The translations under genes and the position numbers were made by a program. 64,000 bases of DNA from positions 26,872 to 90,871 of the forward strand of contig CAMXCT020002664.1 of NCBI GenBank assembly GCA_947184155.2. Direction: 5' to 3'. Source of the stretch: Cladocopium goreaui. Its lineage: Eukaryota > Sar > Dinophyceae > Suessiales > Symbiodiniaceae. This document shows, in pieces, positions 1 to 64,000 of the stretch (the stretch's first letter is position 1; each line of letters starts with the position of its first letter). The notes under the pieces are model-generated. The model was not told the DNA's origin, did not search any database, and saw nothing but the letters and a program-made list of their open reading frames with translations.

Positions 1-93
1 GCATGAGGTGGAAAGCGACATGAAAGAGGGGCGAACTGTTGCATCACTTCACTCTGCACTTTTTCTCCGGGCGTATGTCACCTATCCATGCTT

Positions 94-489
94 TTAGAAG
101 AGAGAGCGAAAACATGCAAGCTCTGTATAGCTTCGCTGAACAAATACTCTTGCCACTCGGACTGTGGAGGAATCCGTGATCGTTATGCCCTCCAGACAGA
201 GCTGGTCGAGCAAGTGATCATCTATAAAGTTGATGTGCTCTTCCGTCAGGGAAAATTCGCACGGAGTGCGCTGTACCAAGCCATTGGAGAGCAGAATATA
301 TTCTTGGTAACGTGCGGCATCGAGTCCACTTGCTGCAACCGTTGCTGTGCTGGCTGTCCATACTTCAGCATCGCGGGATCGCAGTATAAGTATTACAAGC
401 TCAAGATTCTGTCCAATAATACTTTCGGCTGGCCGTTCTTCAGCTGAAACTGCCGCTAGCTCCCCATCAACTGCATCAAGGTGCTTCAT
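94..489 (-). CDS. Hypothetical protein, 131 codons
   Basis: An ATG-started open frame on the minus strand, of the same sense and composition as the helicase-bearing unit to its right. The product is mixed and acidic with no motif I recognise; no signal peptide or membrane segment is evident. It sits in sequence flanking element L and may be part of an older, decayed unit of the same kind. The overlapping plus-strand frame is shorter and looks less protein-like. Whether it is expressed is unknown. Confidence 0.3.
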   Translation of the reverse strand: MKHLDAVDGELAAVSAEERPAESIIGQNLELVILILRSRDAEVWTASTATVAASGLDAARYQEYILLSNGLVQRTPCEFSLTEEHINFIDDHLLDQLCLEGITITDSSTVRVARVFVQRSYTELACFRSLF

Positions 490-750
490 GTCCAGGAGTA
501 AATCTAGTATCTTGAGTCCACTTTGTCAACCCTTATACACTAGGTAACTAGGCCGTTTTCCAGAGCCGTCAGTGGGAAAAAACTCAGGGAAATGAGCTAG
601 AGAATCTTCTAGAGCAACACCTGCACGCTAGTGATGCACAACTTGAACATAAACGAGAAAGGGGGGTGGCAGTAGGGGGAGAGGGTACTTATAGTACTCC
701 GGGGAACAGGCCATGATTCAAACTAAACTAAACAAAAAGGGGGCATCTAC

Positions 751-805
751 TACCTGACAGGTGCAACCCGACACGTCTACGGTCAGAGAGACACCGTGTC
801 AGGTA
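751..805 (+). other. Two-tier hairpin, copy A
   Basis: Outer arms TACCTGACA-GGTG (751-763) pair with CACC-g-TGTCAGGTA (792-805), leaving one bulged G. Inside is a smaller hairpin, CCGAC / loop ACGTCTACG / GTCAG (768-786), with one mismatch. A run of G residues precedes it (739-743). It belongs to a family of at least nine related structures in this window with differing but still-pairing stems. The interval 490-1077 has no convincing gene and holds little else. Confidence 0.6.
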
Positions 806-1077
806 GTTCCTAGAGTTAAAAACTTGAATAGTTATACTTGTGCCATTGGTGCACTAGGCTTATATTAGGATCCTGATAACATTACCCAGGTGAAAGTGGG
901 TCAATCTGAAATTCAAGCGTGTCAACTTCATAGCTGCTGCGTTTCGAGCCCAAACTGTTTTGAGAATGAAATAGCTGCAGGCTGACTCTGCATGTTGAAG
1001 TAGCAGTAGACTAGCGCAGCACTAGTGATGTTCTATGTTGCATGATCAGATTGTCACACTCATCTTCTGCTCATTTT

Positions 1078-1920
1078 TCACAGTAGAACTACCCTTGGAG
1101 GCAGCAGCTCACTGGTGGAGTCACTCACCACCGCAGTAGGTGGATCCTGCATGAGGATCTGAACACGCACATGCGGTTGGAGTTCTCTAACGATATCTCT
1201 GAGTAGGGTGCTTTGGGCCACCGAGACGACAGCAGTATCTACTCCGTCAGAGACTTCCGTCCATGTCCTGATGTTCCAAGGTCTATTAACTCGTAGTAGC
1301 GCAAAGGTTAACTCAACCAGAGATGAGACGGGCGCAGCAAGCGCATCTGTATCCATGTAACCTCCCAAGCTGGCCGAGATGAGGACAGTCCTGACCACAA
1401 TTCGAAATGGGAGAGCGTCGAGAGGGACAGGGTATCTGCCAGAACCATCAGTTAAGGAATTTGAACCTGCGGGAATCAAGAAAAGCCGGTTAATCCAGAC
1501 TCCTCTGTCTGCCGGGCTACAGAAAGTTGCCAATCGTACAATGTCATGATGTGTCTCTGCCATCGCTATAAGGAGCTGATGGGTGATAAATTGACTCGTG
1601 CGTTCCACTTGCATGAGGTCTCTGTCAAGTGTGCTGTACAGCAGCTGTAACCAAGATGTCTCGTCCGGAAATAAGATGACAAGACCACTCTGCAGAAGCT
1701 TGACGGTACGGCGCAGGTCTCTTATTGTAGTGGTCAATTCCTGGGCTGCTTCCAGGCCATGCATAAGCACTCTGACTGACGATGGTATCTGATGACGATC
1801 ATGTCTGAAGCGCGCATGGGCCATGAGGCTTGCAACCGAGGTTGTGCTGTAATGTTTGCTGCATGTTTCTAGGGGCAGGGGGGAGAAGGAGTAGTCAGGT
1901 TGGAACAGAAAGCCATTCAC
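1078..1920 (-). CDS. Hypothetical protein, 280 codons
   Basis: ATG-started minus-strand frame of 280 codons with no recognisable domain. The composition is that of a soluble protein, with leucine-rich helical stretches around residues 45-110 and a hydrophobic beta-like segment near residues 165-200. It lies outside element L but has the same strand and composition as L's genes. The stretch between it and the next frame (1921-2250) shows nothing I recognise. The single long frame in a region with few others argues that it is or was coding. Confidence 0.35.
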   Translation of the reverse strand: MNGFLFQPDYSFSPLPLETCSKHYSTTSVASLMAHARFRHDRHQIPSSVRVLMHGLEAAQELTTTIRDLRRTVKLLQSGLVILFPDETSWLQLLYSTLDRDLMQVERTSQFITHQLLIAMAETHHDIVRLATFCSPADRGVWINRLFLIPAGSNSLTDGSGRYPVPLDALPFRIVVRTVLISASLGGYMDTDALAAPVSSLVELTFALLRVNRPWNIRTWTEVSDGVDTAVVSVAQSTLLRDIVRELQPHVRVQILMQDPPTAVVSDSTSELLPPRVVLL

Positions 1921-2250
1921 TAGTAGAAGATTCAGGGCAACTTAAAAACAGTCCGGGGCTGATAACAGGTGATTTCTAGAGTAAATATGCTTTCAGCTAC
2001 CGCTTGGCTACTACCACCCAGGCTACTGCCTTACTTAATCAGCCGAAACCGACAAAATAGACATGTGCACAAAAAGGCATGGGCACAAGTGTGAACATGG
2101 CTAGTCTTGACCAAATTATTAGTGCAGAGACCAAACAACCCAGTGGTAACTATCCTAATGATGCCGCCAGCTGCCCGACTTTTTCAGGAAGATCACTCTA
2201 ACGTCTCCTCCACCATCACAGGGCAAGGTCAGTGGCTGTTTCGGTGCAGG

Positions 2251-2569
2251 TTACCCCGCAAACAGCGCCGCATAGGCTTCACTGAGCATCTGCCAACTCT
2301 GCTGTACCTGATAACTGGCTCTGTTTGCTTCATGGATCACGTCATTGTGCTGCTTCTGCAAAAGGGTAATCCTTTCACGGAGGTGGAATAATCTTTCTTC
2401 CTCATTGGCATTGTTGGGGAATTTCTCCGCAATAGCATCGCGGCAGGTTTGGGATTGCCGAAAATCAAAACTCGACCGATCATCCTCGTGAATCGCTCGG
2501 TTGATTCTTGTGCGATCTGTGAGAGCAATTCCGTCTGCCTGGGGGGCATATACCTTGATGCGGTTACCC
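2251..2569 (-). CDS. Hypothetical coiled-coil ORF, interrupted by element L
   Basis: The open frame encodes a charged helical segment rich in E, R and Q in heptad-like spacing, ending just after residues AYAALFAG. The frame continues upstream into the tail of element L, where the A8 tract is read as lysines. That N-terminal part is therefore chimeric, and the genuine sequence should start at or before 2569. Function unknown. The adjoining 2551-2569 is the proposed target-site duplication, so this ORF probably belongs to the locus into which L inserted. Confidence 0.3.
2551..2569. repeat. Proposed target-site duplication of element L, left copy
   Basis: TACCTTGATGCGGTTACCC lies directly against the T8 run (A8 on the minus strand) that ends element L. 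The near match TACCTCGATGCGGTACCC at 16419-16436 differs by one substitution and one missing base. Position directly at the A tail, and a length of 18-19 bp, are what target-primed reverse transcription produces. Confidence 0.5.
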
Positions 2570-2577
2570 TTTTTTTT

Positions 2578-2930
2578 CCTCCGGTTTGGCCGATGTCGCA
2601 CTAGGCTCGGTCCTTACAATTGCGTAAGCAATGAAAAGCAGTAATGTACAAGGACACGTGTGGTCCAAAAGCTTTGGCAAATCACGAAACGACAAACAAA
2701 ACAAAACAACAAAACCACCACAACCAAAAACGACCCGCAAATCCCCCAGCCAGATTTGCGTTTCGCCTCAAAGCAAGACAGCGAAGCAACAAAGAACGGG
2801 GCAGGGCCCAACAAAAACAAAAACGCATTCAGATTTGCCTTAGATACAGTGACCTTAGCCACCGTATCAAACTCAAAAACATGCAAACTAATTATCCATT
2901 GCGGCAGTGCGTGAAATATAGTACATGATC
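2578..2930 (-). other. Structured 3' domain of element L
   Basis: In element sense this ends with a tail containing GGACCGAGCC and CGGCC before GGAGG and A8. It contains a closing stem (GGCAAATC 2676-2683 with GATTTGCC 2832-2839), an inner hairpin (CGCAAATC 2736-2743 with GATTTGCG 2753-2760, loop CCCCAGCCA on this strand) and a third hairpin (2843-2868) that pairs in RNA sense only with G-U wobbles. The same layout is found in copy R (19589-19876). Its likely role is recognition by the LINE-type reverse transcriptase. Confidence 0.55.
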
Positions 2931-5179
2931 GCCCAGAATGTCTCACCTGAGAACAGATAAGAGAATCCAGTGTTGCAGGCAGACTGATGTGTAGCACGAC
3001 AGAGGCCGCCTGTATGGACGTCTTGTCAATATAGCCACGCCCGCATCGCTGCTGTTCATCCTGCATCGTTCAGCGTACGCAAGTCAGTCTGTTCCAGTCA
3101 ATATACACCGCCGCAAGGGATTGTGATCTATTGCCCCCCCTAGGTGGGGAGGAGAGGACTGACGGCCTGTAAGACATGCCAGATGGTGTGAGCCCTCACA
3201 GGAACCGTCATATAGCAAAGGGCCCAAGACCCGAATGGGCAGTGGGTAAAAAGGTGGCTGAAAAAGCCTGACCGGCACTATACGGCCATTACAGACAGAC
3301 GAAGATTCTGACCATAGCATGGGCTCGTGAGCACAACCAGTATGCTACTGCCGACATTTAAGCAAAAGTTGCATTCGCATTGCAGTCGAACTCGTCCCCC
3401 TAAGCTATGAAGGTTGAAATGGTTCGCTGCGCCAGCACCAGATTCTCTGACAGGAGTCACTAGGCGTCATCGTCCCAGCAAGAGCCTGCGAAGAGGACCA
3501 GATGCACCGTATGTTAGCAGTGTATTCCAGACCAGGCCACTCTCCCACCGAGTGAGCCATCTGCCAAGGCACTACAGAACATCCGCACAACGAACCATGT
3601 GGGCAGGCTTTGCTGCACGCGGGCGCACCGGACTGAACTGCAGGAAGCTCAACTGGACAGCGCCAGTAAAGCTCACTGCAGTGCAGCCTAGTCCATGGCT
3701 CTACCGGGAATCTACCGCCCCTCTCGGAACAAAGGCAGAAACAAAACAAAGGGAGAAGGGCCCTCCCCAATACGAAGCCGAAGAAGAAGCCACATGAGAA
3801 AACTAACCAAATTCAAAATGAATTCAATGGGAGGAAAAGGGGGGGCGGTGAAAAGCTACCCCACCTCGGACGAATCCTTAGTCACAACCAGATGAGGCCA
3901 ATGTAGCCGAGGTGAAACGACAGGGCTATTATGCAGGGCGGTATCCTCGGTATCCAGGCAAAAGAGGAAACAAACACTACCAACCAACCAACCAACAAGA
4001 AACCTGCCATCAAGGGGGGGAAGCAGAAAGAGGGGGGCGGCCAAAGCACTACACACACCACACCACAAACCACACAGAAGAAGAGAGGAGAGGAGCCAGG
4101 AGGCAGCAGAGGACAGAGGGAGAACGTGACACACACGCACCAGAAGGGGTACGAACGTGCCTTAGCGGAGTCCAAAAAGGGGCCAAGGATCATACAATGA
4201 TGAATACCTCAGTGAGGGAGCACACAGCACCCCAACAACACAGGAAGCATGGTGTAGAGGGAAAAGATCCCCACACAGGGCCAAAGGCCTTTGTTGCCAT
4301 GAGACACAATGAAGAGGGGAGACAATGCGCCACAACACTCCACGCACAGAGGCAAGGCAACCAGGCCGTCGCCGGAAGCAACGATACCCAGAGGGAGGGA
4401 CCAGTAAAACCTGGGCCAAGGCGCCAAAGAGGACCATCCGAGGGGGAGGGGGGGCCACGTCAGGCAGGGAACAAATAAACAAAAACAGACCCAGAATACA
4501 AGGCACCAACACCTAAGGTAGCTCAGCTAAGGGCAAAAACTAGGGAGCAATAAACGAATTCAAATACCTTAACTAGTGGGAAGGGTGGGAGAGTGGTTGT
4601 CTCGTCAATACTAAGTCTGGGAATAATAACATCAATTTCGTCACCCATCTATGATTGTCAGGCAAAGGCTGCGAGAGCACGCGCCAGTGCAATAGGCTTC
4701 ATGGTGGAAGAGACCTTAGTATAATCTAAGCTCTCGACTGGACAGCACATTGAAAACACCAGTGCAAAGGTAACCCATACTGCCCGATCTGTTACACCTG
4801 AGCTGGCACTCACACCAACTACAAATGAGTGTGGCTACCAACTGTTTGAGTGGTCTGAATAGGTAGGGGCCTGGCATGCTCAGCACGATGAACCTGACAA
4901 TTATAAATGAGGAAGAGCTGAGTCCCCTGCTGCCTACCGGTGCACCTGTCACGTCTTTGGACAGACACCCCGGTATGGACAGTAACCTTAAGTGGAAATG
5001 ACGAAAGACCAAATAGAAAAGTAAGCCAACTCCCACCAACATTGTTGATGAAGCAAAAGCCACATATTGCGTGAGGGACACCGCGGAGTGAAACAGAAAA
5101 GTGGGGAAAAGAAGAGGAGAGAAGGGATGGACACAAAAAGGGTATAAGTGATGCAAACTGGGGTGAGCAAGGGATCATG
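2931..5179 (-). other. Long noncoding 3' region of element L
   Basis: No convincing ORF lies between the stop of the 400-codon ORF and the structured tail. The stretch aligns in inverted orientation with 17292-19560 at many landmarks, including a CCCTGTGTGGGG-type hairpin near 4265-4300 and the two-tier hairpin at 4935-4975. The strand is A-rich with several G runs between 3840 and 4460. Apparent frames here are low-complexity and differ between copies L and R, which argues against coding. Confidence 0.5.
4935..4975 (+). other. Two-tier hairpin, copy B
   Basis: TACC-GGTG (4935-4942) pairs with CACC-cc-GGTA (4966-4975), and inside CTGTC (4946-4950) pairs with GACAG (4960-4964) around loop ACGTCTTTG. 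The equivalent in copy R (17484-17527) has paired replacements in the outer stem, AGTG with CACT in place of GGTG with CACC. It lies about 2.36 kb from the element's 3' end in both copies. Confidence 0.65.
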
Positions 5180-6382
5180 TCATACCTCTCGTGAATAATG
5201 CTTTTTATCTGATGTAATGGTGTCGTTCCATTCGTTGGTGAGCCCAAACGAAACTGGGTTCATTCTTTGTTGATCAATAGCACGCTGCAGGAGCGCTCGG
5301 ATCGCCCTTTGATGTTCGTCCAGGTCTGTCGGAGGAACCCTCCTGCGGACTTTCCTGTCTGGGAAGTTTCGTTCCCGCAGGTTGGTTTGCAAGGCATGTC
5401 CCGCTACATAAACTGCAGGTTGCTGGAACAAGACGCGCTCTGCAAATCTGTGGAGATGCACTGTCCACTCAGCAAACATATGGCTGTGCGACAGTTGATT
5501 CCTGAGTCGCGCTTCCGTTTGATGGAGGCTCCCATTGGTATGCCACAATCGCAAAAGACTGTAGTTGGAAGGCCAATCAAGTGGGCACAGTGTGGCTGTT
5601 TCCTTCCACTTCTCGGGTGTGAGCCCAGTTTGAGAGGGAATGATAATTTCCAGAGTAGTGCGATTCGGTCCCAGTGGTTGGAGACCTCGCATCATGTACG
5701 GTTCAACGAGCCCTGCTGTATATCCATGGATGAGCTCCTGGAAACATCCAGCCATTTGAAAGTCTTCATCCAAACCAAGGCGAAAACCAGGCATGTTTTT
5801 GGCAGCAAATTTAACTGCCTGGAGCAACTGCTTTGCTCCCTCCACCGGAGTCTCGTCGCAGGAACGTTTCGGACACGCGATGTTAATTGCTTGTGGTTTC
5901 TGCGCATTCTCAGGAGCATTCTCAGGAGCATTCTCGAGAAGTTTGGGAGCAATTTTGCTGGCCCAGCTGGCCGGGAACCATGCCAGTAGGGCAGAGGCAC
6001 CACTCGTAAGGTCCACTAGCCCATTCAGGCGTCGATGCGGTCGATCTGTGACCAGGACTTTAACTGGGCCACTCGGCGCTCGACTCCGGTTCACCTCAGA
6101 GCTCTCTCGGGCCGAGCCAATGAGTTCAGACAGGATGGGCCGAAACCAGTACGTGGCATACAGCAAACATTCAGTTTCTGGAGTCACCGTGGAATCAGCC
6201 AATCTCATCAGCGAGCTCAACGCCTGGGCGAGCTTCTCTGCCAAGCGAATTGTGAGAGCCCTTGCCGCCTGCAGGAGGACATCCTCCACCCTGGCAATTT
6301 GCCCGCGTAGCCAAAGTTCACAGGCCACACTCAGCAAGATGCGCGCAAACTTTTCTTGGATGGCAGTCAACGACAACGTCAA
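5180..6382 (-). CDS. Conserved 3'-most ORF of element L, 400 codons
   Basis: Unknown function and no motif I recognise. The N-terminal third is helical and leucine-rich. A short three-fold repeat of ENAP (near 5905-5945) separates it from a C-terminal domain of about 230 residues containing conserved CPLDWPSNYSLL, MFAEWTVH and DKRR-like basic segments. The C-terminal 250 residues recur in copy R at roughly five of six positions, with many of the base differences synonymous, which suggests past selection on the protein. The frame begins with TTG overlapping the TGA of the preceding acidic ORF (sequence ATTGA), so it may be reached by reinitiation or frameshift. The stop is followed by 2.6 kb of noncoding sequence. 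Confidence 0.6.
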   Translation of the reverse strand: MTLSLTAIQEKFARILLSVACELWLRGQIARVEDVLLQAARALTIRLAEKLAQALSSLMRLADSTVTPETECLLYATYWFRPILSELIGSARESSEVNRSRAPSGPVKVLVTDRPHRRLNGLVDLTSGASALLAWFPASWASKIAPKLLENAPENAPENAQKPQAINIACPKRSCDETPVEGAKQLLQAVKFAAKNMPGFRLGLDEDFQMAGCFQELIHGYTAGLVEPYMMRGLQPLGPNRTTLEIIIPSQTGLTPEKWKETATLCPLDWPSNYSLLRLWHTNGSLHQTEARLRNQLSHSHMFAEWTVHLHRFAERVLFQQPAVYVAGHALQTNLRERNFPDRKVRRRVPPTDLDEHQRAIRALLQRAIDQQRMNPVSFGLTNEWNDTITSDKKHYSREV

Positions 6383-6636
6383 TCTTGCCTGTAGCCATAA
6401 CGGTGAATTAGGATTGCTAGCTTGTCAGCTGCACTCGCGATCTCATCTTCAGAGGGATCTTCCGCTGCATCAGGTATGGGTGGACACCATGCAACTGTAG
6501 GGTCTTCTGGATCACTCTCGTCATCGGTAGAGGCTGCTTCCTCATCCGAGGAGGGGTCATTCACTGTGTCTCCTGCACCCTCGGGGCTTGCGAGTTTCAT
6601 AGACCATGGATCAATCTGGCGATCCAATGTGTCCAA
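6379..6636 (-). CDS. Acidic linker ORF, 85 codons
   Basis: A strongly acidic, serine-rich segment (SSDEEAASTDDESDPEDP) followed by a helical end. Its TGA overlaps the next frame. It is probably a linker or tail between the helicase C-terminus and the 400-codon ORF rather than an independent protein. ATG start at 6634-6636. Confidence 0.35.
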   Translation of the reverse strand: MDTLDRQIDPWSMKLASPEGAGDTVNDPSSDEEAASTDDESDPEDPTVAWCPPIPDAAEDPSEDEIASAADKLAILIHRYGYRQD

Positions 6637-7099
6637 GAGGTCCGGTTGCAGCCGATGGGCATCGAAATAATGAATACCCGGTATTGCGACGAGTTGCCGA
6701 TCCTATATACCCACGTGAAAGAAGACCTTGTGGCCTCGATGTCGATGAACAAGTGCTGGGGACCCATTATAGGCTGCACACAGCCAGAGAGGAGATCTGT
6801 AACCATCAGCAGCATAACCATAAGCAGCATAACCATACAAGTATTCACGATCGATCGAGCAGGCTGGTCGTCAGCACATGGTCACGTGTGCGAGACTCTA
6901 GCGCTGCAAGGACATCAGGCGGAAGACGTAACTTGTCTCTGCATGCCACAACCAACCGATGTCGTCGCCACGCTCGCATGCCATTGATGGACACAATCAT
7001 GGCAATAGCAAGAGGGGGTTTGTCTTGGGAAATAAAAGGTGCCCCTAATCCCCATTCCATTATAGCAATTTTTGTCGCTGGGGTAGGTTGTAGGGCCAT
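6597..7099 (-). pseudogene. Helicase C-terminal remnant in two frames
   Basis: Two overlapping frames (7099-6845 and 6848-6597) carry what looks like the continuation of the helicase C-terminal region: one with a VSINGMRAWRRH-like segment, the next with GPQHLFIDIEATR. Neither has motifs that would identify it alone. The frame relation to 6915-7478 and to the acidic ORF requires at least two shifts, consistent with decay. Between 6785 and 6845 there is a short tandem repeat of a 12-14-bp unit (ATCAGCAGCATAACC-like). Confidence 0.3.
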
Positions 7100-7478
7100 G
7101 GTACTGGATGTCTCGGTCTTTCAGTGTGAAGTATCCATAATGGTACACTTCCAGTGTCTGGGCCATGCCAATCATGCCTGCCATATCAAGAGGCAAGACA
7201 ATATAGGCATGTTCAATGGCTCTTGTGAGCGCTACAGTTGCTCTCCCATAGCAGTCTTCACGCTCGTCTGCTGTTGCATCTCTGCGTCCTCCACTGAGAA
7301 ACCCACAGCCTGTTTGAACAATGACCGCAATGCGTGCTGTTGCCCCCACCGCAGAGGAAGTGGTGGAAACTCTCAGCCCACCATACCACGTAGACTGGAA
7401 GCCATGTTGGAGTAGCAAGTTGTGCACCGCAGTACGATTACACAAGACAAGCAGCTGCGAGGTCGCTCCCTGTTGCAA
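6915..7478 (-). pseudogene. SF1 helicase, RecA2 domain with motifs V and VI
   Basis: This frame encodes the end of an Upf1/Dna2-like SF1 helicase. A VSTTSSAVGATARIAVIVQTG stretch occupies the place of motif V, and TVALTRAIEHAYIVL is a good motif VI with the arginine that contacts ATP in this family. It overlaps the preceding frame (7438-7743) by 40 bases. The segment after motif VI contains MAGMIGMAQTLEVYHYG, then loses recognisable homology. Frame changes relative to the ATPase half point to mutation, though introns or recoding cannot be excluded. Confidence 0.5.
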
Positions 7479-7743
7479 GTTGCGATAATAAATTCTTCAG
7501 ATAGGTGCAGAAAGCAACGACGTCCTCAACAGCAGCTCTTAAATCTTTAGGTGCATTCCACAGTACTGTCCGGAAACCTCCTTGTGTCACAGTGGACTCA
7601 TGTGGCACGAAGTGTCCAATGTAGATGTGATTGGGCTCGTGGAGGACTAACTCAGGATAGCGAACTGCAACGATAGCTTGGTAAGTCAGCATTAAGACCC
7701 GTGAGCTGTTAGGGAGAATGATACCCACCGGTGAGGACCACAT
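7438..7743 (-). pseudogene. SF1 helicase, middle fragment
   Basis: Bridges the motif III frame and the motif V/VI frame. It contains a beta-strand pattern (RVLMLTYQAIVAVRYPELVL) and a helix-rich stretch ending LKNLLSQL. No catalytic motif is visible here, but the order and continuity across the 7692-7743 and 7438-7478 overlaps support one ancestral helicase gene broken by single-base shifts. Confidence 0.4.
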
Positions 7744-8276
7744 AGCCCGGCTGCTTCAAGGGTTGTGGTACACTCAGGTACTCCAAACTCCTCTGGTGCT
7801 GTGGCAATCAGCAGGACTGCTAGAGCTGCTGCAATTAGGCTGCTGTGTGCATCCAGCTGGCACGAGATTCGGCGGTGAAACATCCGCTCTAGGGCGACAG
7901 GCAGCTCGTAGTCTTGCAGAGTGGATGTCCATGGGCCACTATGCGGCTTGTTTGCAAGTCTCAGCAGACTAAAGAGATCTGACTCCGGATCTTGGCTCGC
8001 ATCAGGCCAAAGCTGAGCGACAAGTGCTGCCATTCGTGCCGGTGGAAGATAGTCTCCTGGCCTATCAAGCGCTCTGAGCCCTAACGGCCGTTGCAACAGT
8101 TTGCGTCGATTGGCAGCCGCTACTCGGCCTTTTGACAGCCCTCCTGGAGTTTGCCTGTGATCGCCAATGAAGACAGTGAGAGTTGGTTGTTGAATGGCAG
8201 CGAGAGCTGCGATCTTATGGTAGTTGCCATACTGTTGGCTTTCGTCCATGAAAGCAGCCAGGTGCGAGAGATCCAA
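7692..8276 (-). pseudogene. SF1 helicase, motifs II and III
   Basis: Carries the Walker B/DExxQ box as AFMDESQQYG (residues about 8-17) and motif III as FIGDHRQTPGG (about 36-46), close to the GDxxQLPP of Upf1-like helicases. It joins the Walker A frame at about 8290 through a one-base shift in a T4 run (CACTTTTGG). The later part (DYELPVALERMFHRRI) resembles the inter-RecA segment. The intact motifs suggest recent function of the family even if this copy is broken. Confidence 0.55.
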
Positions 8277-9244
8277 TGGCCAAAAGTGGAATAGCGCATC
8301 GCCATTTCAGCCGTGGCTGAGCCACCTGTTGCAATGAGCACATTCTTGTACGCGATGATTTTATTAGGGTCACTGCACCGGACGTCAATTTTAGAGGCAT
8401 ACGCTTCTCCTTTACCTTCCTCCATGCGACCAATTAGCCTACCGAAGCTCCTGATTGTGGGGGGCGCGAGATCACTTAATTGATCCGCAAGTGCTTTGGC
8501 AGCTACATTTTCTTTCGTATAGACGATCGCAACAAAGTCCTTGAGTTCACAGCTCAGTGCAATGAGCAAGACCGCAAGGGACCGCGTTTTGCCAGCACCA
8601 AAGACCCCTGCAATACATAAGTCAGATCTGCCTGTCAGAATAGCCAGCAACAGTGCAATTGAGACCGTTAAGACATGTCCATCACCGTGGGCTGCTAGAG
8701 GCAGGAGGTACTCACGGTAATAACTGTCATGGGCCCCATCCATCGAGATCGTGGCTGGTGTCAGGAAGCGGCTCAAGATTCTGACTAGTGCATCGGTCAG
8801 CTTCGTTTTGCGCTCGCTGGCCATGCGGCGAACAGGTATATGCGGCTGTACGATGCCCATGGCCAATGGTAGGCGCGACTGGTTGGCTTGTGCAAACACT
8901 AAGAGTTCATGGCGGCTGCGTGTGTCACCCAGGAAGGCTAGCTCTTCCCACACTACGGCCATAGACACGTGTTCTTCAATGGGTTTCGGCCAGTCCTGTG
9001 CAGGATCAAAGTAACTCATTGTTTTGAGATACTGGTCCAAAAGTCGTCCACAAAACGTCCGAGCAATGGGTAGTGAGACGAGTACAAGCTCTAGCAACTT
9101 CGGGGCAATGCGTTTGATTGCTCGCTGAGCAGGATTCTTGCTGGTTCCGCTGTGCATCACCTTTTCATGTACCAGTAGTATAACACACCGCTGCTGAGTG
9201 TCTGGCAACTGGAGTACCCCTAGTAGCGCTCTGCCCGCCATCAC
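8120..9244 (-). CDS. SF1 (Upf1/Dna2-like) helicase, N-terminal half with Walker A
   Basis: About 210 residues of unknown N-terminal sequence precede a Walker A motif, GVFGAGKTRS (about residues 210-219), and a motif Ia region, FVAIVYTKENVAAKAL. Helicase homology ends at MRYSTFGHW near 8290, after which this frame is out of register and the next frame carries motif II. It starts 18 bases after the stop of the 817-codon ORF, so the two are tightly packed. Family knowledge: SF1B helicases unwind RNA or DNA 5' to 3'. A role in the element's life cycle is inference. Confidence 0.6.
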   Translation of the reverse strand: MMAGRALLGVLQLPDTQQRCVILLVHEKVMHSGTSKNPAQRAIKRIAPKLLELVLVSLPIARTFCGRLLDQYLKTMSYFDPAQDWPKPIEEHVSMAVVWEELAFLGDTRSRHELLVFAQANQSRLPLAMGIVQPHIPVRRMASERKTKLTDALVRILSRFLTPATISMDGAHDSYYREYLLPLAAHGDGHVLTVSIALLLAILTGRSDLCIAGVFGAGKTRSLAVLLIALSCELKDFVAIVYTKENVAAKALADQLSDLAPPTIRSFGRLIGRMEEGKGEAYASKIDVRCSDPNKIIAYKNVLIATGGSATAEMAMRYSTFGHWISRTWLLSWTKANSMATTIRSQLSLPFNNQLSLSSLAITGKLQEGCQKAE

Positions 9245-9261
9245 GTTGGCTTCCAGGTTGC

Positions 9262-11715
9262 CTAGATTCCCAGCTTCACAGAGATCACGTGTTCCGAAGG
9301 TGCACTAAAGAGTAGGAGAGGGGCACCTTCAGTATGTAGGTGAATGACATGAAAACCAGCATACGCCTCATATTGGTAGGTGACCTGCAACCGCGTTCCA
9401 GTTTGTCCTCGCTTCTTCTGCTGAGCTAGTTCTACACTGACCCAGGGCTGAAGGTGTTGGAGCTGCCGTCCCGCATGATAGGCGTCTAGTTGCGGAAGCA
9501 CCATGTCCAGTAGGAAGATGAGGGTTCTTAATGAAAAACCACGCAGGAATTCCGCCAGTAAGTTGCGAACCAGCAACCCTCCCTCATCGTGGGATCCTCC
9601 TGGTGTGGGAATCATCGCAATCAGAGCTGCTTGTAGTTCAGCTTCCGTATCAGGCTGACCATCCCGAATGTCCCGGCCGACAATGGGTACTGTTTGTAGT
9701 TCAGTGTTCCCTTCTCCAGCTGCTACTAACAGAGTGCTTAGAGTCGTCTTGAGGTGCACAGGAAAGTCAAAGCTAACCCATGAGAGTACTCGCAGCAATC
9801 CTTCACACCGTACCCCGTGTGGAATGACCTGAGGGGTGGTGATTTGTAATCTCTGAACTTCATGGACCCCTTCATCAAGGTCAATGAAGAGCAGGTGGCC
9901 ATATGAGTGTTTGGCACGCCCACTCCATGTGGGGTGCCCTTCTATAAGAACCACCTGATAGTTGAATTCTGTCAGAGAGTCAGGTTTCCACACACATAGC
10001 CGGTCTTCCAGGCAGTGCACCAGAGTGACTCTGCGTTCGCCAGTGGCAAGTCGCATCATCTCCGGCGGCGTCGCAATCGCAGCAACTTTAGTGAGGCCTG
10101 GGAATGCAGCGAAATCACTCAGGATCTCGTGAACTGCAAGGCCCGTGTAGGACCCTGCCGAGAATCCATAAATGTTGATGTCCCTGACACCTCCTGTATC
10201 CGCTGTAGTGACTAAGTGAGGAAAACATGACTTCAGGAAAAGATGTTTACCTTGCGGATGGTAACAACGAAAGATCTGCATGATTGCTGTTGACCAGGTC
10301 GGGTGTGGTGGTCTGGCATGGGCTGGCCGGATATGCGCGGCCTCAATGAGACGAATCGCTCTCGTGAGCAACAGTTGGTGATCGGAGAAATGTTCAGGGA
10401 GGAAGTCTCGCCAAGCTGTCCATCCTTCTGCAGTGGAGAGTAGCTGGTAGATCGCATATTCGTGCACTGTTTTGGTGAGGCCCAATTGGGTGACATGTGC
10501 TTCCCAATTATCTGTCATAGCGAGCGATGGGCCATACACCTTTGTTTGTGCCTGATTTTGTAGGAAAATATCATAGTCGCGTTCGCCACTGAGTAGGCCA
10601 CCTCCTAATCCACTGCAGTGCACTTCAAGGGGTCGGTCTTGCATTGGGGCGTCATCTTGCCAGACTTCTGAAAGGGAAAAGACCCAGGATGCCCACTCGT
10701 CAGAGCCCTTGAGTGCTGTGGGCAGCGCAGCAGCAGGTGTTCTTCCAATGTAGTTTTGTTTGGACAATTCTCCAACATCTATGGTCTGCTCATTGACAGT
10801 GACGTCCCACTTAGCCATCTCTCTGAAAGGTAACGGAAGACCAAACTTCAGGGGAGCTGCTTGCTGCAGCGATGTACATGAGGGTTCCGGTTGTTCCTTT
10901 CGTTGCCACAGTCCACACAGCAAAATTAGTTGAGCTTGGGAAAGTGGAGGAGGAGGCACTTTGGCATGCAGTCGCAGACCAACCACTGGAAGGAAATTGT
11001 GATGTAGCCATTGAGGCTTCCATTCTTGTGTACCAAATAAAGCTGCAGCCAAAGGCAACCAGCCATATTGGGCGAGGTCAGCGAGACTGCCAGGCATTCT
11101 TTTCTTGGCATTGGTGCCAAACCCATGCAGAATAACAGGCCGCATGTAATGTGGCTCGATTTCCATGGCCTGGTACATCTTGTCTCCTGGTAGCACTCGT
11201 ACACTGACCTCACCTGGCAGCAGGCTAAGGGTCGGAAGGGCACCCTGCTCGTAGGCAGGCCGAGCCCATTTATGGAAGTTTGGTTGTCTGCCTTGGTATC
11301 CATCAAGGATCTTCCGTAAATGGCCATGGCGCGGCCAGACTCCAGAGGCTGGGACAGGAAAAGTGACTAATCCAGACCACTGGCCTAACACACTCCACGC
11401 ATGGCACCAATCTGCAGTAACACGAGTGGACGTGCCAAGCAGAGGAGAGCCAAGTAATCCACTAGCTACTGCCTGCTCAACATCTGCAGGTGGATACGTG
11501 GTAGCAAGGTAGGCTTCAACATGCCCGTGGTAAGCACGAGTAATGACGTGGGCTATTTCATCAGGATCCGTGTCCGAGTCCTCCAAGGCAGTGACAGGTA
11601 CAGGGCTCTCATGACCCGAAGCTAATACAATGACCAGACCCGCATTGATTTCAGTGAATGCCTCACTCACAAGGATGACTCCTTTGGGCCTGCACGCACT
11701 GGCAGTTTCATCCAC
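9262..11715 (-). CDS. 817-residue protein with alpha/beta-hydrolase-like domain
   Basis: The longest intact frame in element L, ATG at 11713-11715. The N-terminal 240 residues appear to continue the glycosyltransferase-like domain of the upstream ORF (segments WCHAWSVLGQW and VILHGFGTNAKKRMPG). From about residue 500, DINIYGFSAGSYTGLAVHEI is a GxSxG nucleophile elbow of the alpha/beta-hydrolase fold, followed at plausible spacing by an acid (HCLEDRLCVW, about 568) and a histidine in GHLLFIDLDEG or the preceding KHSYGH (about 600). It overlaps the upstream ORF by 48 bases in the -1 frame. The substrate is unknown. The hydrolase call is good; the link to the upstream domain is tentative. Confidence 0.55.
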   Translation of the reverse strand: MDETASACRPKGVILVSEAFTEINAGLVIVLASGHESPVPVTALEDSDTDPDEIAHVITRAYHGHVEAYLATTYPPADVEQAVASGLLGSPLLGTSTRVTADWCHAWSVLGQWSGLVTFPVPASGVWPRHGHLRKILDGYQGRQPNFHKWARPAYEQGALPTLSLLPGEVSVRVLPGDKMYQAMEIEPHYMRPVILHGFGTNAKKRMPGSLADLAQYGWLPLAAALFGTQEWKPQWLHHNFLPVVGLRLHAKVPPPPLSQAQLILLCGLWQRKEQPEPSCTSLQQAAPLKFGLPLPFREMAKWDVTVNEQTIDVGELSKQNYIGRTPAAALPTALKGSDEWASWVFSLSEVWQDDAPMQDRPLEVHCSGLGGGLLSGERDYDIFLQNQAQTKVYGPSLAMTDNWEAHVTQLGLTKTVHEYAIYQLLSTAEGWTAWRDFLPEHFSDHQLLLTRAIRLIEAAHIRPAHARPPHPTWSTAIMQIFRCYHPQGKHLFLKSCFPHLVTTADTGGVRDINIYGFSAGSYTGLAVHEILSDFAAFPGLTKVAAIATPPEMMRLATGERRVTLVHCLEDRLCVWKPDSLTEFNYQVVLIEGHPTWSGRAKHSYGHLLFIDLDEGVHEVQRLQITTPQVIPHGVRCEGLLRVLSWVSFDFPVHLKTTLSTLLVAAGEGNTELQTVPIVGRDIRDGQPDTEAELQAALIAMIPTPGGSHDEGGLLVRNLLAEFLRGFSLRTLIFLLDMVLPQLDAYHAGRQLQHLQPWVSVELAQQKKRGQTGTRLQVTYQYEAYAGFHVIHLHTEGAPLLLFSAPSEHVISVKLGI

Positions 11716-12674
11716 GTCTGATTTGTCCTTCCGGGTAGGTTTGGTTGACCCAGCCGGGGAAGAGTCATAGACGTCGCCCGCCGAGACATGCGGGGACTCG
11801 GGTCTGGCGAATCACCATAGTCAACCTCGTCTGCCAAATTGGCACCATAGGTGAGGGGAGGGGCTCGTGGTGGGTCAGCTTTTCGGACAGCAAGATTGTC
11901 CGCACTGTGCGATCTAGATAGCTTCGATGGTGGACCAGGCTGCTGCATGTCCCTTCCCGTGTCAACAGAGCGCGCACGTTTGTGCGATGACGCAATGGGG
12001 CTTGACAGTTTGCTCTTTGCAACTTTGCTTGATGTAGCTGGTCGGGTTGGGTCAGTGCTCGCAAGCCAAAGTTCTCGTATCTCAAAGAGGGTCACTGGCA
12101 CACAATCGCTGTCAATCAGTGCAAAATTGATGGTCGGAAAGAGGAACACACAAGCATCAAGGATGAACGTTCCTGCCCATGTTGGGTGTACCTTATGAAG
12201 ACCAGTGTCAGCTGAGATGTGAACAAAGACAACTGTGGTGAGTTCTCCATATGGGCCAACATAGCGTAACCGTTCTTTCCACCAGGCAGCGACCATTGGC
12301 CAATGGCTGAGTCCATGCACGGATTTGACCTCGTCCGATTGCAAATCACGATTGTCCGTCACCAAATACACGGTGTGGTAAGGCAAGAAAGCAGAGCTTT
12401 GACTAACCAGCCATCGGTACAACTTGTGCCAGTCAGGTCCAGGTGGAGTTTCAATCCCGTTTACCATTGCAATTTCGTAGTCATGCCGGTCAGGTTCAGC
12501 TGTCTTCTTATGGGGGTCTCCAAATCGCCAGTGCTGTTCGATGGATACATTCAGCCCGTACTCAGTCGAAATGCTCTTGTGCTGTTCGAGTGCGTAAAGC
12601 AGATCCAAGAAGCTAATTGCAGGGTTCTTTGCGTACCAGGACTTCACAACTTGTTCCCTGGAAAGCAGAGACAT
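11667..12674 (-). CDS. Glycosyltransferase-like ORF
   Basis: I chose the ATG at 12672-12674; the frame is open 35 codons further upstream, but those codons read through hairpin D. Around residue 186, FALIDSDCVPVTLFEIREL matches the metal-binding DxD region and flanking strands of GT-A fold glycosyltransferases, preceded by TWAGTFILDACVFLF. A basic, serine- and proline-rich tail (about residues 215-336) follows. The 3' end overlaps the 817-codon ORF by 48 bases in a -1 relation, so the two may form one product by frameshifting or may once have been fused. The GT call rests on one motif and general layout. Confidence 0.4.
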   Translation of the reverse strand: MSLLSREQVVKSWYAKNPAISFLDLLYALEQHKSISTEYGLNVSIEQHWRFGDPHKKTAEPDRHDYEIAMVNGIETPPGPDWHKLYRWLVSQSSAFLPYHTVYLVTDNRDLQSDEVKSVHGLSHWPMVAAWWKERLRYVGPYGELTTVVFVHISADTGLHKVHPTWAGTFILDACVFLFPTINFALIDSDCVPVTLFEIRELWLASTDPTRPATSSKVAKSKLSSPIASSHKRARSVDTGRDMQQPGPPSKLSRSHSADNLAVRKADPPRAPPLTYGANLADEVDYGDSPDPSPRMSRRATSMTLPRLGQPNLPGRTNQTWMKLPVRAGPKESSL

Positions 12675-12739
12675 CTCACTGTTCAGTTCCTGTGTAGCTG
12701 ATTTGGGTGTAAAGGTTATAAAGGGGGAGAAATGAGGGG

Positions 12740-12783
12740 GTGTTGAGAATCCTGACACGTCTCTGGTCAGAAGACTCAAGCAC
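12740..12783 (+). other. Two-tier hairpin, copy D (array unit 1)
   Basis: Outer GTG-TTGAG pairs with CTCAA-g-CAC, the bulged G again on the 3' side. Inner CTGAC (12752-12756) pairs with GTCAG (12766-12770) around loop ACGTCTCTG. A GGGGG run precedes it. It overlaps only the dubious upstream extension of the GT-like ORF. Confidence 0.65.
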
Positions 12784-12899
12784 TCTTGTCAGTACCGAAC
12801 CACAAAGTCGAAGTTAGTAACGAAGGAACCCCTAAACCAAGACCAACAAAACAGAAAGCGACCAGAACAAACCCAAAACAAAAGGGGGGGAGGGAGGAA

Positions 12900-12943
12900 G
12901 TGTTGAAAAACCTGACACGTCTTTGGCCAGGCAGTTCAAGCAC
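12900..12943 (+). other. Two-tier hairpin, copy E (array unit 2)
   Basis: GTG-TTGAA pairs with TTCAA-g-CAC. Inner CTGAC (12912-12916) faces GCCAG (12926-12930), one A-C mismatch on this strand but G-U in element sense, around loop ACGTCTTTG. Compared with copy D, the outer pair G-C has become A-T. Confidence 0.65.
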
Positions 12944-13068
12944 CTTAACAGGAAACAAGAGGAAACAAGCACAAAACAAGAACAAAAGACAACACAGCAC
13001 AAATGAAGCGGCGCCCAAGGCGGTGAGGGAGTTAAGTGCAATGGGGGGGAAAAAGCGGGACGAGAAAA

Positions 13069-13107
13069 GCTGGAAGCCCTGACAGTCTTCAGTCAGAAAA
13101 TCCAGGC
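13069..13107 (+). other. Two-tier hairpin, copy F (array unit 3)
   Basis: G-CTGGA pairs with TCCAG-g-C, with the conserved bulged G. Inner CTGAC (13079-13083) pairs with GTCAG (13092-13096) around an eight-base loop AGTCTTCA. All five outer-stem base pairs nearest the loop still pair despite a sequence different from copies D and E. Confidence 0.6.
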
Positions 13108-13223
13108 ACAAGAGAAAAGAGGAATCAGAAAGGGAAAAGGAGGGAGCAGAGCACAAGGACGAGTCAAAGAACAAAAGAGAGGAAGAGAGAGCAAATCAAA
13201 AAGAGGGGGGGTGGAGAGAGGTG

Positions 13224-13260
13224 CTGGTAGCCCTGGCACGTCTTGAGCCAGAAAAACCAG
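13224..13260 (+). other. Two-tier hairpin, copy G (array unit 4)
   Basis: CTGGT (13224-13228) pairs with ACCAG (13256-13260). Inner CTGGC (13233-13237) pairs with GCCAG (13247-13251) around loop ACGTCTTGA. The inner stem shows a compensated change, A to G on one side and T to C on the other, relative to copy D. Confidence 0.6.
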
Positions 13261-13719
13261 AAGCCAAAGGGAAAGGAGAAAGAGGAGTCGGGTAAGAGGA
13301 AATTACGCAACAAGGGGCAATATCGTGGAGTAAGGTCCCAGCACACGACCGATCAAGGTGTAATCTGTAGTATAGACGAAACAAGCCTGTAAGTAATACC
13401 CTTAGCCCAATTGCCGGAGAGGTTTGTTATATCTATCCCTTACCGGGATAAGGAGGCACTATATCTAACCCCTTTCTTAAACTCAGCTGAAGCAGCAGGT
13501 CTATCTACTGCTGTGCATTTGAGCCAATAGGGTCGCAGGGAGTGGTAACTACATGTAACAGCGCACACGATACTTGTGTAGTTAAGGACATCATTGTTCA
13601 AAGGAGATGTGACTGATGTGTACTGCTCTTTCTTTTTTCCGGTATCACAAGCAGGCCCGGAGTCAGCCTTTACCTAGTGCCAGCCTCTCACTGGGAAAGT
13701 GTCCGTCTGGAGCGCAAGC

Positions 13720-14601
13720 TTAGTCGACTTGATGCAGGAATGTCTCTTCCCGGTTGAGCTCAGGGGGTGATTGCAGCTCATTTCGTATTCGTACTGGTAA
13801 ATACAATCCATCGAGTATTCTGCGCCATCGGAACGTAGTAAAGTTTGTCTGTCGAGACTGCTTTTCGATGATATGTTGATATTTCCACACAGTTTGCTTC
13901 ATGATAGTGGTGGCCCTCTCTGTAAGAGCTGTGGGCTTCACTCGTGCAAGAGAAGATTGCTCTCCCCTCACCACTTCTGTAGCGTTACTGAATTGCTGTA
14001 GCATGTCAATGACCGTGTCTTCTGCACTCTGCGCAGCAGCAGCTTGTACAGCGTTGAAGACTTCTTTTCGGGCGGCGTGACCGTGCCATTGCAGTGAATG
14101 GCAAAGCACGGAGGCAATCGCAATCTCCTGCCACGGGTCCGCTCGCGCGTCTAGGAGCAGCTGTACATTTGTCCTGTGCCGATGGAGGACAGCAAGGAAC
14201 AGTGGTGGTAGCGCTCCTTTCACGGGCATGACCGAGGCACCAGCCTCGAGCAAAGTTTGAACAAGCTGTGAGCTGCCCAATTCAACTGCTAATTCCAACA
14301 TAGTGGTAGGTTGCGTTTTGGGCGGGAGAATATTGGGGTCAGCTTGGGCTTGTAACAGTAGATAAGTTAAGCTGGCCCCATGTCGAGGGAAGCAGTGGCC
14401 AGCACTAGGCTGGTAAGCATACGGATCAGTAGAATGATCTCGAAGGATAGCAGAGGCTACGAGTGTGCTGGTATGCCCTCCCTCCGTCGTCATGCCCGTA
14501 AGGCCTACTCCCTTGCCAAGGAGATAGCTTAAATCCATCACGTCTTTGTGATAAATGGCTGTCATAAGGTCTTGATATTGCTGTGCTGATGGGACTTGCA
14601 T
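13720..14601 (-). CDS. Ankyrin-repeat protein, 293 codons
   Basis: Residues about 74-160 form two to three ankyrin repeats: HGASLTYLLLQAQADPN, then TMLELAVELGSSQLVQTLLEAGAS, then PPLFLAVLHRHRTNVQLLLDARADP. The remainder is helical and unassigned, ending in a basic stretch. ATG at 14599-14601. The first 175 bases overlap ORF A in another frame. Ankyrin repeats mediate protein binding; the partner is unknown. It is the second ORF of element L in transcript order. Confidence 0.65.
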   Translation of the reverse strand: MQVPSAQQYQDLMTAIYHKDVMDLSYLLGKGVGLTGMTTEGGHTSTLVASAILRDHSTDPYAYQPSAGHCFPRHGASLTYLLLQAQADPNILPPKTQPTTMLELAVELGSSQLVQTLLEAGASVMPVKGALPPLFLAVLHRHRTNVQLLLDARADPWQEIAIASVLCHSLQWHGHAARKEVFNAVQAAAAQSAEDTVIDMLQQFSNATEVVRGEQSSLARVKPTALTERATTIMKQTVWKYQHIIEKQSRQTNFTTFRWRRILDGLYLPVRIRNELQSPPELNREETFLHQVD

Positions 14602-15307
14602 TGATTGGCTTCATGGCAGTTTTGTGTTCAAAGCCAGTCTTGAAAGTTTCGTGAGCTGCTGAACTACAGCGGGATTCTTTATTCAGGGCTATGGTTTTGT
14701 CCGTCACCTTGCCTGAGCTATTGGTCAGATCAGTGAAGTACCAGCACGGTGTGCGATTTGCCAGGATATTATGTTCATGCATCCTGTCGACATAAAAATG
14801 ATTCAATTTCTCACTGTGTTGGTGGTTCGTGATGACGGCAAATCTTCTGGGGCTAACCCAGATCCATAGATCTTCCTGGAAGGACTGTGTGGCATAGAAG
14901 GGCCATATCTGTCGTCCTCCCATTTCCACAAAATAAAAGTTTGTGTAAATGTCATCGCTGGCCTCAGTGTCTATGTGACAGAAATCATGCGACAATTTGG
15001 CGGAACTGGACCCTGGATAGGCCCAGTCCGGCGGGTTCTTCATGCCGTCATTGATGATAATATTCCAGCACTCTCCATTAATGCACATTCTATATTCATG
15101 GAAAGACCACGCATGGAGCTGCTTGGTGTGCTCATAACAGCCATGCTGCCGGTAAACCTGGATGTCATCGTATTCCGTAATGTAGGACTCTTTGTCGCTT
15201 GGTACCTTTGGGCTCCCGGTGCAGGGCCACGCCAAAAAGGCGAAATCCACGCAGAAGCATGGCCCCCCGCAAGCACCAGGCGCATCCTGGGGCGGTACCC
15301 TTTCCAC
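14426..15307 (-). CDS. Unknown first ORF of element L (ORF A)
   Basis: The open frame starts at a GTG with no early in-frame ATG, so the true start may be upstream, internal or supplied by splicing. The plausible coding part is the first 240 residues, rich in W, Y, H and C (GCYEHTKQLHAWSFHEYRMC, ECWNIIINDG, FYFVEMGGRQIWPFY), suggesting a folded domain of beta type. I cannot name the family. The last 58 codons overlap the ankyrin ORF and look like an out-of-frame shadow. Confidence 0.4.
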   Translation of the reverse strand: MERVPPQDAPGACGGPCFCVDFAFLAWPCTGSPKVPSDKESYITEYDDIQVYRQHGCYEHTKQLHAWSFHEYRMCINGECWNIIINDGMKNPPDWAYPGSSSAKLSHDFCHIDTEASDDIYTNFYFVEMGGRQIWPFYATQSFQEDLWIWVSPRRFAVITNHQHSEKLNHFYVDRMHEHNILANRTPCWYFTDLTNSSGKVTDKTIALNKESRCSSAAHETFKTGFEHKTAMKPINASPISTAISRPYDSHLSQRRDGFKLSPWQGSRPYGHDDGGRAYQHTRSLCYPSRSFY

Positions 15308-16418
15308 ACCACGAGTCTCAGGTCAACCCAAGGAGAGTGGATCCACTCACCGAGTGACGTGGGAACCGAACCCATTCATTTCCACCAAGAATGTACAGCG
15401 TAAACCGTACACCCTGAATGGACGTGGAGACGGAACCCATTCATTTCACCCAAGATGATCACCACTCAATCCAAGGGACCAACTCATGATGCCCCCAAAG
15501 GTTCCCGGACTCCAGCGATTGCCGGAGAAGACGATCCAAGAAAGGAGTGGACCTTAGTCACCTTTTCAGTGACCCCAGTCCCTATGGAGCACAGCTCGGA
15601 CCTTAGAGCCAAAAACAAGATCCTCACTGTGGCCAGACTGTACATTGAGCCCACTCTCCCCGAAGGTTGAGAGTGAACCGGTCGGTGACCCAGTCGTTGC
15701 GATCCCATGTATCCCAGGGGGATACACCTGTCTTGCGACAGGACCCTAACACTGTTGGGGAGGAACCGACGGTCTTGTCCACCGTGAGCTTAGCTACCCA
15801 ACGATGAATATTAACCGTTAGCCAACGGGTTGCCCCGTTGATCTCTCCTCGAGACAAGTCCCCAAGTCTCTAAGAGGTTCACCGACCTTGCCTGTTCCCT
15901 CGTGTCATCATTGGGTGTTGCTACCCTAGACACAAGGTAAGGTGAGACCCGTCGGTCCCGTACCACGTGTGTACCGATCGGTCCGGGAGAACCCCGAGAT
16001 ACCGCACGATCACCCAAGGATGTGCGCAAACACAAACGAGGGTGTGACATGAGGAGCAACCCAACATGTCAACACACGCCGACTAGGGGGTACCAAGGTA
16101 CCGTGTTAATTCACGGTTCGTTAGGGACGGGGGCCTTCAGCAACTCCCCTGCGCTATATCGACAATTTAACGTCCCCTCGGACCCTCTCGGGTCCACCTC
16201 CCCCTGTTCTGAGCATGGTATTGGGGACCCCATCCCCCCTACCCACTCAGGTCGATGGTGTTCACTGTGAGCCTCAATATCGTTATTGCCAACAGCTGGG
16301 CCCCCTTGGTCATGCCCAGTCAGTGGGCGTGCCTTCAGCGTGACCTTATCACCGATCCAGTGCGCCATGGCTGCCCACCGGAGTGTACAAAGGTATGGCA
16401 GAAATAGGGCCCTAAGAG
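15308..16418 (-). other. 5' leader-like region of element L
   Basis: No convincing gene. It contains a direct repeat of a 26-28-base sequence (15368-15393 and 15432-15459, core GAACCCATTCATTT), many short palindromes, and a weak minus-strand frame (16371-16111). Composition is GC-richer than the 3' region. If the duplication at 16419-16436 is real, this is the 5' end of the retroposed transcript. Confidence 0.35.
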
Positions 16419-16436
16419 TACCTCGATGCGGTACCC
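16419..16436. repeat. Proposed target-site duplication of element L, right copy
   Basis: TACCTCGATGCGGTACCC matches 2551-2569 in the same orientation with one substitution and one base fewer. The match stops exactly where the left copy meets the A8 run. Confidence 0.45.
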
Positions 16437-16538
16437 AACAGATTGTAAGCGTGCATAACTTCTGCAATGATAGTGCATTGTTGTGCACTTCGCGCTACAA
16501 TGGCAAAGCGGCGCGAGTTTGCCCAGCAAGCATAGCCA

Positions 16539-17291
16539 TAGTGTGAGAATGCACAGAAACCTCAAGAAATCAACCTCACGTGCCCGAAACGTTCCTGTGA
16601 CGAGACTCCCGTGGAAGGAGAAAAACAGCTGCTCCAAGCAGTCAAATTTGTTGCTAAAAATTTGCCTGGTTTTCACCAGGGGGTGGATGAAGACTTTCAA
16701 ATGGCTGGAAGCTTCCAGGAGCTCATCAATGGGTACACCGCAGGGCTCGTTGAACCATGTATGATGCGAGGTCTCCAATCCCTCGGATCGAATCGTACTA
16801 CTCTGGAAGTGATCATTCCCTCTCCAGAAGGGCTTACCCCCGAAAAATGGAAAGAAACAGCCACACTGTGCCCACTTGACTGGCCTTCCAATTACAGTCT
16901 TTTACTATTGTGGCATATGAATGGGAGCCTTCATCAAACAGAGGCGCGTCTCAGGAAGCAACTGTCCCACAACCATATGTTTGCTGAGTGGACAGTCCAT
17001 CTCGACAGATTCGCGGAGCGAGTTTTATTCCAGCAGCCAGCAGTTTATATAGCGGAACATGCCTTGCAAACCAACCTGCGGGAACGAAATTTCCCTGATA
17101 GGCGAGTCCGCCGGAGGGTCCCTCCTGAGGATCTGGACGAACATCGAAGGGCGCTCAGAGCGCTTCATCAGCGTGCTATTGCCCAGCAAGAAGTGAACCC
17201 AGTTTCATTTGGGCTCACCAATGCATGGTATGATACCATTACAGCAGACAAAAAACACCATCTTGAACATTTCACGAGAGGTATGACATGA
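16539..17291 (+). CDS. 3' ORF of copy R, N-terminally truncated
   Basis: The frame is open from 16539, just after a TAG, and corresponds to the last 250 residues of the 400-codon ORF at 5180-6382, to which it is about five-sixths identical by eye. There is no proper start, so it is a truncated gene body. Conserved blocks include QLLQAVKF, MAGSFQELINGYTAGLVEP, TPEKWKETATLCPLDWPSNY and NFPDRRVRRRVPP. Many base differences from L are synonymous. The C-terminus differs, with a few extra residues before TGA. Confidence 0.55.
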
Positions 17292-19588
17292 TCCCCAGCT
17301 CAACCCCCTACTGTTACACTTTCCTCCGTGTGTCCACCCCCCCTCCCCCCTCCTCTTCTCTCTTTTGTGTTTCACTCCGGGTTTTCACCCATTAGTTGGT
17401 TTTTGTTTCATCAATCATGGTGGTGAAAGATGACTTTCGTGTCCAATAGGTTCATTTGTCACATCCACTTCAGTTAGCTGTTCATACCCAGTGTGTCTGT
17501 CCAAGGACGTGACAGGTGCACTGGTATGCAGACGGAGACACAGCTTCCCCATTTATAATTGTTAGGTTCCTCATGCGACACATGCCTGGCTCCAACCAAC
17601 CCAGATCTCTCCAGCAGTTGTGAGCCACAGTTGGCTTTGTGTGCGAGTGCCAGCTTAGGCATAACAGATCGGGCCCATGGCTCCGTTAATACCTGGTTTC
17701 TCAATGGGCTGTCCCGCTGAGAGCTTAGCGTGTACTAAGGTTGCCTCTGCCATGAAAGCCTAGTGCACGCACTCGCTTTTTCGCAGTCTGTGCCTGACAA
17801 TCATTGATGGGAAAGATGCGTTTGTTGTCCCCAGATGTCGTCTTGATGAACCACTCATTCCCCCACCCTTTCCACCAACTAAGGCACTTGAATTCGCTGA
17901 CTCCTCCATTAGATTTTACCATCTGCAGAGCTACATTAGCTGTTGGTGCCTCTTTCTGTCTTTTTCTTGTTTGAGGTTACTGTTCCCTGCCTGACGTGAC
18001 CCTCACTCCCCCTCGGATGTTCCTCCTTGGCGCCTTGGTCCAGGTTTTACTGGTCCCTCCCTCGGGGTATCGTTGCTTCCGGCGACGGCCTTGTTGCCTT
18101 GCCTCTGTGCTTGGAGTGATTGCTGTGCATTGCTTTCTCCTCTTCATTGTGTCTCCTGGCATTAAAGGCCTCTGGCCCTGTGTGGGGATCTTTCCCTCTA
18201 CACCATGTTTCCCGTGTTGTTGGAGTGCTGTGTGCACCCTCACTGAGGTATTCATCATTGTATGATCCGTGGCCCCTTCTTTGAACTCCGCTAAGGCACA
18301 TTTGTACCCCTTCTGGTGCGGGTGTGTCCCTCTCCCTCTGTCCTCTGCTGCCTCCTGGCTCCTCTCCTCGTTCCTTCTGTGTGGCCGGTGTTGTTGTGTG
18401 TGCTTTGTCTCGGCCTCTCCCCCTTGTGTGGTTTGCTTCCCCCCATGATGGCAGGGTTCTCTTTGGCGTTTGTGGTGTCTTCTGGTTAACCTGCTGCCTG
18501 GATACTGAGGTTACCGCCCTACATCAGTGCTCTGTTATTTCACCCTACTACATTGGTCGTAGCTTTAGCTCCTATGAATTCGTTTGCGGTGGGGCAGACT
18601 TCTGTCACCGTCCCCCCCTCTCCGTTTTACCTCTTTTTGGTCCTTTTGTGGCTTTAGGCTTTTTGATTCATGTGGCTTTTTCGTTGGCTGTCTGGGGAGG
18701 GCCCTTCTCTTTCTGTTTTGTTTCTGCGTTTTCTCCGGGAGGGGCGGTAGATCCCCGGTAGAGCCATGGACCAGGCTGCACTGCAGTGAGCTCTACTGGC
18801 GCTGTCCAGTGGTGCTTCCTGCTGTTCAGTCTGGAGCGCCCTCGTGCAGCAAAGCCTGCCAACATGGATCGGTGCGCTGATGGGACGTTGTGATTCTGCT
18901 ACTGGCTTACTCTAGGGGAGAGTGGCCCTATGCGAGATGCACTGCGAACCTCTGGAACATCTGATTTGCAGCAGTTTTCTTTCGCAGGGACGATGACACC
19001 TTGTGAATCCTGCTTGTCAATCTGGTGCTGGTACAGCGAACCTAGTCACCTCTTCAAGTTTGTGGCGTGAGCACGACTGACATGCGAGAGCGGCACAATT
19101 GTGTACAGTTCGCTAGTAGCAATCTTTCTTGCTTAAGCCTACCCTCTGCATGAGTGCATTTTATTCATCTGCAAAGACCATACGGAGAGAATCATTTTTT
19201 TTAGCGGCTATCGCTTACCATTGGCACCTTTTCAGGTCCTCTTGGCTTCCTACGATTTGACAGCATCTGTGGTGAATTACACATTTTGTCCTGCATGACC
19301 TACAGGCTGTCAATCCCTACCCCCCGCGAGGGGGGTATTAAGTCACATCACCACTGCGGCAGTATCTCACTACAGAGACTGGACTCCGACTTCACTTCTC
19401 ATCATATGACCAACTGTGATAATGAGACTGGCAACTGGTACGAGCTGTACTGTCAACTATTCCTGATTTGCCTACCTATCAGAGAGCTGGAGCGACAGCC
19501 ACGGATTATAGGCGATGAGATTCTGGGTGATCGTGCACGATATTTTTCGCTCTGCAGCACTTAATTAGTTTGCATGTTTTTGATGATG
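17292..19588 (+). other. Noncoding 3' region of copy R
   Basis: Aligns in inverted orientation with 2931-5179 but with many indels. T- and C-rich on this strand. It includes a pyrimidine tract at 17326-17370, the two-tier hairpin at 17484-17527 and a hairpin built from GTGT-GGGG (18180-18187) with CCC and ACAC. No ORF is conserved with copy L. Confidence 0.5.
17484..17527 (-). other. Two-tier hairpin, copy C
   Basis: Read on the minus strand: ATACC-AGTG pairs with CACT-g-GGTAT, with the bulged G. Inner CTGTC pairs with GACAG around loop ACGTCCTTG. It is the positional equivalent of copy B in element L, with a compensated outer-stem change. Confidence 0.65.
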
Positions 19589-19876
19589 ATACAGTGACTT
19601 ACGTCACTGTATCCTTGGCAAATCACTGAATGTTTGGTTTGGTTTTTGTTTGGGCCCGGCCCCGTTCTTTGTTGCTTCGCTGTTTTGCTTTTTGGCGAAA
19701 CGCAAATCTGGCTGGGGGATTTGCGGGTCGTTTTTGGTTGCGTTCTTTGTTGTTTGGTTTGTGTTGATGTGATGATTTGCCAGCGTTTTGGGACCACACG
19801 TGTCCTTTTTCTGAATGCTTTTCACCGCTTACTCAATTGTAAGGACCGTGCCTAGTGCGAATCGGCCAAACCGGAA
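19589..19876 (+). other. Structured 3' domain of copy R
   Basis: A ten-base hairpin (19589-19598 with 19603-19612) precedes a closing stem GGCAAATC (19617-19624) with GATTTGCC (19774-19781). Within it lie a GT-rich stretch and an inner hairpin CGCAAATC (19701-19708) / GATTTGCG (19718-19725). The tail has GGACCGTGCC and CGGCC and stops at CCGGAA, without A8. Confidence 0.55.
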
Positions 19877-20818
19877 GCACGGAGAACATCGTGAGGATTT
19901 GAATTTGTTCCCTCTCTTTCCTCTTGATTGTTTGTGTTTTTGGTTCGGCACTTACCATCTGGGTTCATTATTGTAGAGTCTTTTATCCCCCGCAAAGACT
20001 CCAGTGTGGTACTTCTGGCCGTAGACTGGTCAGGGGTATCACCTTTCTGGGCCCCCAATCAATATCAGGTTTGCACTGTCTCTGGCCGTAGACTGGTCCA
20101 GGGGCTTTGCCACCCAGCCTTTATTATGGACCTTCTTACCAGGCAGCAAGCGCAGCACCACTGGTTTGAAGCTGACCTCCGAGCGAAATTTGATAACCTG
20201 TTGGATAGTGACATGGAAAGTCAAACCATTTTCCATATGTTTTGCTTTAGTTTTGCCGGCAGAATGATTGTAGAATCATCGCAGAAGTGCACGAAGGAAT
20301 CGTGAGAAGATCGTAGAATTCATTTTTGTGACTTCGGAAGAAGGAACTTTGTTTGACATTGATTGGAGAAGAGTAGTGTGTTTTGTCTCTCAATGATGAT
20401 AGCGAGAGCAACGTTCTGAAAGGCATTCAGAACTGGAGTTGCTAACAGATCTGAGGGAGACATCATGAATCATGTTTTGGTGCTTGAAATGTTTCAACGT
20501 TTTTCAAACACTCAAACTTATTTAAACAAACAAACCATGTCTTGATGTAAAGACTTTTTGTGAGGACATGTGTTTTTGATCGCTTTTGTGAAAGTTAGCA
20601 GAAAGATGCTGACTGGCGACTCCGCATCATTTTGTGTCAAGGCGTGACACACCAACAAGAACCATAGCGACATGAGCAGACATTTCTGTGCTTGTGTGTT
20701 TGGTAAAAGTGGCTGAGCTCTGGGAGTGGTTGACTTGGTAGCGTGGACGGTTCTAGTGAGTTAAGGACGACGTCCTGGACGCTGACCCAAGGGTTTCGAA
20801 GGTTGTGTACCTTCTACA
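19877..20818 (+). repeat. 5' LTR of E1, truncated and interrupted
   Basis: Matches the 3' LTR at 19877-19907 and again from 20206 to 20818. The 298 bases between (19908-20205) are foreign. The LTR ends in TACA directly before the primer-binding site. Any promoter in the missing part is lost. Confidence 0.75.
19908..20205 (-). other. 298-bp insert in the E1 5' LTR carrying two hairpins
   Basis: Absent from the 3' LTR. On the minus strand it is A-rich with a G5 run and contains two related hairpins: 20006-20042 (CTGGCC / loop GTAGACT / GGTCAG within GTGGTA-TATCAC arms) and 20082-20101 (CTGGCC / GTAGACT / GGTCCAG). This is the same composition as the array at 12740-13260. A minus-strand frame (GKKVHNKGWVAKPL) may be a scrap of coding sequence. 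Confidence 0.5.
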
Positions 20819-20832
20819 TGGTAGCGGAGCTG
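20819..20832 (+). promoter_or_regulatory. Primer-binding site of E1
   Basis: TGGTAGCGGAGCTG follows the LTR end TACA with no spacer. TGGTAGCG is what complements the 3' end of an initiator-methionine type tRNA, the usual copia primer. The same string starts the leader of E5 and, inverted, E2. Confidence 0.75.
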
Positions 20833-20856
20833 CCTGCTTGCTGTGCGTAAGTAGGA

Positions 20857-21450
20857 ATGGATTCAGGTAGTGCGAGTCAAGGTGTGCAAGGTTGTCCTAG
20901 TCCTGGTATGGCTGAAAGAGGTGAAGGAAGTGGTACCGGAAATGGTGGTTGTAACCGTGGTGACGGATTGCCGCCAGTGCCAAGAACGCCTAGTCAGCAA
21001 GGTAGTGGATCTGGGATGGATGGACAAACACCTGAAGTAAGTAACATGCCCCAGCAGCAGCCACAGCAACAACAAGCAAATGTGTCACAGAACGTACAGG
21101 GATTTGCGAGCACGACAAACCTGGATGCAGGTGGTCAGGTAGGTCCGGTGCAGGGATGTCAGCAAGGAAATGTCCCCGGAATGCAAGGACTGGGACCAGC
21201 ATGGTTTGGTGCGCAATGGATTCCCCAACAACAAACGTTTATGCAACAGAATTCGCAAGCGCGTGTGCCAAGTTATGGTTGTGCGAGTATGCCTGGTGGA
21301 CCAAGGTCTGGAGATTTTCCAAACTTAGGAGTGAACCCAATGAGTTGCCAAGGAAACATGCCGAGTGGCCCGGTTGGAGCGAGCTTGGGAGGCGCCTCAG
21401 GCGGCGCAGATCCAAGAGGTCATGGCCATGTTAGGTCCAAGCCATGTTAG
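20857..21450 (+). CDS. gag: E1 gag, N-terminal part
   Basis: A 197-residue G-, P-, Q- and M-rich low-complexity region with a Q-rich patch near residue 68-76, typical of disordered gag N-termini. A 16-bp tandem duplication (21426-21441 repeated from 21442) lies at its end, so it terminates at TAG overlapping the ATG of the next frame. Without that change the helical segment QIQEVMAMLGS would be expected to continue into the next ORF, as in E2. So this is one gag broken by mutation. Confidence 0.6.
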   Translation: MDSGSASQGVQGCPSPGMAERGEGSGTGNGGCNRGDGLPPVPRTPSQQGSGSGMDGQTPEVSNMPQQQPQQQQANVSQNVQGFASTTNLDAGGQVGPVQGCQQGNVPGMQGLGPAWFGAQWIPQQQTFMQQNSQARVPSYGCASMPGGPRSGDFPNLGVNPMSCQGNMPSGPVGASLGGASGGADPRGHGHVRSKPC

Positions 21451-23336
21451 GTAGCATGAGTGAGGGACAGCTACAGACAGTGCAGCAGCATATGCAAGAT
21501 CGTTTTGTAACTATGCAACAGAGAAGAGGGGTTCCAGAAGTGTTTGGTGATGGTCTTGGTAGGGCAGCTGATTCGTCGTTTGTGACTCCGCAGCCATTTG
21601 ATGTTTTGCCTGGTTTTGGTGTTCAACAATCAAATCATGGAAATTCACAGCAATTGGATGTCTTCGCCAAAAGCGAAAAATGGTTGACACCGGCACCAAC
21701 ACCAGTAGGAACTTGGAAGACAAGAGAAGAAGAGGTGTTAGGTTGGGCTGGCTATTTGGATGAGTTGTCATCCTGGGCAGCTGGTGGAAGTTTAGAATTT
21801 TCTGTAGAAATCCAGCATAGTAGCCGTTGGCCCGGTCCCATCAGATGGAGTGCTCTCAGTGGAGCACAACAGGCAAGGTCTCGAAGGCTTATGTCCATCT
21901 TAAAAGCTGCGTTTCACGACAACCCCAGGTGTGTGGCGTTGGTGAACGCCTTCAGTGAGGGTGTGGCATTACATGGAGTAGGATCTAGTGACAGAGTGAC
22001 AGTGGCAGTAAACCAACAAGCAAATGGGTTTGAACTGCTTAGGCAACTTACTCTTGAATTTTCTCTGAGGTCAAGATCCGAAGCGCTCTCACTAAGGACG
22101 CAGATTGCAGGGAAATCCTTTGTCCTGGCGGCGACACAGACATCGCCGAGTTCCTTGGTTAGTGATACTATCAGGAAAATTGACTATGAAGCGGCAAGGT
22201 TCTCAAGGTTGCTAGGAACTCTCCCTATGCAGGTGGACACCACAGGACTGAAGCTGGCAGATTCTGACATGCTAGTTGTTCTGCTGAAAAGCTTGCCTGA
22301 GACAGTGAAGAACTACGTTCTCCACCACAGCGGCGCAGACAATTACGAGTCTTACAGGAACGCTGCGATGCGGTGGGAAGAGCAACAGCGCCTGTTTAGC
22401 GATTTTGAAACAACAGGCCACAGCAAGAGATTGAGTTCCCTGGAGGGGAGTGTAGAGCACCATTCTCTTGATGCCGAACTTGTAGATGCAGTGGAAGGCA
22501 GGTGCGGGAAGTGTGGCAGTCGGAAACACACTGCCCCAGGTTGTACCGCAGACATGAGCAAGATTCGGTGTTTTAGATGCGGTAAGATGGGACACATCAG
22601 CTTCAACTGCCCTGAGAGCAAGGAAGGTAAGGGTAGTGCAAGGACTGATGCTTGGAACCTTTCTCGTTCCAAAGGAAAAGGTGCTACCTTTAGGAGCAAA
22701 GGCAGTAGCAAAGGAAAGGGAAAGAAAGGCAAGTTGAATGAAGTTTCCGAGGATTGGACCGACTGGACTGCAGAGAGTTGGGACGATGATGACTATTGGT
22801 GGCATGACCAATGTCCGGAGAGCTGTGATGGTCAATGGGGAGTTTCGCAGACATGGTGGGACGATGGTTCTGGATGGTATTGCGACGGGTATGGGTATAC
22901 CTGGCAACAGGGACCAGTCCAAAGTGCGGAACCGAGTGCAAGCCACGACAATAGGTCTGATGTCCAAAAGACTGGCAGTGTCGGCAGCATGATCATTAAT
23001 CCTTTGTTGTTTGACATGACATGTGAAACCACTGGAGGTCTTAGGTTTGTGCATGAGCATGAGGTTGCTGACATGGAAACCGAGGATAGGCTTGTGGTTG
23101 ATTGCAAAGACTTTGAAAGGAGTTGGCTGACACGGGTTGTGTGCTGGCAAAGAGTTGCGACAGCTGTACTCGTGAGTCAAAAGAAAGTGAACTGGCTGAC
23201 ACGGGTTGTGTGCTGGCAGGGAGCTGCGACAGCTGTACTCGTGAGTCAAAGGAAAGTGACCTGGCTGACATGGGTTGTGTGCTGGCAAGGAGTTGCGACA
23301 GCTGTACTCATGAGTCAGAAGAGAAAGATGAGCTGA
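21444..23336 (+). CDS. gag: E1 gag, main part with two CCHC knuckles
   Basis: A capsid-like helical region (about residues 60-310) is followed by two nucleic-acid-binding CCHC zinc knuckles in tandem, CGKCGSRKHTAPGC and CFRCGKMGHISFNC (about residues 353-394). A KGKG-rich basic tract and a W/D/Y-rich acidic segment follow. The last 70 residues run through a tandem repeat that is also read, in another frame, as the start of pol. The overlap (23123-23336) needs a -1 shift to reach pol. Confidence 0.8.
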   Translation: MLGSMSEGQLQTVQQHMQDRFVTMQQRRGVPEVFGDGLGRAADSSFVTPQPFDVLPGFGVQQSNHGNSQQLDVFAKSEKWLTPAPTPVGTWKTREEEVLGWAGYLDELSSWAAGGSLEFSVEIQHSSRWPGPIRWSALSGAQQARSRRLMSILKAAFHDNPRCVALVNAFSEGVALHGVGSSDRVTVAVNQQANGFELLRQLTLEFSLRSRSEALSLRTQIAGKSFVLAATQTSPSSLVSDTIRKIDYEAARFSRLLGTLPMQVDTTGLKLADSDMLVVLLKSLPETVKNYVLHHSGADNYESYRNAAMRWEEQQRLFSDFETTGHSKRLSSLEGSVEHHSLDAELVDAVEGRCGKCGSRKHTAPGCTADMSKIRCFRCGKMGHISFNCPESKEGKGSARTDAWNLSRSKGKGATFRSKGSSKGKGKKGKLNEVSEDWTDWTAESWDDDDYWWHDQCPESCDGQWGVSQTWWDDGSGWYCDGYGYTWQQGPVQSAEPSASHDNRSDVQKTGSVGSMIINPLLFDMTCETTGGLRFVHEHEVADMETEDRLVVDCKDFERSWLTRVVCWQRVATAVLVSQKKVNWLTRVVCWQGAATAVLVSQRKVTWLTWVVCWQGVATAVLMSQKRKMS

Positions 23337-25216
23337 CTGACACAGGTTGTGTGCTGGCAAAAGGTTGCGACAGCTGTACTTGTGAGTCAGAAGTAGTGAG
23401 AAGTGAACTGGCTGACATGGGTTGTGTGCTGGCAAGAGGTTGCGACAGCTGTACTCATGAGTCAGAGGAAGTTGAAGCGGCTGACATGGGTTGTGTGCTG
23501 GCAAGAGGTTGCGACAGCTGTACTCATGAGCCATGGTTTTGTGGTTTGAAGTGTGGAGATGAAGTTGGACTTGGTGACAGTTCCAACTTAGAAACACGTT
23601 TTGTTAATGACCCCAGCCGAGACTTGTGTGCCACTGTACCGATGAAAGTCGTTTTGGTGCGTGCACATGATTGGTTTGATGACCACAGTGAGGTTTCGGT
23701 TGAACAGCAGATTGAACCTTACTTGAAGTTTTTGCGACCTTTGCTTTCACAGGTCGCTGACAACACCGATGCTTCTTGGTGGCTTCTTGACTCTGGTGCA
23801 TCCACAAGTGTTTTGGCTGAATCGAACTTGTCAGCCTTCAGGTCAGTGCTGCAGGACAGTGAGGGGTTAGGTAGCTACAAAGCTGCCAATGGATCCTCAG
23901 TCAACATGTCAGGCACTGCTGAGATTGGAGTACAGATGCACATGTCAGGCACATCAGGTGATGATTGGTGTTGGAAGAAAGCACGTTTGAATGTTTTGGT
24001 GGGTTCCATCCGGCACAACATTTTGTCAATTACTTCATTGGCAGATTCGGGATGGAGATTCACACAAGGTCCAAAAGGTTTTGATTTGTTCCATGAAAAG
24101 CTTGGAATGCATTGTCTTGATGTTGCTTATTTTGCCAATTGTCCTTGGGTTCGTTTGTATCCCGATGTTGGTAGTAGTAGTGCATACAGGTCTGACTTGA
24201 CTGTGAGTAACACTCATGACTTTTCTGTCGCAGCTGTGTCTGGAGGAGACGACAGTGAACTGGCACGTCACCGGAGACAGGGACATATTCCATTCAATCC
24301 GAACTGCTTGGAATGTGCCAAAGGTCGTTCCGTCTTTCAGCACAGAAGAGACAAAGGTGACAGGAAAGAGGTTTCTATTCAGGCCGATTTTGCATTTCTC
24401 AAGACATCAGGCGAGATCGCCACAGACGAACTCCCAGGTTCGGTGAAGATCCTTGTGTTAACCGAGATGATGTCGAGGTGCATTGGCTATGTGGTGGTTG
24501 GAGAAGATGTCGAAGCAGCCAGGAGACAGATTGTTGTATGGCTTCAACATTTTGGGTTGACTTCGAAGGCAGTCTCCATTGACGTCCACACCGATAGCGA
24601 GAGGGCAGTGGGAGAGATCATTGGATCCTCCACTGGCCGATATACGTTCGCTATTCGGAGAGCCGCGCCACAACAACATCGATCAATTGGGTCGGCTGAG
24701 CGAGCAGTTAGGGAATTAAAGGAATCCTTTTCTGTACTAAGGGCTGATCTGAATGCACAAGGGTTGGATGTCACGTTTTCACATGAGAATTTGGTTGACG
24801 TTTTGACGTATTTGGCTTTGTGCAACAACCATTTTTCAACATCACGAGGTTCAGACAGAAGTCCATTGGAAATGGTTTCAGGAAGGAAGTTATCCAAACC
24901 AGTTTCGACTTTGTTTGGTGCTCAGGTTTTGGCAGAAATTCCTGATTCAATTCGGCAGCATTCACCACTTTCAACAAGGAATGTTGAGTGTACTTTCATT
25001 CACATGGGATTGGAACGAGGTCCAGTTGTGCAGGGTCTCATTCGTGTGGATGGCAAAGCTGAGTTGATGCGTTTTGTAGCTAGGAACATCAGGGCTATTT
25101 CACCTTTGAGATGGGATTTGAATTCGGGACAGGGAGTTTTGACGCAGTTTGACACTGGGACTGTAGGTAGTAGACCCCAAATTGTGAATGACAGTGGACT
25201 GCACCAGCTGATATGA
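23123..25216 (+). CDS. pol: E1 pol, protease and integrase
   Basis: Starts with six cysteine-rich repeats (to about residue 140). The aspartic protease has WWLLDSGASTSV (about residue 215-226). The pre-integrase zinc finger is HRRQGHIPFNPNCLEC, and the integrase core has D in QADFAF, D in VHTDSERAV and E in SAERAVRELKES. The frame ends at TGA overlapping the ATG of the next frame (ATGA, 25213-25216), so integrase and RT are on separate frames here although they are continuous in E2. Confidence 0.85.
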   Translation: MADTGCVLAKSCDSCTRESKESELADTGCVLAGSCDSCTRESKESDLADMGCVLARSCDSCTHESEEKDELTDTGCVLAKGCDSCTCESEVVRSELADMGCVLARGCDSCTHESEEVEAADMGCVLARGCDSCTHEPWFCGLKCGDEVGLGDSSNLETRFVNDPSRDLCATVPMKVVLVRAHDWFDDHSEVSVEQQIEPYLKFLRPLLSQVADNTDASWWLLDSGASTSVLAESNLSAFRSVLQDSEGLGSYKAANGSSVNMSGTAEIGVQMHMSGTSGDDWCWKKARLNVLVGSIRHNILSITSLADSGWRFTQGPKGFDLFHEKLGMHCLDVAYFANCPWVRLYPDVGSSSAYRSDLTVSNTHDFSVAAVSGGDDSELARHRRQGHIPFNPNCLECAKGRSVFQHRRDKGDRKEVSIQADFAFLKTSGEIATDELPGSVKILVLTEMMSRCIGYVVVGEDVEAARRQIVVWLQHFGLTSKAVSIDVHTDSERAVGEIIGSSTGRYTFAIRRAAPQQHRSIGSAERAVRELKESFSVLRADLNAQGLDVTFSHENLVDVLTYLALCNNHFSTSRGSDRSPLEMVSGRKLSKPVSTLFGAQVLAEIPDSIRQHSPLSTRNVECTFIHMGLERGPVVQGLIRVDGKAELMRFVARNIRAISPLRWDLNSGQGVLTQFDTGTVGSRPQIVNDSGLHQLI
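23125..23531 (+). repeat. Six-copy tandem repeat, 68-78 bp units
   Basis: Units begin at about 23125, 23194, 23262, 23331, 23409 and 23478. In the pol frame each reads ADxGCVLAxxCDSCTxES. In the gag frame the first three read LTRVVCWQ-like. Both frames are open across the first three units. Confidence 0.8.
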
Positions 25217-28200
25217 GTCAGCTACCTCCTGAAGAGTTGCGAAAGTTGAAAGGTCAGAGTTTGCCGGCACCTTCACAGCCCAAACTTGTCTTGCCAGAGT
25301 CCAGCAGTGTGAAGAAGAAATCTGGTGAGTTGCGTTTGGCGCCAGCAGTGCCATTGGCAAGATCGAACGTTGTCGTGACTCCACAGGAAGTTCCAGCAGA
25401 GCCGTCTCGAGTTTCTGTCACTCCATCTCCTACGTCACCAGCAGATACTGCAGATGTAGCTATTGGTAGTCCTGAGAGTTCTGAAAGAACTTCACCTGAC
25501 GTATCACGTTTTGAACCGACTCGTCGATGTCCAGCATGTGAGAGTGGCATGGAAGCACCTGGTATTAGACACAACAAGGAATGTAGAAAGCGTTTTGCTG
25601 AGTTTGAGGAACAACGGAGAAAGGAAAGACGTGTTGAACCTGCACTCTCTCAGGAGAGCCCTGTTGTCGTACCCCAGGTTCAGGTGCCAGTAGAAGAGGT
25701 CGATGATGAAGAATTGGTATCAGCACGTGAGTCCGCTCGGCGACAGCCGGAAACACAGGTTGAGCACACTAGAAGGTTTAAAAGGAAAGCTGAGACCGAC
25801 CGAGAACAGTTGGAAAGAGAGATCCGTGAAGATTCGGAAGAATTGCTTCAAACAAACATGGATTTTGATTGGTTTTGGGTTGGTAGTGGTGAGCCTGTGT
25901 TGGTTGCGAGTTTGGGTACACTTGAAGGTCCAGCGTCTTTTGCTCCGGCAACATCTCCAGAAATGTTTTCTGGTTCTCTTGATTCTGTTTGTTTCAATCG
26001 AGGCAATGAGCATGATTTTGTGAAGATGCGTCTTGGAGGTCAAGATGTCTTGGTTTGGAAACCTGACAGTATCATAGATGATCAGAGTTTGCAAGAGCTT
26101 GATTTGGAACAAGGTTTCAAAGGTATGCAAGAGGAGGTTAGGAACTTGGAACACTGCAAGACTGGCCGCATCATCACCCAGTCAGAACTGGACGACATGA
26201 AGAAGGCTGTTCCGAACCTTCGTTTGATCCAGTCAAGGTGGGTTGCAGCTTACAAAAGCAGTGATAGGGTTCGAACCAGGATTGTTGCGAAAGATTTCAA
26301 TCGTGGCTCCTCAGCTAGATCCTTAGGATTTAGCAGTCCGACTCCTTCAATCGAGAGTGTCCATTTGGTACTTGCGATGGCAGCGACACGGAAGATGCTT
26401 TTGCGTGCATTGGACGTGAGTCATGCCTTCATGCATAGTCCATTGGGAACTGGTGTACATGTTGTCTTGAAGATGCCGTTGTCGATTAGCTTTCCATCAG
26501 GTGAAGCGACCTACTATCTGCTTGAAAAGGCATTGAATGGGTTACGTGATGCTTCACTGGCATGGTTGCAGCTTTTGACATTTACGGTTGAACATGTAGG
26601 GCTTTGGTCGGATTCGTTGGAACCATGTGTGTATGGTGGACAGATTGTGAAAGATGGTCATGAAATTGGATTTTGCTTGTGTGTGGTGTATGTTGATGAC
26701 ATCTTGTTGTTGTCGACCACTAAGGAAGCCGAAGAACATGTGGTTGCAACTTTGTCGTCTGTAGTGCCTGTGAAGACAACTGGAGAGATCGGAGAAGAGG
26801 GAGGATCCCTGACCTTCATTGGTCGTGTCATCAAAAGAGAAAGAGATTCCTCTGAGATCACTCTGGGTGTCGATCCACATTATCTTGACTCTACGTTTCT
26901 GGATTACGGTGTTACCCGTGGGTCTGAGAATGTGCCTGACATTTCGGGACATCTTGAGAAGACACTCACGGATAGCAACTTTCAGAAACCTTTGTCAGAT
27001 GAAGCATACTCACGCTTCAGAAAGGCGTTGGGAAAATTGCTTTGGTTGTCACAGGTGCGTCATGACTTGAAGACATGGATGTCTGTTCTTGGGACGCAGC
27101 AAGCAAAACCGATGCACGGAACTGAACAAGCATTGAAAGCGGTTTTGAGATTCTTGTATGTTGACATGCATGCATGCTTGTGTTTACCGAGCAGAGATGA
27201 GACCATCATGAGTCAGGTTGATGATACTCAACTGAGATCAGTCCATCTTCACTCTTTCAGCGACGCTTCACATGCGCCGTATCGTTTCAACAACCGCAAA
27301 GGTGTTAGCGGTGGAGCTGTTTTCTTTGAGAGGTCTTTGGTAAGGTCTCTGAGCCGACAACAGCAAGCTTTGAGCTTGAGTTCATGTGAGGCAGAACTCT
27401 ACGGTTTGCAATCAGTGTGTCAAGAAAGTGTTGCGTTTGGAAGACTGGTTCACCGTCTTCTTTTTGCACTTCATGAGATCGATGAGCCAGAAGAAGTTGT
27501 GATTTGGTTGGAGAGCGATTCAAGCTCCGCATTGCAACTTGTGAGATCCATGGACGTGCCACGACGCTCACGACACATTGAAATAAGATTGCATTGGTTA
27601 CGAGAGCAAATGAGAGAGGGTTTGTTGAAATTGAGACACAGAAGTGGTGTTGAAAATCCAGCAGATCTTTTCACTAAATGCTTGAGTGCTAAAGCTTTCT
27701 ACAAACACCGCTATGCTCTTGGGATTGTGGTTCCAGATGGTTTGACAGCTGAGTTAGCAGAACTTCGTGAGCTGAGTGTGTTGCAGCAAGTGTTGACTCA
27801 GGGTTCTTCAATTGCGATTGTGGAACTGTGTTGTTCGGAACATTCGAACTTGAGAAAGGTCTGTGAAGTTTCGAAGGTCCCATACATTGGTGTAGTTGCT
27901 AAGGTGCAGAGTTCTGGAACGTTGAGTCGTGTAGCTGTTTGCATTCGACAGTGGAAGAATTCGTCATGTCCACCTTGGGTGCATATTCATGCATCGACTC
28001 CTTGTGGAAGTGGAAGTCCGCTTCGCAATTTCAATCCGGACTCAGTCACTGAAAAGGACCAGGAATGGGATGAGATCATCAACGCGATTGGTGGTTACTT
28101 CAAACATGCAGACTCATGTTCGTTTGAGCTTCCAGAACGAAATACCATTTGGTCCCGACCTGAGACAGTGAATCTTTTGCAGAGTTTTGACATGAGACAT

Positions 28201-28446
28201 GAGGCTTTGGTGAGGTTGTGCAAGACTGGATGTCAGAGCAAGGATGGTATTCCGATTGGAAAGACATTGAAGTTTGTTTCCAATTCAGCTTGGTTTGCAC
28301 TAAATCTTCACTCCAAACTTTCAACATGCACATGTCAGACTCATGCAGAACTTTATCAAATCAACTATACTGAAACAGCGTTTTACAACCGAAAGTTGGC
28401 AAGATACATTTTGATTGCCGTCAAACATGCTTCGAAGAAGAGTTGA
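25213..28446 (+). CDS. pol: E1 pol, RT, RNase H and methyltransferase-like domain
   Basis: Residues about 105-123 hold a CX2C-X10-HX3C motif. RT spans about 335-560 with VVYVDDILLL as catalytic box (about residue 494). RNase H has D in HSFSDASHAP (about 682), E in SSCEAELYGL, D in WLESDSSS and a C-terminal ENPADLFTK. From about residue 865 an extra domain shows IAIVELCCSEHSNL (motif I-like), HASTPCGSGSPLRNF (motif IV-like, PC), SFELPERNTIW, and a C-terminal CxCxTH...TAFYNRKLARYI. This resembles cytosine-5 methyltransferases. It ends at TGA at 28446. Confidence 0.85.
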   Translation: MSQLPPEELRKLKGQSLPAPSQPKLVLPESSSVKKKSGELRLAPAVPLARSNVVVTPQEVPAEPSRVSVTPSPTSPADTADVAIGSPESSERTSPDVSRFEPTRRCPACESGMEAPGIRHNKECRKRFAEFEEQRRKERRVEPALSQESPVVVPQVQVPVEEVDDEELVSARESARRQPETQVEHTRRFKRKAETDREQLEREIREDSEELLQTNMDFDWFWVGSGEPVLVASLGTLEGPASFAPATSPEMFSGSLDSVCFNRGNEHDFVKMRLGGQDVLVWKPDSIIDDQSLQELDLEQGFKGMQEEVRNLEHCKTGRIITQSELDDMKKAVPNLRLIQSRWVAAYKSSDRVRTRIVAKDFNRGSSARSLGFSSPTPSIESVHLVLAMAATRKMLLRALDVSHAFMHSPLGTGVHVVLKMPLSISFPSGEATYYLLEKALNGLRDASLAWLQLLTFTVEHVGLWSDSLEPCVYGGQIVKDGHEIGFCLCVVYVDDILLLSTTKEAEEHVVATLSSVVPVKTTGEIGEEGGSLTFIGRVIKRERDSSEITLGVDPHYLDSTFLDYGVTRGSENVPDISGHLEKTLTDSNFQKPLSDEAYSRFRKALGKLLWLSQVRHDLKTWMSVLGTQQAKPMHGTEQALKAVLRFLYVDMHACLCLPSRDETIMSQVDDTQLRSVHLHSFSDASHAPYRFNNRKGVSGGAVFFERSLVRSLSRQQQALSLSSCEAELYGLQSVCQESVAFGRLVHRLLFALHEIDEPEEVVIWLESDSSSALQLVRSMDVPRRSRHIEIRLHWLREQMREGLLKLRHRSGVENPADLFTKCLSAKAFYKHRYALGIVVPDGLTAELAELRELSVLQQVLTQGSSIAIVELCCSEHSNLRKVCEVSKVPYIGVVAKVQSSGTLSRVAVCIRQWKNSSCPPWVHIHASTPCGSGSPLRNFNPDSVTEKDQEWDEIINAIGGYFKHADSCSFELPERNTIWSRPETVNLLQSFDMRHEALVRLCKTGCQSKDGIPIGKTLKFVSNSAWFALNLHSKLSTCTCQTHAELYQINYTETAFYNRKLARYILIAVKHASKKS

Positions 28447-28783
28447 GTTTGCGTTTAAAAGGGGGACCCTGTGACAGAGAGAGAGACAGAAGTTGGATCC
28501 ACGTTTCATTTCGTTTCATTTCTGTTTGCACGTTGTTTTCAAACAAACGTTGCCAAAGACAAACAGGAGTTTTCACCATGTTTCATTCTGTGCAGAGTTT
28601 TGTTGCGCGATGCTGTAAGATGCAGTGTGTGTGCGCAGTGCAGAACAATCGGAAAGGTTACTGATCCTATCACGACTGTGATGGCGGTTCGACACTTCGT
28701 TTCACGTTCTAGGTTAATTGCTCCTAAGAGTTTAGCCACGGTCTAGTGCTTTTTCACTATCGGACGCGGTTTGGTTTGTAGCC
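28447..28783 (+). other. Spacer between pol and ORF3 of E1
   Basis: Contains an internal polypurine-like AAAAGGGGGA (28456-28465). It ends in a T/C-rich stretch and TTTGTAG immediately before CCATGG of ORF3, a candidate spliced-leader acceptor. Confidence 0.4.
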
Positions 28784-29365
28784 ATGGCCAAGTCTGGATG
28801 GACGGATGAAGATGAGAAGGCTTTGCTTGCTCTTCTTCAGAAGAAGTGGAACAGTGGGAATTCAGGGTCAGGCTATGCAGCCGGATCTAGTATTTCGACT
28901 CCTCTGGAGAGTCAAGGAGCAATGACAGATGGAAGCAAGCGACTTCGTGAGACTCTGGATGATAATGAATTCGATTTGATTTCTTCGGCAGCTGAACCTT
29001 TGAATGCACAGTTGCCTGTGGTGCCTATCCCAATCTTTCCTGGGATTGCCGACAAGGTCCTTGATCAGCTTACTGCTGATTTGGTGCCTGAAGGAATGAG
29101 TTTTCGAGATTGGAGCAGAACGAAGTTTGCGTTTGGGAAGTGTGCCAACGAAGGCAAGACATACCGAGAGGTATATGTCGATGAAGAGATGGCAGGATAT
29201 TGCAAATGGAGTATGAGTCACCTGGGAAACAAGAATACAAGTCCAATTGCAAAGGATTGGTATTCTTTTCTCTGCGCATGCAAGGTTGTGGAGGACTCTG
29301 GAAAGGTTGGAAAGCCAAAGGGTTGCTTCACTGGAACTTCAGTGCAGAGGCAATTGGGTGATTGA
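28784..29365 (+). CDS. Copia accessory ORF3 of E1, 193 codons
   Basis: The ATG lies in GCCATGG. The N-terminus is a short helix (DEDEKALLALLQKKW), then a linker with AMTDGSKRLRE, an acidic stretch, then a C-terminal domain with GMSFRDWSRTKF and GKTYREVY. The same order is found in E2 (39401-39922) and E3 (44760-45311), with shared blocks [AS]MTD[AG]SKR, W[SK]-x-[TD], GKTY[RS]E and, in the other two, QAVD-x-A. No known family recognised. It lies after pol and before the polypurine tract, where no standard copia gene exists. Confidence 0.7.
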   Translation: MAKSGWTDEDEKALLALLQKKWNSGNSGSGYAAGSSISTPLESQGAMTDGSKRLRETLDDNEFDLISSAAEPLNAQLPVVPIPIFPGIADKVLDQLTADLVPEGMSFRDWSRTKFAFGKCANEGKTYREVYVDEEMAGYCKWSMSHLGNKNTSPIAKDWYSFLCACKVVEDSGKVGKPKGCFTGTSVQRQLGD

Positions 29366-29529
29366 GAGTGTCTTCATTGGTGCAAAGGCGAGGAAAGACT
29401 ATGAGCTGGTTGTTCATTGGATGGTGAACAACGGGACAATTCGTACTATATGTATTGACCTGTTAAGCTTGAGCGATACGTGCAGAAGTCTGGATGGGTT
29501 ACAGCTATACATGGAATGGAGTTCATCTC

Positions 29530-29538
29530 AAAAGGGGG
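29530..29538 (+). promoter_or_regulatory. Polypurine tract of E1
   Basis: AAAAGGGGG ends directly against the TG of the 3' LTR. It primes plus-strand synthesis in LTR elements. The interval 29366-29529 has no conserved frame. Confidence 0.75.
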
Positions 29539-30386
29539 TGTGAAAATTTCCGACATCTGTGGTGAGATGAATCCATTGGTCTTTTCTGCATTGGAAGAAG
29601 TGAATTTGGTTTTCATCTTGATGATGAGCTCAACCGTGATGGTTGACATCGTATTTGCACGTTCATGTTTTGCACGTTTTATTGGAGATGACGAAACCCA
29701 ACAACGATATACTTTTCGTCTACTTTGAGTACTTTGATTGCACGGAGAACATCGTGAGGATTTGAATTTGTATAGTGACATGGAAAATCAAACCATTTTC
29801 CATATGTTTTGCTTTAGTTTTGCCGGCAGAATGATTGTAGAATCATCGCAGAAGTGCACGAAGGAATCGTGAGAAGATCGTAGAATTCATTTTTGTGACT
29901 TCGGAAGAAGGAACTTTGTTTGACATTGATTGGAGAAGAGTAGTGTGTTTTGTCTCTCAATGATGATAGCGAGAGCAACGTTCTGAAAGGCATTCAGAAC
30001 TGGAGTTGCTAACAGATCTGAGGGAGACATCATGAATCATGTTTTGGTGCTTGAAATGTTTCAACGTTTTTCAAACACTCAAACTTATTTAAACAAACAA
30101 ACCATGTCTTGATGTAAAGACTTTTTGTGAGGACATGTGTTTTTGATCGCTTTTGTGAAAGTTAGCAGAAAGATGCTGACTGGCGACTCCGCATCATTTT
30201 TGTGTCAAGGCGTGACACACCAACAAGAACCATAGCGACATGAGCAGACATTTCTGTGCTTGTGTGTTTGGTAAAAGTGGCTGAGCTCTGGGAGTGGTTG
30301 ACTTGGTAGCGTGGACGGTTCTAGTGAGTTAAGGACGACGTCCTGGACGCTGACCCAAGGGTTTCGAAGGTTGTGTACCTTCTACA
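29539..30386 (+). repeat. 3' LTR of E1, 848 bp
   Basis: Starts TGTGAAAATT after the polypurine tract and ends TTCTACA. It matches the 5' LTR from 29738 onward. Followed by AAAAA, which would be the target duplication. Confidence 0.8.
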
Positions 30387-30546
30387 AAAAATGCACAATG
30401 CGGAAACCAAGGCTCCCCCCAGCCAGGAGCCTCGAGATCACAGAGTGCAAGCTGCACAGGCAACATTCTCACAGATTCATGGACAAGAGCCAGCAAGACG
30501 CTGTCTTGTCGCATCTGGTAAGAAGACGTTGAAAGGTGAGTGGTGT
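30387..30546 (+). other. Short interval between E1 and E2, exon-like
   Basis: Open in one frame (SQEPRDHRVQAAQATF, then QEPARRCLVASGKK), followed by AAAG-GTGAGT, a good 5' splice-site match. It could be a host exon with E2 in the following intron, but it is too short to decide. Confidence 0.2.
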
Positions 30547-30551
30547 GAAAG
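30547..30551. repeat. Target-site duplication of E2, left (GAAAG)
   Basis: GAAAG directly precedes the LTR start TGTGAATG and recurs at 41210-41214 directly after the 3' LTR end TTTACA. Five bases is the normal copia duplication length. Confidence 0.8.
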
Positions 30552-31145
30552 TGTGAATGTATGGTATTGAGCCGTCGTGCTTCTTCACGATGTACGCTGG
30601 GATTAGACCGTTGTGCACCTCTATTGGGCACAATAGTTCCCAATGATGCTTCTATGATACTGCATTTGACATCGGTATTCATTGAGATTCTGCACTTATG
30701 ATGAGCTGAGAATGTTCTAGAATGGACGGTATTTCATTGGATGCGATTTCGGTGACATTGCGTTTTGACCTCTGTATTTGCTGGAATTTGCGTTTTCAAT
30801 GAGACGAGAGTGTTTACGAGCTTTAGGGATTTAGCCGATTTGATCACAGTTTGTTTGGAACGGTTTTGGAAACATTTGAACATTTTCGGAAACGTTCGGA
30901 ACATTGAAGAAGTATTTCAATCACCTTTGGACCATTTGAAGATGATTTGACATCACGAAGTTGTTCGTCAAATCATGCTGTAAAGATTTCTGTATATCAT
31001 CATCGGATGATATGGAAACGGCAAGTTTTGGTGCAACCAATTTTGTCGATGTTGTATACACAACATCTCCTGTGAAGCTAAGGTGCCATGGGTGGTTGAT
31101 TCTTTATTATCCCGTTTGGGGTTTCTCCTCGGTGATGACAAAACA

Positions 31146-31163
31146 CCCCGATGTGATGCCACT
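31146..31163. repeat. 18-bp target duplication, left copy
   Basis: CCCCGATGTGATGCCACT, repeated without mismatch at 31501-31518. The sequence occurs once in the intact 3' LTR (40817-40834), which serves as the empty site. Confidence 0.9.
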
Positions 31164-31500
31164 TATCACCTCTTGCCTCTATAGATCTTTTTCACCCATA
31201 AACTGGAACTGTCACGTCACTGCTTTGTGGTTGTGTGGTTGTTTGCTTTTTGTGTGTTTTGTTTTTGTTTGGTTTTGTTTTTGGTGTTGTTGTTGCTTTT
31301 GCTTCTTTGTGCTTCGTTTCTTGTTCTCTGATGAACGTGACAAGGGAATAGGACTATGTATCGGTCCTCTACCAGTTTACTTTTGCGGCCACTACAGCTT
31401 CGGCCCCTGCGTGAATTAAGTAATTAATCTCATATGCAACATGCTTGGAAACATGTTGAACGACCTGGCGGAAGCCATACGGCGTTGGACGGAAAAAAAA
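31164..31500 (+). mobile_element. Insert I: 337-bp retroposed element in the E2 5' LTR
   Basis: Flanked by a perfect 18-bp duplication and ending in exactly A8 (31493-31500). It contains a GT-rich stretch (about 31225-31310) bracketed by TGTCACGT (31210-31217) and ACGTGACA (31335-31342), the same layout as the 3' domains of L, R and C. Its tail contains GACCTGGCGG and CGGCG before GGACGG-A8. Probably a short or 5'-truncated member of the family mobilised by the same LINE enzyme. No ORF of note. Confidence 0.8.
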
Positions 31501-31662
31501 CCCCGATGTGATGCCACTGTCGGCAGGTGAAAAGGGGTAAGTCTGAGGGGAGAAACCACAAACCTTGGTTTGTTGGTTTCTTGCCTCTGGTTTGTGTTTG
31601 GATTGGTTAAATCAACCACTTATGGTACCAACTAGTTACACACTAGGTCGGAATCGTTGATT

Positions 31663-31965
31663 GCACCTCCTGCAACCGGACTGTTCATTGAAGACCTGGA
31701 TCTCTAGTGGTTACCCCGCAGGGCTCCGCTACCATGTAAAAATCTTAATGAATCCTCAACTCAGCTCAGCGAGTCCCAAATCCTTTTCGCGCCGTTAACA
31801 AACAGGTCACACAAGGCACAAAACCAAGTGTCTTAAATTCTCTTGTTACTCGAGCCACTCTCTGGTTGAGCAACACAAAGTCACACGGACTTCTCAAAAC
31901 CAAAAGACTGCTGTACCAACTGCGGATTCCAGATCAAAAGTTGTTTCAGACAACATCCTACGCAA
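31663..31965 (-). repeat. Inverted LTR end plus primer-binding site of E2
   Basis: Reverse complement of the last 231 bases of the 3' LTR (40979-41209) followed by TGGTAGCGGAGCCC (primer-binding site, 31721-31734 on the minus strand) and about 58 bases of leader. It replaces the same segment that should be in plus orientation. With the primer-binding site reversed, this copy should not be able to prime its own reverse transcription. Confidence 0.8.
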
Positions 31966-32884
31966 GTGTCAAGGTTGTGATCCGTTGCAGGAACAGGACC
32001 CGTGGACGAACTGGACAGGTAACAGAACCTGATCTTGTGAACCAAGGAACTGCTCAGAGTTTTCAGAACCAAGGAATGGTCTTTCTACCTGGAGTTGGAG
32101 TTCCTGTGCCGCCATCTTCATGTAGCCACGGAAGTGGCAGTGGGGGAGGTAGTGTGGGGCCTCAACCTGGAATGTTTGTGCCACCCATGCCTGTTTATGG
32201 CTACGGTCCACCAAGAACTGGGATGGGTGTTGTGAATCCGACATTGCAGATGATGAATCAAAGACCAGGGAATATGAGAAATCAGATGGCCGGAAATGGT
32301 CTTCAGAATGGTCCGATGCAATGTGGTAGTAACTTCGACCGAGTAACCCAGATTCAACAGCTGTTGCAGGGTTTGAATGTTAGAGAGCTTCAACAGGTTT
32401 TTCAAAACATTCAAAGACTGGTTGATGGTAACCACCAGCGTTTTGTTCCCGATCGTTTGGGGGATGTTCCACCTGAGTTTGGAGGGGGTTCATACCTGAT
32501 GCGACTGGTAATTTTCCTGGTTTGGGGACTAGTCAAGGCAGGTCTGAGAGTCGAGATGTTTTCTCCCGTAGTGAGAAGTGGTTGGGTCCTAGTCCCACAG
32601 TAGACTACTCTTCCTGGAAGTTCCGTGAAGACGAGGTTTTGGGATTTACTTCCTTTGTACAAGAACTTGTAGCATGGGCAAGCCAGGGATCTGTCCAGTT
32701 TGGACGAGAAATCGAACAATCGACTCATTGGCCTTCGAGTATTGCTTGGAGTAGCTTGAGTGTTGACCAGCAGTCTAGGGCTGTGAGACTTAGTGCCATC
32801 CTGAAGGCGACTTTTGGATCTCATGGTAGGATTGCAGTCATGATTCAATATTTCAAGAAGGGATCGACATTGTTCCTGGTGTGA
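31966..32884 (+). pseudogene. gag: E2 gag, N-terminal half, frame-shifted
   Basis: The low-complexity G/P/M/Q-rich N-terminus and the helix QIQQLLQGLNVRELQQVFQNIQ lie in one frame. The conserved capsid segment (SEKWLGPSPTVDYSSW, EDEVLGFTSFVQELVAWA) is in a second (32522-32884), and gag then continues in the frame of the long ORF at 32881. At least two single-base changes are needed to join them. E1 shows the equivalent domains, confirming the reading. Confidence 0.65.
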
Positions 32885-35800
32885 CTTTGGGAGATCCGTA
32901 CAGCAGTAGCAATCTGTATCTTGGAAATGGTTTCGAACTTCTTAGGCAATTGTCCCAAGAATTCAGTCTCCGTAGTAGAACTGAGGGTCTTTCATTGCGA
33001 GTGCAGTTACTGAACAGGGTTTTTCAAGGACAGGACAGTTCGGATTTGATTCGTCAGATCGAGCTTGCATGTGCCAAGTACACACGCATGATTTCCACGT
33101 TGTTGGGTGACAGTGCAGGATTAGCAATTGGGGATTCTGACATGTTGACCATGCTGGTTCGTTCGTTACCTAATGATGTTCGAAACTACTGTTTGATGCA
33201 CAGTAGTGGGGAATCATACTCAAGTTATCGACTGGCTGCCCGTCGGTTTGAACAGCAGCATAGGCTTTTCAAGGACTTGAATTTGCAGTCAAGGAAGGTT
33301 GTTGCAGGCTTGAATCCTGCCACTCCGGTGGTCGAGGAAGAAGAAGGTGAGGAATCCGAAGGTTCGGGGGATCCTGTTGTGAATGCTGCATTGGACAAGG
33401 ACAAATCTGGACCACGTTGCACAAAGTGCGGAAAGCGTCATGATGTGTCTGTGTGTTCAACCAACATGGAGAAAGTTAAGTGTTATAAATGCGGTAAGAC
33501 AGGTCATATCTCTGTGAATTGTCGGGTGAAAACTGGTGACAAGGATTTTTCAAAGAATTCTTCAACTGGAAAGGGTGGTAGCACTAGTGTTGCCCCGTCA
33601 ACATCTAAGAAAGGTGTCAAAGGTTCAGGCAAAGGTGCTGGGAAATCGGGCGGAAAGAAAGGGAAAATGTTTGCGATGGTCGATGATAGTGGCACTTGGT
33701 GGTACTCTGAAGGTTGGTGTGATGATCAACCAGCTGCGGAAGAGGCGAGTGCTGAACCTGATGGCCAGCAAAAGCAAGATGTGCTTGTTTTGAGTGCTTT
33801 GGTTTCTTGTCCCGATGTGCCATGTTTGCCTTGTGAACCTTGCGTGTTTGACATGAGCTTGGAAGATGATGACGGTTTGTATGTTGAAGATCACTTTGAG
33901 GGGTTTGACTTGCGTTTGAACCGTGATTTGATTTGTTGTTGCCTGAATTCCAACTCTCATGACATGCATGACTTCTTGGACATGTGGCTTGATTGTAGTG
34001 ATCTTGGTGCATGGACATTTGAAGCATGTTGTTTTGACTTGAACTTGCTTGCATGGACGTTTGACGCATGTTGTCATGACTTGAACTTGCCTGCATGGAC
34101 GTTTGAAGCATGTCGACTTGATTTGAACCCGTTTGTGCATGTTGGAGTTGATTCTGTTTGTGAACTTGACCCTATTGATGAGAAAAATGAGCCCAATGCG
34201 CGCGGCACACATGGTGTGCTGAAAGCACGAGAGTCGATGACTGAGTGTTTCGAGACTGAAGGGCACATGGTGTCAAAACCATGTGAGATGATGCTGAATG
34301 GCATCGGTCCGGGTGAGTTTTTTTGGCTTCTGGATAGTGGTGCTAGCATGTCTGTTGTTAGCCGAGATGTTTTGAAACAGTTTCAACACTCCGAAATCCA
34401 AAACAATGTAGGGCCGTTGCAAGCTGCTAATGGAACTTCAGTTGATTTGGAAGGTAGTTGTAAATTGCTGTTGCAGATTGAGGTTTTGGACAGAGACGGA
34501 AACGTGAAACCAGCTGTAATTCCTTTGGACGTCATGGTAGGGAAAACGACATATCCTATTATCTCTGTTTGCAAGTTGACACAACAGGGTTGGGACGTGA
34601 CTTTTGACCAGGACCATGTTAGGATGTTTCATAGGAAATCCCAACATGTGGTTCGTGATTTGTCGTTTTGGCATGACACACCATGGATTCGTGTTGTTCC
34701 ATATGAAGGGAATGATGTAGCCCTCAATGTTTCTCCGGTGGTTGCGGATAATTTTCCAAAGGGGGACACGGTTTGTGCCTTGAGCGCGGACCAGATGGTG
34801 CAGCACAGACTCAGAGGACACCGGCCCTATGAGCCGACTTGCGAGGTTTGTCAGAGTTGCCGTGGAGTAACTAAACATTCCCGAAAGAAAACCCTCAAAG
34901 GAACTGAATTTGAAATTCATGCTGATTTTGGTTTTCTCAACAAGGATTTTGAGTGGGTACCGGAATCTGGAGATAGCGAAAGGGGGAATGTGAAGTTTCT
35001 TGTGATCCGTGAATCCTATAGTTCAAGCATTGGTTGTGTTCTTATGACTGGTGATCGACAGAGGGATAACCGCCAACTTCAGAAGTGGTTGTTTGAAATG
35101 GGTTTATGGGGTAGCAAGGACCAACATTCTCTGAGGGTAATCACGGATGCTGAGTCTTCTGTTGGGAATTTCATTGCATCAGCAGGGTTGCCAATGGGTG
35201 TTGTGGTTGAAAGGGCACCACCACAAGGGCATCAAGCGAATGGGACTGCAGAGAGGACTATTCGGGAAATCAAAGAGAGTTTGAAAACGTTGCAGTTGGA
35301 TTTTCAGAAGATGGGACATACTCTTGTTTTCAGTTCTCCAGTTTTGCAGTGCTGTTTGAACTACATTTGTTTTGCCCACAACAATTTCACGACTGTTCAG
35401 CAGTCCAGCCGAACTCCAAGAGACTTGGTGATTGGGGATACAGCCAAGAATCATGCTTTTGCACTGTTTGGATGTAAGGTTTTAGCCGAAGTTCCTGAAT
35501 CCATCATTGCAAAGAATCCTAATCTGCCAAGGTTTGTCGAAGGGGTCTACTTGCATCCTGAGTTTTCGTCAATGGGAGTTTGGGTTTCTGCAAGAATCCG
35601 AATTGGTTCAGAGATGGTTATCCAGCGTTTTGTTGCCAAGTCAATCAAACTTTGCATGCCTGTTGAGATTCTTGATGGTCATGGTTTGTTTGTCAAGTTG
35701 GTAGATGAACGTAGTGGGTTACCAGAGGCTCCAAGGTCTTCAGAAGAGGTTTCTGTTCCATTGCCAGCAGACTTGAGATGTCCTGCAACTGGACCACCTG

Positions 35801-37686
35801 TGAAGTGGTTAGACGAACATGGGGTATCGTTGAAGTGTTCTGCTTGTAAGGAGATAGAAATTAGAGGGACCCGGGGGAATAAGAATCACTCTAGGGAATG
35901 TATGGAGCGGTATGAGAATTGGATACGTTCTGAACTCAACCAAGCCAAGGGCTCTGAGCCTTCTGATAATAAACCAAAGGTTGAACAGGAGGTGAAAAGT
36001 GAAGGGTCTGGCAAGGAGGTCTCTGTTCCTAGTGGTGTTCCTTTGACCCGTCAAGGTGCCTTGGATTCTTTCGAGGAGCTTGATCCACTTGCGTTTGATC
36101 CACAGGATGATGTGTTGACTGGACCAGCCGCTGAACTTAAGATTGAACCAAAGGTTGAATCCCAGGAGCCGGTGGATGTGAACCTTGGGGGTGGGGAAGG
36201 GAGCACGTCCCAGGCTGGGAGTTCTTCTCAGTCTGGTGGTGTTTCTCGACCTGATTCCCTTGGTAGCTACCCTAAGGCATCTGTTGGAGTCAAGCGAAAA
36301 TGGTCAGAAGAGGGTCTCATGATTGAGAAAAGAGGCCTGAAGCGGGAACCTGATGTGGAACTTGCGGAATTGGATCGGGAGGTCAGGGATGACAACAAAC
36401 GTATTGATGTAAAACCTGACATTGCTGGACTTGTGTCTGGCTTGACATGTGATTCCTCGTTGTCTGAGACCCCCATCAATGACTTGCACGAAGTGTATGC
36501 GTTGGCTTTTCTCACAACTGACTCGGATGACCTCATTTGTCACTTGCCTCTTGCTTCGTTGAAGTTTGACAAGAATGCCTCCAGTTCTGTTGTTTCGTTT
36601 GGTGACAAGCGTATTCGGATCTGGTGTCCCAGTGGCTCCATTGATGATTCAACATTGGAGGAGTTGCCTGGTGACTTGACTCTTGAAGGTATGAAAACTG
36701 AAATAGGCAATTTGGATTGCATGCAATGTGGTGACTTGATGACTGAGTCCGAGATCGGTGACTTGAGGAAGCAATGCAGGGTTATTCCATCTCGATGGGT
36801 GACTACTCGCAAGAACGCGACTTTGGTTCGTGCTCGGATTGTCTTGAAAGACATTGCAAAGCTTGCTGAATCAGCCCGGTCACTCGGAATATCGTCACCC
36901 ACTCCCTCGAGTGAAGCGTTGTTTGCCATGTTGTGCTTTGCTGGTCAACGAGATTGGCTGGTTGGGGCAGCTGACATATCGGCGGCCTTTATGGCCACGC
37001 CGCTACGTTCCCGGAATGTGATTGCCAAGTTGCCTGCAAGCATCACTTCTATGACAGGGGAGGCGTTGTACCTATGGCTGAGTAAAGCCCTGAATGGACT
37101 GAGGAGTGCCAGCCAGGAGTGGAATGTGTACTTGTCGTCGATTGTTGATAAGTGCAGGTTGCGTTCTTGTGGTTTGGAACCTTGCTTATACAGCGGTTTG
37201 TTGCCTTCCGGTGAACCATGCATGATTCTGTCATATGTTGATGATTTGATTTGTGTTGGGCCATCGGTTGATGCAATTGACTTTGTCTTTGATACCGTTG
37301 GGAAAAGTGTGAGGTTGAAAAGAACTGGTTTGATACATGATCATTCGAAAGGGGGACAGTTGAGGTTTTTGGGAAGGCTTATCACTAGGAGGCGTGGTGA
37401 GAAGTCTTTGTTGATCTCACTTCCATCTAACTACCTGGATGACACGTTTGCCAGTTATCAAATCAAAACAAACGCCAAAGGTCCACCTGACGTGACTCCG
37501 GTCATCGACAGAGACGGTGGTGAAGAACTGAGCATTGATGCTTATGCACGGTTTAGAGCAGCTTTGGGTAAGGTTTCATGGATGGCCCAAACTCGTGGAG
37601 ACTTGCGTGCATGGATAGGTATCCTAGCGACTCAGCAGTCAAAGCCAAATCAGTATATACGGAACATGCCATGCGTATGCTGTTAA
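32881..37686 (+). CDS. gag-pol: E2 gag-pol, 1601 codons
   Basis: In order: capsid C-terminal part (NGFELLRQLSQEFSLRS), CCHC-like CTKCGKRHDVSVC and CYKCGKTGHISVNC (about residues 180-212), a cysteine-rich region with three AWTFEAC repeats (about 378-420), protease WLLDSGASMSV (about 481), pre-integrase HRLRGHRPYEPTCEVC, integrase D-D-E (HADFGF, TDAESSV, AERTIREIKES), a CX2C-X13-HX3C motif, and RT with LSYVDDLICVG (about 1450). Gag and pol are one frame here, unlike E1. It ends at an early TAA just before RNase H because of a local shift. Confidence 0.9.
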   Translation: MTLGDPYSSSNLYLGNGFELLRQLSQEFSLRSRTEGLSLRVQLLNRVFQGQDSSDLIRQIELACAKYTRMISTLLGDSAGLAIGDSDMLTMLVRSLPNDVRNYCLMHSSGESYSSYRLAARRFEQQHRLFKDLNLQSRKVVAGLNPATPVVEEEEGEESEGSGDPVVNAALDKDKSGPRCTKCGKRHDVSVCSTNMEKVKCYKCGKTGHISVNCRVKTGDKDFSKNSSTGKGGSTSVAPSTSKKGVKGSGKGAGKSGGKKGKMFAMVDDSGTWWYSEGWCDDQPAAEEASAEPDGQQKQDVLVLSALVSCPDVPCLPCEPCVFDMSLEDDDGLYVEDHFEGFDLRLNRDLICCCLNSNSHDMHDFLDMWLDCSDLGAWTFEACCFDLNLLAWTFDACCHDLNLPAWTFEACRLDLNPFVHVGVDSVCELDPIDEKNEPNARGTHGVLKARESMTECFETEGHMVSKPCEMMLNGIGPGEFFWLLDSGASMSVVSRDVLKQFQHSEIQNNVGPLQAANGTSVDLEGSCKLLLQIEVLDRDGNVKPAVIPLDVMVGKTTYPIISVCKLTQQGWDVTFDQDHVRMFHRKSQHVVRDLSFWHDTPWIRVVPYEGNDVALNVSPVVADNFPKGDTVCALSADQMVQHRLRGHRPYEPTCEVCQSCRGVTKHSRKKTLKGTEFEIHADFGFLNKDFEWVPESGDSERGNVKFLVIRESYSSSIGCVLMTGDRQRDNRQLQKWLFEMGLWGSKDQHSLRVITDAESSVGNFIASAGLPMGVVVERAPPQGHQANGTAERTIREIKESLKTLQLDFQKMGHTLVFSSPVLQCCLNYICFAHNNFTTVQQSSRTPRDLVIGDTAKNHAFALFGCKVLAEVPESIIAKNPNLPRFVEGVYLHPEFSSMGVWVSARIRIGSEMVIQRFVAKSIKLCMPVEILDGHGLFVKLVDERSGLPEAPRSSEEVSVPLPADLRCPATGPPVKWLDEHGVSLKCSACKEIEIRGTRGNKNHSRECMERYENWIRSELNQAKGSEPSDNKPKVEQEVKSEGSGKEVSVPSGVPLTRQGALDSFEELDPLAFDPQDDVLTGPAAELKIEPKVESQEPVDVNLGGGEGSTSQAGSSSQSGGVSRPDSLGSYPKASVGVKRKWSEEGLMIEKRGLKREPDVELAELDREVRDDNKRIDVKPDIAGLVSGLTCDSSLSETPINDLHEVYALAFLTTDSDDLICHLPLASLKFDKNASSSVVSFGDKRIRIWCPSGSIDDSTLEELPGDLTLEGMKTEIGNLDCMQCGDLMTESEIGDLRKQCRVIPSRWVTTRKNATLVRARIVLKDIAKLAESARSLGISSPTPSSEALFAMLCFAGQRDWLVGAADISAAFMATPLRSRNVIAKLPASITSMTGEALYLWLSKALNGLRSASQEWNVYLSSIVDKCRLRSCGLEPCLYSGLLPSGEPCMILSYVDDLICVGPSVDAIDFVFDTVGKSVRLKRTGLIHDHSKGGQLRFLGRLITRRRGEKSLLISLPSNYLDDTFASYQIKTNAKGPPDVTPVIDRDGGEELSIDAYARFRAALGKVSWMAQTRGDLRAWIGILATQQSKPNQYIRNMPCVCC

Positions 37687-37765
37687 GATACCTTAGAGGT
37701 GACATGAATGTTGCAGTTAGGTTTCCAAGTGATTCACCATTGTTGCACTCAGAAGTTTTTTCCGG
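37640..37765 (+). pseudogene. Out-of-frame patch between RT and RNase H of E2
   Basis: The expected sequence (YTEHAMRMLLRYLRGDMNVAVRFPSDSP) is in a neighbouring frame from about 37655 to a T6 run at 37757-37762, after which the original frame resumes with RNase H. Two compensating small indels explain it. Confidence 0.7.
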
Positions 37766-38931
37766 GATCCCACATTGTTGCATTCTCGGATGCGTCTCAC
37801 GCTCCGTTGAAATCGACCGGACGTCGTGGAATTTCAGGAGGTGTTCTGACTTTTCAGGGATGTACGTTGAAAACGTTGTCCAGGCATCAAGCTCTGGTAT
37901 CACTGAGCTCTATGGAGAGCGAGCTGTACGCACTTCAGAGTGTGAGTCAGGAGATGGTATCTATGGGAAAGATGCTTGGGAGAATTCTGTTTTCCTTCAA
38001 GGAGATTGATTCCAGTGAGATTCCAGGAGTTCTGCGAACTGACTCTGAGTCGTCGATCAAACTGTTGAAAGGTTTGGATTTACCACGAAAATCTCGACAC
38101 CTTGAGATTCGGATTGAATGGCTTCGAGAGAGAGTGGAACTGGGAAAGTTGAAAATCCACTATGAGAAGGGGTCCAATAATCCAGCTGACGCTTTGACCA
38201 AATGCCTGGGGAGCTCAATCTTTGGGATACACAGAGCAGCAATGGGTTTCGAGGTTTTGGACGCTCCTCTGGGAGCCATCATGGCCATTTCGAGTGGTTT
38301 TGTGTTCATTGAGGTGTGTTGCAAACCGGACTCCAGCATTTCCAAGGTAGCTAGAAGGTTTGGATTTCTGTACATTGGTGTTGTTGAGAATATGGAAAAG
38401 AAAACTGTTTTTGATCAGGTGGTTGCTGCATTGAAAGATCTGGGAAATTCAAAGGTTTTTGTCCATGTTTCATCACCATGTTCTTCGGGATCTCCATTAA
38501 GAAATTTCAGGGGTGACGACACGGCCACTGAAGCGGATGTGATTTGGTTTGATGTTATTCCTCATGTTGCCAAATACATGAAATTGGGGAAATATTCATC
38601 TTTCGAGTTGCCATGGAGGAATGCAATTTGGACTCATGCCATGACCACGAAGATTCTGAATCAAGCTCAACATAAACATGTTGCGGCTGTGCACTTGTGT
38701 TCAACAGGTTCAATGACTAAGGACGGAGAACCGGTTGGAAAGGTGTTGAAGTTCACCAGTAACAGCAAGTTGATGGTTGGTCGGTTGGCCAAGGACTTTG
38801 GACAGTGTCACTGCACTCAGAAACATGCTGGTTTGACTAATGTGGATTGGGCAGAAACTGCTTTCTACAATGAGAATCTAGCTGTTTCGATTGTTCGCGG
38901 TGCTTTGGACGCATTGAGAAATGATGGATAG
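37708..38931 (+). CDS. pol: E2 RNase H and methyltransferase-like domain
   Basis: RNase H shows D in VAFSDASHAP, E in SSMESELYAL, D in RTDSESSI and NNPADALTKCL. After it, residues about 195-405 form the extension shared with E1: FVFIEVCCKPDSSISK, FVHVSSPCSSGSPLRNF, SFELPWRNAIWTHAM, CSTGSMTKDGEPVGKVLKFTSN, and CHCTQKHAGL with TAFYNENLAVSI. The order and spacing fit a class I methyltransferase of the cytosine-5 type with a PC motif, though the surrounding residues differ from the standard. Same frame as the main gag-pol ORF. Confidence 0.85.
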   Translation: MLQLGFQVIHHCCTQKFFPGSHIVAFSDASHAPLKSTGRRGISGGVLTFQGCTLKTLSRHQALVSLSSMESELYALQSVSQEMVSMGKMLGRILFSFKEIDSSEIPGVLRTDSESSIKLLKGLDLPRKSRHLEIRIEWLRERVELGKLKIHYEKGSNNPADALTKCLGSSIFGIHRAAMGFEVLDAPLGAIMAISSGFVFIEVCCKPDSSISKVARRFGFLYIGVVENMEKKTVFDQVVAALKDLGNSKVFVHVSSPCSSGSPLRNFRGDDTATEADVIWFDVIPHVAKYMKLGKYSSFELPWRNAIWTHAMTTKILNQAQHKHVAAVHLCSTGSMTKDGEPVGKVLKFTSNSKLMVGRLAKDFGQCHCTQKHAGLTNVDWAETAFYNENLAVSIVRGALDALRNDG

Positions 38932-39400
38932 TTTTGTTGTTGCTGTTGTGAATTGAGAATTGAGGATGATAGGTTTCTTGATTCGATTTTGGTTTTCGAA
39001 CTTGAGCTGACGAAATAAAGTTTGATCTGAAACGATCGTGCACTAAAACTTTGAAACTGATCTCAATGCGAAGCATGGGACATGTCTTGGACTTGATGCA
39101 AACTGTTTTGAACTTGTCTGAAACGGACTGGACTTGACATGCGTTGCAGTTTGAAAGGTCTAAGATCTTTGACTGGAACATGTATAGTTTGAGGTGTGTG
39201 TATCTGGTATGTGGGCGGGCCTCGAAGGTCTGTGTGGGTGCCAGGTAGGCAGGTCTCGTTCTTTCTTGCGTTTTACTGACCTTGCTCTGGTAGCTACTGT
39301 GGAGATCTGTTTGGATTCTTGGCTTAGGCTTTGTGTTGTTTCGGATTCTAAGTAGCGCCGAAGTAAGACTTACGTTTTACTCTCCTCACTTGCTGAAGCC
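38932..39400 (+). other. Spacer between pol and ORF3 of E2
   Basis: No ORF conserved with E1. It ends with a pyrimidine-rich stretch (TTTTACTCTCCTCACTTGCTG) and AAG directly before CCATGG of ORF3. Confidence 0.4.
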
Positions 39401-39922
39401 ATGGCTGTGTCTAAGAATGCAGCTGGATATAGTGGTTTGACAGAAGATGAGGAGAAGCAGTTGAAAGCACTGTTGAATAAGGCTCAGCAGGCTCCGAAGG
39501 CGTCTGGTGGATCAGCAATGACTGATGCTTCCAAGCGTTTGAGGGGAGAGAGTGATTCGGACTTTGAAGCAGTTGGATCTCCAACTACTCCAAGTGAACT
39601 CTTCCGAAGTGAAGATCGCAAGGGAGTTCCATTGCCAAAGAATTGCACTCTGAAGGAGTGGTCTCACACGGTGTGCCAGCTTCCGAAAGTCAATGGCGAG
39701 CCGAAGTGGAACGGAAAGACTTATTCTGAACTGCTTAGGATGGCTATTGACGGTGACATTGAGCTGGATAAGTATCTGGGATTCATTTTCAAGAAGTATC
39801 ATGGGTCCTATGATGGAACTCACAAGTCTCAAGCCGTGGACTTGGCTGGGTTTCTTCTCTATATGGAGTTTGATCCTGAGAGAGAGCCAGCTGGTTCGTG
39901 GAAGAGAGTGGTTAAGCCATGA
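39401..39922 (+). CDS. Copia accessory ORF3 of E2, 173 codons
   Basis: The counterpart of 28784-29365. N-terminal helix LTEDEEKQLKALLNKAQQ, then SAMTDASKRLRGESDSDFEAV, then CTLKEWSHTVCQL, WNGKTYSELLRMA, DKYLGFIFKKY and SQAVDLAGFLLYME. Identity with the E1 protein is limited to short blocks, but their order is kept. The protein looks soluble and of unknown function. The interval from its stop to the polypurine tract at 40209-40217 is noncoding. Confidence 0.7.
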   Translation: MAVSKNAAGYSGLTEDEEKQLKALLNKAQQAPKASGGSAMTDASKRLRGESDSDFEAVGSPTTPSELFRSEDRKGVPLPKNCTLKEWSHTVCQLPKVNGEPKWNGKTYSELLRMAIDGDIELDKYLGFIFKKYHGSYDGTHKSQAVDLAGFLLYMEFDPEREPAGSWKRVVKP

Positions 39923-40208
39923 TCTCAACGTGACTCCGGTCATCGATGCATGGGCTTTGCGATTCTGAATGTCTCCAAGGGGACCTGATTTATTGGAAAG
40001 GTCTATGTATTGAAACAAAGGTATCTGGCTTCGATTGCAATTTCTGTTAGACACATGGTGTCGCTTTGGGTTTTTGCGGTCCAGCTGGAAGAGAATGGGA
40101 TCAATGTGGCTCCGGCCAACAGCTTTTGATACAGGAGACTTCCTTTCTGTTAGACACTGAAGACTTTTCGAGTGGGATGTGTCGTTTTGGGTTTGGAAGC
40201 AGCACGCC

Positions 40209-40217
40209 GAAAGGGGG
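40209..40217 (+). promoter_or_regulatory. Polypurine tract of E2
   Basis: GAAAGGGGG adjoins the 3' LTR start TGTGAATA. Confidence 0.8.
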
Positions 40218-41209
40218 TGTGAATATATGGTATTGGACCGTCGTGCTTCTTCACGATGTACGCTGGGATTAGACCGTTGTGCACCTCTATTTGGTACAAT
40301 AGTTCATTGGATGATGCTTCTATGATACTGCATTTGACATCGGTATTCATTGAGATTCTGCACTTTTGATGAGCTGAGAATGTTCTAGAATGGACGGTAT
40401 TTCATTGGATGCGATTTCGGTGACATTGCGTTTTGACCTCTGTATTTGCTGGAATTTGCGTTTTCAATGAGACGAGAGTGTTTTCGAGCTTTAGGGATTT
40501 AGCCGATTTGATCACAGTTTGTTTGGAACGGTTTTGGAAACATTTGAACATTTTCGGAAACGTTCGGAACATTGAAGAAGTATTTCAATCACCTTTGGAC
40601 CATTTGAAGATGATTTGACATCACGAAGTTGTTCGTCAAATCATGCTGTAAAGATTTCTGTGAATATCATCATTGGATGATATGGAAACGGCAAGTTTTG
40701 GTGCAACCAATTTTGTCGATGTTGTATACACAACATCTCCTGTGAAGCTAAGGTGCTATGGGTGGTTGATTCTTTATTATCCCGTTTGGGGTTTCTCCTC
40801 GGTGATGACAAAACGCCCCGATGTGATGCCACTGTCGGCAGGTGAAAAGGGGTAAGTCTGAGGGGAGAAACCACAAACCTTGGTTTGTTGGTTTCTTGCC
40901 TCTGGTTTGTGTTTGGATTGGTTAAATCAACCACTTATGGTACCAACTAGTTACACACTAGGTCGGAATCGTTGATTGTTGCGTAGGATGTTGTCTGAAA
41001 CAACTTTTGATCTGGAATCCGCAGTTGGTACAGCAGTCTTTTGGTTTTGAGAAGTCCGTGTGACTTTGTGTTGCTCAACCAGAGAGTGGCTCGAGTAACA
41101 AGAGAATTTAAGACACTTGGTTTTGTGCCTTGTGTGACCTGTTTGTTAACGGCGCGAAAAGGATTTGGGACTCGCTGAGCTGAGTTGAGGGTTCATTAAG
41201 ATTTTTACA
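40218..41209 (+). repeat. 3' LTR of E2, 992 bp
   Basis: Begins TGTGAATATATGG, ends ATTTTTACA, followed by the duplication GAAAG. It gives the ancestral, uninterrupted LTR against which the rearranged 5' copy can be read. Confidence 0.9.
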
Positions 41210-41214
41210 GAAAG

Positions 41215-41739
41215 CGGAGTTAAAGTGAAACGACAGAAACTAACGGCGCTTAGGGGCCACTCAGAGTCCTCTCACGTGTGCTTTGCCGTCATCAGCCTTG
41301 AGTGAGTTCCAGTGCTCTTGCAGGACATCTTCGTGAGTGAGTTCCGGTAGATTGGCATAGTGTTCTTCTGAAGACGTGCTAGATCCTTTTTTCGGTACGG
41401 GGCAGGAGAACTTTCTGCTTGACTGACTTCATAGCTCGCTGTGATCGTGCAACTATCCAAAACGCAACTCCTGATGCCTGCCAGACACGTACTCGAAACC
41501 AGATCACGCTACCTCTCGTTCATGCTACAAAGAATTTTACCTAGGTCTCAAGGTCGCCGCGTCGCTAGACAGAATCGAATCATTCATCAAAACCATAGAG
41601 GGGCAAGTGCGATGCATCACGGCAGAGTTTAAACAAACTGGGGTCAAGTAGCGTGGAATGTTAGCCACATAAATGTGTTATTCCAGCCTGGATGGTTCTG
41701 CAGGACGGCCATGGGAGTCAAATCCTTACGCCTAACCTG
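41215..41739. other. Unassigned sequence right of E2
   Basis: Nothing recognisable beyond short open frames. Confidence 0.2.
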
Positions 41740-42018
41740 GTTTGAAGATGAGACCGTAGCCAAAACTGCTGCAGAACCCATGCATGGGCTACGCCTGATC
41801 ATCAAGGAGGACGTCTTGCCCACCCGAAATTCGAAGTTCATGTCATAGGCTTGTAGAAGCTCGTCGAGTTCGCTTAAAGTAGTGGTACGGTGGAGACATC
41901 TTTGTTTGACAGCTCCGTCCAGATGCAATGGCCATCCCACAGGCATTAGCGAGTCTTCAAGGCATCCGTCTCCGTTCTGTTCGATAACGGTGCAGCCTAA
42001 GAGAGGCACATCTATCAT
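41740..42018 (-). pseudogene. Possible LINE reverse-transcriptase remnant
   Basis: LSELDELLQAYDMNFEFRVGKTSSLMI resembles the segment that follows the YxDD box in LINE RTs, where a helix and a GKT(E)xxM stretch occur. The YxDD box itself is not visible and the rest is degraded. If correct it is the only non-LTR RT trace in the window. Confidence 0.3.
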
Positions 42019-42900
42019 GGTCTTTAGCTTGATTGTTCGGACGATTGCAGCGCCATGTTTCAGGCGCTAGAAGGCCACGCTTCGCAACTTCAGCTAGAGA
42101 AGAAATCTAGTCAAATTAAACTATGAAGCTTGCATCCTACACCAAGCCCTAGAAGGCTGACATTTTCACTTACAAAGTCCAGGTCCTTTACCAGATCACT
42201 CTTGAAGCCCCTCAATCTGCAGGCGGCCATGTATGCGTTAATTAACCAATGCCAAGTTACAGGTGAAGAAATTGCGACTGCCACCAAACTTTAGAGAAAG
42301 CGTGCCAGAAACTCCAGGCCCTGAAGTTCCGCGCCAGCGGATCACTGACCTTGACAATGCAACGCGGCAACTACATCAACTTAGGGCCACTGGCCATTCA
42401 GCGAAAAACTCGATGATCCGCAGCTCAAGGTCAGCTAGGACGCCTTTCACTGTTTAAGGGCGCTCTGTATTTTAGGGGTTTGTACGGCGGTGTTCGGGTC
42501 ACCTGGACGCTGAACGTACTCATCTGCAAAAAAAAGTCTTCCCATTTTCGGTGCTTATTGACTTGCCGTGTCCAGGTTGATGGTGATTTAGCCAGGGGGT
42601 CAGGGGTCAGCCAAGGAGGAGAAGCAGTGAAGCAGCTGAGACAAAAAAAAAAGAAAAAAAGCAACAGTGTTGGGATAAAAAACCAGCTGTGCTGGAAGTG
42701 CTGGGGCAAAAAAGTCTGTGCTGGACACGCAAGTTCACACATTTGGCACAGTGCTTCCAGGAGATGTCAACCTGCATTATTGCAGAAAGATAGAGGTTGA
42801 CGCACAGACAGTCGGCAGCAGATAGACAAACAGGCAAGCAGACACACAGACAGGCAGGAATAGATGGGAAGGTGCCTTTGACCTCAGCAAGAAAACCTAG
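42019..42900. other. Unassigned intergenic sequence with simple repeats
   Basis: An A-rich run (42640-42660) and a GACA-type degenerate microsatellite (42815-42865). No gene seen. Confidence 0.3.
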
Positions 42901-42933
42901 TTGGTTAGATCGAAAAATAATGGTTCTGGGCAA

Positions 42934-43400
42934 CTATTTCTGTTTGGGTGTCTGAGAATCAACCATCTTCCCATGGACAATTTTCTTTCCCCAAAAGCCG
43001 AAACCCATACAACAACCATTGACACCTCTGAAAGCATAACCTGCAAACGGCCCTTCAATGATTGCCCAAAATGCTATCTTTTCCAATGGTACAGCCTGCT
43101 GCTTGCACACTTGCAAACTAGGACGGAACACGTCCAAGAACATTCGGCACACTGAACAAAAAACAAATGGTGAATCATTCCTGCTTACCCCAAGTCGAGC
43201 CATGCCTTCACGTTTTGCGCTAAGATCTTTGTCACCAAGCTTGGCCATTGAAGAAGATTCCTGCCCAGTCCAAGGGTCTTGTGACCAAATTTTTCTCTTG
43301 CTGTGAAATGAACTCTTGCCCATATCTTGTCCAAAGCATGTGAACTCTCACGCATGGAAACTGACTCCTCCCAAAAAACAGCATCATCCCACGCGTTCAT
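42934..43400 (-). pseudogene. Unknown coding-like fragment, two frames
   Basis: Frames 43400-43185 (DAVFWEESVSMRESSHALDKIW) and 43323-42934 (VCRMFLDVFRPSLQVCKQQAVPLEKIAFWAIIEGPFAGYAFRGV) read like protein and could be consecutive pieces of one gene with a shift or intron between. Family unknown; it may be host or element. Confidence 0.25.
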
Positions 43401-43564
43401 TGAAGGGCGGATTGCACGTTGTGATGGACCGCGCCTGACACAAGTCCGCTTCCACTGTGCACCAGATGTGACGGCTCACAGCTTCAACATGCTTCTCCAG
43501 CAGTGCGCCAAAGAACAAAAATGGTCTGCAATTAGTCGCAAACACTCCACAACCGCGGGCAGCA

Positions 43565-43710
43565 CACTTTGCACAAACTAGCACAACGCCGCAGCGAAGG
43601 TCCACGTAACGATCCAAAATGGCCACCGTCACAACGCCAGCCCACTGCGAGCACAAAATTTGCACCGCGCCGCAACGAGGGACCGCGCAACGACTCTACA
43701 TGGGTATCAG
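43565..43710 (+). repeat. Tandem duplication, about 81 bp unit
   Basis: Two units read QRRSEGPRNDPKW and PRRNEGPRNDSTW in one frame. Local duplication with substitutions. Confidence 0.4.
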
Positions 43711-43946
43711 TCATGACATGGAAGCCAAGAGCACTCAGACTGCAGTGTCTCAGTATTTGAACCAGTATCGAGATCCAAAGAAAGTGTTTGTCCACATTTC
43801 ACCCCTTGTGCGCCAGGGTCACCACTGCGGCACTTTAAGGGACATGATGAACCAACTTCTGCGGATTTTGCTTGAGACCAGATTTATCCACATGCGGGTT
43901 TCTATTTGAAACTGGGTGATTTCAGTGCATTTGGGCTCCAATGGAG

Positions 43947-43959
43947 GAATGGGATCTGG
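43947..43959. repeat. SINE target duplication, left
   Basis: GAATGGGATCTGG, repeated as GAATGATATCTGG at 44114-44126 with two mismatches. Confidence 0.65.
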
Positions 43960-44113
43960 TAGTTGTCCTCGTGGCTTAGTTGGTGTCGCGGCGTTCTTGA
44001 CGTCGCTGACAGACTACCGGTCGTGGTTCGATTCCCCGCTGGTCCGCGGGTAAGAGTTAAGTTCACAGGACCGTGGTGCCTCAGAGCATAAACGGCCGTC
44101 CGAACAAAAAAAA
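43960..44113 (+). mobile_element. tRNA-headed SINE (DinoSINE-like)
   Basis: The 5' part has a pol III A box (TGGCTTAGTTGG) and B box (GGTTCGATTCC). The body is followed by a tail with GGACCGTGGTGCC and CGGCCG and exactly A8 (44106-44113). The 13-bp imperfect target duplication adjoins the A8. The D and anticodon arms do not fold as a functional tRNA. Its tail resembles that of L, R and C. Confidence 0.75.
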
Positions 44114-44759
44114 GAATGATATCTGGAACCGGGTTTTGACCAAGGAGACACAGGAAGGCTGGCCACTTATTTGACGTTCAAGTCCGCTTATGTGCAACAG
44201 GCTTCCGAACAGCTTCTGGAAAACCAGTTGGTGAGAGTTCGGGGTTTACCTCCAGCTCTCAGCCGTTTGTGATGATCATGAATGAACACTTCGGGCAGTG
44301 CAAGTGCTTGAGCCAGCACGCACCCATGAATGAAGTGAATTGGTCTGAAACGGCGAGATATTATACAACTTTGGCCAGGGGCATAGTGAAAGCTGCCATG
44401 AAAGCATTGGATGTTGTGTGATTGTTTTGTGTTGTGAGTAGTGAGGGTCAGGGTGTGAACAAACAGTTTGACTTGTTTTGCACTTCATTTCAGCAGGGAT
44501 GCAGTGAAATATGTTTGCAGTCATGTCTAAGACAAACGGTGCAAACGAGCGTTTTTGGTTTTTGCGTTTTCAACCACAACTCACAAGGTGAGGTAGGTTG
44601 GGAAGGTTTCAAGGAAGGAGGCCTGTGGGACGTGTTTTGGCGTCTTCTGTTTTGGATCTTCTGTGTCTGGTTTTGCGGGACTCTTTAATGGGGTTCTGCG
44701 CTGCTGAGCCCACATAGTTAAGCTTTTGCACCATAGTCTGTTATCCTGCCGCCTTAGCC

Positions 44760-45311
44760 ATGGCCAAGTCGGGAGCTTCTTCAGGGCAAATCGAAGCGGG
44801 AAGCACCATTGAGGTTTGGTCAGAAGTGGACGAAGCGGCCATGCAGGCCCTATTGGCCCGCCGGAACAGGGTTTCCGCAGCGATGGTTGGGGCTACCCGA
44901 GGTGGTAGTATGACAGACGCCTCAAAAAGACGTTTTTGTGTCGAAGAGGACGATGGGCAGGAAGAATGGTCATTGGCCCCAGGTACAAAAGATGCTCAGA
45001 AGCCAGTGCTTGTGGAGCCAAAGGCAGAAGTCTTTCTCCCAAAGGGAGTGGGATCTGTGGCCCGACGGGGCAAAGTCATGATCACAATGGATGCCTGGAA
45101 GAAGGACAAAATCACTTTTTCCAAAGCAGTCTCCATGGCCGAGTGCAATGAGAAAATGAGAAAGTACCTGAACTTTATTCTGGGCAAATTCGGAGATCAG
45201 GCTTGCGAAGAGCCACCCACTCAAGCAGTGGACCCGGCGATGTACTTGCATCAATTACCAGCCGAAGAAAGGGTACGAGCGCACTTTTGCACCATAGAGG
45301 GGTGTCAGTGA
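44760..45311 (+). CDS. Copia accessory ORF3 of E3, 183 codons
   Basis: The ATG lies in GCCATGG preceded by TTAG. Blocks shared with E1 and E2: N-terminal helix EVDEAAMQALLARR, GSMTDASKRR, an acidic stretch, MDAWKKDKITF, MRKYLNFILGKFG and QAVDPAMYL. It is intact although the rest of E3 is broken, which is notable. No known family. It lies at the same place relative to the polypurine tract as in the other two elements. Confidence 0.7.
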   Translation: MAKSGASSGQIEAGSTIEVWSEVDEAAMQALLARRNRVSAAMVGATRGGSMTDASKRRFCVEEDDGQEEWSLAPGTKDAQKPVLVEPKAEVFLPKGVGSVARRGKVMITMDAWKKDKITFSKAVSMAECNEKMRKYLNFILGKFGDQACEEPPTQAVDPAMYLHQLPAEERVRAHFCTIEGCQ

Positions 45312-45514
45312 AGGAGCTGCTATGTTTCTGTTAGATGATGGTAATCATCGCTTTGGGTTACATATCAGCTGGCTATGGAAGATGGGTTTTGCTGCGTGTG
45401 GCAGGAGGAATGCGATTTCTGTGAGGCTTTTTGAGCCGTTTTGGGTTTGAGCATTTCTGGAAGCTGCATCAGCAATTTATGGAAGAATTCGCAACTCACA
45501 TCGTCGAAAGGGGG

Positions 45515-46390
45515 TATGCAAATGTCAGAATACATTTGTGCGGGGACGCCGCTGTGGTTGCGACTGTGATCAGCACATCGTATCATGCAGAATGATGCCA
45601 TCAGACGTGAATTCTGTGGAAGTATTCAAGTTTTGTATGGTGATGGTTACAGTTGTTTTCACTGGGCGAGTTGCTGCAGAATGGTGCATTCAAATCTGAA
45701 TTCGGTACAGGAAGCAGTTGTTTTGGTCGAAGCATCTGGACATGCTGCCTATAGATAATATGTATTTTTGGAGATTGCATTTTCGTGACGCTCGATGTTG
45801 CCATCTTCACTTCTATATCTACCATCTTCAGAGAATTTCTGAGCTGGAAGAATTTGTTTGAAACCGTTTGGAGAACGTTTGAGATGTTTCGAAGGGTTTC
45901 GAACTGTTTTTGCAAGGGTTTTGCGTTGGACGATGTAGGGTTTATGCATGCGTTCATCATGAGGTCGTTAACCTTTGGACCCAAAATACTTTTGGGTTTT
46001 CTCCCAAATGATGTCCAAGGCCATCATTTGTCTGAAGGTCTAGAGTGCCACTGTTGAACTCTGTGATGGCGACTGATGGGAGGAAAACCTACCTATAGGG
46101 GTTTTAATGACCTATCTTGATGGACTAATTAGTTTGAGGGTTTGTGGATCTAGGGATTTGTGAACCTGAAACCAAACAGTTTGGACGTCACTTGTTTTGT
46201 GACTTTTGTCCACGGAAACTTTTGTCGGCATGTAGGTTTTGATTTACCTCAGGATTTTTTTAGACCTGAAATCGAGTTTCCTTTGCCGATTTCGCTCTCA
46301 AGGAGTGTGAGTCAAACAAGAGATAGATCACAGTACAGCTACATGAACTGATGCTTTGCTTTGTGTGTGTTGTCGTCGCGCAAAAAGGGG
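45515..46390 (+). repeat. Probable 3' LTR of E3, end uncertain
   Basis: Begins right after the polypurine tract. Composition (TTTGGAGAACGTTTGAG-like stretches) resembles the E2 LTR but I could not find its end. The right limit is a guess. Confidence 0.4.
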
Positions 46391-46729
46391 CTTGAAACTG
46401 TCAGAGTTACAGGTGTTGGTTCTTGGGATCATACTTTGGGTTGAACGCTCTCGCATCCTCCCAGTAGCCTCGGCCCATCGCCATCTTCTGGAGTGATCCA
46501 GTGGTGCTGCTTCCTTGCAGCATCAACAAAGTTTGTGTCTCCAGGACTTCTACTGTTGTATCCCCCAGTGCGTCTGTGCAGCAACAAAGGTTGCGCCCAT
46601 GGATCGCTCTCGCACTGGTCACGCTGCTGGGGCGAAAGCTGATCAATCTCTAGTGCCAGAGGATCTGTGTATGGACTGTGGTGAGCTTTGCCAGGTGGCT
46701 GTCAGAGACGACTGGAAGGTTGCTCGTGG

Positions 46730-47772
46730 CTGTTGTGGTGCTTGGCACTAAAGGTCTCGACCCTGTGTGGGGTTTGCCCCTCTACACCACGTGTCGCGCT
46801 GCCTTGACTCGACCTGATGGTCTCTCTGGAGATTACTGCATGTGGTGATGATTTTGCACCTGGACCAGGCCATATTTTTGGTTGAACGCCGAAGTCTCCA
46901 TTGTTGCAAAACGAAATACACTGAATTCGAACATGCTCAACACTTTCCACAGTTTTGCTGACGTTGCCGCTGAATTCAAACCTACGGTTCACCTGACAAG
47001 CGCGAAGAAGCTAGCTGGCCGTCACGAGGATATCATGTGCTGCTTGGCCACAAGCCCCTTTTGCCTCACTGTGCGGAGAACGGTATCTGCTCAGTCCATG
47101 GATTGGTAGAGATTGACAGGTGCGGTTTCGCTGTGAGGGTGGGCCCCTGGGAAGGCCCTATCATTGGCCAGCGGGCTGATGTCGCTGGTGACCTTTTTGC
47201 AACACAGCTTATGAGCATGCCATGCGGCGAATGCATCCTTTGTGGAGCTCTACTCCTTTCTTCAGGCTGCCCAAGCACTTCTGAGCGGACTCTAACGAGT
47301 AACTCCATGTGTTTTTTTTGTGTGTGGTCTGACACTACCCAAAAGCCGTTGTCAATGTGACCAAGCTAGGTCCCTTTAATTAGTTTGAGCCCCTAATTAG
47401 TTGATTCTTCTAGAATCGGGATAGGTCTTTCGTTGGCCTGCGCTGCTTAGGTAGCTAGTGGATCTTCCGCCATTGCTGCACGTGTGAAGGATAGTCGGTT
47501 GGCTTTTTTCTGGTCTTTTTGCTTTGGGCCCTGGCCCCTTTGTTTGTTGTTGCCTCTAGCGGAGCGAGAATACGCATCTGGCTGGGGGGATCTGCATTTT
47601 CTCGGCTTCGATGCTGGTGACTGGTGCCTCTCGTGATCTTTAGCCAACCGATACTTTTTGATCAGGAAATCTGACTGCAAGTACCCCACGTTCTAATTCA
47701 TTTTGTACAGCTTCTGTGCACATGCAAGGACCGTGCCACAGTGCATTCCGGCCAAATCCCGAGGAAAAAAAA
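46730..47772 (+). mobile_element. Copy C: third, diverged 3' copy of the element-L family
   Basis: Shares with L and R a hairpin GTGT-GGGG / CCCC-tct-ACAC (46765-46787), the GT-rich domain, the GGCTGGGG loop region (47581-47588), a closing stem TCGGTTGGCT (47495-47504) with AGCCAACCGA (47642-47651), the tail GGACCGTGCC with CCGGCC, and A8 (47765-47772). The closing stem sequence is entirely different from L and R but pairs perfectly. The sequence right after A8 is coding sequence of copia E4, so C inserted into E4. 5' limit unknown (46391-46729 unassigned). Confidence 0.6.
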
Positions 47773-48355
47773 TTGGGTGATGAGGGATCCTCAATTTCCT
47801 TCTTGAAACGAAAGGTTTTGAGAACAGAGAAAGGCCTTGCACTCACCCCTGGAACAAGCGCTGAGAAGGTGGTGAAGTCCCATGAGGACTACTTTGGCAA
47901 GATCCGAGCTCAGATGGTGCCGTGTGATCAGTCAATGCAAACAGAAGATCTTACAGATGTTCTGTCACCCAAAGATGTGTTTGCCTACAGGTCAGTTGTT
48001 GGTGTTTGCCTGTACTTGGCCAGGGACAGGCCAGACCTTTTGTTCCCAGTCAAAGAGCTCAGCGGCTACATGAGCAAACCAACCAATGGAGCATTGCAGA
48101 AGTTGAAGAAAACTGATGGACTACCTCAAAAGCACATCAGACTACTGCGTAGTTCTGGAAATGTCTAGTCTATTCCAGGATAGGGCAAATGGCGATCAAC
48201 AGATAAGTTTTGGGTGCTTGAAAGCTTCACAGACGCTGACTGGTCTTCAAAGCAACGGCATCGTCGTTCAACAAGTTGTGGAGTTCACTTGGTGTGTGGT
48301 GCACTTGTGTATGGATCTTCAGGACGTAAAAGGTAGTGTCTCTCAGTTCTTCTGA
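47773..48355 (+). pseudogene. pol: E4 RT C-terminus and RNase H N-terminus, frame-shifted
   Basis: SISFLKRKVLRTEKGLALTPG and AYRSVVGVCLYLARDRPDLLFPVKELS are the standard copia RT thumb and connection. RNase H follows as SFTDADWSSKQRHRRST in another frame. At least two shifts occur before the next ORF. Confidence 0.75.
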
Positions 48356-48953
48356 GAGTGAGTTGCATGCGATGGTCAGTACACTGTGTGATGGCATTTT
48401 CTTGCGTAGATGCCTGGAGTTTCTGACAGGTGCAACGTTGGAGCATTACTTGTGCACAGAAAGCTCTTCTGCTAGGCAGCTTGCAACACGACAAGGCGTT
48501 GGCAAGGTCAAGCATGTTTCAGGCAAGTTGCTGTGGGTACAAGATGTAGTGTTGAACAAACAAGTGATGTTAGTGCAAATTCCAACCTTGTGGAATCTGA
48601 GTGACATTGGAACAAAACCTTTGAGCGCAAAGAGGTTGAAACTGGTTTTGCATGAGCTTGGTGTTTCCACGCATGATGGACAGTATGTGGTTGGACAGAT
48701 GGAATATGAACAGCAATCAGCAAGACATGGAGGTGGAAAGGAAATTGCTGTGTTGGCCAAAAGCATAGCGCGTGTGCTTGTATTGATGGGCCTTGGGCCA
48801 GTGCCAAGCGCAGCAGTCAACTTGGAAGGTGGAGATCAATGCAGTTTGAAAGAGCCCGATACGTTTTCCACAGATGGTGAACATGGCCAACTTGCGTTTT
48901 GGATGTTCATGTTTTTCATGCTTGCAGCTGTGATTTGGTCGATGTTGCTCTAG
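48336..48953 (+). CDS. pol: E4 RNase H C-terminal part with terminal membrane segment
   Basis: SLSSSESELHAMV carries the second catalytic acid of RNase H, and LWNLSDIGTKPLSAKRL is the usual end of the copia domain. About 100 residues later the frame ends in a strongly hydrophobic stretch, FWMFMFFMLAAVIWSMLL, a probable transmembrane helix. The next frame (from about 48899) continues with a coiled coil. The start is not at a natural gene start; the frame simply opens there. Confidence 0.65.
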   Translation: MSLSSSESELHAMVSTLCDGIFLRRCLEFLTGATLEHYLCTESSSARQLATRQGVGKVKHVSGKLLWVQDVVLNKQVMLVQIPTLWNLSDIGTKPLSAKRLKLVLHELGVSTHDGQYVVGQMEYEQQSARHGGGKEIAVLAKSIARVLVLMGLGPVPSAAVNLEGGDQCSLKEPDTFSTDGEHGQLAFWMFMFFMLAAVIWSMLL

Positions 48954-49348
48954 CGTCTTTCAAATGGCTCCAGAGCACCTGGGAGAGTCATGAGCAGTTG
49001 TGCCTTCAGGTTGCACAGCTTGATAGCTACGCTGGAGAGATTCGAGTGGAAAAAAACAGACTGCAGACTGAAACAGCCAACATGAGACAAAGTATGACTG
49101 AACTGGAAGAGGCGCAAGGTATGGTTTCAGATGGCACTGATGCCATTCACTATGCTGTGGTGGAAATGGGTGGCTACGTTAGAATGACAGAGCTGAATCC
49201 CGAACAGAGACGTCACATGTACACAAAGGAACGTGGGAATCTTGTGGCAGCAAATGTCATCAGCAACGGTATCTGCAGACAATCAGGCAGCAGAACCGTC
49301 CGTGGCTATTCAGTTGGACGGATACAGATGTCAGAACAGAGAAGGTGA
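48899..49348 (+). CDS. E4 coiled-coil segment
   Basis: LCLQVAQLDSYAGEIRVEKNRLQTETANMRQSMTELEEAQ has heptad spacing and should form a coiled coil. It overlaps the end of the RNase H/TM frame, so membrane helix plus coiled coil were probably one C-terminal module of pol. The real start is probably the shift point near 48950. Confidence 0.5.
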   Translation: MDVHVFHACSCDLVDVALASFKWLQSTWESHEQLCLQVAQLDSYAGEIRVEKNRLQTETANMRQSMTELEEAQGMVSDGTDAIHYAVVEMGGYVRMTELNPEQRRHMYTKERGNLVAANVISNGICRQSGSRTVRGYSVGRIQMSEQRR

Positions 49349-49703
49349 GCAATTGGAATCAGAAAGTGACCAAGAAGCAGATGAGCCAATGGTGGCAGAC
49401 GATCATGCAGGCCCATGGACACATCTGATTGACAGCCTGCATGAGGAGATCAACAATGCTTTGAGGCGTGAGCATTTCCGTGATGCCAGTGAACTGCAAA
49501 GGATGGTCCTTATCATTATGGACAATCTCAATGCTGGAAATTTGAGGATTGATGCAGCAAAAAAATCAATTCTCCAGGAATTTGCAAACCGGTTGGAGAG
49601 CATGACGCCCCGGCACAGAATTCTCCTTTCAGCACTTGCACAAAGATACCAAGGCCACGGCGTGACAGTTAGACAATTGATGGTGACTCCAAGAGAAAGC
49701 TGA
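49233..49703 (+). CDS. E4 C-terminal acidic and helical segment
   Basis: Continues the module in another frame: an acidic stretch (ESESDQEADEPMVADD) and helical blocks (DSLHEEINNALRREHFRDASELQRMV, AKKSILQEFANRLESM). Unknown family. Frame relation to the coiled-coil ORF requires a shift. Confidence 0.45.
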   Translation: MGILWQQMSSATVSADNQAAEPSVAIQLDGYRCQNREGEQLESESDQEADEPMVADDHAGPWTHLIDSLHEEINNALRREHFRDASELQRMVLIIMDNLNAGNLRIDAAKKSILQEFANRLESMTPRHRILLSALAQRYQGHGVTVRQLMVTPRES

Positions 49704-49809
49704 ATGAACGTGAAAGAAAGGGGAATACAGGCAACCCCCCCAAAACATAATGCCTGTTGTTTTCAGTGGGTGCAGCAGCTAGGCTAGGTTTCATTTAGTG
49801 AAATTTTAG

Positions 49810-49840
49810 TTGAATTGTGAGCTGAAGACTCACAATTCAA
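49810..49840 (+). other. Perfect 12-bp stem hairpin before the E4 polypurine tract
   Basis: TTGAATTGTGAG (49810-49821) and CTCACAATTCAA (49829-49840) around a 7-base loop, immediately followed by AGGAGGCG and the presumed LTR start. Confidence 0.7.
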
Positions 49841-49848
49841 AGGAGGCG

Positions 49849-51242
49849 TGCGAATGTTTGAGCACTGCGCTCGTGTCCTTACATGCATGTAGCATGAATC
49901 CATGAAATCATGGGATGACAGCACAAATCGAGAGTGTAACAACCAGCTTCAGATCACGTCACATGGCACGTGATGATTCATTTCGCTTGAGGCCCTGAGG
50001 TTCGAAACAGAAGCGGTAGTGCTTGCATTTCACGCTGAACCTTTGCACCATGGTATTGATACCGCTTGTGTGGAGGAATTCATATTTAGATGGATACTTC
50101 GGCATGTGTGTCCTTTCATGGCCAAAACATTGGGCTGATCGATGTCGGTCCTACTCTTGCCAAATACGTTCACAACACTAGTCGATATTGATTGTCTGCA
50201 TCAGACGCTTGGGTGATTTGAATTGCGCGAAAATTTCTTTTGGAACATTCACATGGCCAATCTCGTATAGTCTTAAAAACTAGCCAGCACTATGAATCCC
50301 ACGTTTGAAAAATGAATTTGCGTTGTTACTGCGTGCAAGTGGTCTCAAACATGGTTTTACTCCAGCTGATGATGTGCATTAAGGGTTCGTCAGTTCCATA
50401 GTTTTTTTGGTCTGCGTTTCAAAGAAACCTCGGCTCTTTATTCCCATCCAAAAAGGGGGGGTATTTCTGACGGGTTTGTAAGGTTGTATGAGTTGCATGT
50501 GTTTGTGCTTGTTTGGCAGTTATTTCTGGTGCAAATTTTATTTTGCGAATTCGATGTGTGATTTGAGCTGGCATGAACCCAAAAAACAAAAGTACCATTT
50601 TGCTATGAAATGTCCCGTCAATGGTTTATGTTCGATCTTTGAAAAACATTTTTTGATGTGAAACGCACATTTCAACCAGAACGAACTCCCAAATATGCTA
50701 GAACTCATCCCATCATGCCACCAACTGCGTTATCACCGGTACAGGATTTTCACTGAGGTGTGCTCCATGCATTAGATTGGAACATATGGATTGCAGAGAC
50801 TATAGAGTAGCGTGACTCATGACACATGATTCCTGGGACAGGTTATTCTGCATGGTTTGTTTGATGTTTTTCTTCCCCCGCGATTATGGCTGGGCACAGC
50901 AACATGACTCAATTCCAATTGTTCATCAAAAACAGTCACAACCAATGAATTGTGCCAAAATGGTCAGTTTATAATTACTTTATGCAATATTCAACATGCG
51001 ATTCAATTTATCTATGTGTTAAATTTTCGTGAAATTTGTTTTGTTGAGATTATCAGAATACCCGTTGGCATCGTTGGCCGCGGCCATGTCACTGTCCATG
51101 GCCAGATCCTTGGGTGAAGTTTCTTGGTCGCTGTTTTGGTCGTTCTTTTGATCGCCGGATCGCTCCGTGGTGTGATGAGGAACCGAAACTGACACCAGCT
51201 CGTGCCCGAGCGCCGACCTCAGCCTGACACCATTCAGCTGTT
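49849..51242. other. Presumed E4 LTR and unassigned AT-rich sequence
   Basis: The LTR would start at TGCGAATGTT; I cannot find its end. A second polypurine-like AAAAAGGGGGGG occurs at about 50450-50461. No gene seen. Confidence 0.3.
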
Positions 51243-51372
51243 GGGGCGCTGTTGGGGCGTTGTTGGGGCGTTGTTGGGGCGTTGTTGGTGCGTTGTTGGG
51301 GCGTTGTCGTCGTCGTCGTTGTCGTCGTCGTTGTCGTTGTCTCCTTGTTGTGTTGTTGTTGTTGTTGTTGTT
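51243..51372 (+). repeat. Minisatellite and trinucleotide repeat
   Basis: About six GTTGTTGGGGC-type units followed by mixed GTC/GTT triplets and a (GTT)n run. It creates low-complexity open frames on both strands that should not be called genes. Confidence 0.8.
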
Positions 51373-51684
51373 GTTTAATATTTTGGATTCCAAATTGTTG
51401 CAGGCCATGTTGACGGACCTTCTGGCTGGCTTCAGCTCTAAGAGTGCTTGCCTGAGTGAACGTAGTGCATTCAATCTGACGAACTGAATGAGTCGATGAA
51501 AGCAAGAGTTGCGAATGCGCGGTCTCGCATCTGGCACACAGGCTTCCAGCGCAAACTAGATGTCCTTTTCAGTGCACAAGCTGGACAGAATCGGGTGGTG
51601 GCCTTTTCGTCGCGGTGTTTTCAGCTTGTAACGTGCGCGTGTTGTTGTGTAATTACTGTATTGGTTGAGGTGTAACCAGGCTCA

Positions 51685-51805
51685 ATGTCTGTTGTTAAGC
51701 CAAATCCTGTTCAAATTGAGGCTGCAAAGGACCTGCTCTACGTACCAGGACGAACTGAATTGGCTCTATCTGTACAGCGTGAGGCCATAAGGGATGTTGC
51801 AAGAA
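51685..51805 (+). CDS. Possible host exon
   Basis: MSVVKPNPVQIEAAKDLL, then YVPGRTELALSVQREAIRDVARM, reads like a protein start and stops being protein-like after AATGACACGTATG, where a GTATG splice donor is possible. No family recognised. Confidence 0.3.
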
Positions 51806-52222
51806 TGACACGTATGTATTTCGTTTGCAACAGCAAAACAACCCTATTCGTTAATACTTGTTCAACTTCTTCAACACCGTCTCGTTTTTGGTGCATCATA
51901 TTAATATCATATTGAATTATCGAGCTACATATTTGCAGTTGTATTTTGGGTTTGATCAACAAGTCATTACATGTCATCTTGATATGTTTGTGGTTTGTAT
52001 GGCAGTATAACTCAAAAATATATGTGTATCCTGCTGTTGGGATATGACGGGTGCCCAAGGCACCTGTTACACCTATCCAGGTGCTGCCTCGATATGGCTT
52101 CGATGGTAGCGAATATGGCGTAGCTCAAATGCTGGAGGCGTGGGGCCCTCCTCAATCGATGCTGTTTGCCACCTCTAGCTTTGCAACTCTTGCGAGTTGA
52201 CACACCATGTGTCACCATGCAT
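51806..52222. other. Unassigned sequence
   Basis: Nothing supported here. Confidence 0.2.
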
Positions 52223-52326
52223 TACCCTCTGGTAATTTAACATAGCTATTGAAAATGACCATTTATAGTGGATTTTCCCATTAATCATGCTGATTTTCCA
52301 TAGCTATGTTAAATTACCAAAGGGTA
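52223..52326. mobile_element. MITE-like palindrome, copy 1
   Basis: About 38-bp terminal inverted repeats (TACCCTCTGGTAATTTAAC at the left, its complement at the right) around a 28-base centre. If the ends are CCCTCTGG, the flanking TA would be the target duplication, as in Tc1/mariner-type MITEs. Confidence 0.65.
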
Positions 52327-53968
52327 GCTTTCCAACGTTGCCATGGATTTCAGGCCATCCAACCCTTGCTTGCCAAAGACAGCCGCCTCGTCGAACAGTC
52401 TGAGGTGCGCATCAGACGCAGAAAAGATCAATCCGGGATCAAACGGTTTGTAATCAGTCGGTCACCCGACTGAATAAGAGCGTTAATCCATGTTAATCCA
52501 ATAATGAACCATACCCTGTTTAGATCTCTGCCATTTTACCATTGCAGGGGTAATGAAAACCGTGCCACAGAAGGGGCCATGATTGGGTTTACCACAATGC
52601 CACAATACTCGATATCATATTTTTCTTGACCTGTCGCAACACTTATTGAGGCCATCCGGCAAAAGTTGCGGATAGAAGTGCAGGTGCAGCGGGAACGCAG
52701 CCCATAAAGCCTCTAACTTCATGTCGTGTTCAGTCTACCTTGAAGTAAAGGTTGCATGACCCCAGGCCCTTGCTGCCTTGTCTGGTTTCTTTAGGCCTTG
52801 GATTGCCGTTGCCAGGTGGATGAATGCGCCGATGAGGCGAGGGACTTTCGGGTTGGTGAGAAGTATTACAGTAAGAGCTGATCAATAAACGAACGCTGCG
52901 CAGGTCAATGCAAGACACCTGACACGGGAGAAGGCTTCGTCCGCTTACAGATTCCCAGTCTTGGAGTCTTCAGATGTCTTGGAGTTTCAGATGTTTACCT
53001 CCTCTCCAGGCCTTGGCTCTGCAGAATGCCGGGAATCTCGATGTTAATGCGATTTTTCCGAAGAGTTGAAGAGCTTGATGGGAACCTGCTGTATTTTGAT
53101 GTATTTTGAGGATCTCCTGTTTCAGTTCCGGAACCCGGATGTCCAGATGAAATTGTCCACAATGAGGACATCTCTGCTCATGCTGGGGAAGAGTTTTGCT
53201 TGGATTGCATACCAAAAATGGATACGCAACGACAGGGAAAGATGATAATCAAAAGCAAATCAAAATCTTCAAAATTCCGAACGCATCCATTTGCAGTTGA
53301 CGTTTTTGATGAGCCCGGCTGTTGTGTCAGGACAGAGGACGATCTGGACCAGCGTGAACAGCATGGCACTCAACCGCCAGAATAGTTTACGACATGAAGC
53401 AGACTTAGTGCAACCCAAGGTATATCAATGATGTCAAGATGAGCTTGTTGCCGCAGTGCCCATTGCACTTGTGGCAAATCTGTGCATGCAGACGTCAGAT
53501 AGAAATGCACAAGACAGCGTCAGAGGTATGGCTTCCCTGCTGACAGTAGCGGTTTGCAGATGATGACAGAGGTTCTCACCCTTTTTGACCGAATTGAATT
53601 GCTGAAAGCATCTTGTTTTTTTGTCCCATTTTTCCCCCTGTCTTCCACTTTCCAAAAACTCACCTGGCTAGGCTCTGAAGGAGTGGGAGTGGGATGATGA
53701 GATGCGAAGCTTAAGGACTACGGAGGCACAACGGAAATTCAATTCCAGCGTCAGCGCTGCTTCCCCTCAATCCGTTGCATTTGCAGGGGGATCTGCAGAA
53801 GGGCTTTCAGCGCCAGGACAGAAATGCTAGGAACTCTGCCCATGGATCTGCCTTGAATGACGTAGGGTTTTTTCCGCAAAAGTGGACACCGCACTCGCAG
53901 GACACTGGTAGCACCGTGGATTCGGAGAATGGCTCAGGCTTGTCTGCAATTGGCGAGTAGCAAATTTA
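52327..53968. other. Unassigned sequence between the MITE-like copies
   Basis: Short frames only; one (53200-53385, plus) reads KMIIKSKSKSSKFRTHPFAVDVF and might be a coding scrap. Nothing else supported. Confidence 0.2.
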
Positions 53969-54075
53969 TACCATCTGGTTATTTGTTACATAGCCATGGA
54001 AAATGGCCCATTTATAGATGGTTTACCTATTAGAAATGGTGATTTTCCATGGCTATGTTAAATAACCAGAGGGTA
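53969..54075. mobile_element. MITE-like palindrome, copy 2
   Basis: Related to copy 1 throughout, with compensated arm changes: GGTTATTT with AAATAACC here against GGTAATTT with AAATTACC there, and TAGCCATGG with CCATGGCTA. Confidence 0.65.
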
Positions 54076-54604
54076 CATCTTTTTATGTACCCATCACTTT
54101 TACTACTGCTTGCAGCAAACTCTGCGCAGATTTGACAAGGGAAACTAGGGCTGTATTTGTTCAGTCATTACTGTATCACTACATATCACCATGTGAGTTG
54201 AGCACACGACAGTTGCCGTTGCCGTGGCTTTAAAAGGTTCTGGTGATGAAGATATCATCAGCAAGGCTCAACGGCTGTGTTGATTTCACCCAGAAACATT
54301 CTGAATTGCGAGAGTTGCAGGATGCCCCTAGCTGAAAACCGATTTGGCACCTCTTAATTTGGGCCTCAGGAAGACATCATGCAACTGCTACAGGAGCTTC
54401 TCTCAGGTGCTGTCACTGCATGTCATGACAAGAAACGCATGGAAAATTTTGGAGGTCAAGCCACACATGCCCAACGTGCTGCCCTGTCCACCGTCTGCCG
54501 CTGTGCTTCCAACGGAGAATCGTTTGCAAAACTGCTGTGATTTGATGACTTGACAGGCTTCGAATCTCCAGGATTTCAGTGGAAGTTGTCTCTCTTGAAG
54601 GCTC

Positions 54605-54650
54605 GGAGCGGCTCGAATGACTCGAATGACTCGAATGACTCGAATGGCTT
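54605..54650 (+). repeat. 9-bp tandem repeat (CTCGAATGA)
   Basis: Four to five near-perfect copies. The rest of 54076-55030 holds no gene I can support; it ends in a 12-G run followed by five C. Confidence 0.7.
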
Positions 54651-55030
54651 GAGGAAGTCCGTTCATGTGCCAAGACGCTGAGTTGCGCAGTTGCGCAATG
54701 CAACACTTTTTGCAGGGTAGAGGACTGGACCCATTCGATGGAATTGAGGTCTCAGCCTCAGTTTGCGGGTATGTTTCCTTCAAGTTGTGTACTTTTGCCA
54801 CGAAATTGGCCGGAGATACTGTCTTAGTCACTAGTCACCACTATTCCCTGCAATAATATGGGGACTTTTAGATTTTGAGGTTTTCGTTGATGATGACAAT
54901 ATCTCGAAAGGTAGCGGTGAGCTACCTGAGTTCCCCCTTGCGTAGCAAGTATTAGGGGGCGAGCGGTGCAAGTGCAAGAGTTTGGGCCGGTTATGTCTCG
55001 GTCCGCCTTTCAAGGGGGGGGGGGGCCCCC

Positions 55031-55232
55031 TGTTTTTGTTTCGACCTAATACCTACATAGGTACATGCATGAGTATTGAGCACATTTATATGCGCCTTCA
55101 AGGCTCAAGAAAGAGGTATATAGAGTAACCCTGTAGACAAGCACGGACCGGCAATAGGCTGAGTAAAACAAGTGCTGTCATTGGGGAAGACGCCTTAGCT
55201 GATCTTGAAGTAGACGCTAGGGCCCCTCTTCA
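55031..55232 (+). repeat. Candidate 5' LTR of E5, about 202 bp
   Basis: Starts TGTTTTTG right after a G12C5 tract and ends CTCTTCA two bases before the primer-binding site. GTATATAGAG near 55115 could serve as a TATA-like box. The partner LTR is outside the window, so the start is inferred from TG...CA and from the primer-binding site. Confidence 0.45.
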
Positions 55233-55234
55233 AG

Positions 55235-55248
55235 TGGTAGCGGAGCTG
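55235..55248 (+). promoter_or_regulatory. Primer-binding site of E5
   Basis: TGGTAGCGGAGCTG, identical to that of E1, two bases after the presumed LTR end. Confidence 0.7.
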
Positions 55249-55289
55249 TGATCCCTCATTGAGGGTGAGCTCCAGGTAGAGCCCAAGAA

Positions 55290-58274
55290 ATGGCAAGCCA
55301 TGGCTATGATGATGATGACTTCGACATTGTCGATGCAAATGAATGGAACCAATATGACTCTTATGCAATGAGAAGAGCACCCCAGCATACACAGATTCAT
55401 ATGACGCAACAGATGACTACAAAGGTTGCTCCAGCCTATGATGGGCGAACCAGCTTCTTTGCTTTTGAGGATGCAATTGATGACTGGTGTGACATTACGG
55501 AGTTAGAACCAGAGAAACGTGGTCCAGCATTGCGCAACAGACTGGAAGGAGATGCTCAACAATACAAGAGGCTATTGGATAGAGAACTACTCAGGGATCC
55601 CCATGAAGGAGTGCACTATTTCAAAAGATTTCTACGACCTCATTTCATCAAAGGTGCCCAGAACGTGTTCTTATACCGTTTCATGCAGTTCATGAAGTTC
55701 AACAGAGGAACAATGGATCTTCAGAAGTGGATGACTAGATTTCAACTCACTGGCAATAGACTTATTGAGTCTTGGATGGATTTACTTCCAGAAGTAACAG
55801 TGACTAGTCCTGAATCAATCCTGTTTGTTCAACAACGACGTCAAGAACATGAACGAGATCAACAAGAGAGAGCTGAAGTAGCAGCAGCCTCAGGAACACC
55901 CCATGTAGCTGTTCCTTGGACAGATGAACTGGCACTAGCGGCATTCAGACAATTTCAGGAAAATCGTAGAGAAGCACAGCGACAAGCATTCCCACTGGGT
56001 GAAAATTTGCTAGCATTGATTTTTGTAAGTCTAGCTGACCTGAGTCAAGATCAGAGAAACACACTCACAAGTATCATGACACATCGTGGACGAACCCTCG
56101 ATCGATACAACATTCAAGAACTACGTGACCTGTTTTTGGAAATGTTTTGCACTACCAAAACAGCAGTTGACAATCCATTGATGCAACCCTCTGGCATGGC
56201 ACAGAGAAGATCTTTCCTCGTACTGGATGAAGGTGAATTAGAAGGAACCGACGGCTATTGGGCCGAAGATGAAGAAGACGGCGCAGAAGGATTCCTGGAT
56301 GCTTTAGAAGATGTTTTCTGGGTTTATGATGACGCCAACTTCACATGGTATCAGAGAAGGTTCCAAGGCAAATACATCAGACGAGGCAAAGGTAAAGGAA
56401 AGAGAAAAGGAAAAGGAAAAGGCAGAGGAGGACGAAGGTTCTTCAGATCAAGAAAAGGAAAAGGCCGAGGAAAAGGAAGAAGAAAAGGCCGTGCTCACAT
56501 GGTGAGTGAAGAAGGTTATGAAGATGAATGGCAAGAAGATGAATGGAATGAAAACTATGACGGCTATTGGGCCGATGATCAAACCTGGAATGAAGGCTAT
56601 TGGGCCTATGATGATCTGTACTACATGGATGAGTATGGATACTTCCAGAAGAAAGGAAAAGGAAAAGGAAAAGGAAAGAAAGGCAAGAAAGGCAAGGATG
56701 ATGATGGAAAAGGAGGAAAGCCAGGAGATGGAAAAGGCAAGTCGAACTATGTTCAACCTCAGACCACATCAGCTCCTGCCATACAGAATCAACCAACTCA
56801 ACAAGCTCATTATTCTTCTGCAGCTTCAAGTTCTGGTCATGGTTTCTTTTCATTTGGAACAACTGAACCAGCACGTGTTGATGTTGCAGAGACAGAGCCA
56901 GCACGTGTTGATGTTTTGACATCCACGTATGCAGCACAAGATGAACAACGACGTACTCGTCGTGGAGGACAGAACCAACGTGATGCAAGAGCACATCAAA
57001 ACAGGAGAGAAATGAAGAGATTCCCTGTTCTGGTTGGAGAAGTTGGGGCACTACGACAAGGTGTACAACAACGTCCAGCGGTAGTGCCCAGGCAAGTTGG
57101 TCTTCAAGAAGGTGAGGCTTCATGGAAGCCATTGGCAGAAGGCACATCATTGTTTTCACATGGATGCTCTACAGAGATAGAGGAACCATCACAGCAGAGT
57201 GCTTTTTCATTTCATACTGTACAAACTGATCTGGCATGTGAGAATGGACTAGCTTTTCACACAGAGAATTCTGCACCACCAACTGTGTGTATTCTGGATC
57301 TTGGATGCACAAGAGCTATGGGCTCTCGACGAGCAGTTGAAGCATTTTGCAGATATGTTGACTCACATCCCAACAGTGGACTCTGGTATGAAATTCAGCC
57401 AACAAGTTCAAGATTCTTCTTTGCAAACTCACAACAATCAAAATGTACTGAGAAGCTCGTGATATTCATGTATGATCATGGATGGAACACTCAGTTTACA
57501 GAATTCGACATTGTCGAAGAAGGTGATGTCCCACTGTTGATGTCACTTCCACAGATGAGAAACCTTGGATTTCAATTTGAACTTACTCCAGAGAAGGCTT
57601 ATTTGTCCTGTGCACGTATTGGCATGAGAAAAATGGTTTTGAGGACAGCCATTAGTACTCATCTCATTCTCGACCTACAAGATGTAGCATGGTACATGAG
57701 CCAAGTTCATTTCAAGACTCCACAAGTCAAAAGTTTCTATTCACAACACGATCACTTTGAGTACAGCCAGATTGCTGTCAAACAAGATGATCATGAAGGA
57801 GAAGCTTTGGTGACTGGTGACTACTGGCAGGTTGATCCACTACGTCGTGAACTCATCAGGCACCACAAGGACAAGAGAATGAACTTACATGAGATGACTC
57901 GATCAGAGAAAACTCCAATTCCAAAAGATCAACTTCTTGATGAGAGAGAAACTCACATGGAATTCCAGAAGAGCAAGAAGAAGGTTCTTCACAAGGACAA
58001 CTGGCGCACTGAGAAGAAGAGGTTTTCTGAACAGAGTGAAGAGTTCTGGAAGGGCAAGACCATCTACAAGATCAAGGAGGACTACGTGATCCCAGATGAC
58101 ATTGTCAGAAGTGACATTGATCGTGCAAGGCCCTTTCGTGGAAACATTGATGATCTTTTTCACCCTGAGTCAGCCTCTTCAGTGCCATCAGGTGTACAGA
58201 AGAAGAAGCCAAGCTCCTTAAAGAAGGAGGAAGGCAAACCGATTTCAAATGGACCAGGCTCGAAAAAAGATTGA
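55290..58274 (+). CDS. gag-pol: E5 gag and protease, 994 codons
   Basis: The gag helical domain (about residues 45-290; FFAFEDAIDDWCDITEL, YNIQELRDLFLEMFC) is followed by lysine-glycine tracts (about 362-405 and 452-485) separated by YW/DE-rich acidic repeats of the form DGYWADD. There is no CCHC knuckle; the KGKG tracts may replace it. The protease motif at about residue 667 is CILDLGCTRAMGS, with L in place of the S or T next to the catalytic aspartate. The C-terminal region is charged. The frame ends at TGA after an A6 run (58263-58268), and the integrase frame starts 26 bases earlier in the +1 frame. Confidence 0.8.
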   Translation: MASHGYDDDDFDIVDANEWNQYDSYAMRRAPQHTQIHMTQQMTTKVAPAYDGRTSFFAFEDAIDDWCDITELEPEKRGPALRNRLEGDAQQYKRLLDRELLRDPHEGVHYFKRFLRPHFIKGAQNVFLYRFMQFMKFNRGTMDLQKWMTRFQLTGNRLIESWMDLLPEVTVTSPESILFVQQRRQEHERDQQERAEVAAASGTPHVAVPWTDELALAAFRQFQENRREAQRQAFPLGENLLALIFVSLADLSQDQRNTLTSIMTHRGRTLDRYNIQELRDLFLEMFCTTKTAVDNPLMQPSGMAQRRSFLVLDEGELEGTDGYWAEDEEDGAEGFLDALEDVFWVYDDANFTWYQRRFQGKYIRRGKGKGKRKGKGKGRGGRRFFRSRKGKGRGKGRRKGRAHMVSEEGYEDEWQEDEWNENYDGYWADDQTWNEGYWAYDDLYYMDEYGYFQKKGKGKGKGKKGKKGKDDDGKGGKPGDGKGKSNYVQPQTTSAPAIQNQPTQQAHYSSAASSSGHGFFSFGTTEPARVDVAETEPARVDVLTSTYAAQDEQRRTRRGGQNQRDARAHQNRREMKRFPVLVGEVGALRQGVQQRPAVVPRQVGLQEGEASWKPLAEGTSLFSHGCSTEIEEPSQQSAFSFHTVQTDLACENGLAFHTENSAPPTVCILDLGCTRAMGSRRAVEAFCRYVDSHPNSGLWYEIQPTSSRFFFANSQQSKCTEKLVIFMYDHGWNTQFTEFDIVEEGDVPLLMSLPQMRNLGFQFELTPEKAYLSCARIGMRKMVLRTAISTHLILDLQDVAWYMSQVHFKTPQVKSFYSQHDHFEYSQIAVKQDDHEGEALVTGDYWQVDPLRRELIRHHKDKRMNLHEMTRSEKTPIPKDQLLDERETHMEFQKSKKKVLHKDNWRTEKKRFSEQSEEFWKGKTIYKIKEDYVIPDDIVRSDIDRARPFRGNIDDLFHPESASSVPSGVQKKKPSSLKKEEGKPISNGPGSKKD

Positions 58275-59970
58275 GGTAGGTCCACCTGCAGCCAAAAGAC
58301 ACGTAGGTAAGCAGAAACCTCAGGTTGTCGATGACTCTCAATCAGGTTCATCAAGAAAGAAGGTTGTTGTCTCCTATCCCAAGCTTGATGAAGAAGATGA
58401 GCTTGATAAGGTAGCTAGGGAGTTAGGTTTGGACAAAATTGATTCAGATGAACCTCAAGTCATTGAACCAAAACATTCTGCACCTGCGCGCAACCGTGGT
58501 AAGCAAGATTCAGAAAGTCAAGTTGAGAAACTAGGTAGTGATGCTCTTGAGCCTAGGCGAGTTTCGATTCCACTGCCTGGTAGTGAAGTGCAAGCCATGA
58601 CACCAGCATACAGAAAGATGCTCAGGAAACTGGAGGATAGTGTGGAACTTTACAAGCTTCATATCAAACACTATCACATGTCTCCTACTCAATTCAGACG
58701 AAGGACTTCCATGTTAGGACTTCCTGACTCTGTCTATCAGAAGTATGAGGAGATGTACAACAAGTGTCGTGTGTGTAGTACTTCCATTGCACCACCGCCG
58801 CGAGCCAGAATTTCAGGCATACGATCCACCAACTTTGGAGATGTTATCTTTGTTGATCATGCTGAAATTCAGTTGAGGAAGAACAAGTACATGGTGTTGC
58901 TTGTTCTTGATGGTGCAACCAACTTACTTTGGGCTACGGCACAAAACTCACTGAACAACAAGGAGACCATTCAGGCTCTAAGGTTGTGGAGTGATGAACA
59001 CAATTGTATGCCTAAAGCCATTGTAGGTGATGAAGCTTTCTTTCAAGAAGACTTTCTGACTTATTACCGAACTCATGGTATCAAGGAATGTCCCTGTGGT
59101 TCAAGAACCCCATGGCCTAACAGAGCTGAATCAGCTGTCAGACTTTTCAAACGACAATGGCAAATCATGTCCAAGAACCTTGAAGATGATAGGTTCAAAG
59201 GAATCACCATCAGAGAAGCTGTGAAGCGTACTGTTTGGGCCAGAAACACTCAACTCACTGTTAGTGGTTATTCTCCTTTGGAAATTGCCACTGGTAGAAG
59301 ACCACCAGATCTTCTGGATATTGAGACTTCTGATCCTGCTCAACTTAGTGTTGACCCTTTACCTGAAGACAGAACACAACTCGAGTTGCAAAGGTTAGCA
59401 CTGAGGGCACATCAGGAAGCCAGACAAGCTGCTGACCTCAGACATGACATGGCCAAACGAACAATGCCATCAGATGGACCTTACAAACCAGGTGACAAGG
59501 TTTTCGTTTGGAGTTCCCCTGTCAATGCTAATGCTATTGCTTCAAAGGCATGGAAGAAGGAAAGATGGATCAGAGGTACTGTTATCTCTCAAGAAGGTGC
59601 TATGGTCAATGTTCATGTTGACAACGCAGTCATGCGTGTTAATCAATCGAAGGTGAGACGTGACCATGATGAATGGCATGATGTTGCTGTTCCTGGACTT
59701 GACACATCAGAACCTGTTCCACTTGCAGTTGAAGATGAAGATGACTATGAACCAGACATAGCTGAATATGCTGAAGCCTATTTAGGTGAACAAGCTCACT
59801 GGTTTTGTCAAACTGGCAAGTGTGATGTTGTGGAACTTTTCAGTAGCAACACTGGTCTTAGTTGGCACATGGCACGATTGAACATGAAGGTTGGTGAACC
59901 CATTGATCACAAGCATGGTTGGAGTTTCAACAGCAAAAAAGAAACAAAACCAAGTTTGGAAACAACTTGA
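58249..59970 (+). CDS. pol: E5 integrase and start of methyltransferase-like domain
   Basis: A CRVC half of the pre-integrase finger (about residue 173), then the integrase core: D in IFVDHAEI (about 204), D in AIVGDEAFF (about 260), E in NRAESAVRLFK (about 291). The DNA-binding end contains KPGDKVFVW and RWIRGTVISQEGAMVNVHVD. From about residue 524, CDVVELFSSNTGLSWHMARL resembles motif I of a class I methyltransferase. The frame is lost at an A6 run (59935-59940) and the domain continues in the next ORF. Confidence 0.85.
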   Translation: MDQARKKIEVGPPAAKRHVGKQKPQVVDDSQSGSSRKKVVVSYPKLDEEDELDKVARELGLDKIDSDEPQVIEPKHSAPARNRGKQDSESQVEKLGSDALEPRRVSIPLPGSEVQAMTPAYRKMLRKLEDSVELYKLHIKHYHMSPTQFRRRTSMLGLPDSVYQKYEEMYNKCRVCSTSIAPPPRARISGIRSTNFGDVIFVDHAEIQLRKNKYMVLLVLDGATNLLWATAQNSLNNKETIQALRLWSDEHNCMPKAIVGDEAFFQEDFLTYYRTHGIKECPCGSRTPWPNRAESAVRLFKRQWQIMSKNLEDDRFKGITIREAVKRTVWARNTQLTVSGYSPLEIATGRRPPDLLDIETSDPAQLSVDPLPEDRTQLELQRLALRAHQEARQAADLRHDMAKRTMPSDGPYKPGDKVFVWSSPVNANAIASKAWKKERWIRGTVISQEGAMVNVHVDNAVMRVNQSKVRRDHDEWHDVAVPGLDTSEPVPLAVEDEDDYEPDIAEYAEAYLGEQAHWFCQTGKCDVVELFSSNTGLSWHMARLNMKVGEPIDHKHGWSFNSKKETKPSLETT

Positions 59971-62275
59971 GAAGCTTGATCCTGAGTACGTGTTGATCAC
60001 AAATCCTTCACCAAATTCCTGGAAATACTCGGTATTCAAGTTTTGCCTTGATGTGATGAAATGGCAAGCTGACCGAGGAAAAGGTTTCTTGGTGATTGCA
60101 CCACCTGATTCAGGATTTGCTCAGTTTTTGGCTTGGAAGAAATTTCAGAAAGACAGAATCAAGTATCACATTGGTTGTTTCAACCTTGACATGACAAATT
60201 ACTGTCGTTGTGATCCTTCAATCAAGAACTTGCGTGGGTATTACAATCATGATGAAGACTTTGACATGTTGGAACCACAGCATGCCTTCAATAGAGAAGG
60301 GAAGCTTTGGAATGATCCACAATGGAAGGTCTTACCATCTCACTTGTGTTCATTCATTGCGCAGTTCACACAACTCGTACCTTTGCAGAACATGAGACAA
60401 TGTTTCTTGTTTGAAGATCTGTTGGAACATTTTGATGATGGAGCATTGTGTGGCACGTCAATGTTTTTGGACCGTGAACCTGAGTGCTCATGTTTGTTGC
60501 AAGACTTGCATCATGTTGAGACCTCGATTCCAGTGCCATTGAAGCACATCCTTCCACAGAGGTTTACCACCCAGTTACTTGTTCAAACATTGAGGAAGAT
60601 TGATCAGTTGCCAAGGAGTACAGAGGCTAGTGTCAGAGAATCAACTGACCCCAGAATCATTGAACTGATTCCTGGACTACAAGGTGTCAGAAAGAAGACA
60701 TTGCCTCAAATGTACTTTGAAGATTGCAGCGTGTTCAGAGGAACTTATGGAAGAGTGAATCCTTTGTCTCAACATCCTGAAGATGCTGTCTTACTCATTT
60801 GGAAACCTGGTGACTATGATCATGTTTACTTCATGTTTGTGTCACAGTTGTATCCACATCATGAACAGTTCAAAATCCATGAATGGAGTATGATCGTCTT
60901 TTCACGAGAAACGACTGGTGCTATCAAAAGGAGAGTTGAAGATCCTCCTAGTTCAAGTAGCACACCACCAAATGGTGACGATCCCATTCATCCAGATCAG
61001 CATGGTGATGTTCCACCAAATGATGATGAGATGTTGAGTGGTGATGAACCAGAAGATCCTCTGGATGATGATAATCAACCTGATTACAATACTGGACCTG
61101 ATCCAGGTGATGATGATGATCAAGAGTACATCATTCCAGATGATTATGGACCACCACCTGATGATGATTTGGATATGCCAGGAATACAGGACTCGGGGGA
61201 AACACATCAACCAAGTTCACCATCAACTCCGTTTTCCAATCCTGACATTCCAATCGAAGAGATTGCTGATCCTGGACAAGATGACGATTCACCACCAGGA
61301 CCTGATCCGACGTCAGAGCCTATCAGAGTTCAAAGGAAACAGAGACAGATCTCAACTGATTCTACTGATGCTTTACCAAAGGCAAAGGCAAAGGTGATTA
61401 TCAAGAGGCCAAAGGTTCAATTACCAGGTCATGTTCAGCCAATTTCAGTTCCTACTCAGAAACCTCATGAAGATGAAGATGAAGGACCTTCACATGATCC
61501 TACTGCCTCAAGTTCACATGATAATACAATTCCATTGCCTACTACTACACCAACATCGTTTACGCCAGGTGACTTTGCGCAGCCAGCGCAACAGCAGTCT
61601 TCACAAGGAACACCAGAATTGGTATCATCACAACATGATGATGATGAAACAGAACCATATGAAACAGACGACACTCCTGTTTTGACTGAGGATGACATTG
61701 CTCAGCTTCAGGAAGAAGATGTGGACACTGAACCTTACACATCAGACCACTCTCATTTTGTCAATGTTGATGGTACTGTTTTCGTTCCTTTAGGACCAAA
61801 GGTCCAAGCTGCACCTGAGTTTGGTTCATACGATGTTACTGGATTCAAACAGTTTGAACAGTATCTTGCCAAGAATGGAAAGAAGCAGCCAAAGGCAGAA
61901 TCAGTTATCACTCAAGAAGTCTTGAGAAAGTATGCTAAGGAGATCAAACAAGCCAAGCTTGAAGAATTCAGAAGTTTTCTGGACTTCACTGCCATGACTT
62001 TCAGAGACAAGAGACGTCATAAGATTGATAACTATGTCACTGGCAGATGGGTGCTTACCATCAAGGTTGATAAGGATGGACAGTTCAAGAAGTTCAAGGC
62101 TAGATGGGTATGTAGAGGCTTTCAAGATGCTCAAAAGTATGACTTACAGACTGACAGTCCTACTGCTACCAGGTATGGTTTTCGTGTGGCATCTCAGCAT
62201 GCAGCCTCGATGTACTGGGATTTACTCCATTTAGACTTGAAAACTGCCTTCCTTCAGGGGGAACATACGACTTAG
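59891..62275 (+). CDS. pol: E5 methyltransferase-like domain and RT N-terminus
   Basis: Residues about 15-90 continue the methyltransferase-like domain (LEKLDPEYVLITNPSPNSWKYS in the motif IV position, GKGFLVIAPPDSGFAQFLAW after it); the PC dipeptide of active cytosine-5 enzymes is not present. A domain of about 250 residues of unknown function follows, then a long acidic D/P-rich linker, then the RT start (NYVTGRWVLTIKVDKDGQFK, ARWVCRGFQD, TDSPTATRYGFR, LDLKTAFLQGE). The frame ends at a one-base loss next to a G5 run (62257-62261). Confidence 0.8.
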   Translation: MVNPLITSMVGVSTAKKKQNQVWKQLEKLDPEYVLITNPSPNSWKYSVFKFCLDVMKWQADRGKGFLVIAPPDSGFAQFLAWKKFQKDRIKYHIGCFNLDMTNYCRCDPSIKNLRGYYNHDEDFDMLEPQHAFNREGKLWNDPQWKVLPSHLCSFIAQFTQLVPLQNMRQCFLFEDLLEHFDDGALCGTSMFLDREPECSCLLQDLHHVETSIPVPLKHILPQRFTTQLLVQTLRKIDQLPRSTEASVRESTDPRIIELIPGLQGVRKKTLPQMYFEDCSVFRGTYGRVNPLSQHPEDAVLLIWKPGDYDHVYFMFVSQLYPHHEQFKIHEWSMIVFSRETTGAIKRRVEDPPSSSSTPPNGDDPIHPDQHGDVPPNDDEMLSGDEPEDPLDDDNQPDYNTGPDPGDDDDQEYIIPDDYGPPPDDDLDMPGIQDSGETHQPSSPSTPFSNPDIPIEEIADPGQDDDSPPGPDPTSEPIRVQRKQRQISTDSTDALPKAKAKVIIKRPKVQLPGHVQPISVPTQKPHEDEDEGPSHDPTASSSHDNTIPLPTTTPTSFTPGDFAQPAQQQSSQGTPELVSSQHDDDETEPYETDDTPVLTEDDIAQLQEEDVDTEPYTSDHSHFVNVDGTVFVPLGPKVQAAPEFGSYDVTGFKQFEQYLAKNGKKQPKAESVITQEVLRKYAKEIKQAKLEEFRSFLDFTAMTFRDKRRHKIDNYVTGRWVLTIKVDKDGQFKKFKARWVCRGFQDAQKYDLQTDSPTATRYGFRVASQHAASMYWDLLHLDLKTAFLQGEHTT

Positions 62276-64000
62276 ACCGCCGCGTTATCCATGTTCAGTT
62301 GCCTACTGACATTGGTTTGCCTCCTTACTTGGTTGGTTTGTGCACTCGTTCCGTCTATGGACTTGCGGACGCACCACTTAGATGGTGGAACCGCCTTGAC
62401 AAATTTCTGATTTCGCTTGGTATTCAACCAACAAGAGCTGACAGGTGTACATATGTATGCTATGATGGTGCCTTTAAGGAGCCAAAACAGGTTAGCTTTG
62501 CTGACTCTGAGGCAACAGAACCAGCACCTGTGACATACTACGTAAACTCACAAGACAGTGAGGAAACGCGTGATGAATCCTCCGACATTGCTGAGGAAGT
62601 TCATAAGTCTCTTTTGGTTGAAGAAAGATTGTTTTCAGCTTGCTATCAACAAACCCAAACATGGAAACAGAGGAAAGAGTTCAAGGAGAAGAAGGTTGAA
62701 GATTGTGCTTGGGACTCCTGTTGTTGATGAAACTTTGTTGAAGTTTTTGGAATCTGTTGAACACAAGTCTGGTTGGTATCCTTTTGAAAATGGTCATGCT
62801 CAAGTTGCTTATCGTGCAAAGGCTTTGAGAACTCCTGATTCACATTATGATCGAAAGAAGTTTCACTTGAGAACTTCCATTGTGAAGAGGAAAGGAGTTT
62901 GGTGGTTGCTTGAGATGAATCATGACATGAACAAGGACAATGTTTCCATAAGTTTGGAAGAAGAAGCTGAAGTACTTGTTTCAGTCTTCTTACCTTCAGA
63001 GCGTACTTATCTTGCCACGACACCACAGTTGACACCTGAGATTGTTGAACAACTCTTGGAACACTTCATGGACCCTGTGAATGGCAGTAATGCCAAGGGA
63101 AGAAAACCTATTGGCATGTGTTGTTTGCATGTTGACGACTTGTTCATTACAGGAACTCCAGAGTTTCTGGAGAAGTTCAAGAAAGTTGTCAAGTCACAAT
63201 TCAAGATTGGTCATGAAGATGTGAATGATTTGATGTTCACTGGTCAACGTGTGAAATGGATCACTGATGAGAAGACCAAGAAGAAATCACATATCACTGT
63301 TGAACAATCACTTTGCGTCAGTGAACTTACTGAGGTTGTCATACCAAAAGGTTTGAAGGATGAAGACAAATGTGACAAAGATCTCCACACTGCCTACAGG
63401 TCACTCTTAGGTAGTATCAACTGGTTACAATCAAGAACCCAATTTCAGTCATGTTATCAGTTTTCACGTTGTGCTTCTGCCGCTGCTTCCCCCACCATAG
63501 GTGATTGCAAAACGCTGAACAAACTTTGCAGGCAAATTGTAGGTGACCCGATGGAACTTATGTTCTGGCCACTGCAAGGTGATCATAGATTAGTTGCAAT
63601 GCCAGATGCAGCGTTTAGGAACAACAGCGACAAATCCTCACAGCGCGCAATGGTTATTTTCATGGCTGAACCGAGAAAGGAAAAGAGCAAAAACACCAGA
63701 GGTTCTCTTATTTTCTTTGAATCAACCAAAATCAAACGGACCACGTTGAGCACAACTGTTGCAGAGTTGTATGCACTCATGAAGTGTTATGGTACATGTC
63801 AAATGTTGAGAGGACTGATCAAGGACATCACTGGACTTTCAAGTGAGATTCATATGAGGACTGATGCAAACAATCTTGTGACCACTGCCAGCACTACTCA
63901 TGTTCCTGAACAACAAGAGACCATTCATATGATTCAGATGCTTAGGAAAGAAGCATGTTCAGGTTCTATTGCTGACTTGTCACATATCAGAACTCAATGG
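62276..64000 (+). pseudogene. pol: E5 RT and RNase H, frame-shifted, incomplete at the edge
   Basis: 62299-62727 carries VIHVQLPTDIG, LCTRSVYGLADAPLRWWNRL and a long insert. From about 62700 another frame continues to the window end with MCCLHVDDLFITG (RT box with H for Y), YRSLLGSINWLQSRTQFQ, RNase H acids in VAMPDAAFRNN, TVAELYALMKC and RTDANNLV. The sequence stops before the end of RNase H. Confidence 0.8.

Follow-up and report, generated by a model that had tools for sequence, protein, structure and literature searches.

LINE retrotransposons are usually about 4–10 kb long, with one or two ORFs. R2 elements are short and site-specific, and Terminons attach at telomeres. The closest described element to the unit reported here is SymbioLINE-Dnmt, an element of Symbiodinium, and the present unit shares its plan in the upstream part: in the part of the source available to us, a methyltransferase ORF is followed by an endonuclease/RT ORF, copies are many and carry target duplications, the element has no poly-A tail and is CG-poor, and purifying selection is reported for the DNMT (de Mendoza et al. 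2018, PMC5890265). Great length is known from Terminons, Penelope-like giant retroelements of bdelloid rotifers that, in the accessible portion of their description, reach up to 40 kb and carry many ORFs, some of hydrolase type (PMC5408684). Here we analyze a 64,000-nt stretch of a Cladocopium goreaui contig (CAMXCT020002664.1, positions 26,872 to 90,871), hereafter the window. One segment of it very probably arose by target-primed reverse transcription from a giant multi-gene dinoflagellate non-LTR LINE of at least ~31.5 kb, of which it is a 5'-truncated copy.

A target duplication, an A8 tail and a 3' end common to its copies support the identification of window positions 2570–16418 (minus strand) as a retroposed unit of 13.85 kb, which contains one nested insert. 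A first-pass annotation made from the sequence alone had noted that the unit ends in A8 (2570–2577, minus strand) and that 19 bases recur at its far side, and both observations are real: the 19 nt beside the tail (2551–2569, minus strand) are repeated as 18 nt at 16419–16436 (minus strand), with one substitution and one base missing. The pair scores 13, a value reached by none of 59,761 random 28-mers of the window (best 12). The interruption of an ORF provides independent support. By tblastn, a 301-aa family ORF (from locus L053) aligns in two parts, residues 150–197 at 16561–16430 and residues 196–298 at 2568–2260, both on the minus strand; the 13.85-kb unit therefore interrupts that ORF, and the residues encoded twice are the target duplication. 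At the ends of the window copy, which is itself 5'-truncated, a search for direct repeats of ≥40 nt, such as LTRs would form, found none.

The interrupted ORF belongs to an older relative with further ORFs at 100–1848 (minus strand), where the 258-aa family ORF aligns at 1848–1081 (45%) and the 155-aa ORF at 492–100 (55%). The window copy is thus inserted into an older family member (45–73% protein identity), in the same orientation. The 3' part of another, divergent family member lies at 16544–19875 on the plus strand (80–83% DNA identity). The rest of the window holds other elements: two Copia-type elements (RVT_2) at 20201–30386 and 30551–41219, with terminal repeats ~99.5% and 97% identical, the first containing six tandem 69–75-bp repeats (23107–23535) and the second an inverted 240-bp piece of its own repeat (31724–31965 versus 41219–40979). 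Large ORFs at 55290–64000 match RVT_2 at 29.6 bits (cut-off 31.6) and probably belong to a third Copia-like element that continues past the window's end.

The ORFs named in the first-pass annotation are present in the window copy, all on the minus strand and split over several frames, and their labels fared differently. The ankyrin-repeat ORF (13720–14601) stands, with a Pfam Ank_2 match of 28.9 bits above the cut-off of 27.3. For the SF1-helicase-like part, which lies in several broken frames at 6918–9304, the AAA_19 matches of homologues P0004 and P0017 (E 8e-5 and 6.5e-4, short of the curated cut-off) point weakly to the proposed label, and no match was found among solved structures. The label of a GT-like ORF at 11667–12779 is dropped, as neither Pfam, PDB nor fold backs it. 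Fusions occur in homologues P0001 and P0004: P0001 joins the GT-called region to the hydrolase-like part, and hydrolase-like and helicase-like parts are likewise fused in a homologue. The model of P0001 has a mean pLDDT of 46, and its fold search was therefore set aside. The hydrolase-like ORF (9262–11715) has 47 homologues and a conserved GFSAGS motif, present in its consensus (A1), and gave no match in a Pfam search. A conserved C-terminal ORF of 400 codons (5180–6382) has 216 homologues at E ≤ 0.001; its structure model is of mean pLDDT 75.5 and pTM 0.80, and its fold has no clear match in the PDB, which does not make it new. An ORF at 14429–15322 is distantly related to the 301-aa ORF (23% identity, E 7.6e-8).

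We searched for copies in the 1.17-Gb assembly (6,202 contigs), in which the dinoflagellate spliced-leader sequence has 172 exact matches and its reversed control none; we therefore take the host to be a dinoflagellate. The hydrolase region was found at 40 scored places including the window, all at DNA identity ≥94% and the best 40 of 893 candidates. The 3' end falls at the same place, and carries A8–A11, in all six copies readable to the end (the window, C713, C5639, C1164, C710 and C779). Across the 20 end regions examined (10 copies), this end was found in four of the ten 3' regions and, on further reading, in one more; the remaining five are internal or without a match to the compared part of the window. 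One C710 3' end from these regions was added to the later comparison of 3' ends. The boundaries first proposed, 2570 and 16418, thus hold on the 3' side, but on the 5' side three copies (C1164, C710 and C779) run past 16418 with the same sequence, and the 256 bases upstream of 16418 are present at 40 scored places, the best 40. Position 16418 is accordingly ruled out as the element's 5' end and is a 5'-truncation point of this copy, not the end of the family. At least five different 5' ends were seen: 16418 in the window, the equivalent of 14981 in C713, and points further upstream in C1164, C779 and C710.

A check suggested at the outset, whether each copy has its own duplication beside the A tail, came out positive for two of the five copies with both flanks read. 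Besides the window, C713 is a 13.5-kb copy with a perfect 19-bp target duplication (19/19) after A9, inserted into a relative (80%) within its hydrolase ORF; in the longer copies C1164, C779 and C710 a duplication was looked for and none was found. Since duplications accompany only the 13.5- and 13.85-kb copies, the longest insertion proven as a single event is 13.85 kb. The original proposal that the whole 13.85 kb entered as one reverse transcript is therefore upheld as to retroposition, by the duplication, the A8 tail and the 3' end, with the qualification that the nested 1,049-bp insert may have arrived later than the unit.

This insert occupies 15196–16244 (minus strand). It is missing at this place in C1164, C710 and C779 and present at other sites (L051, L057, L058, L067, L068, L074, L075 and L019), and the occurrence of the same piece at other positions led us to drop an intron, with spliced and unspliced copies, in favor of a nested insert. 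It is a discrete piece without a target duplication, and 39 of its 40 scored genome matches span base 1 to base 1049. Its orientation is that of the host LINE in 11 of 11 places, counted among the fetched family loci only, with other hosts possible; this shared orientation is what a spliced or introner-like element would show.

Beyond 16418, an upstream walk in separate pieces recovered ORFs of 155, 258 and 301 aa, next ORFs of 144 and 135 aa, and still further upstream an ORF of 357 aa, together with a zinc-knuckle-like part followed by an RNase H-like one. The RT ORF (L076) matches RVT_1 at E 6.8e-10 (39.4 bits, cut-off 29.6) and is collinear with the rest of the unit, so that the first-pass remark that no RT was visible is true of the window copy but not of fuller copies. 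An endonuclease-like part has an Exo_endo_phos_2 match at E 0.11, below cut-off, and GDFN, LDRVL and SGHY motifs recognized by eye. Upstream of the RT ORF lies a methyltransferase-like ORF with SPCQD, ENAG and QRRR motifs, also recognized by eye; its PF00145 matches are weak (E 0.098, and 0.0057 for homologue P0077, all below cut-off), and none of the solved structures matched it. Methyltransferase-like, endonuclease-like and RNase H-like are thus names taken from motifs and sub-cut-off Pfam matches. A ubiquitin protease was considered for the ORF before the methyltransferase and rejected, as Pfam gave no match. The N-terminal ORF is the most upstream reached; even the outermost piece has matches at 40 places, the best 40, and the walk did not arrive at a 5' end.

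The RT also bears on the alternative raised in the first-pass annotation, an integrated large RNA-virus-like genome. One long ORF joining hydrolase-like and SF1-helicase-like parts would suit such a genome, as would a Viral_helicase1 match, at E 0.19 only; an RVT_1 reverse transcriptase within the unit disfavors it, the ends are LINE-like, and scans of viral contigs with patterns that reach close relatives only gave no confirmed relative. The viral origin has thus lost support, and we regard it as extremely unlikely.

To measure how the pieces of the proposed LINE are arranged, we used seven markers (N5, DNMT, RT, MID, UP256, HYD and 3' end), with 40 matches each and spacings taken on the same strand. 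Each marker list is limited to the best 40 out of between 204 and 1,843 first-look candidates, which makes a contig's absence from a list uninformative. Two partial 3'-end matches of 42 and one 100-bp MID match of 41 were dropped before counting, and the MID start in C1164 was shifted to the start of family sequence. Across many contigs the markers follow one another in a fixed order, all on the same strand, and their spacing varies little, with medians of 2009 bp from N5 to DNMT (29 pairs), 5012 from DNMT to RT (24 pairs), 6435 from RT to MID (16 pairs), 3633 from MID to UP256 (24 pairs), 5308 from UP256 to HYD (17 pairs) and 8890 from HYD to the 3' end (9 pairs). In the four steps checked for opposite-strand neighbors, these numbered 1, 1, 1 and 0. 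The spacings sum to ~31.3 kb, to which the last marker adds ~0.3 kb, giving about 31.5 kb as a lower bound. N5 and HYD are 22,253–22,377 bp apart in five of nine pairs, the other four measuring 24.5, 24.6, 30.9 and 31.6 kb; some excess spacings, of ~1.05–1.1 kb, correspond in length to the nested insert, and in C710, C1135 and C324 the insert was indeed seen at such places. Among the matches listed, only C747 has both end markers in one contig, 34.7 kb apart with insertions. In C1135 (~10140–12984; L077, L079), ~2.8 kb around the methyltransferase region is inverted; a twin-primed 5' end was considered and withdrawn, since the N-terminal ORF runs forward on the far side, which makes this an internal inversion, either real or an assembly fault.

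These spacings speak to whether the unit is one element or two, namely a normal-sized methyltransferase/RT LINE beside a separate large non-autonomous ankyrin/helicase retroposon that borrows the LINE's enzymes. As such a division would predict, the downstream part takes in the whole of both longest duplication-bearing copies (13.5 and 13.85 kb), and the available part of the SymbioLINE-Dnmt description reports a 3' UTR after ORF2 and leaves further ORFs unmentioned (PMC5890265). However, C1164, C779 and C710 are each truncated at a different point upstream of 16418 and share no boundary in that region, RT and MID lie 6.4 kb apart in nine of 16 pairs (further in the other seven), and C710 and C1135 match across the stretch from RT to downstream part. 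We consider two units unlikely.

Collinearity could also arise if the long copies came from segmental DNA duplication or tandem array amplification, only shorter pieces having been retroposed. The three long copies without a target duplication fit this, as do two head-to-tail copies 34.5 kb apart in C468. C4431 and C6026 agree in their spacings and may represent a single place entered two times, which on this account would make them duplicates of a single locus. Yet copies are scattered over many contigs, truncation points vary, and in the copies read the outside flanks differ while the 3' end and A tail stay constant; duplication at the DNA level is in our estimation very unlikely. A single retroposed LINE remains our preferred reading.

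The flanks of this LINE's copies offer a further pattern. Four of six known 3' flanks (those of the window, C713, C1164 and C779; L032, L038 and L083) lie inside older family members, with the orientation the same in four of four; in C710 and C5639, no older family member was found within the flank sequence examined. Either self-targeting or mere family abundance could account for this. Both flanks of C1164 are roughly collinear with the window's older relative, the upstream alignment being weak, and this would fit an insertion without duplication.

Hydrolase-region copies were also compared codon by codon. Across 30 copies cut out of the 40 matches, median dN/dS is 0.158 (435 non-independent pairs); a 16-nt deletion in the window copy puts its final few codons out of frame. 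That deletion is relative to 26 of 29 other copies; of the other three, one has 24 nt of gaps and two have alignments that end before the place. The frame is mostly intact, with an extra stop, counted beyond the stop at the window's frame end, in three of 30 copies, one base missing in three and larger gaps in one. The pattern suggests that the hydrolase-like ORF was under selection while the family spread.

From these pieces we can propose how the element is built and how it may move. From its 5' side it would comprise the N-terminal ORF, the cytosine-methyltransferase-like ORF, the endonuclease-like and RT ORF and the zinc-knuckle-like/RNase H-like part, and then several small ORFs, the ankyrin ORF, a long hydrolase-like/SF1-helicase-like/C-terminal ORF and a noncoding 3' region of ~2.6 kb that ends in A8–A11. 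The element's own RT would start at a nick, on the A tail, and copy an RNA of at least 31 kb; early stops in many copies would give the varied 5' truncations. The extra ORFs presumably serve the element's cycle: the helicase-like part might, at a guess, ease the passage of the RT along a very long, structured RNA, and the ankyrin and hydrolase-like parts might equally speculatively act in RNP assembly or membrane contact, a role proposed, in the accessible text, for hydrolase ORFs of other retroelements (PMC5408684). We put at about even the chances of the broader proposition, that target-primed reverse transcription allows a dinoflagellate LINE to move a polygenic cDNA exceeding 31 kb, that at least one of its roughly ten ORFs is selected, and that the LINE tends to land in relatives in the same orientation.

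If real, a LINE of at least 31 kb with methyltransferase-like, RNase H-like, ankyrin, hydrolase-like and helicase-like genes would push target-primed reverse transcription past its known limits and make it harder to separate retrotransposons from genomes of viral size. The presence of a helicase within the unit offers a testable idea for the copying of so long an RNA, and predicted helicase- or hydrolase-like proteins of such genomes can be transposon genes.

Set against solved structures, the RT ORF has its best matches in R2 proteins (E 9e-5 to 6e-4 over ~200 residues), a likeness drawn from sequence matches and not from a tree; unlike R2, the unit is far from short and its insertion sites vary. 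Terminons, so far as the available description goes, resemble it as very long retroelements with many ORFs, some of hydrolase type, but they use Athena (Penelope-like) RTs, whereas here an RVT_1 domain has an endonuclease-like part in front, and insertion is internal and leaves target duplications (PMC5408684). The initial impression that the unit fits no described retroelement does not hold for its upstream part, yet it does for the downstream ORFs: we did not find described, in one unit, ~20 kb of ORFs after the RT (ankyrin, GxSxG-hydrolase-like, SF1-helicase-like and conserved C-terminal). The open-licence literature yielded no published giant LINE or helicase- or ankyrin-bearing dinoflagellate LINE, which is no proof of its being unpublished, and the available part of the SymbioLINE-Dnmt paper mentions no such stretch and contains the words helicase and ankyrin zero times (PMC5890265). 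As far as that text extends, the two share a dinoflagellate host, a methyltransferase ORF that immediately precedes the endonuclease/RT ORF, target duplications, many copies and signs of purifying selection, reported on the DNMT there and measured on the hydrolase-like ORF here; they differ in that SymbioLINE-Dnmt is said to have no poly-A tail whereas the giant unit has A8–A11 in six of six copies. CpG observed/expected is 0.633 in the unit versus 0.599 in window 20001–64000, a reference itself full of retroelements against which there is no CG depletion. Given the A8–A11 tails and the absence of visible CG depletion, we therefore call the unit related to SymbioLINE-Dnmt rather than assigning it to that element.
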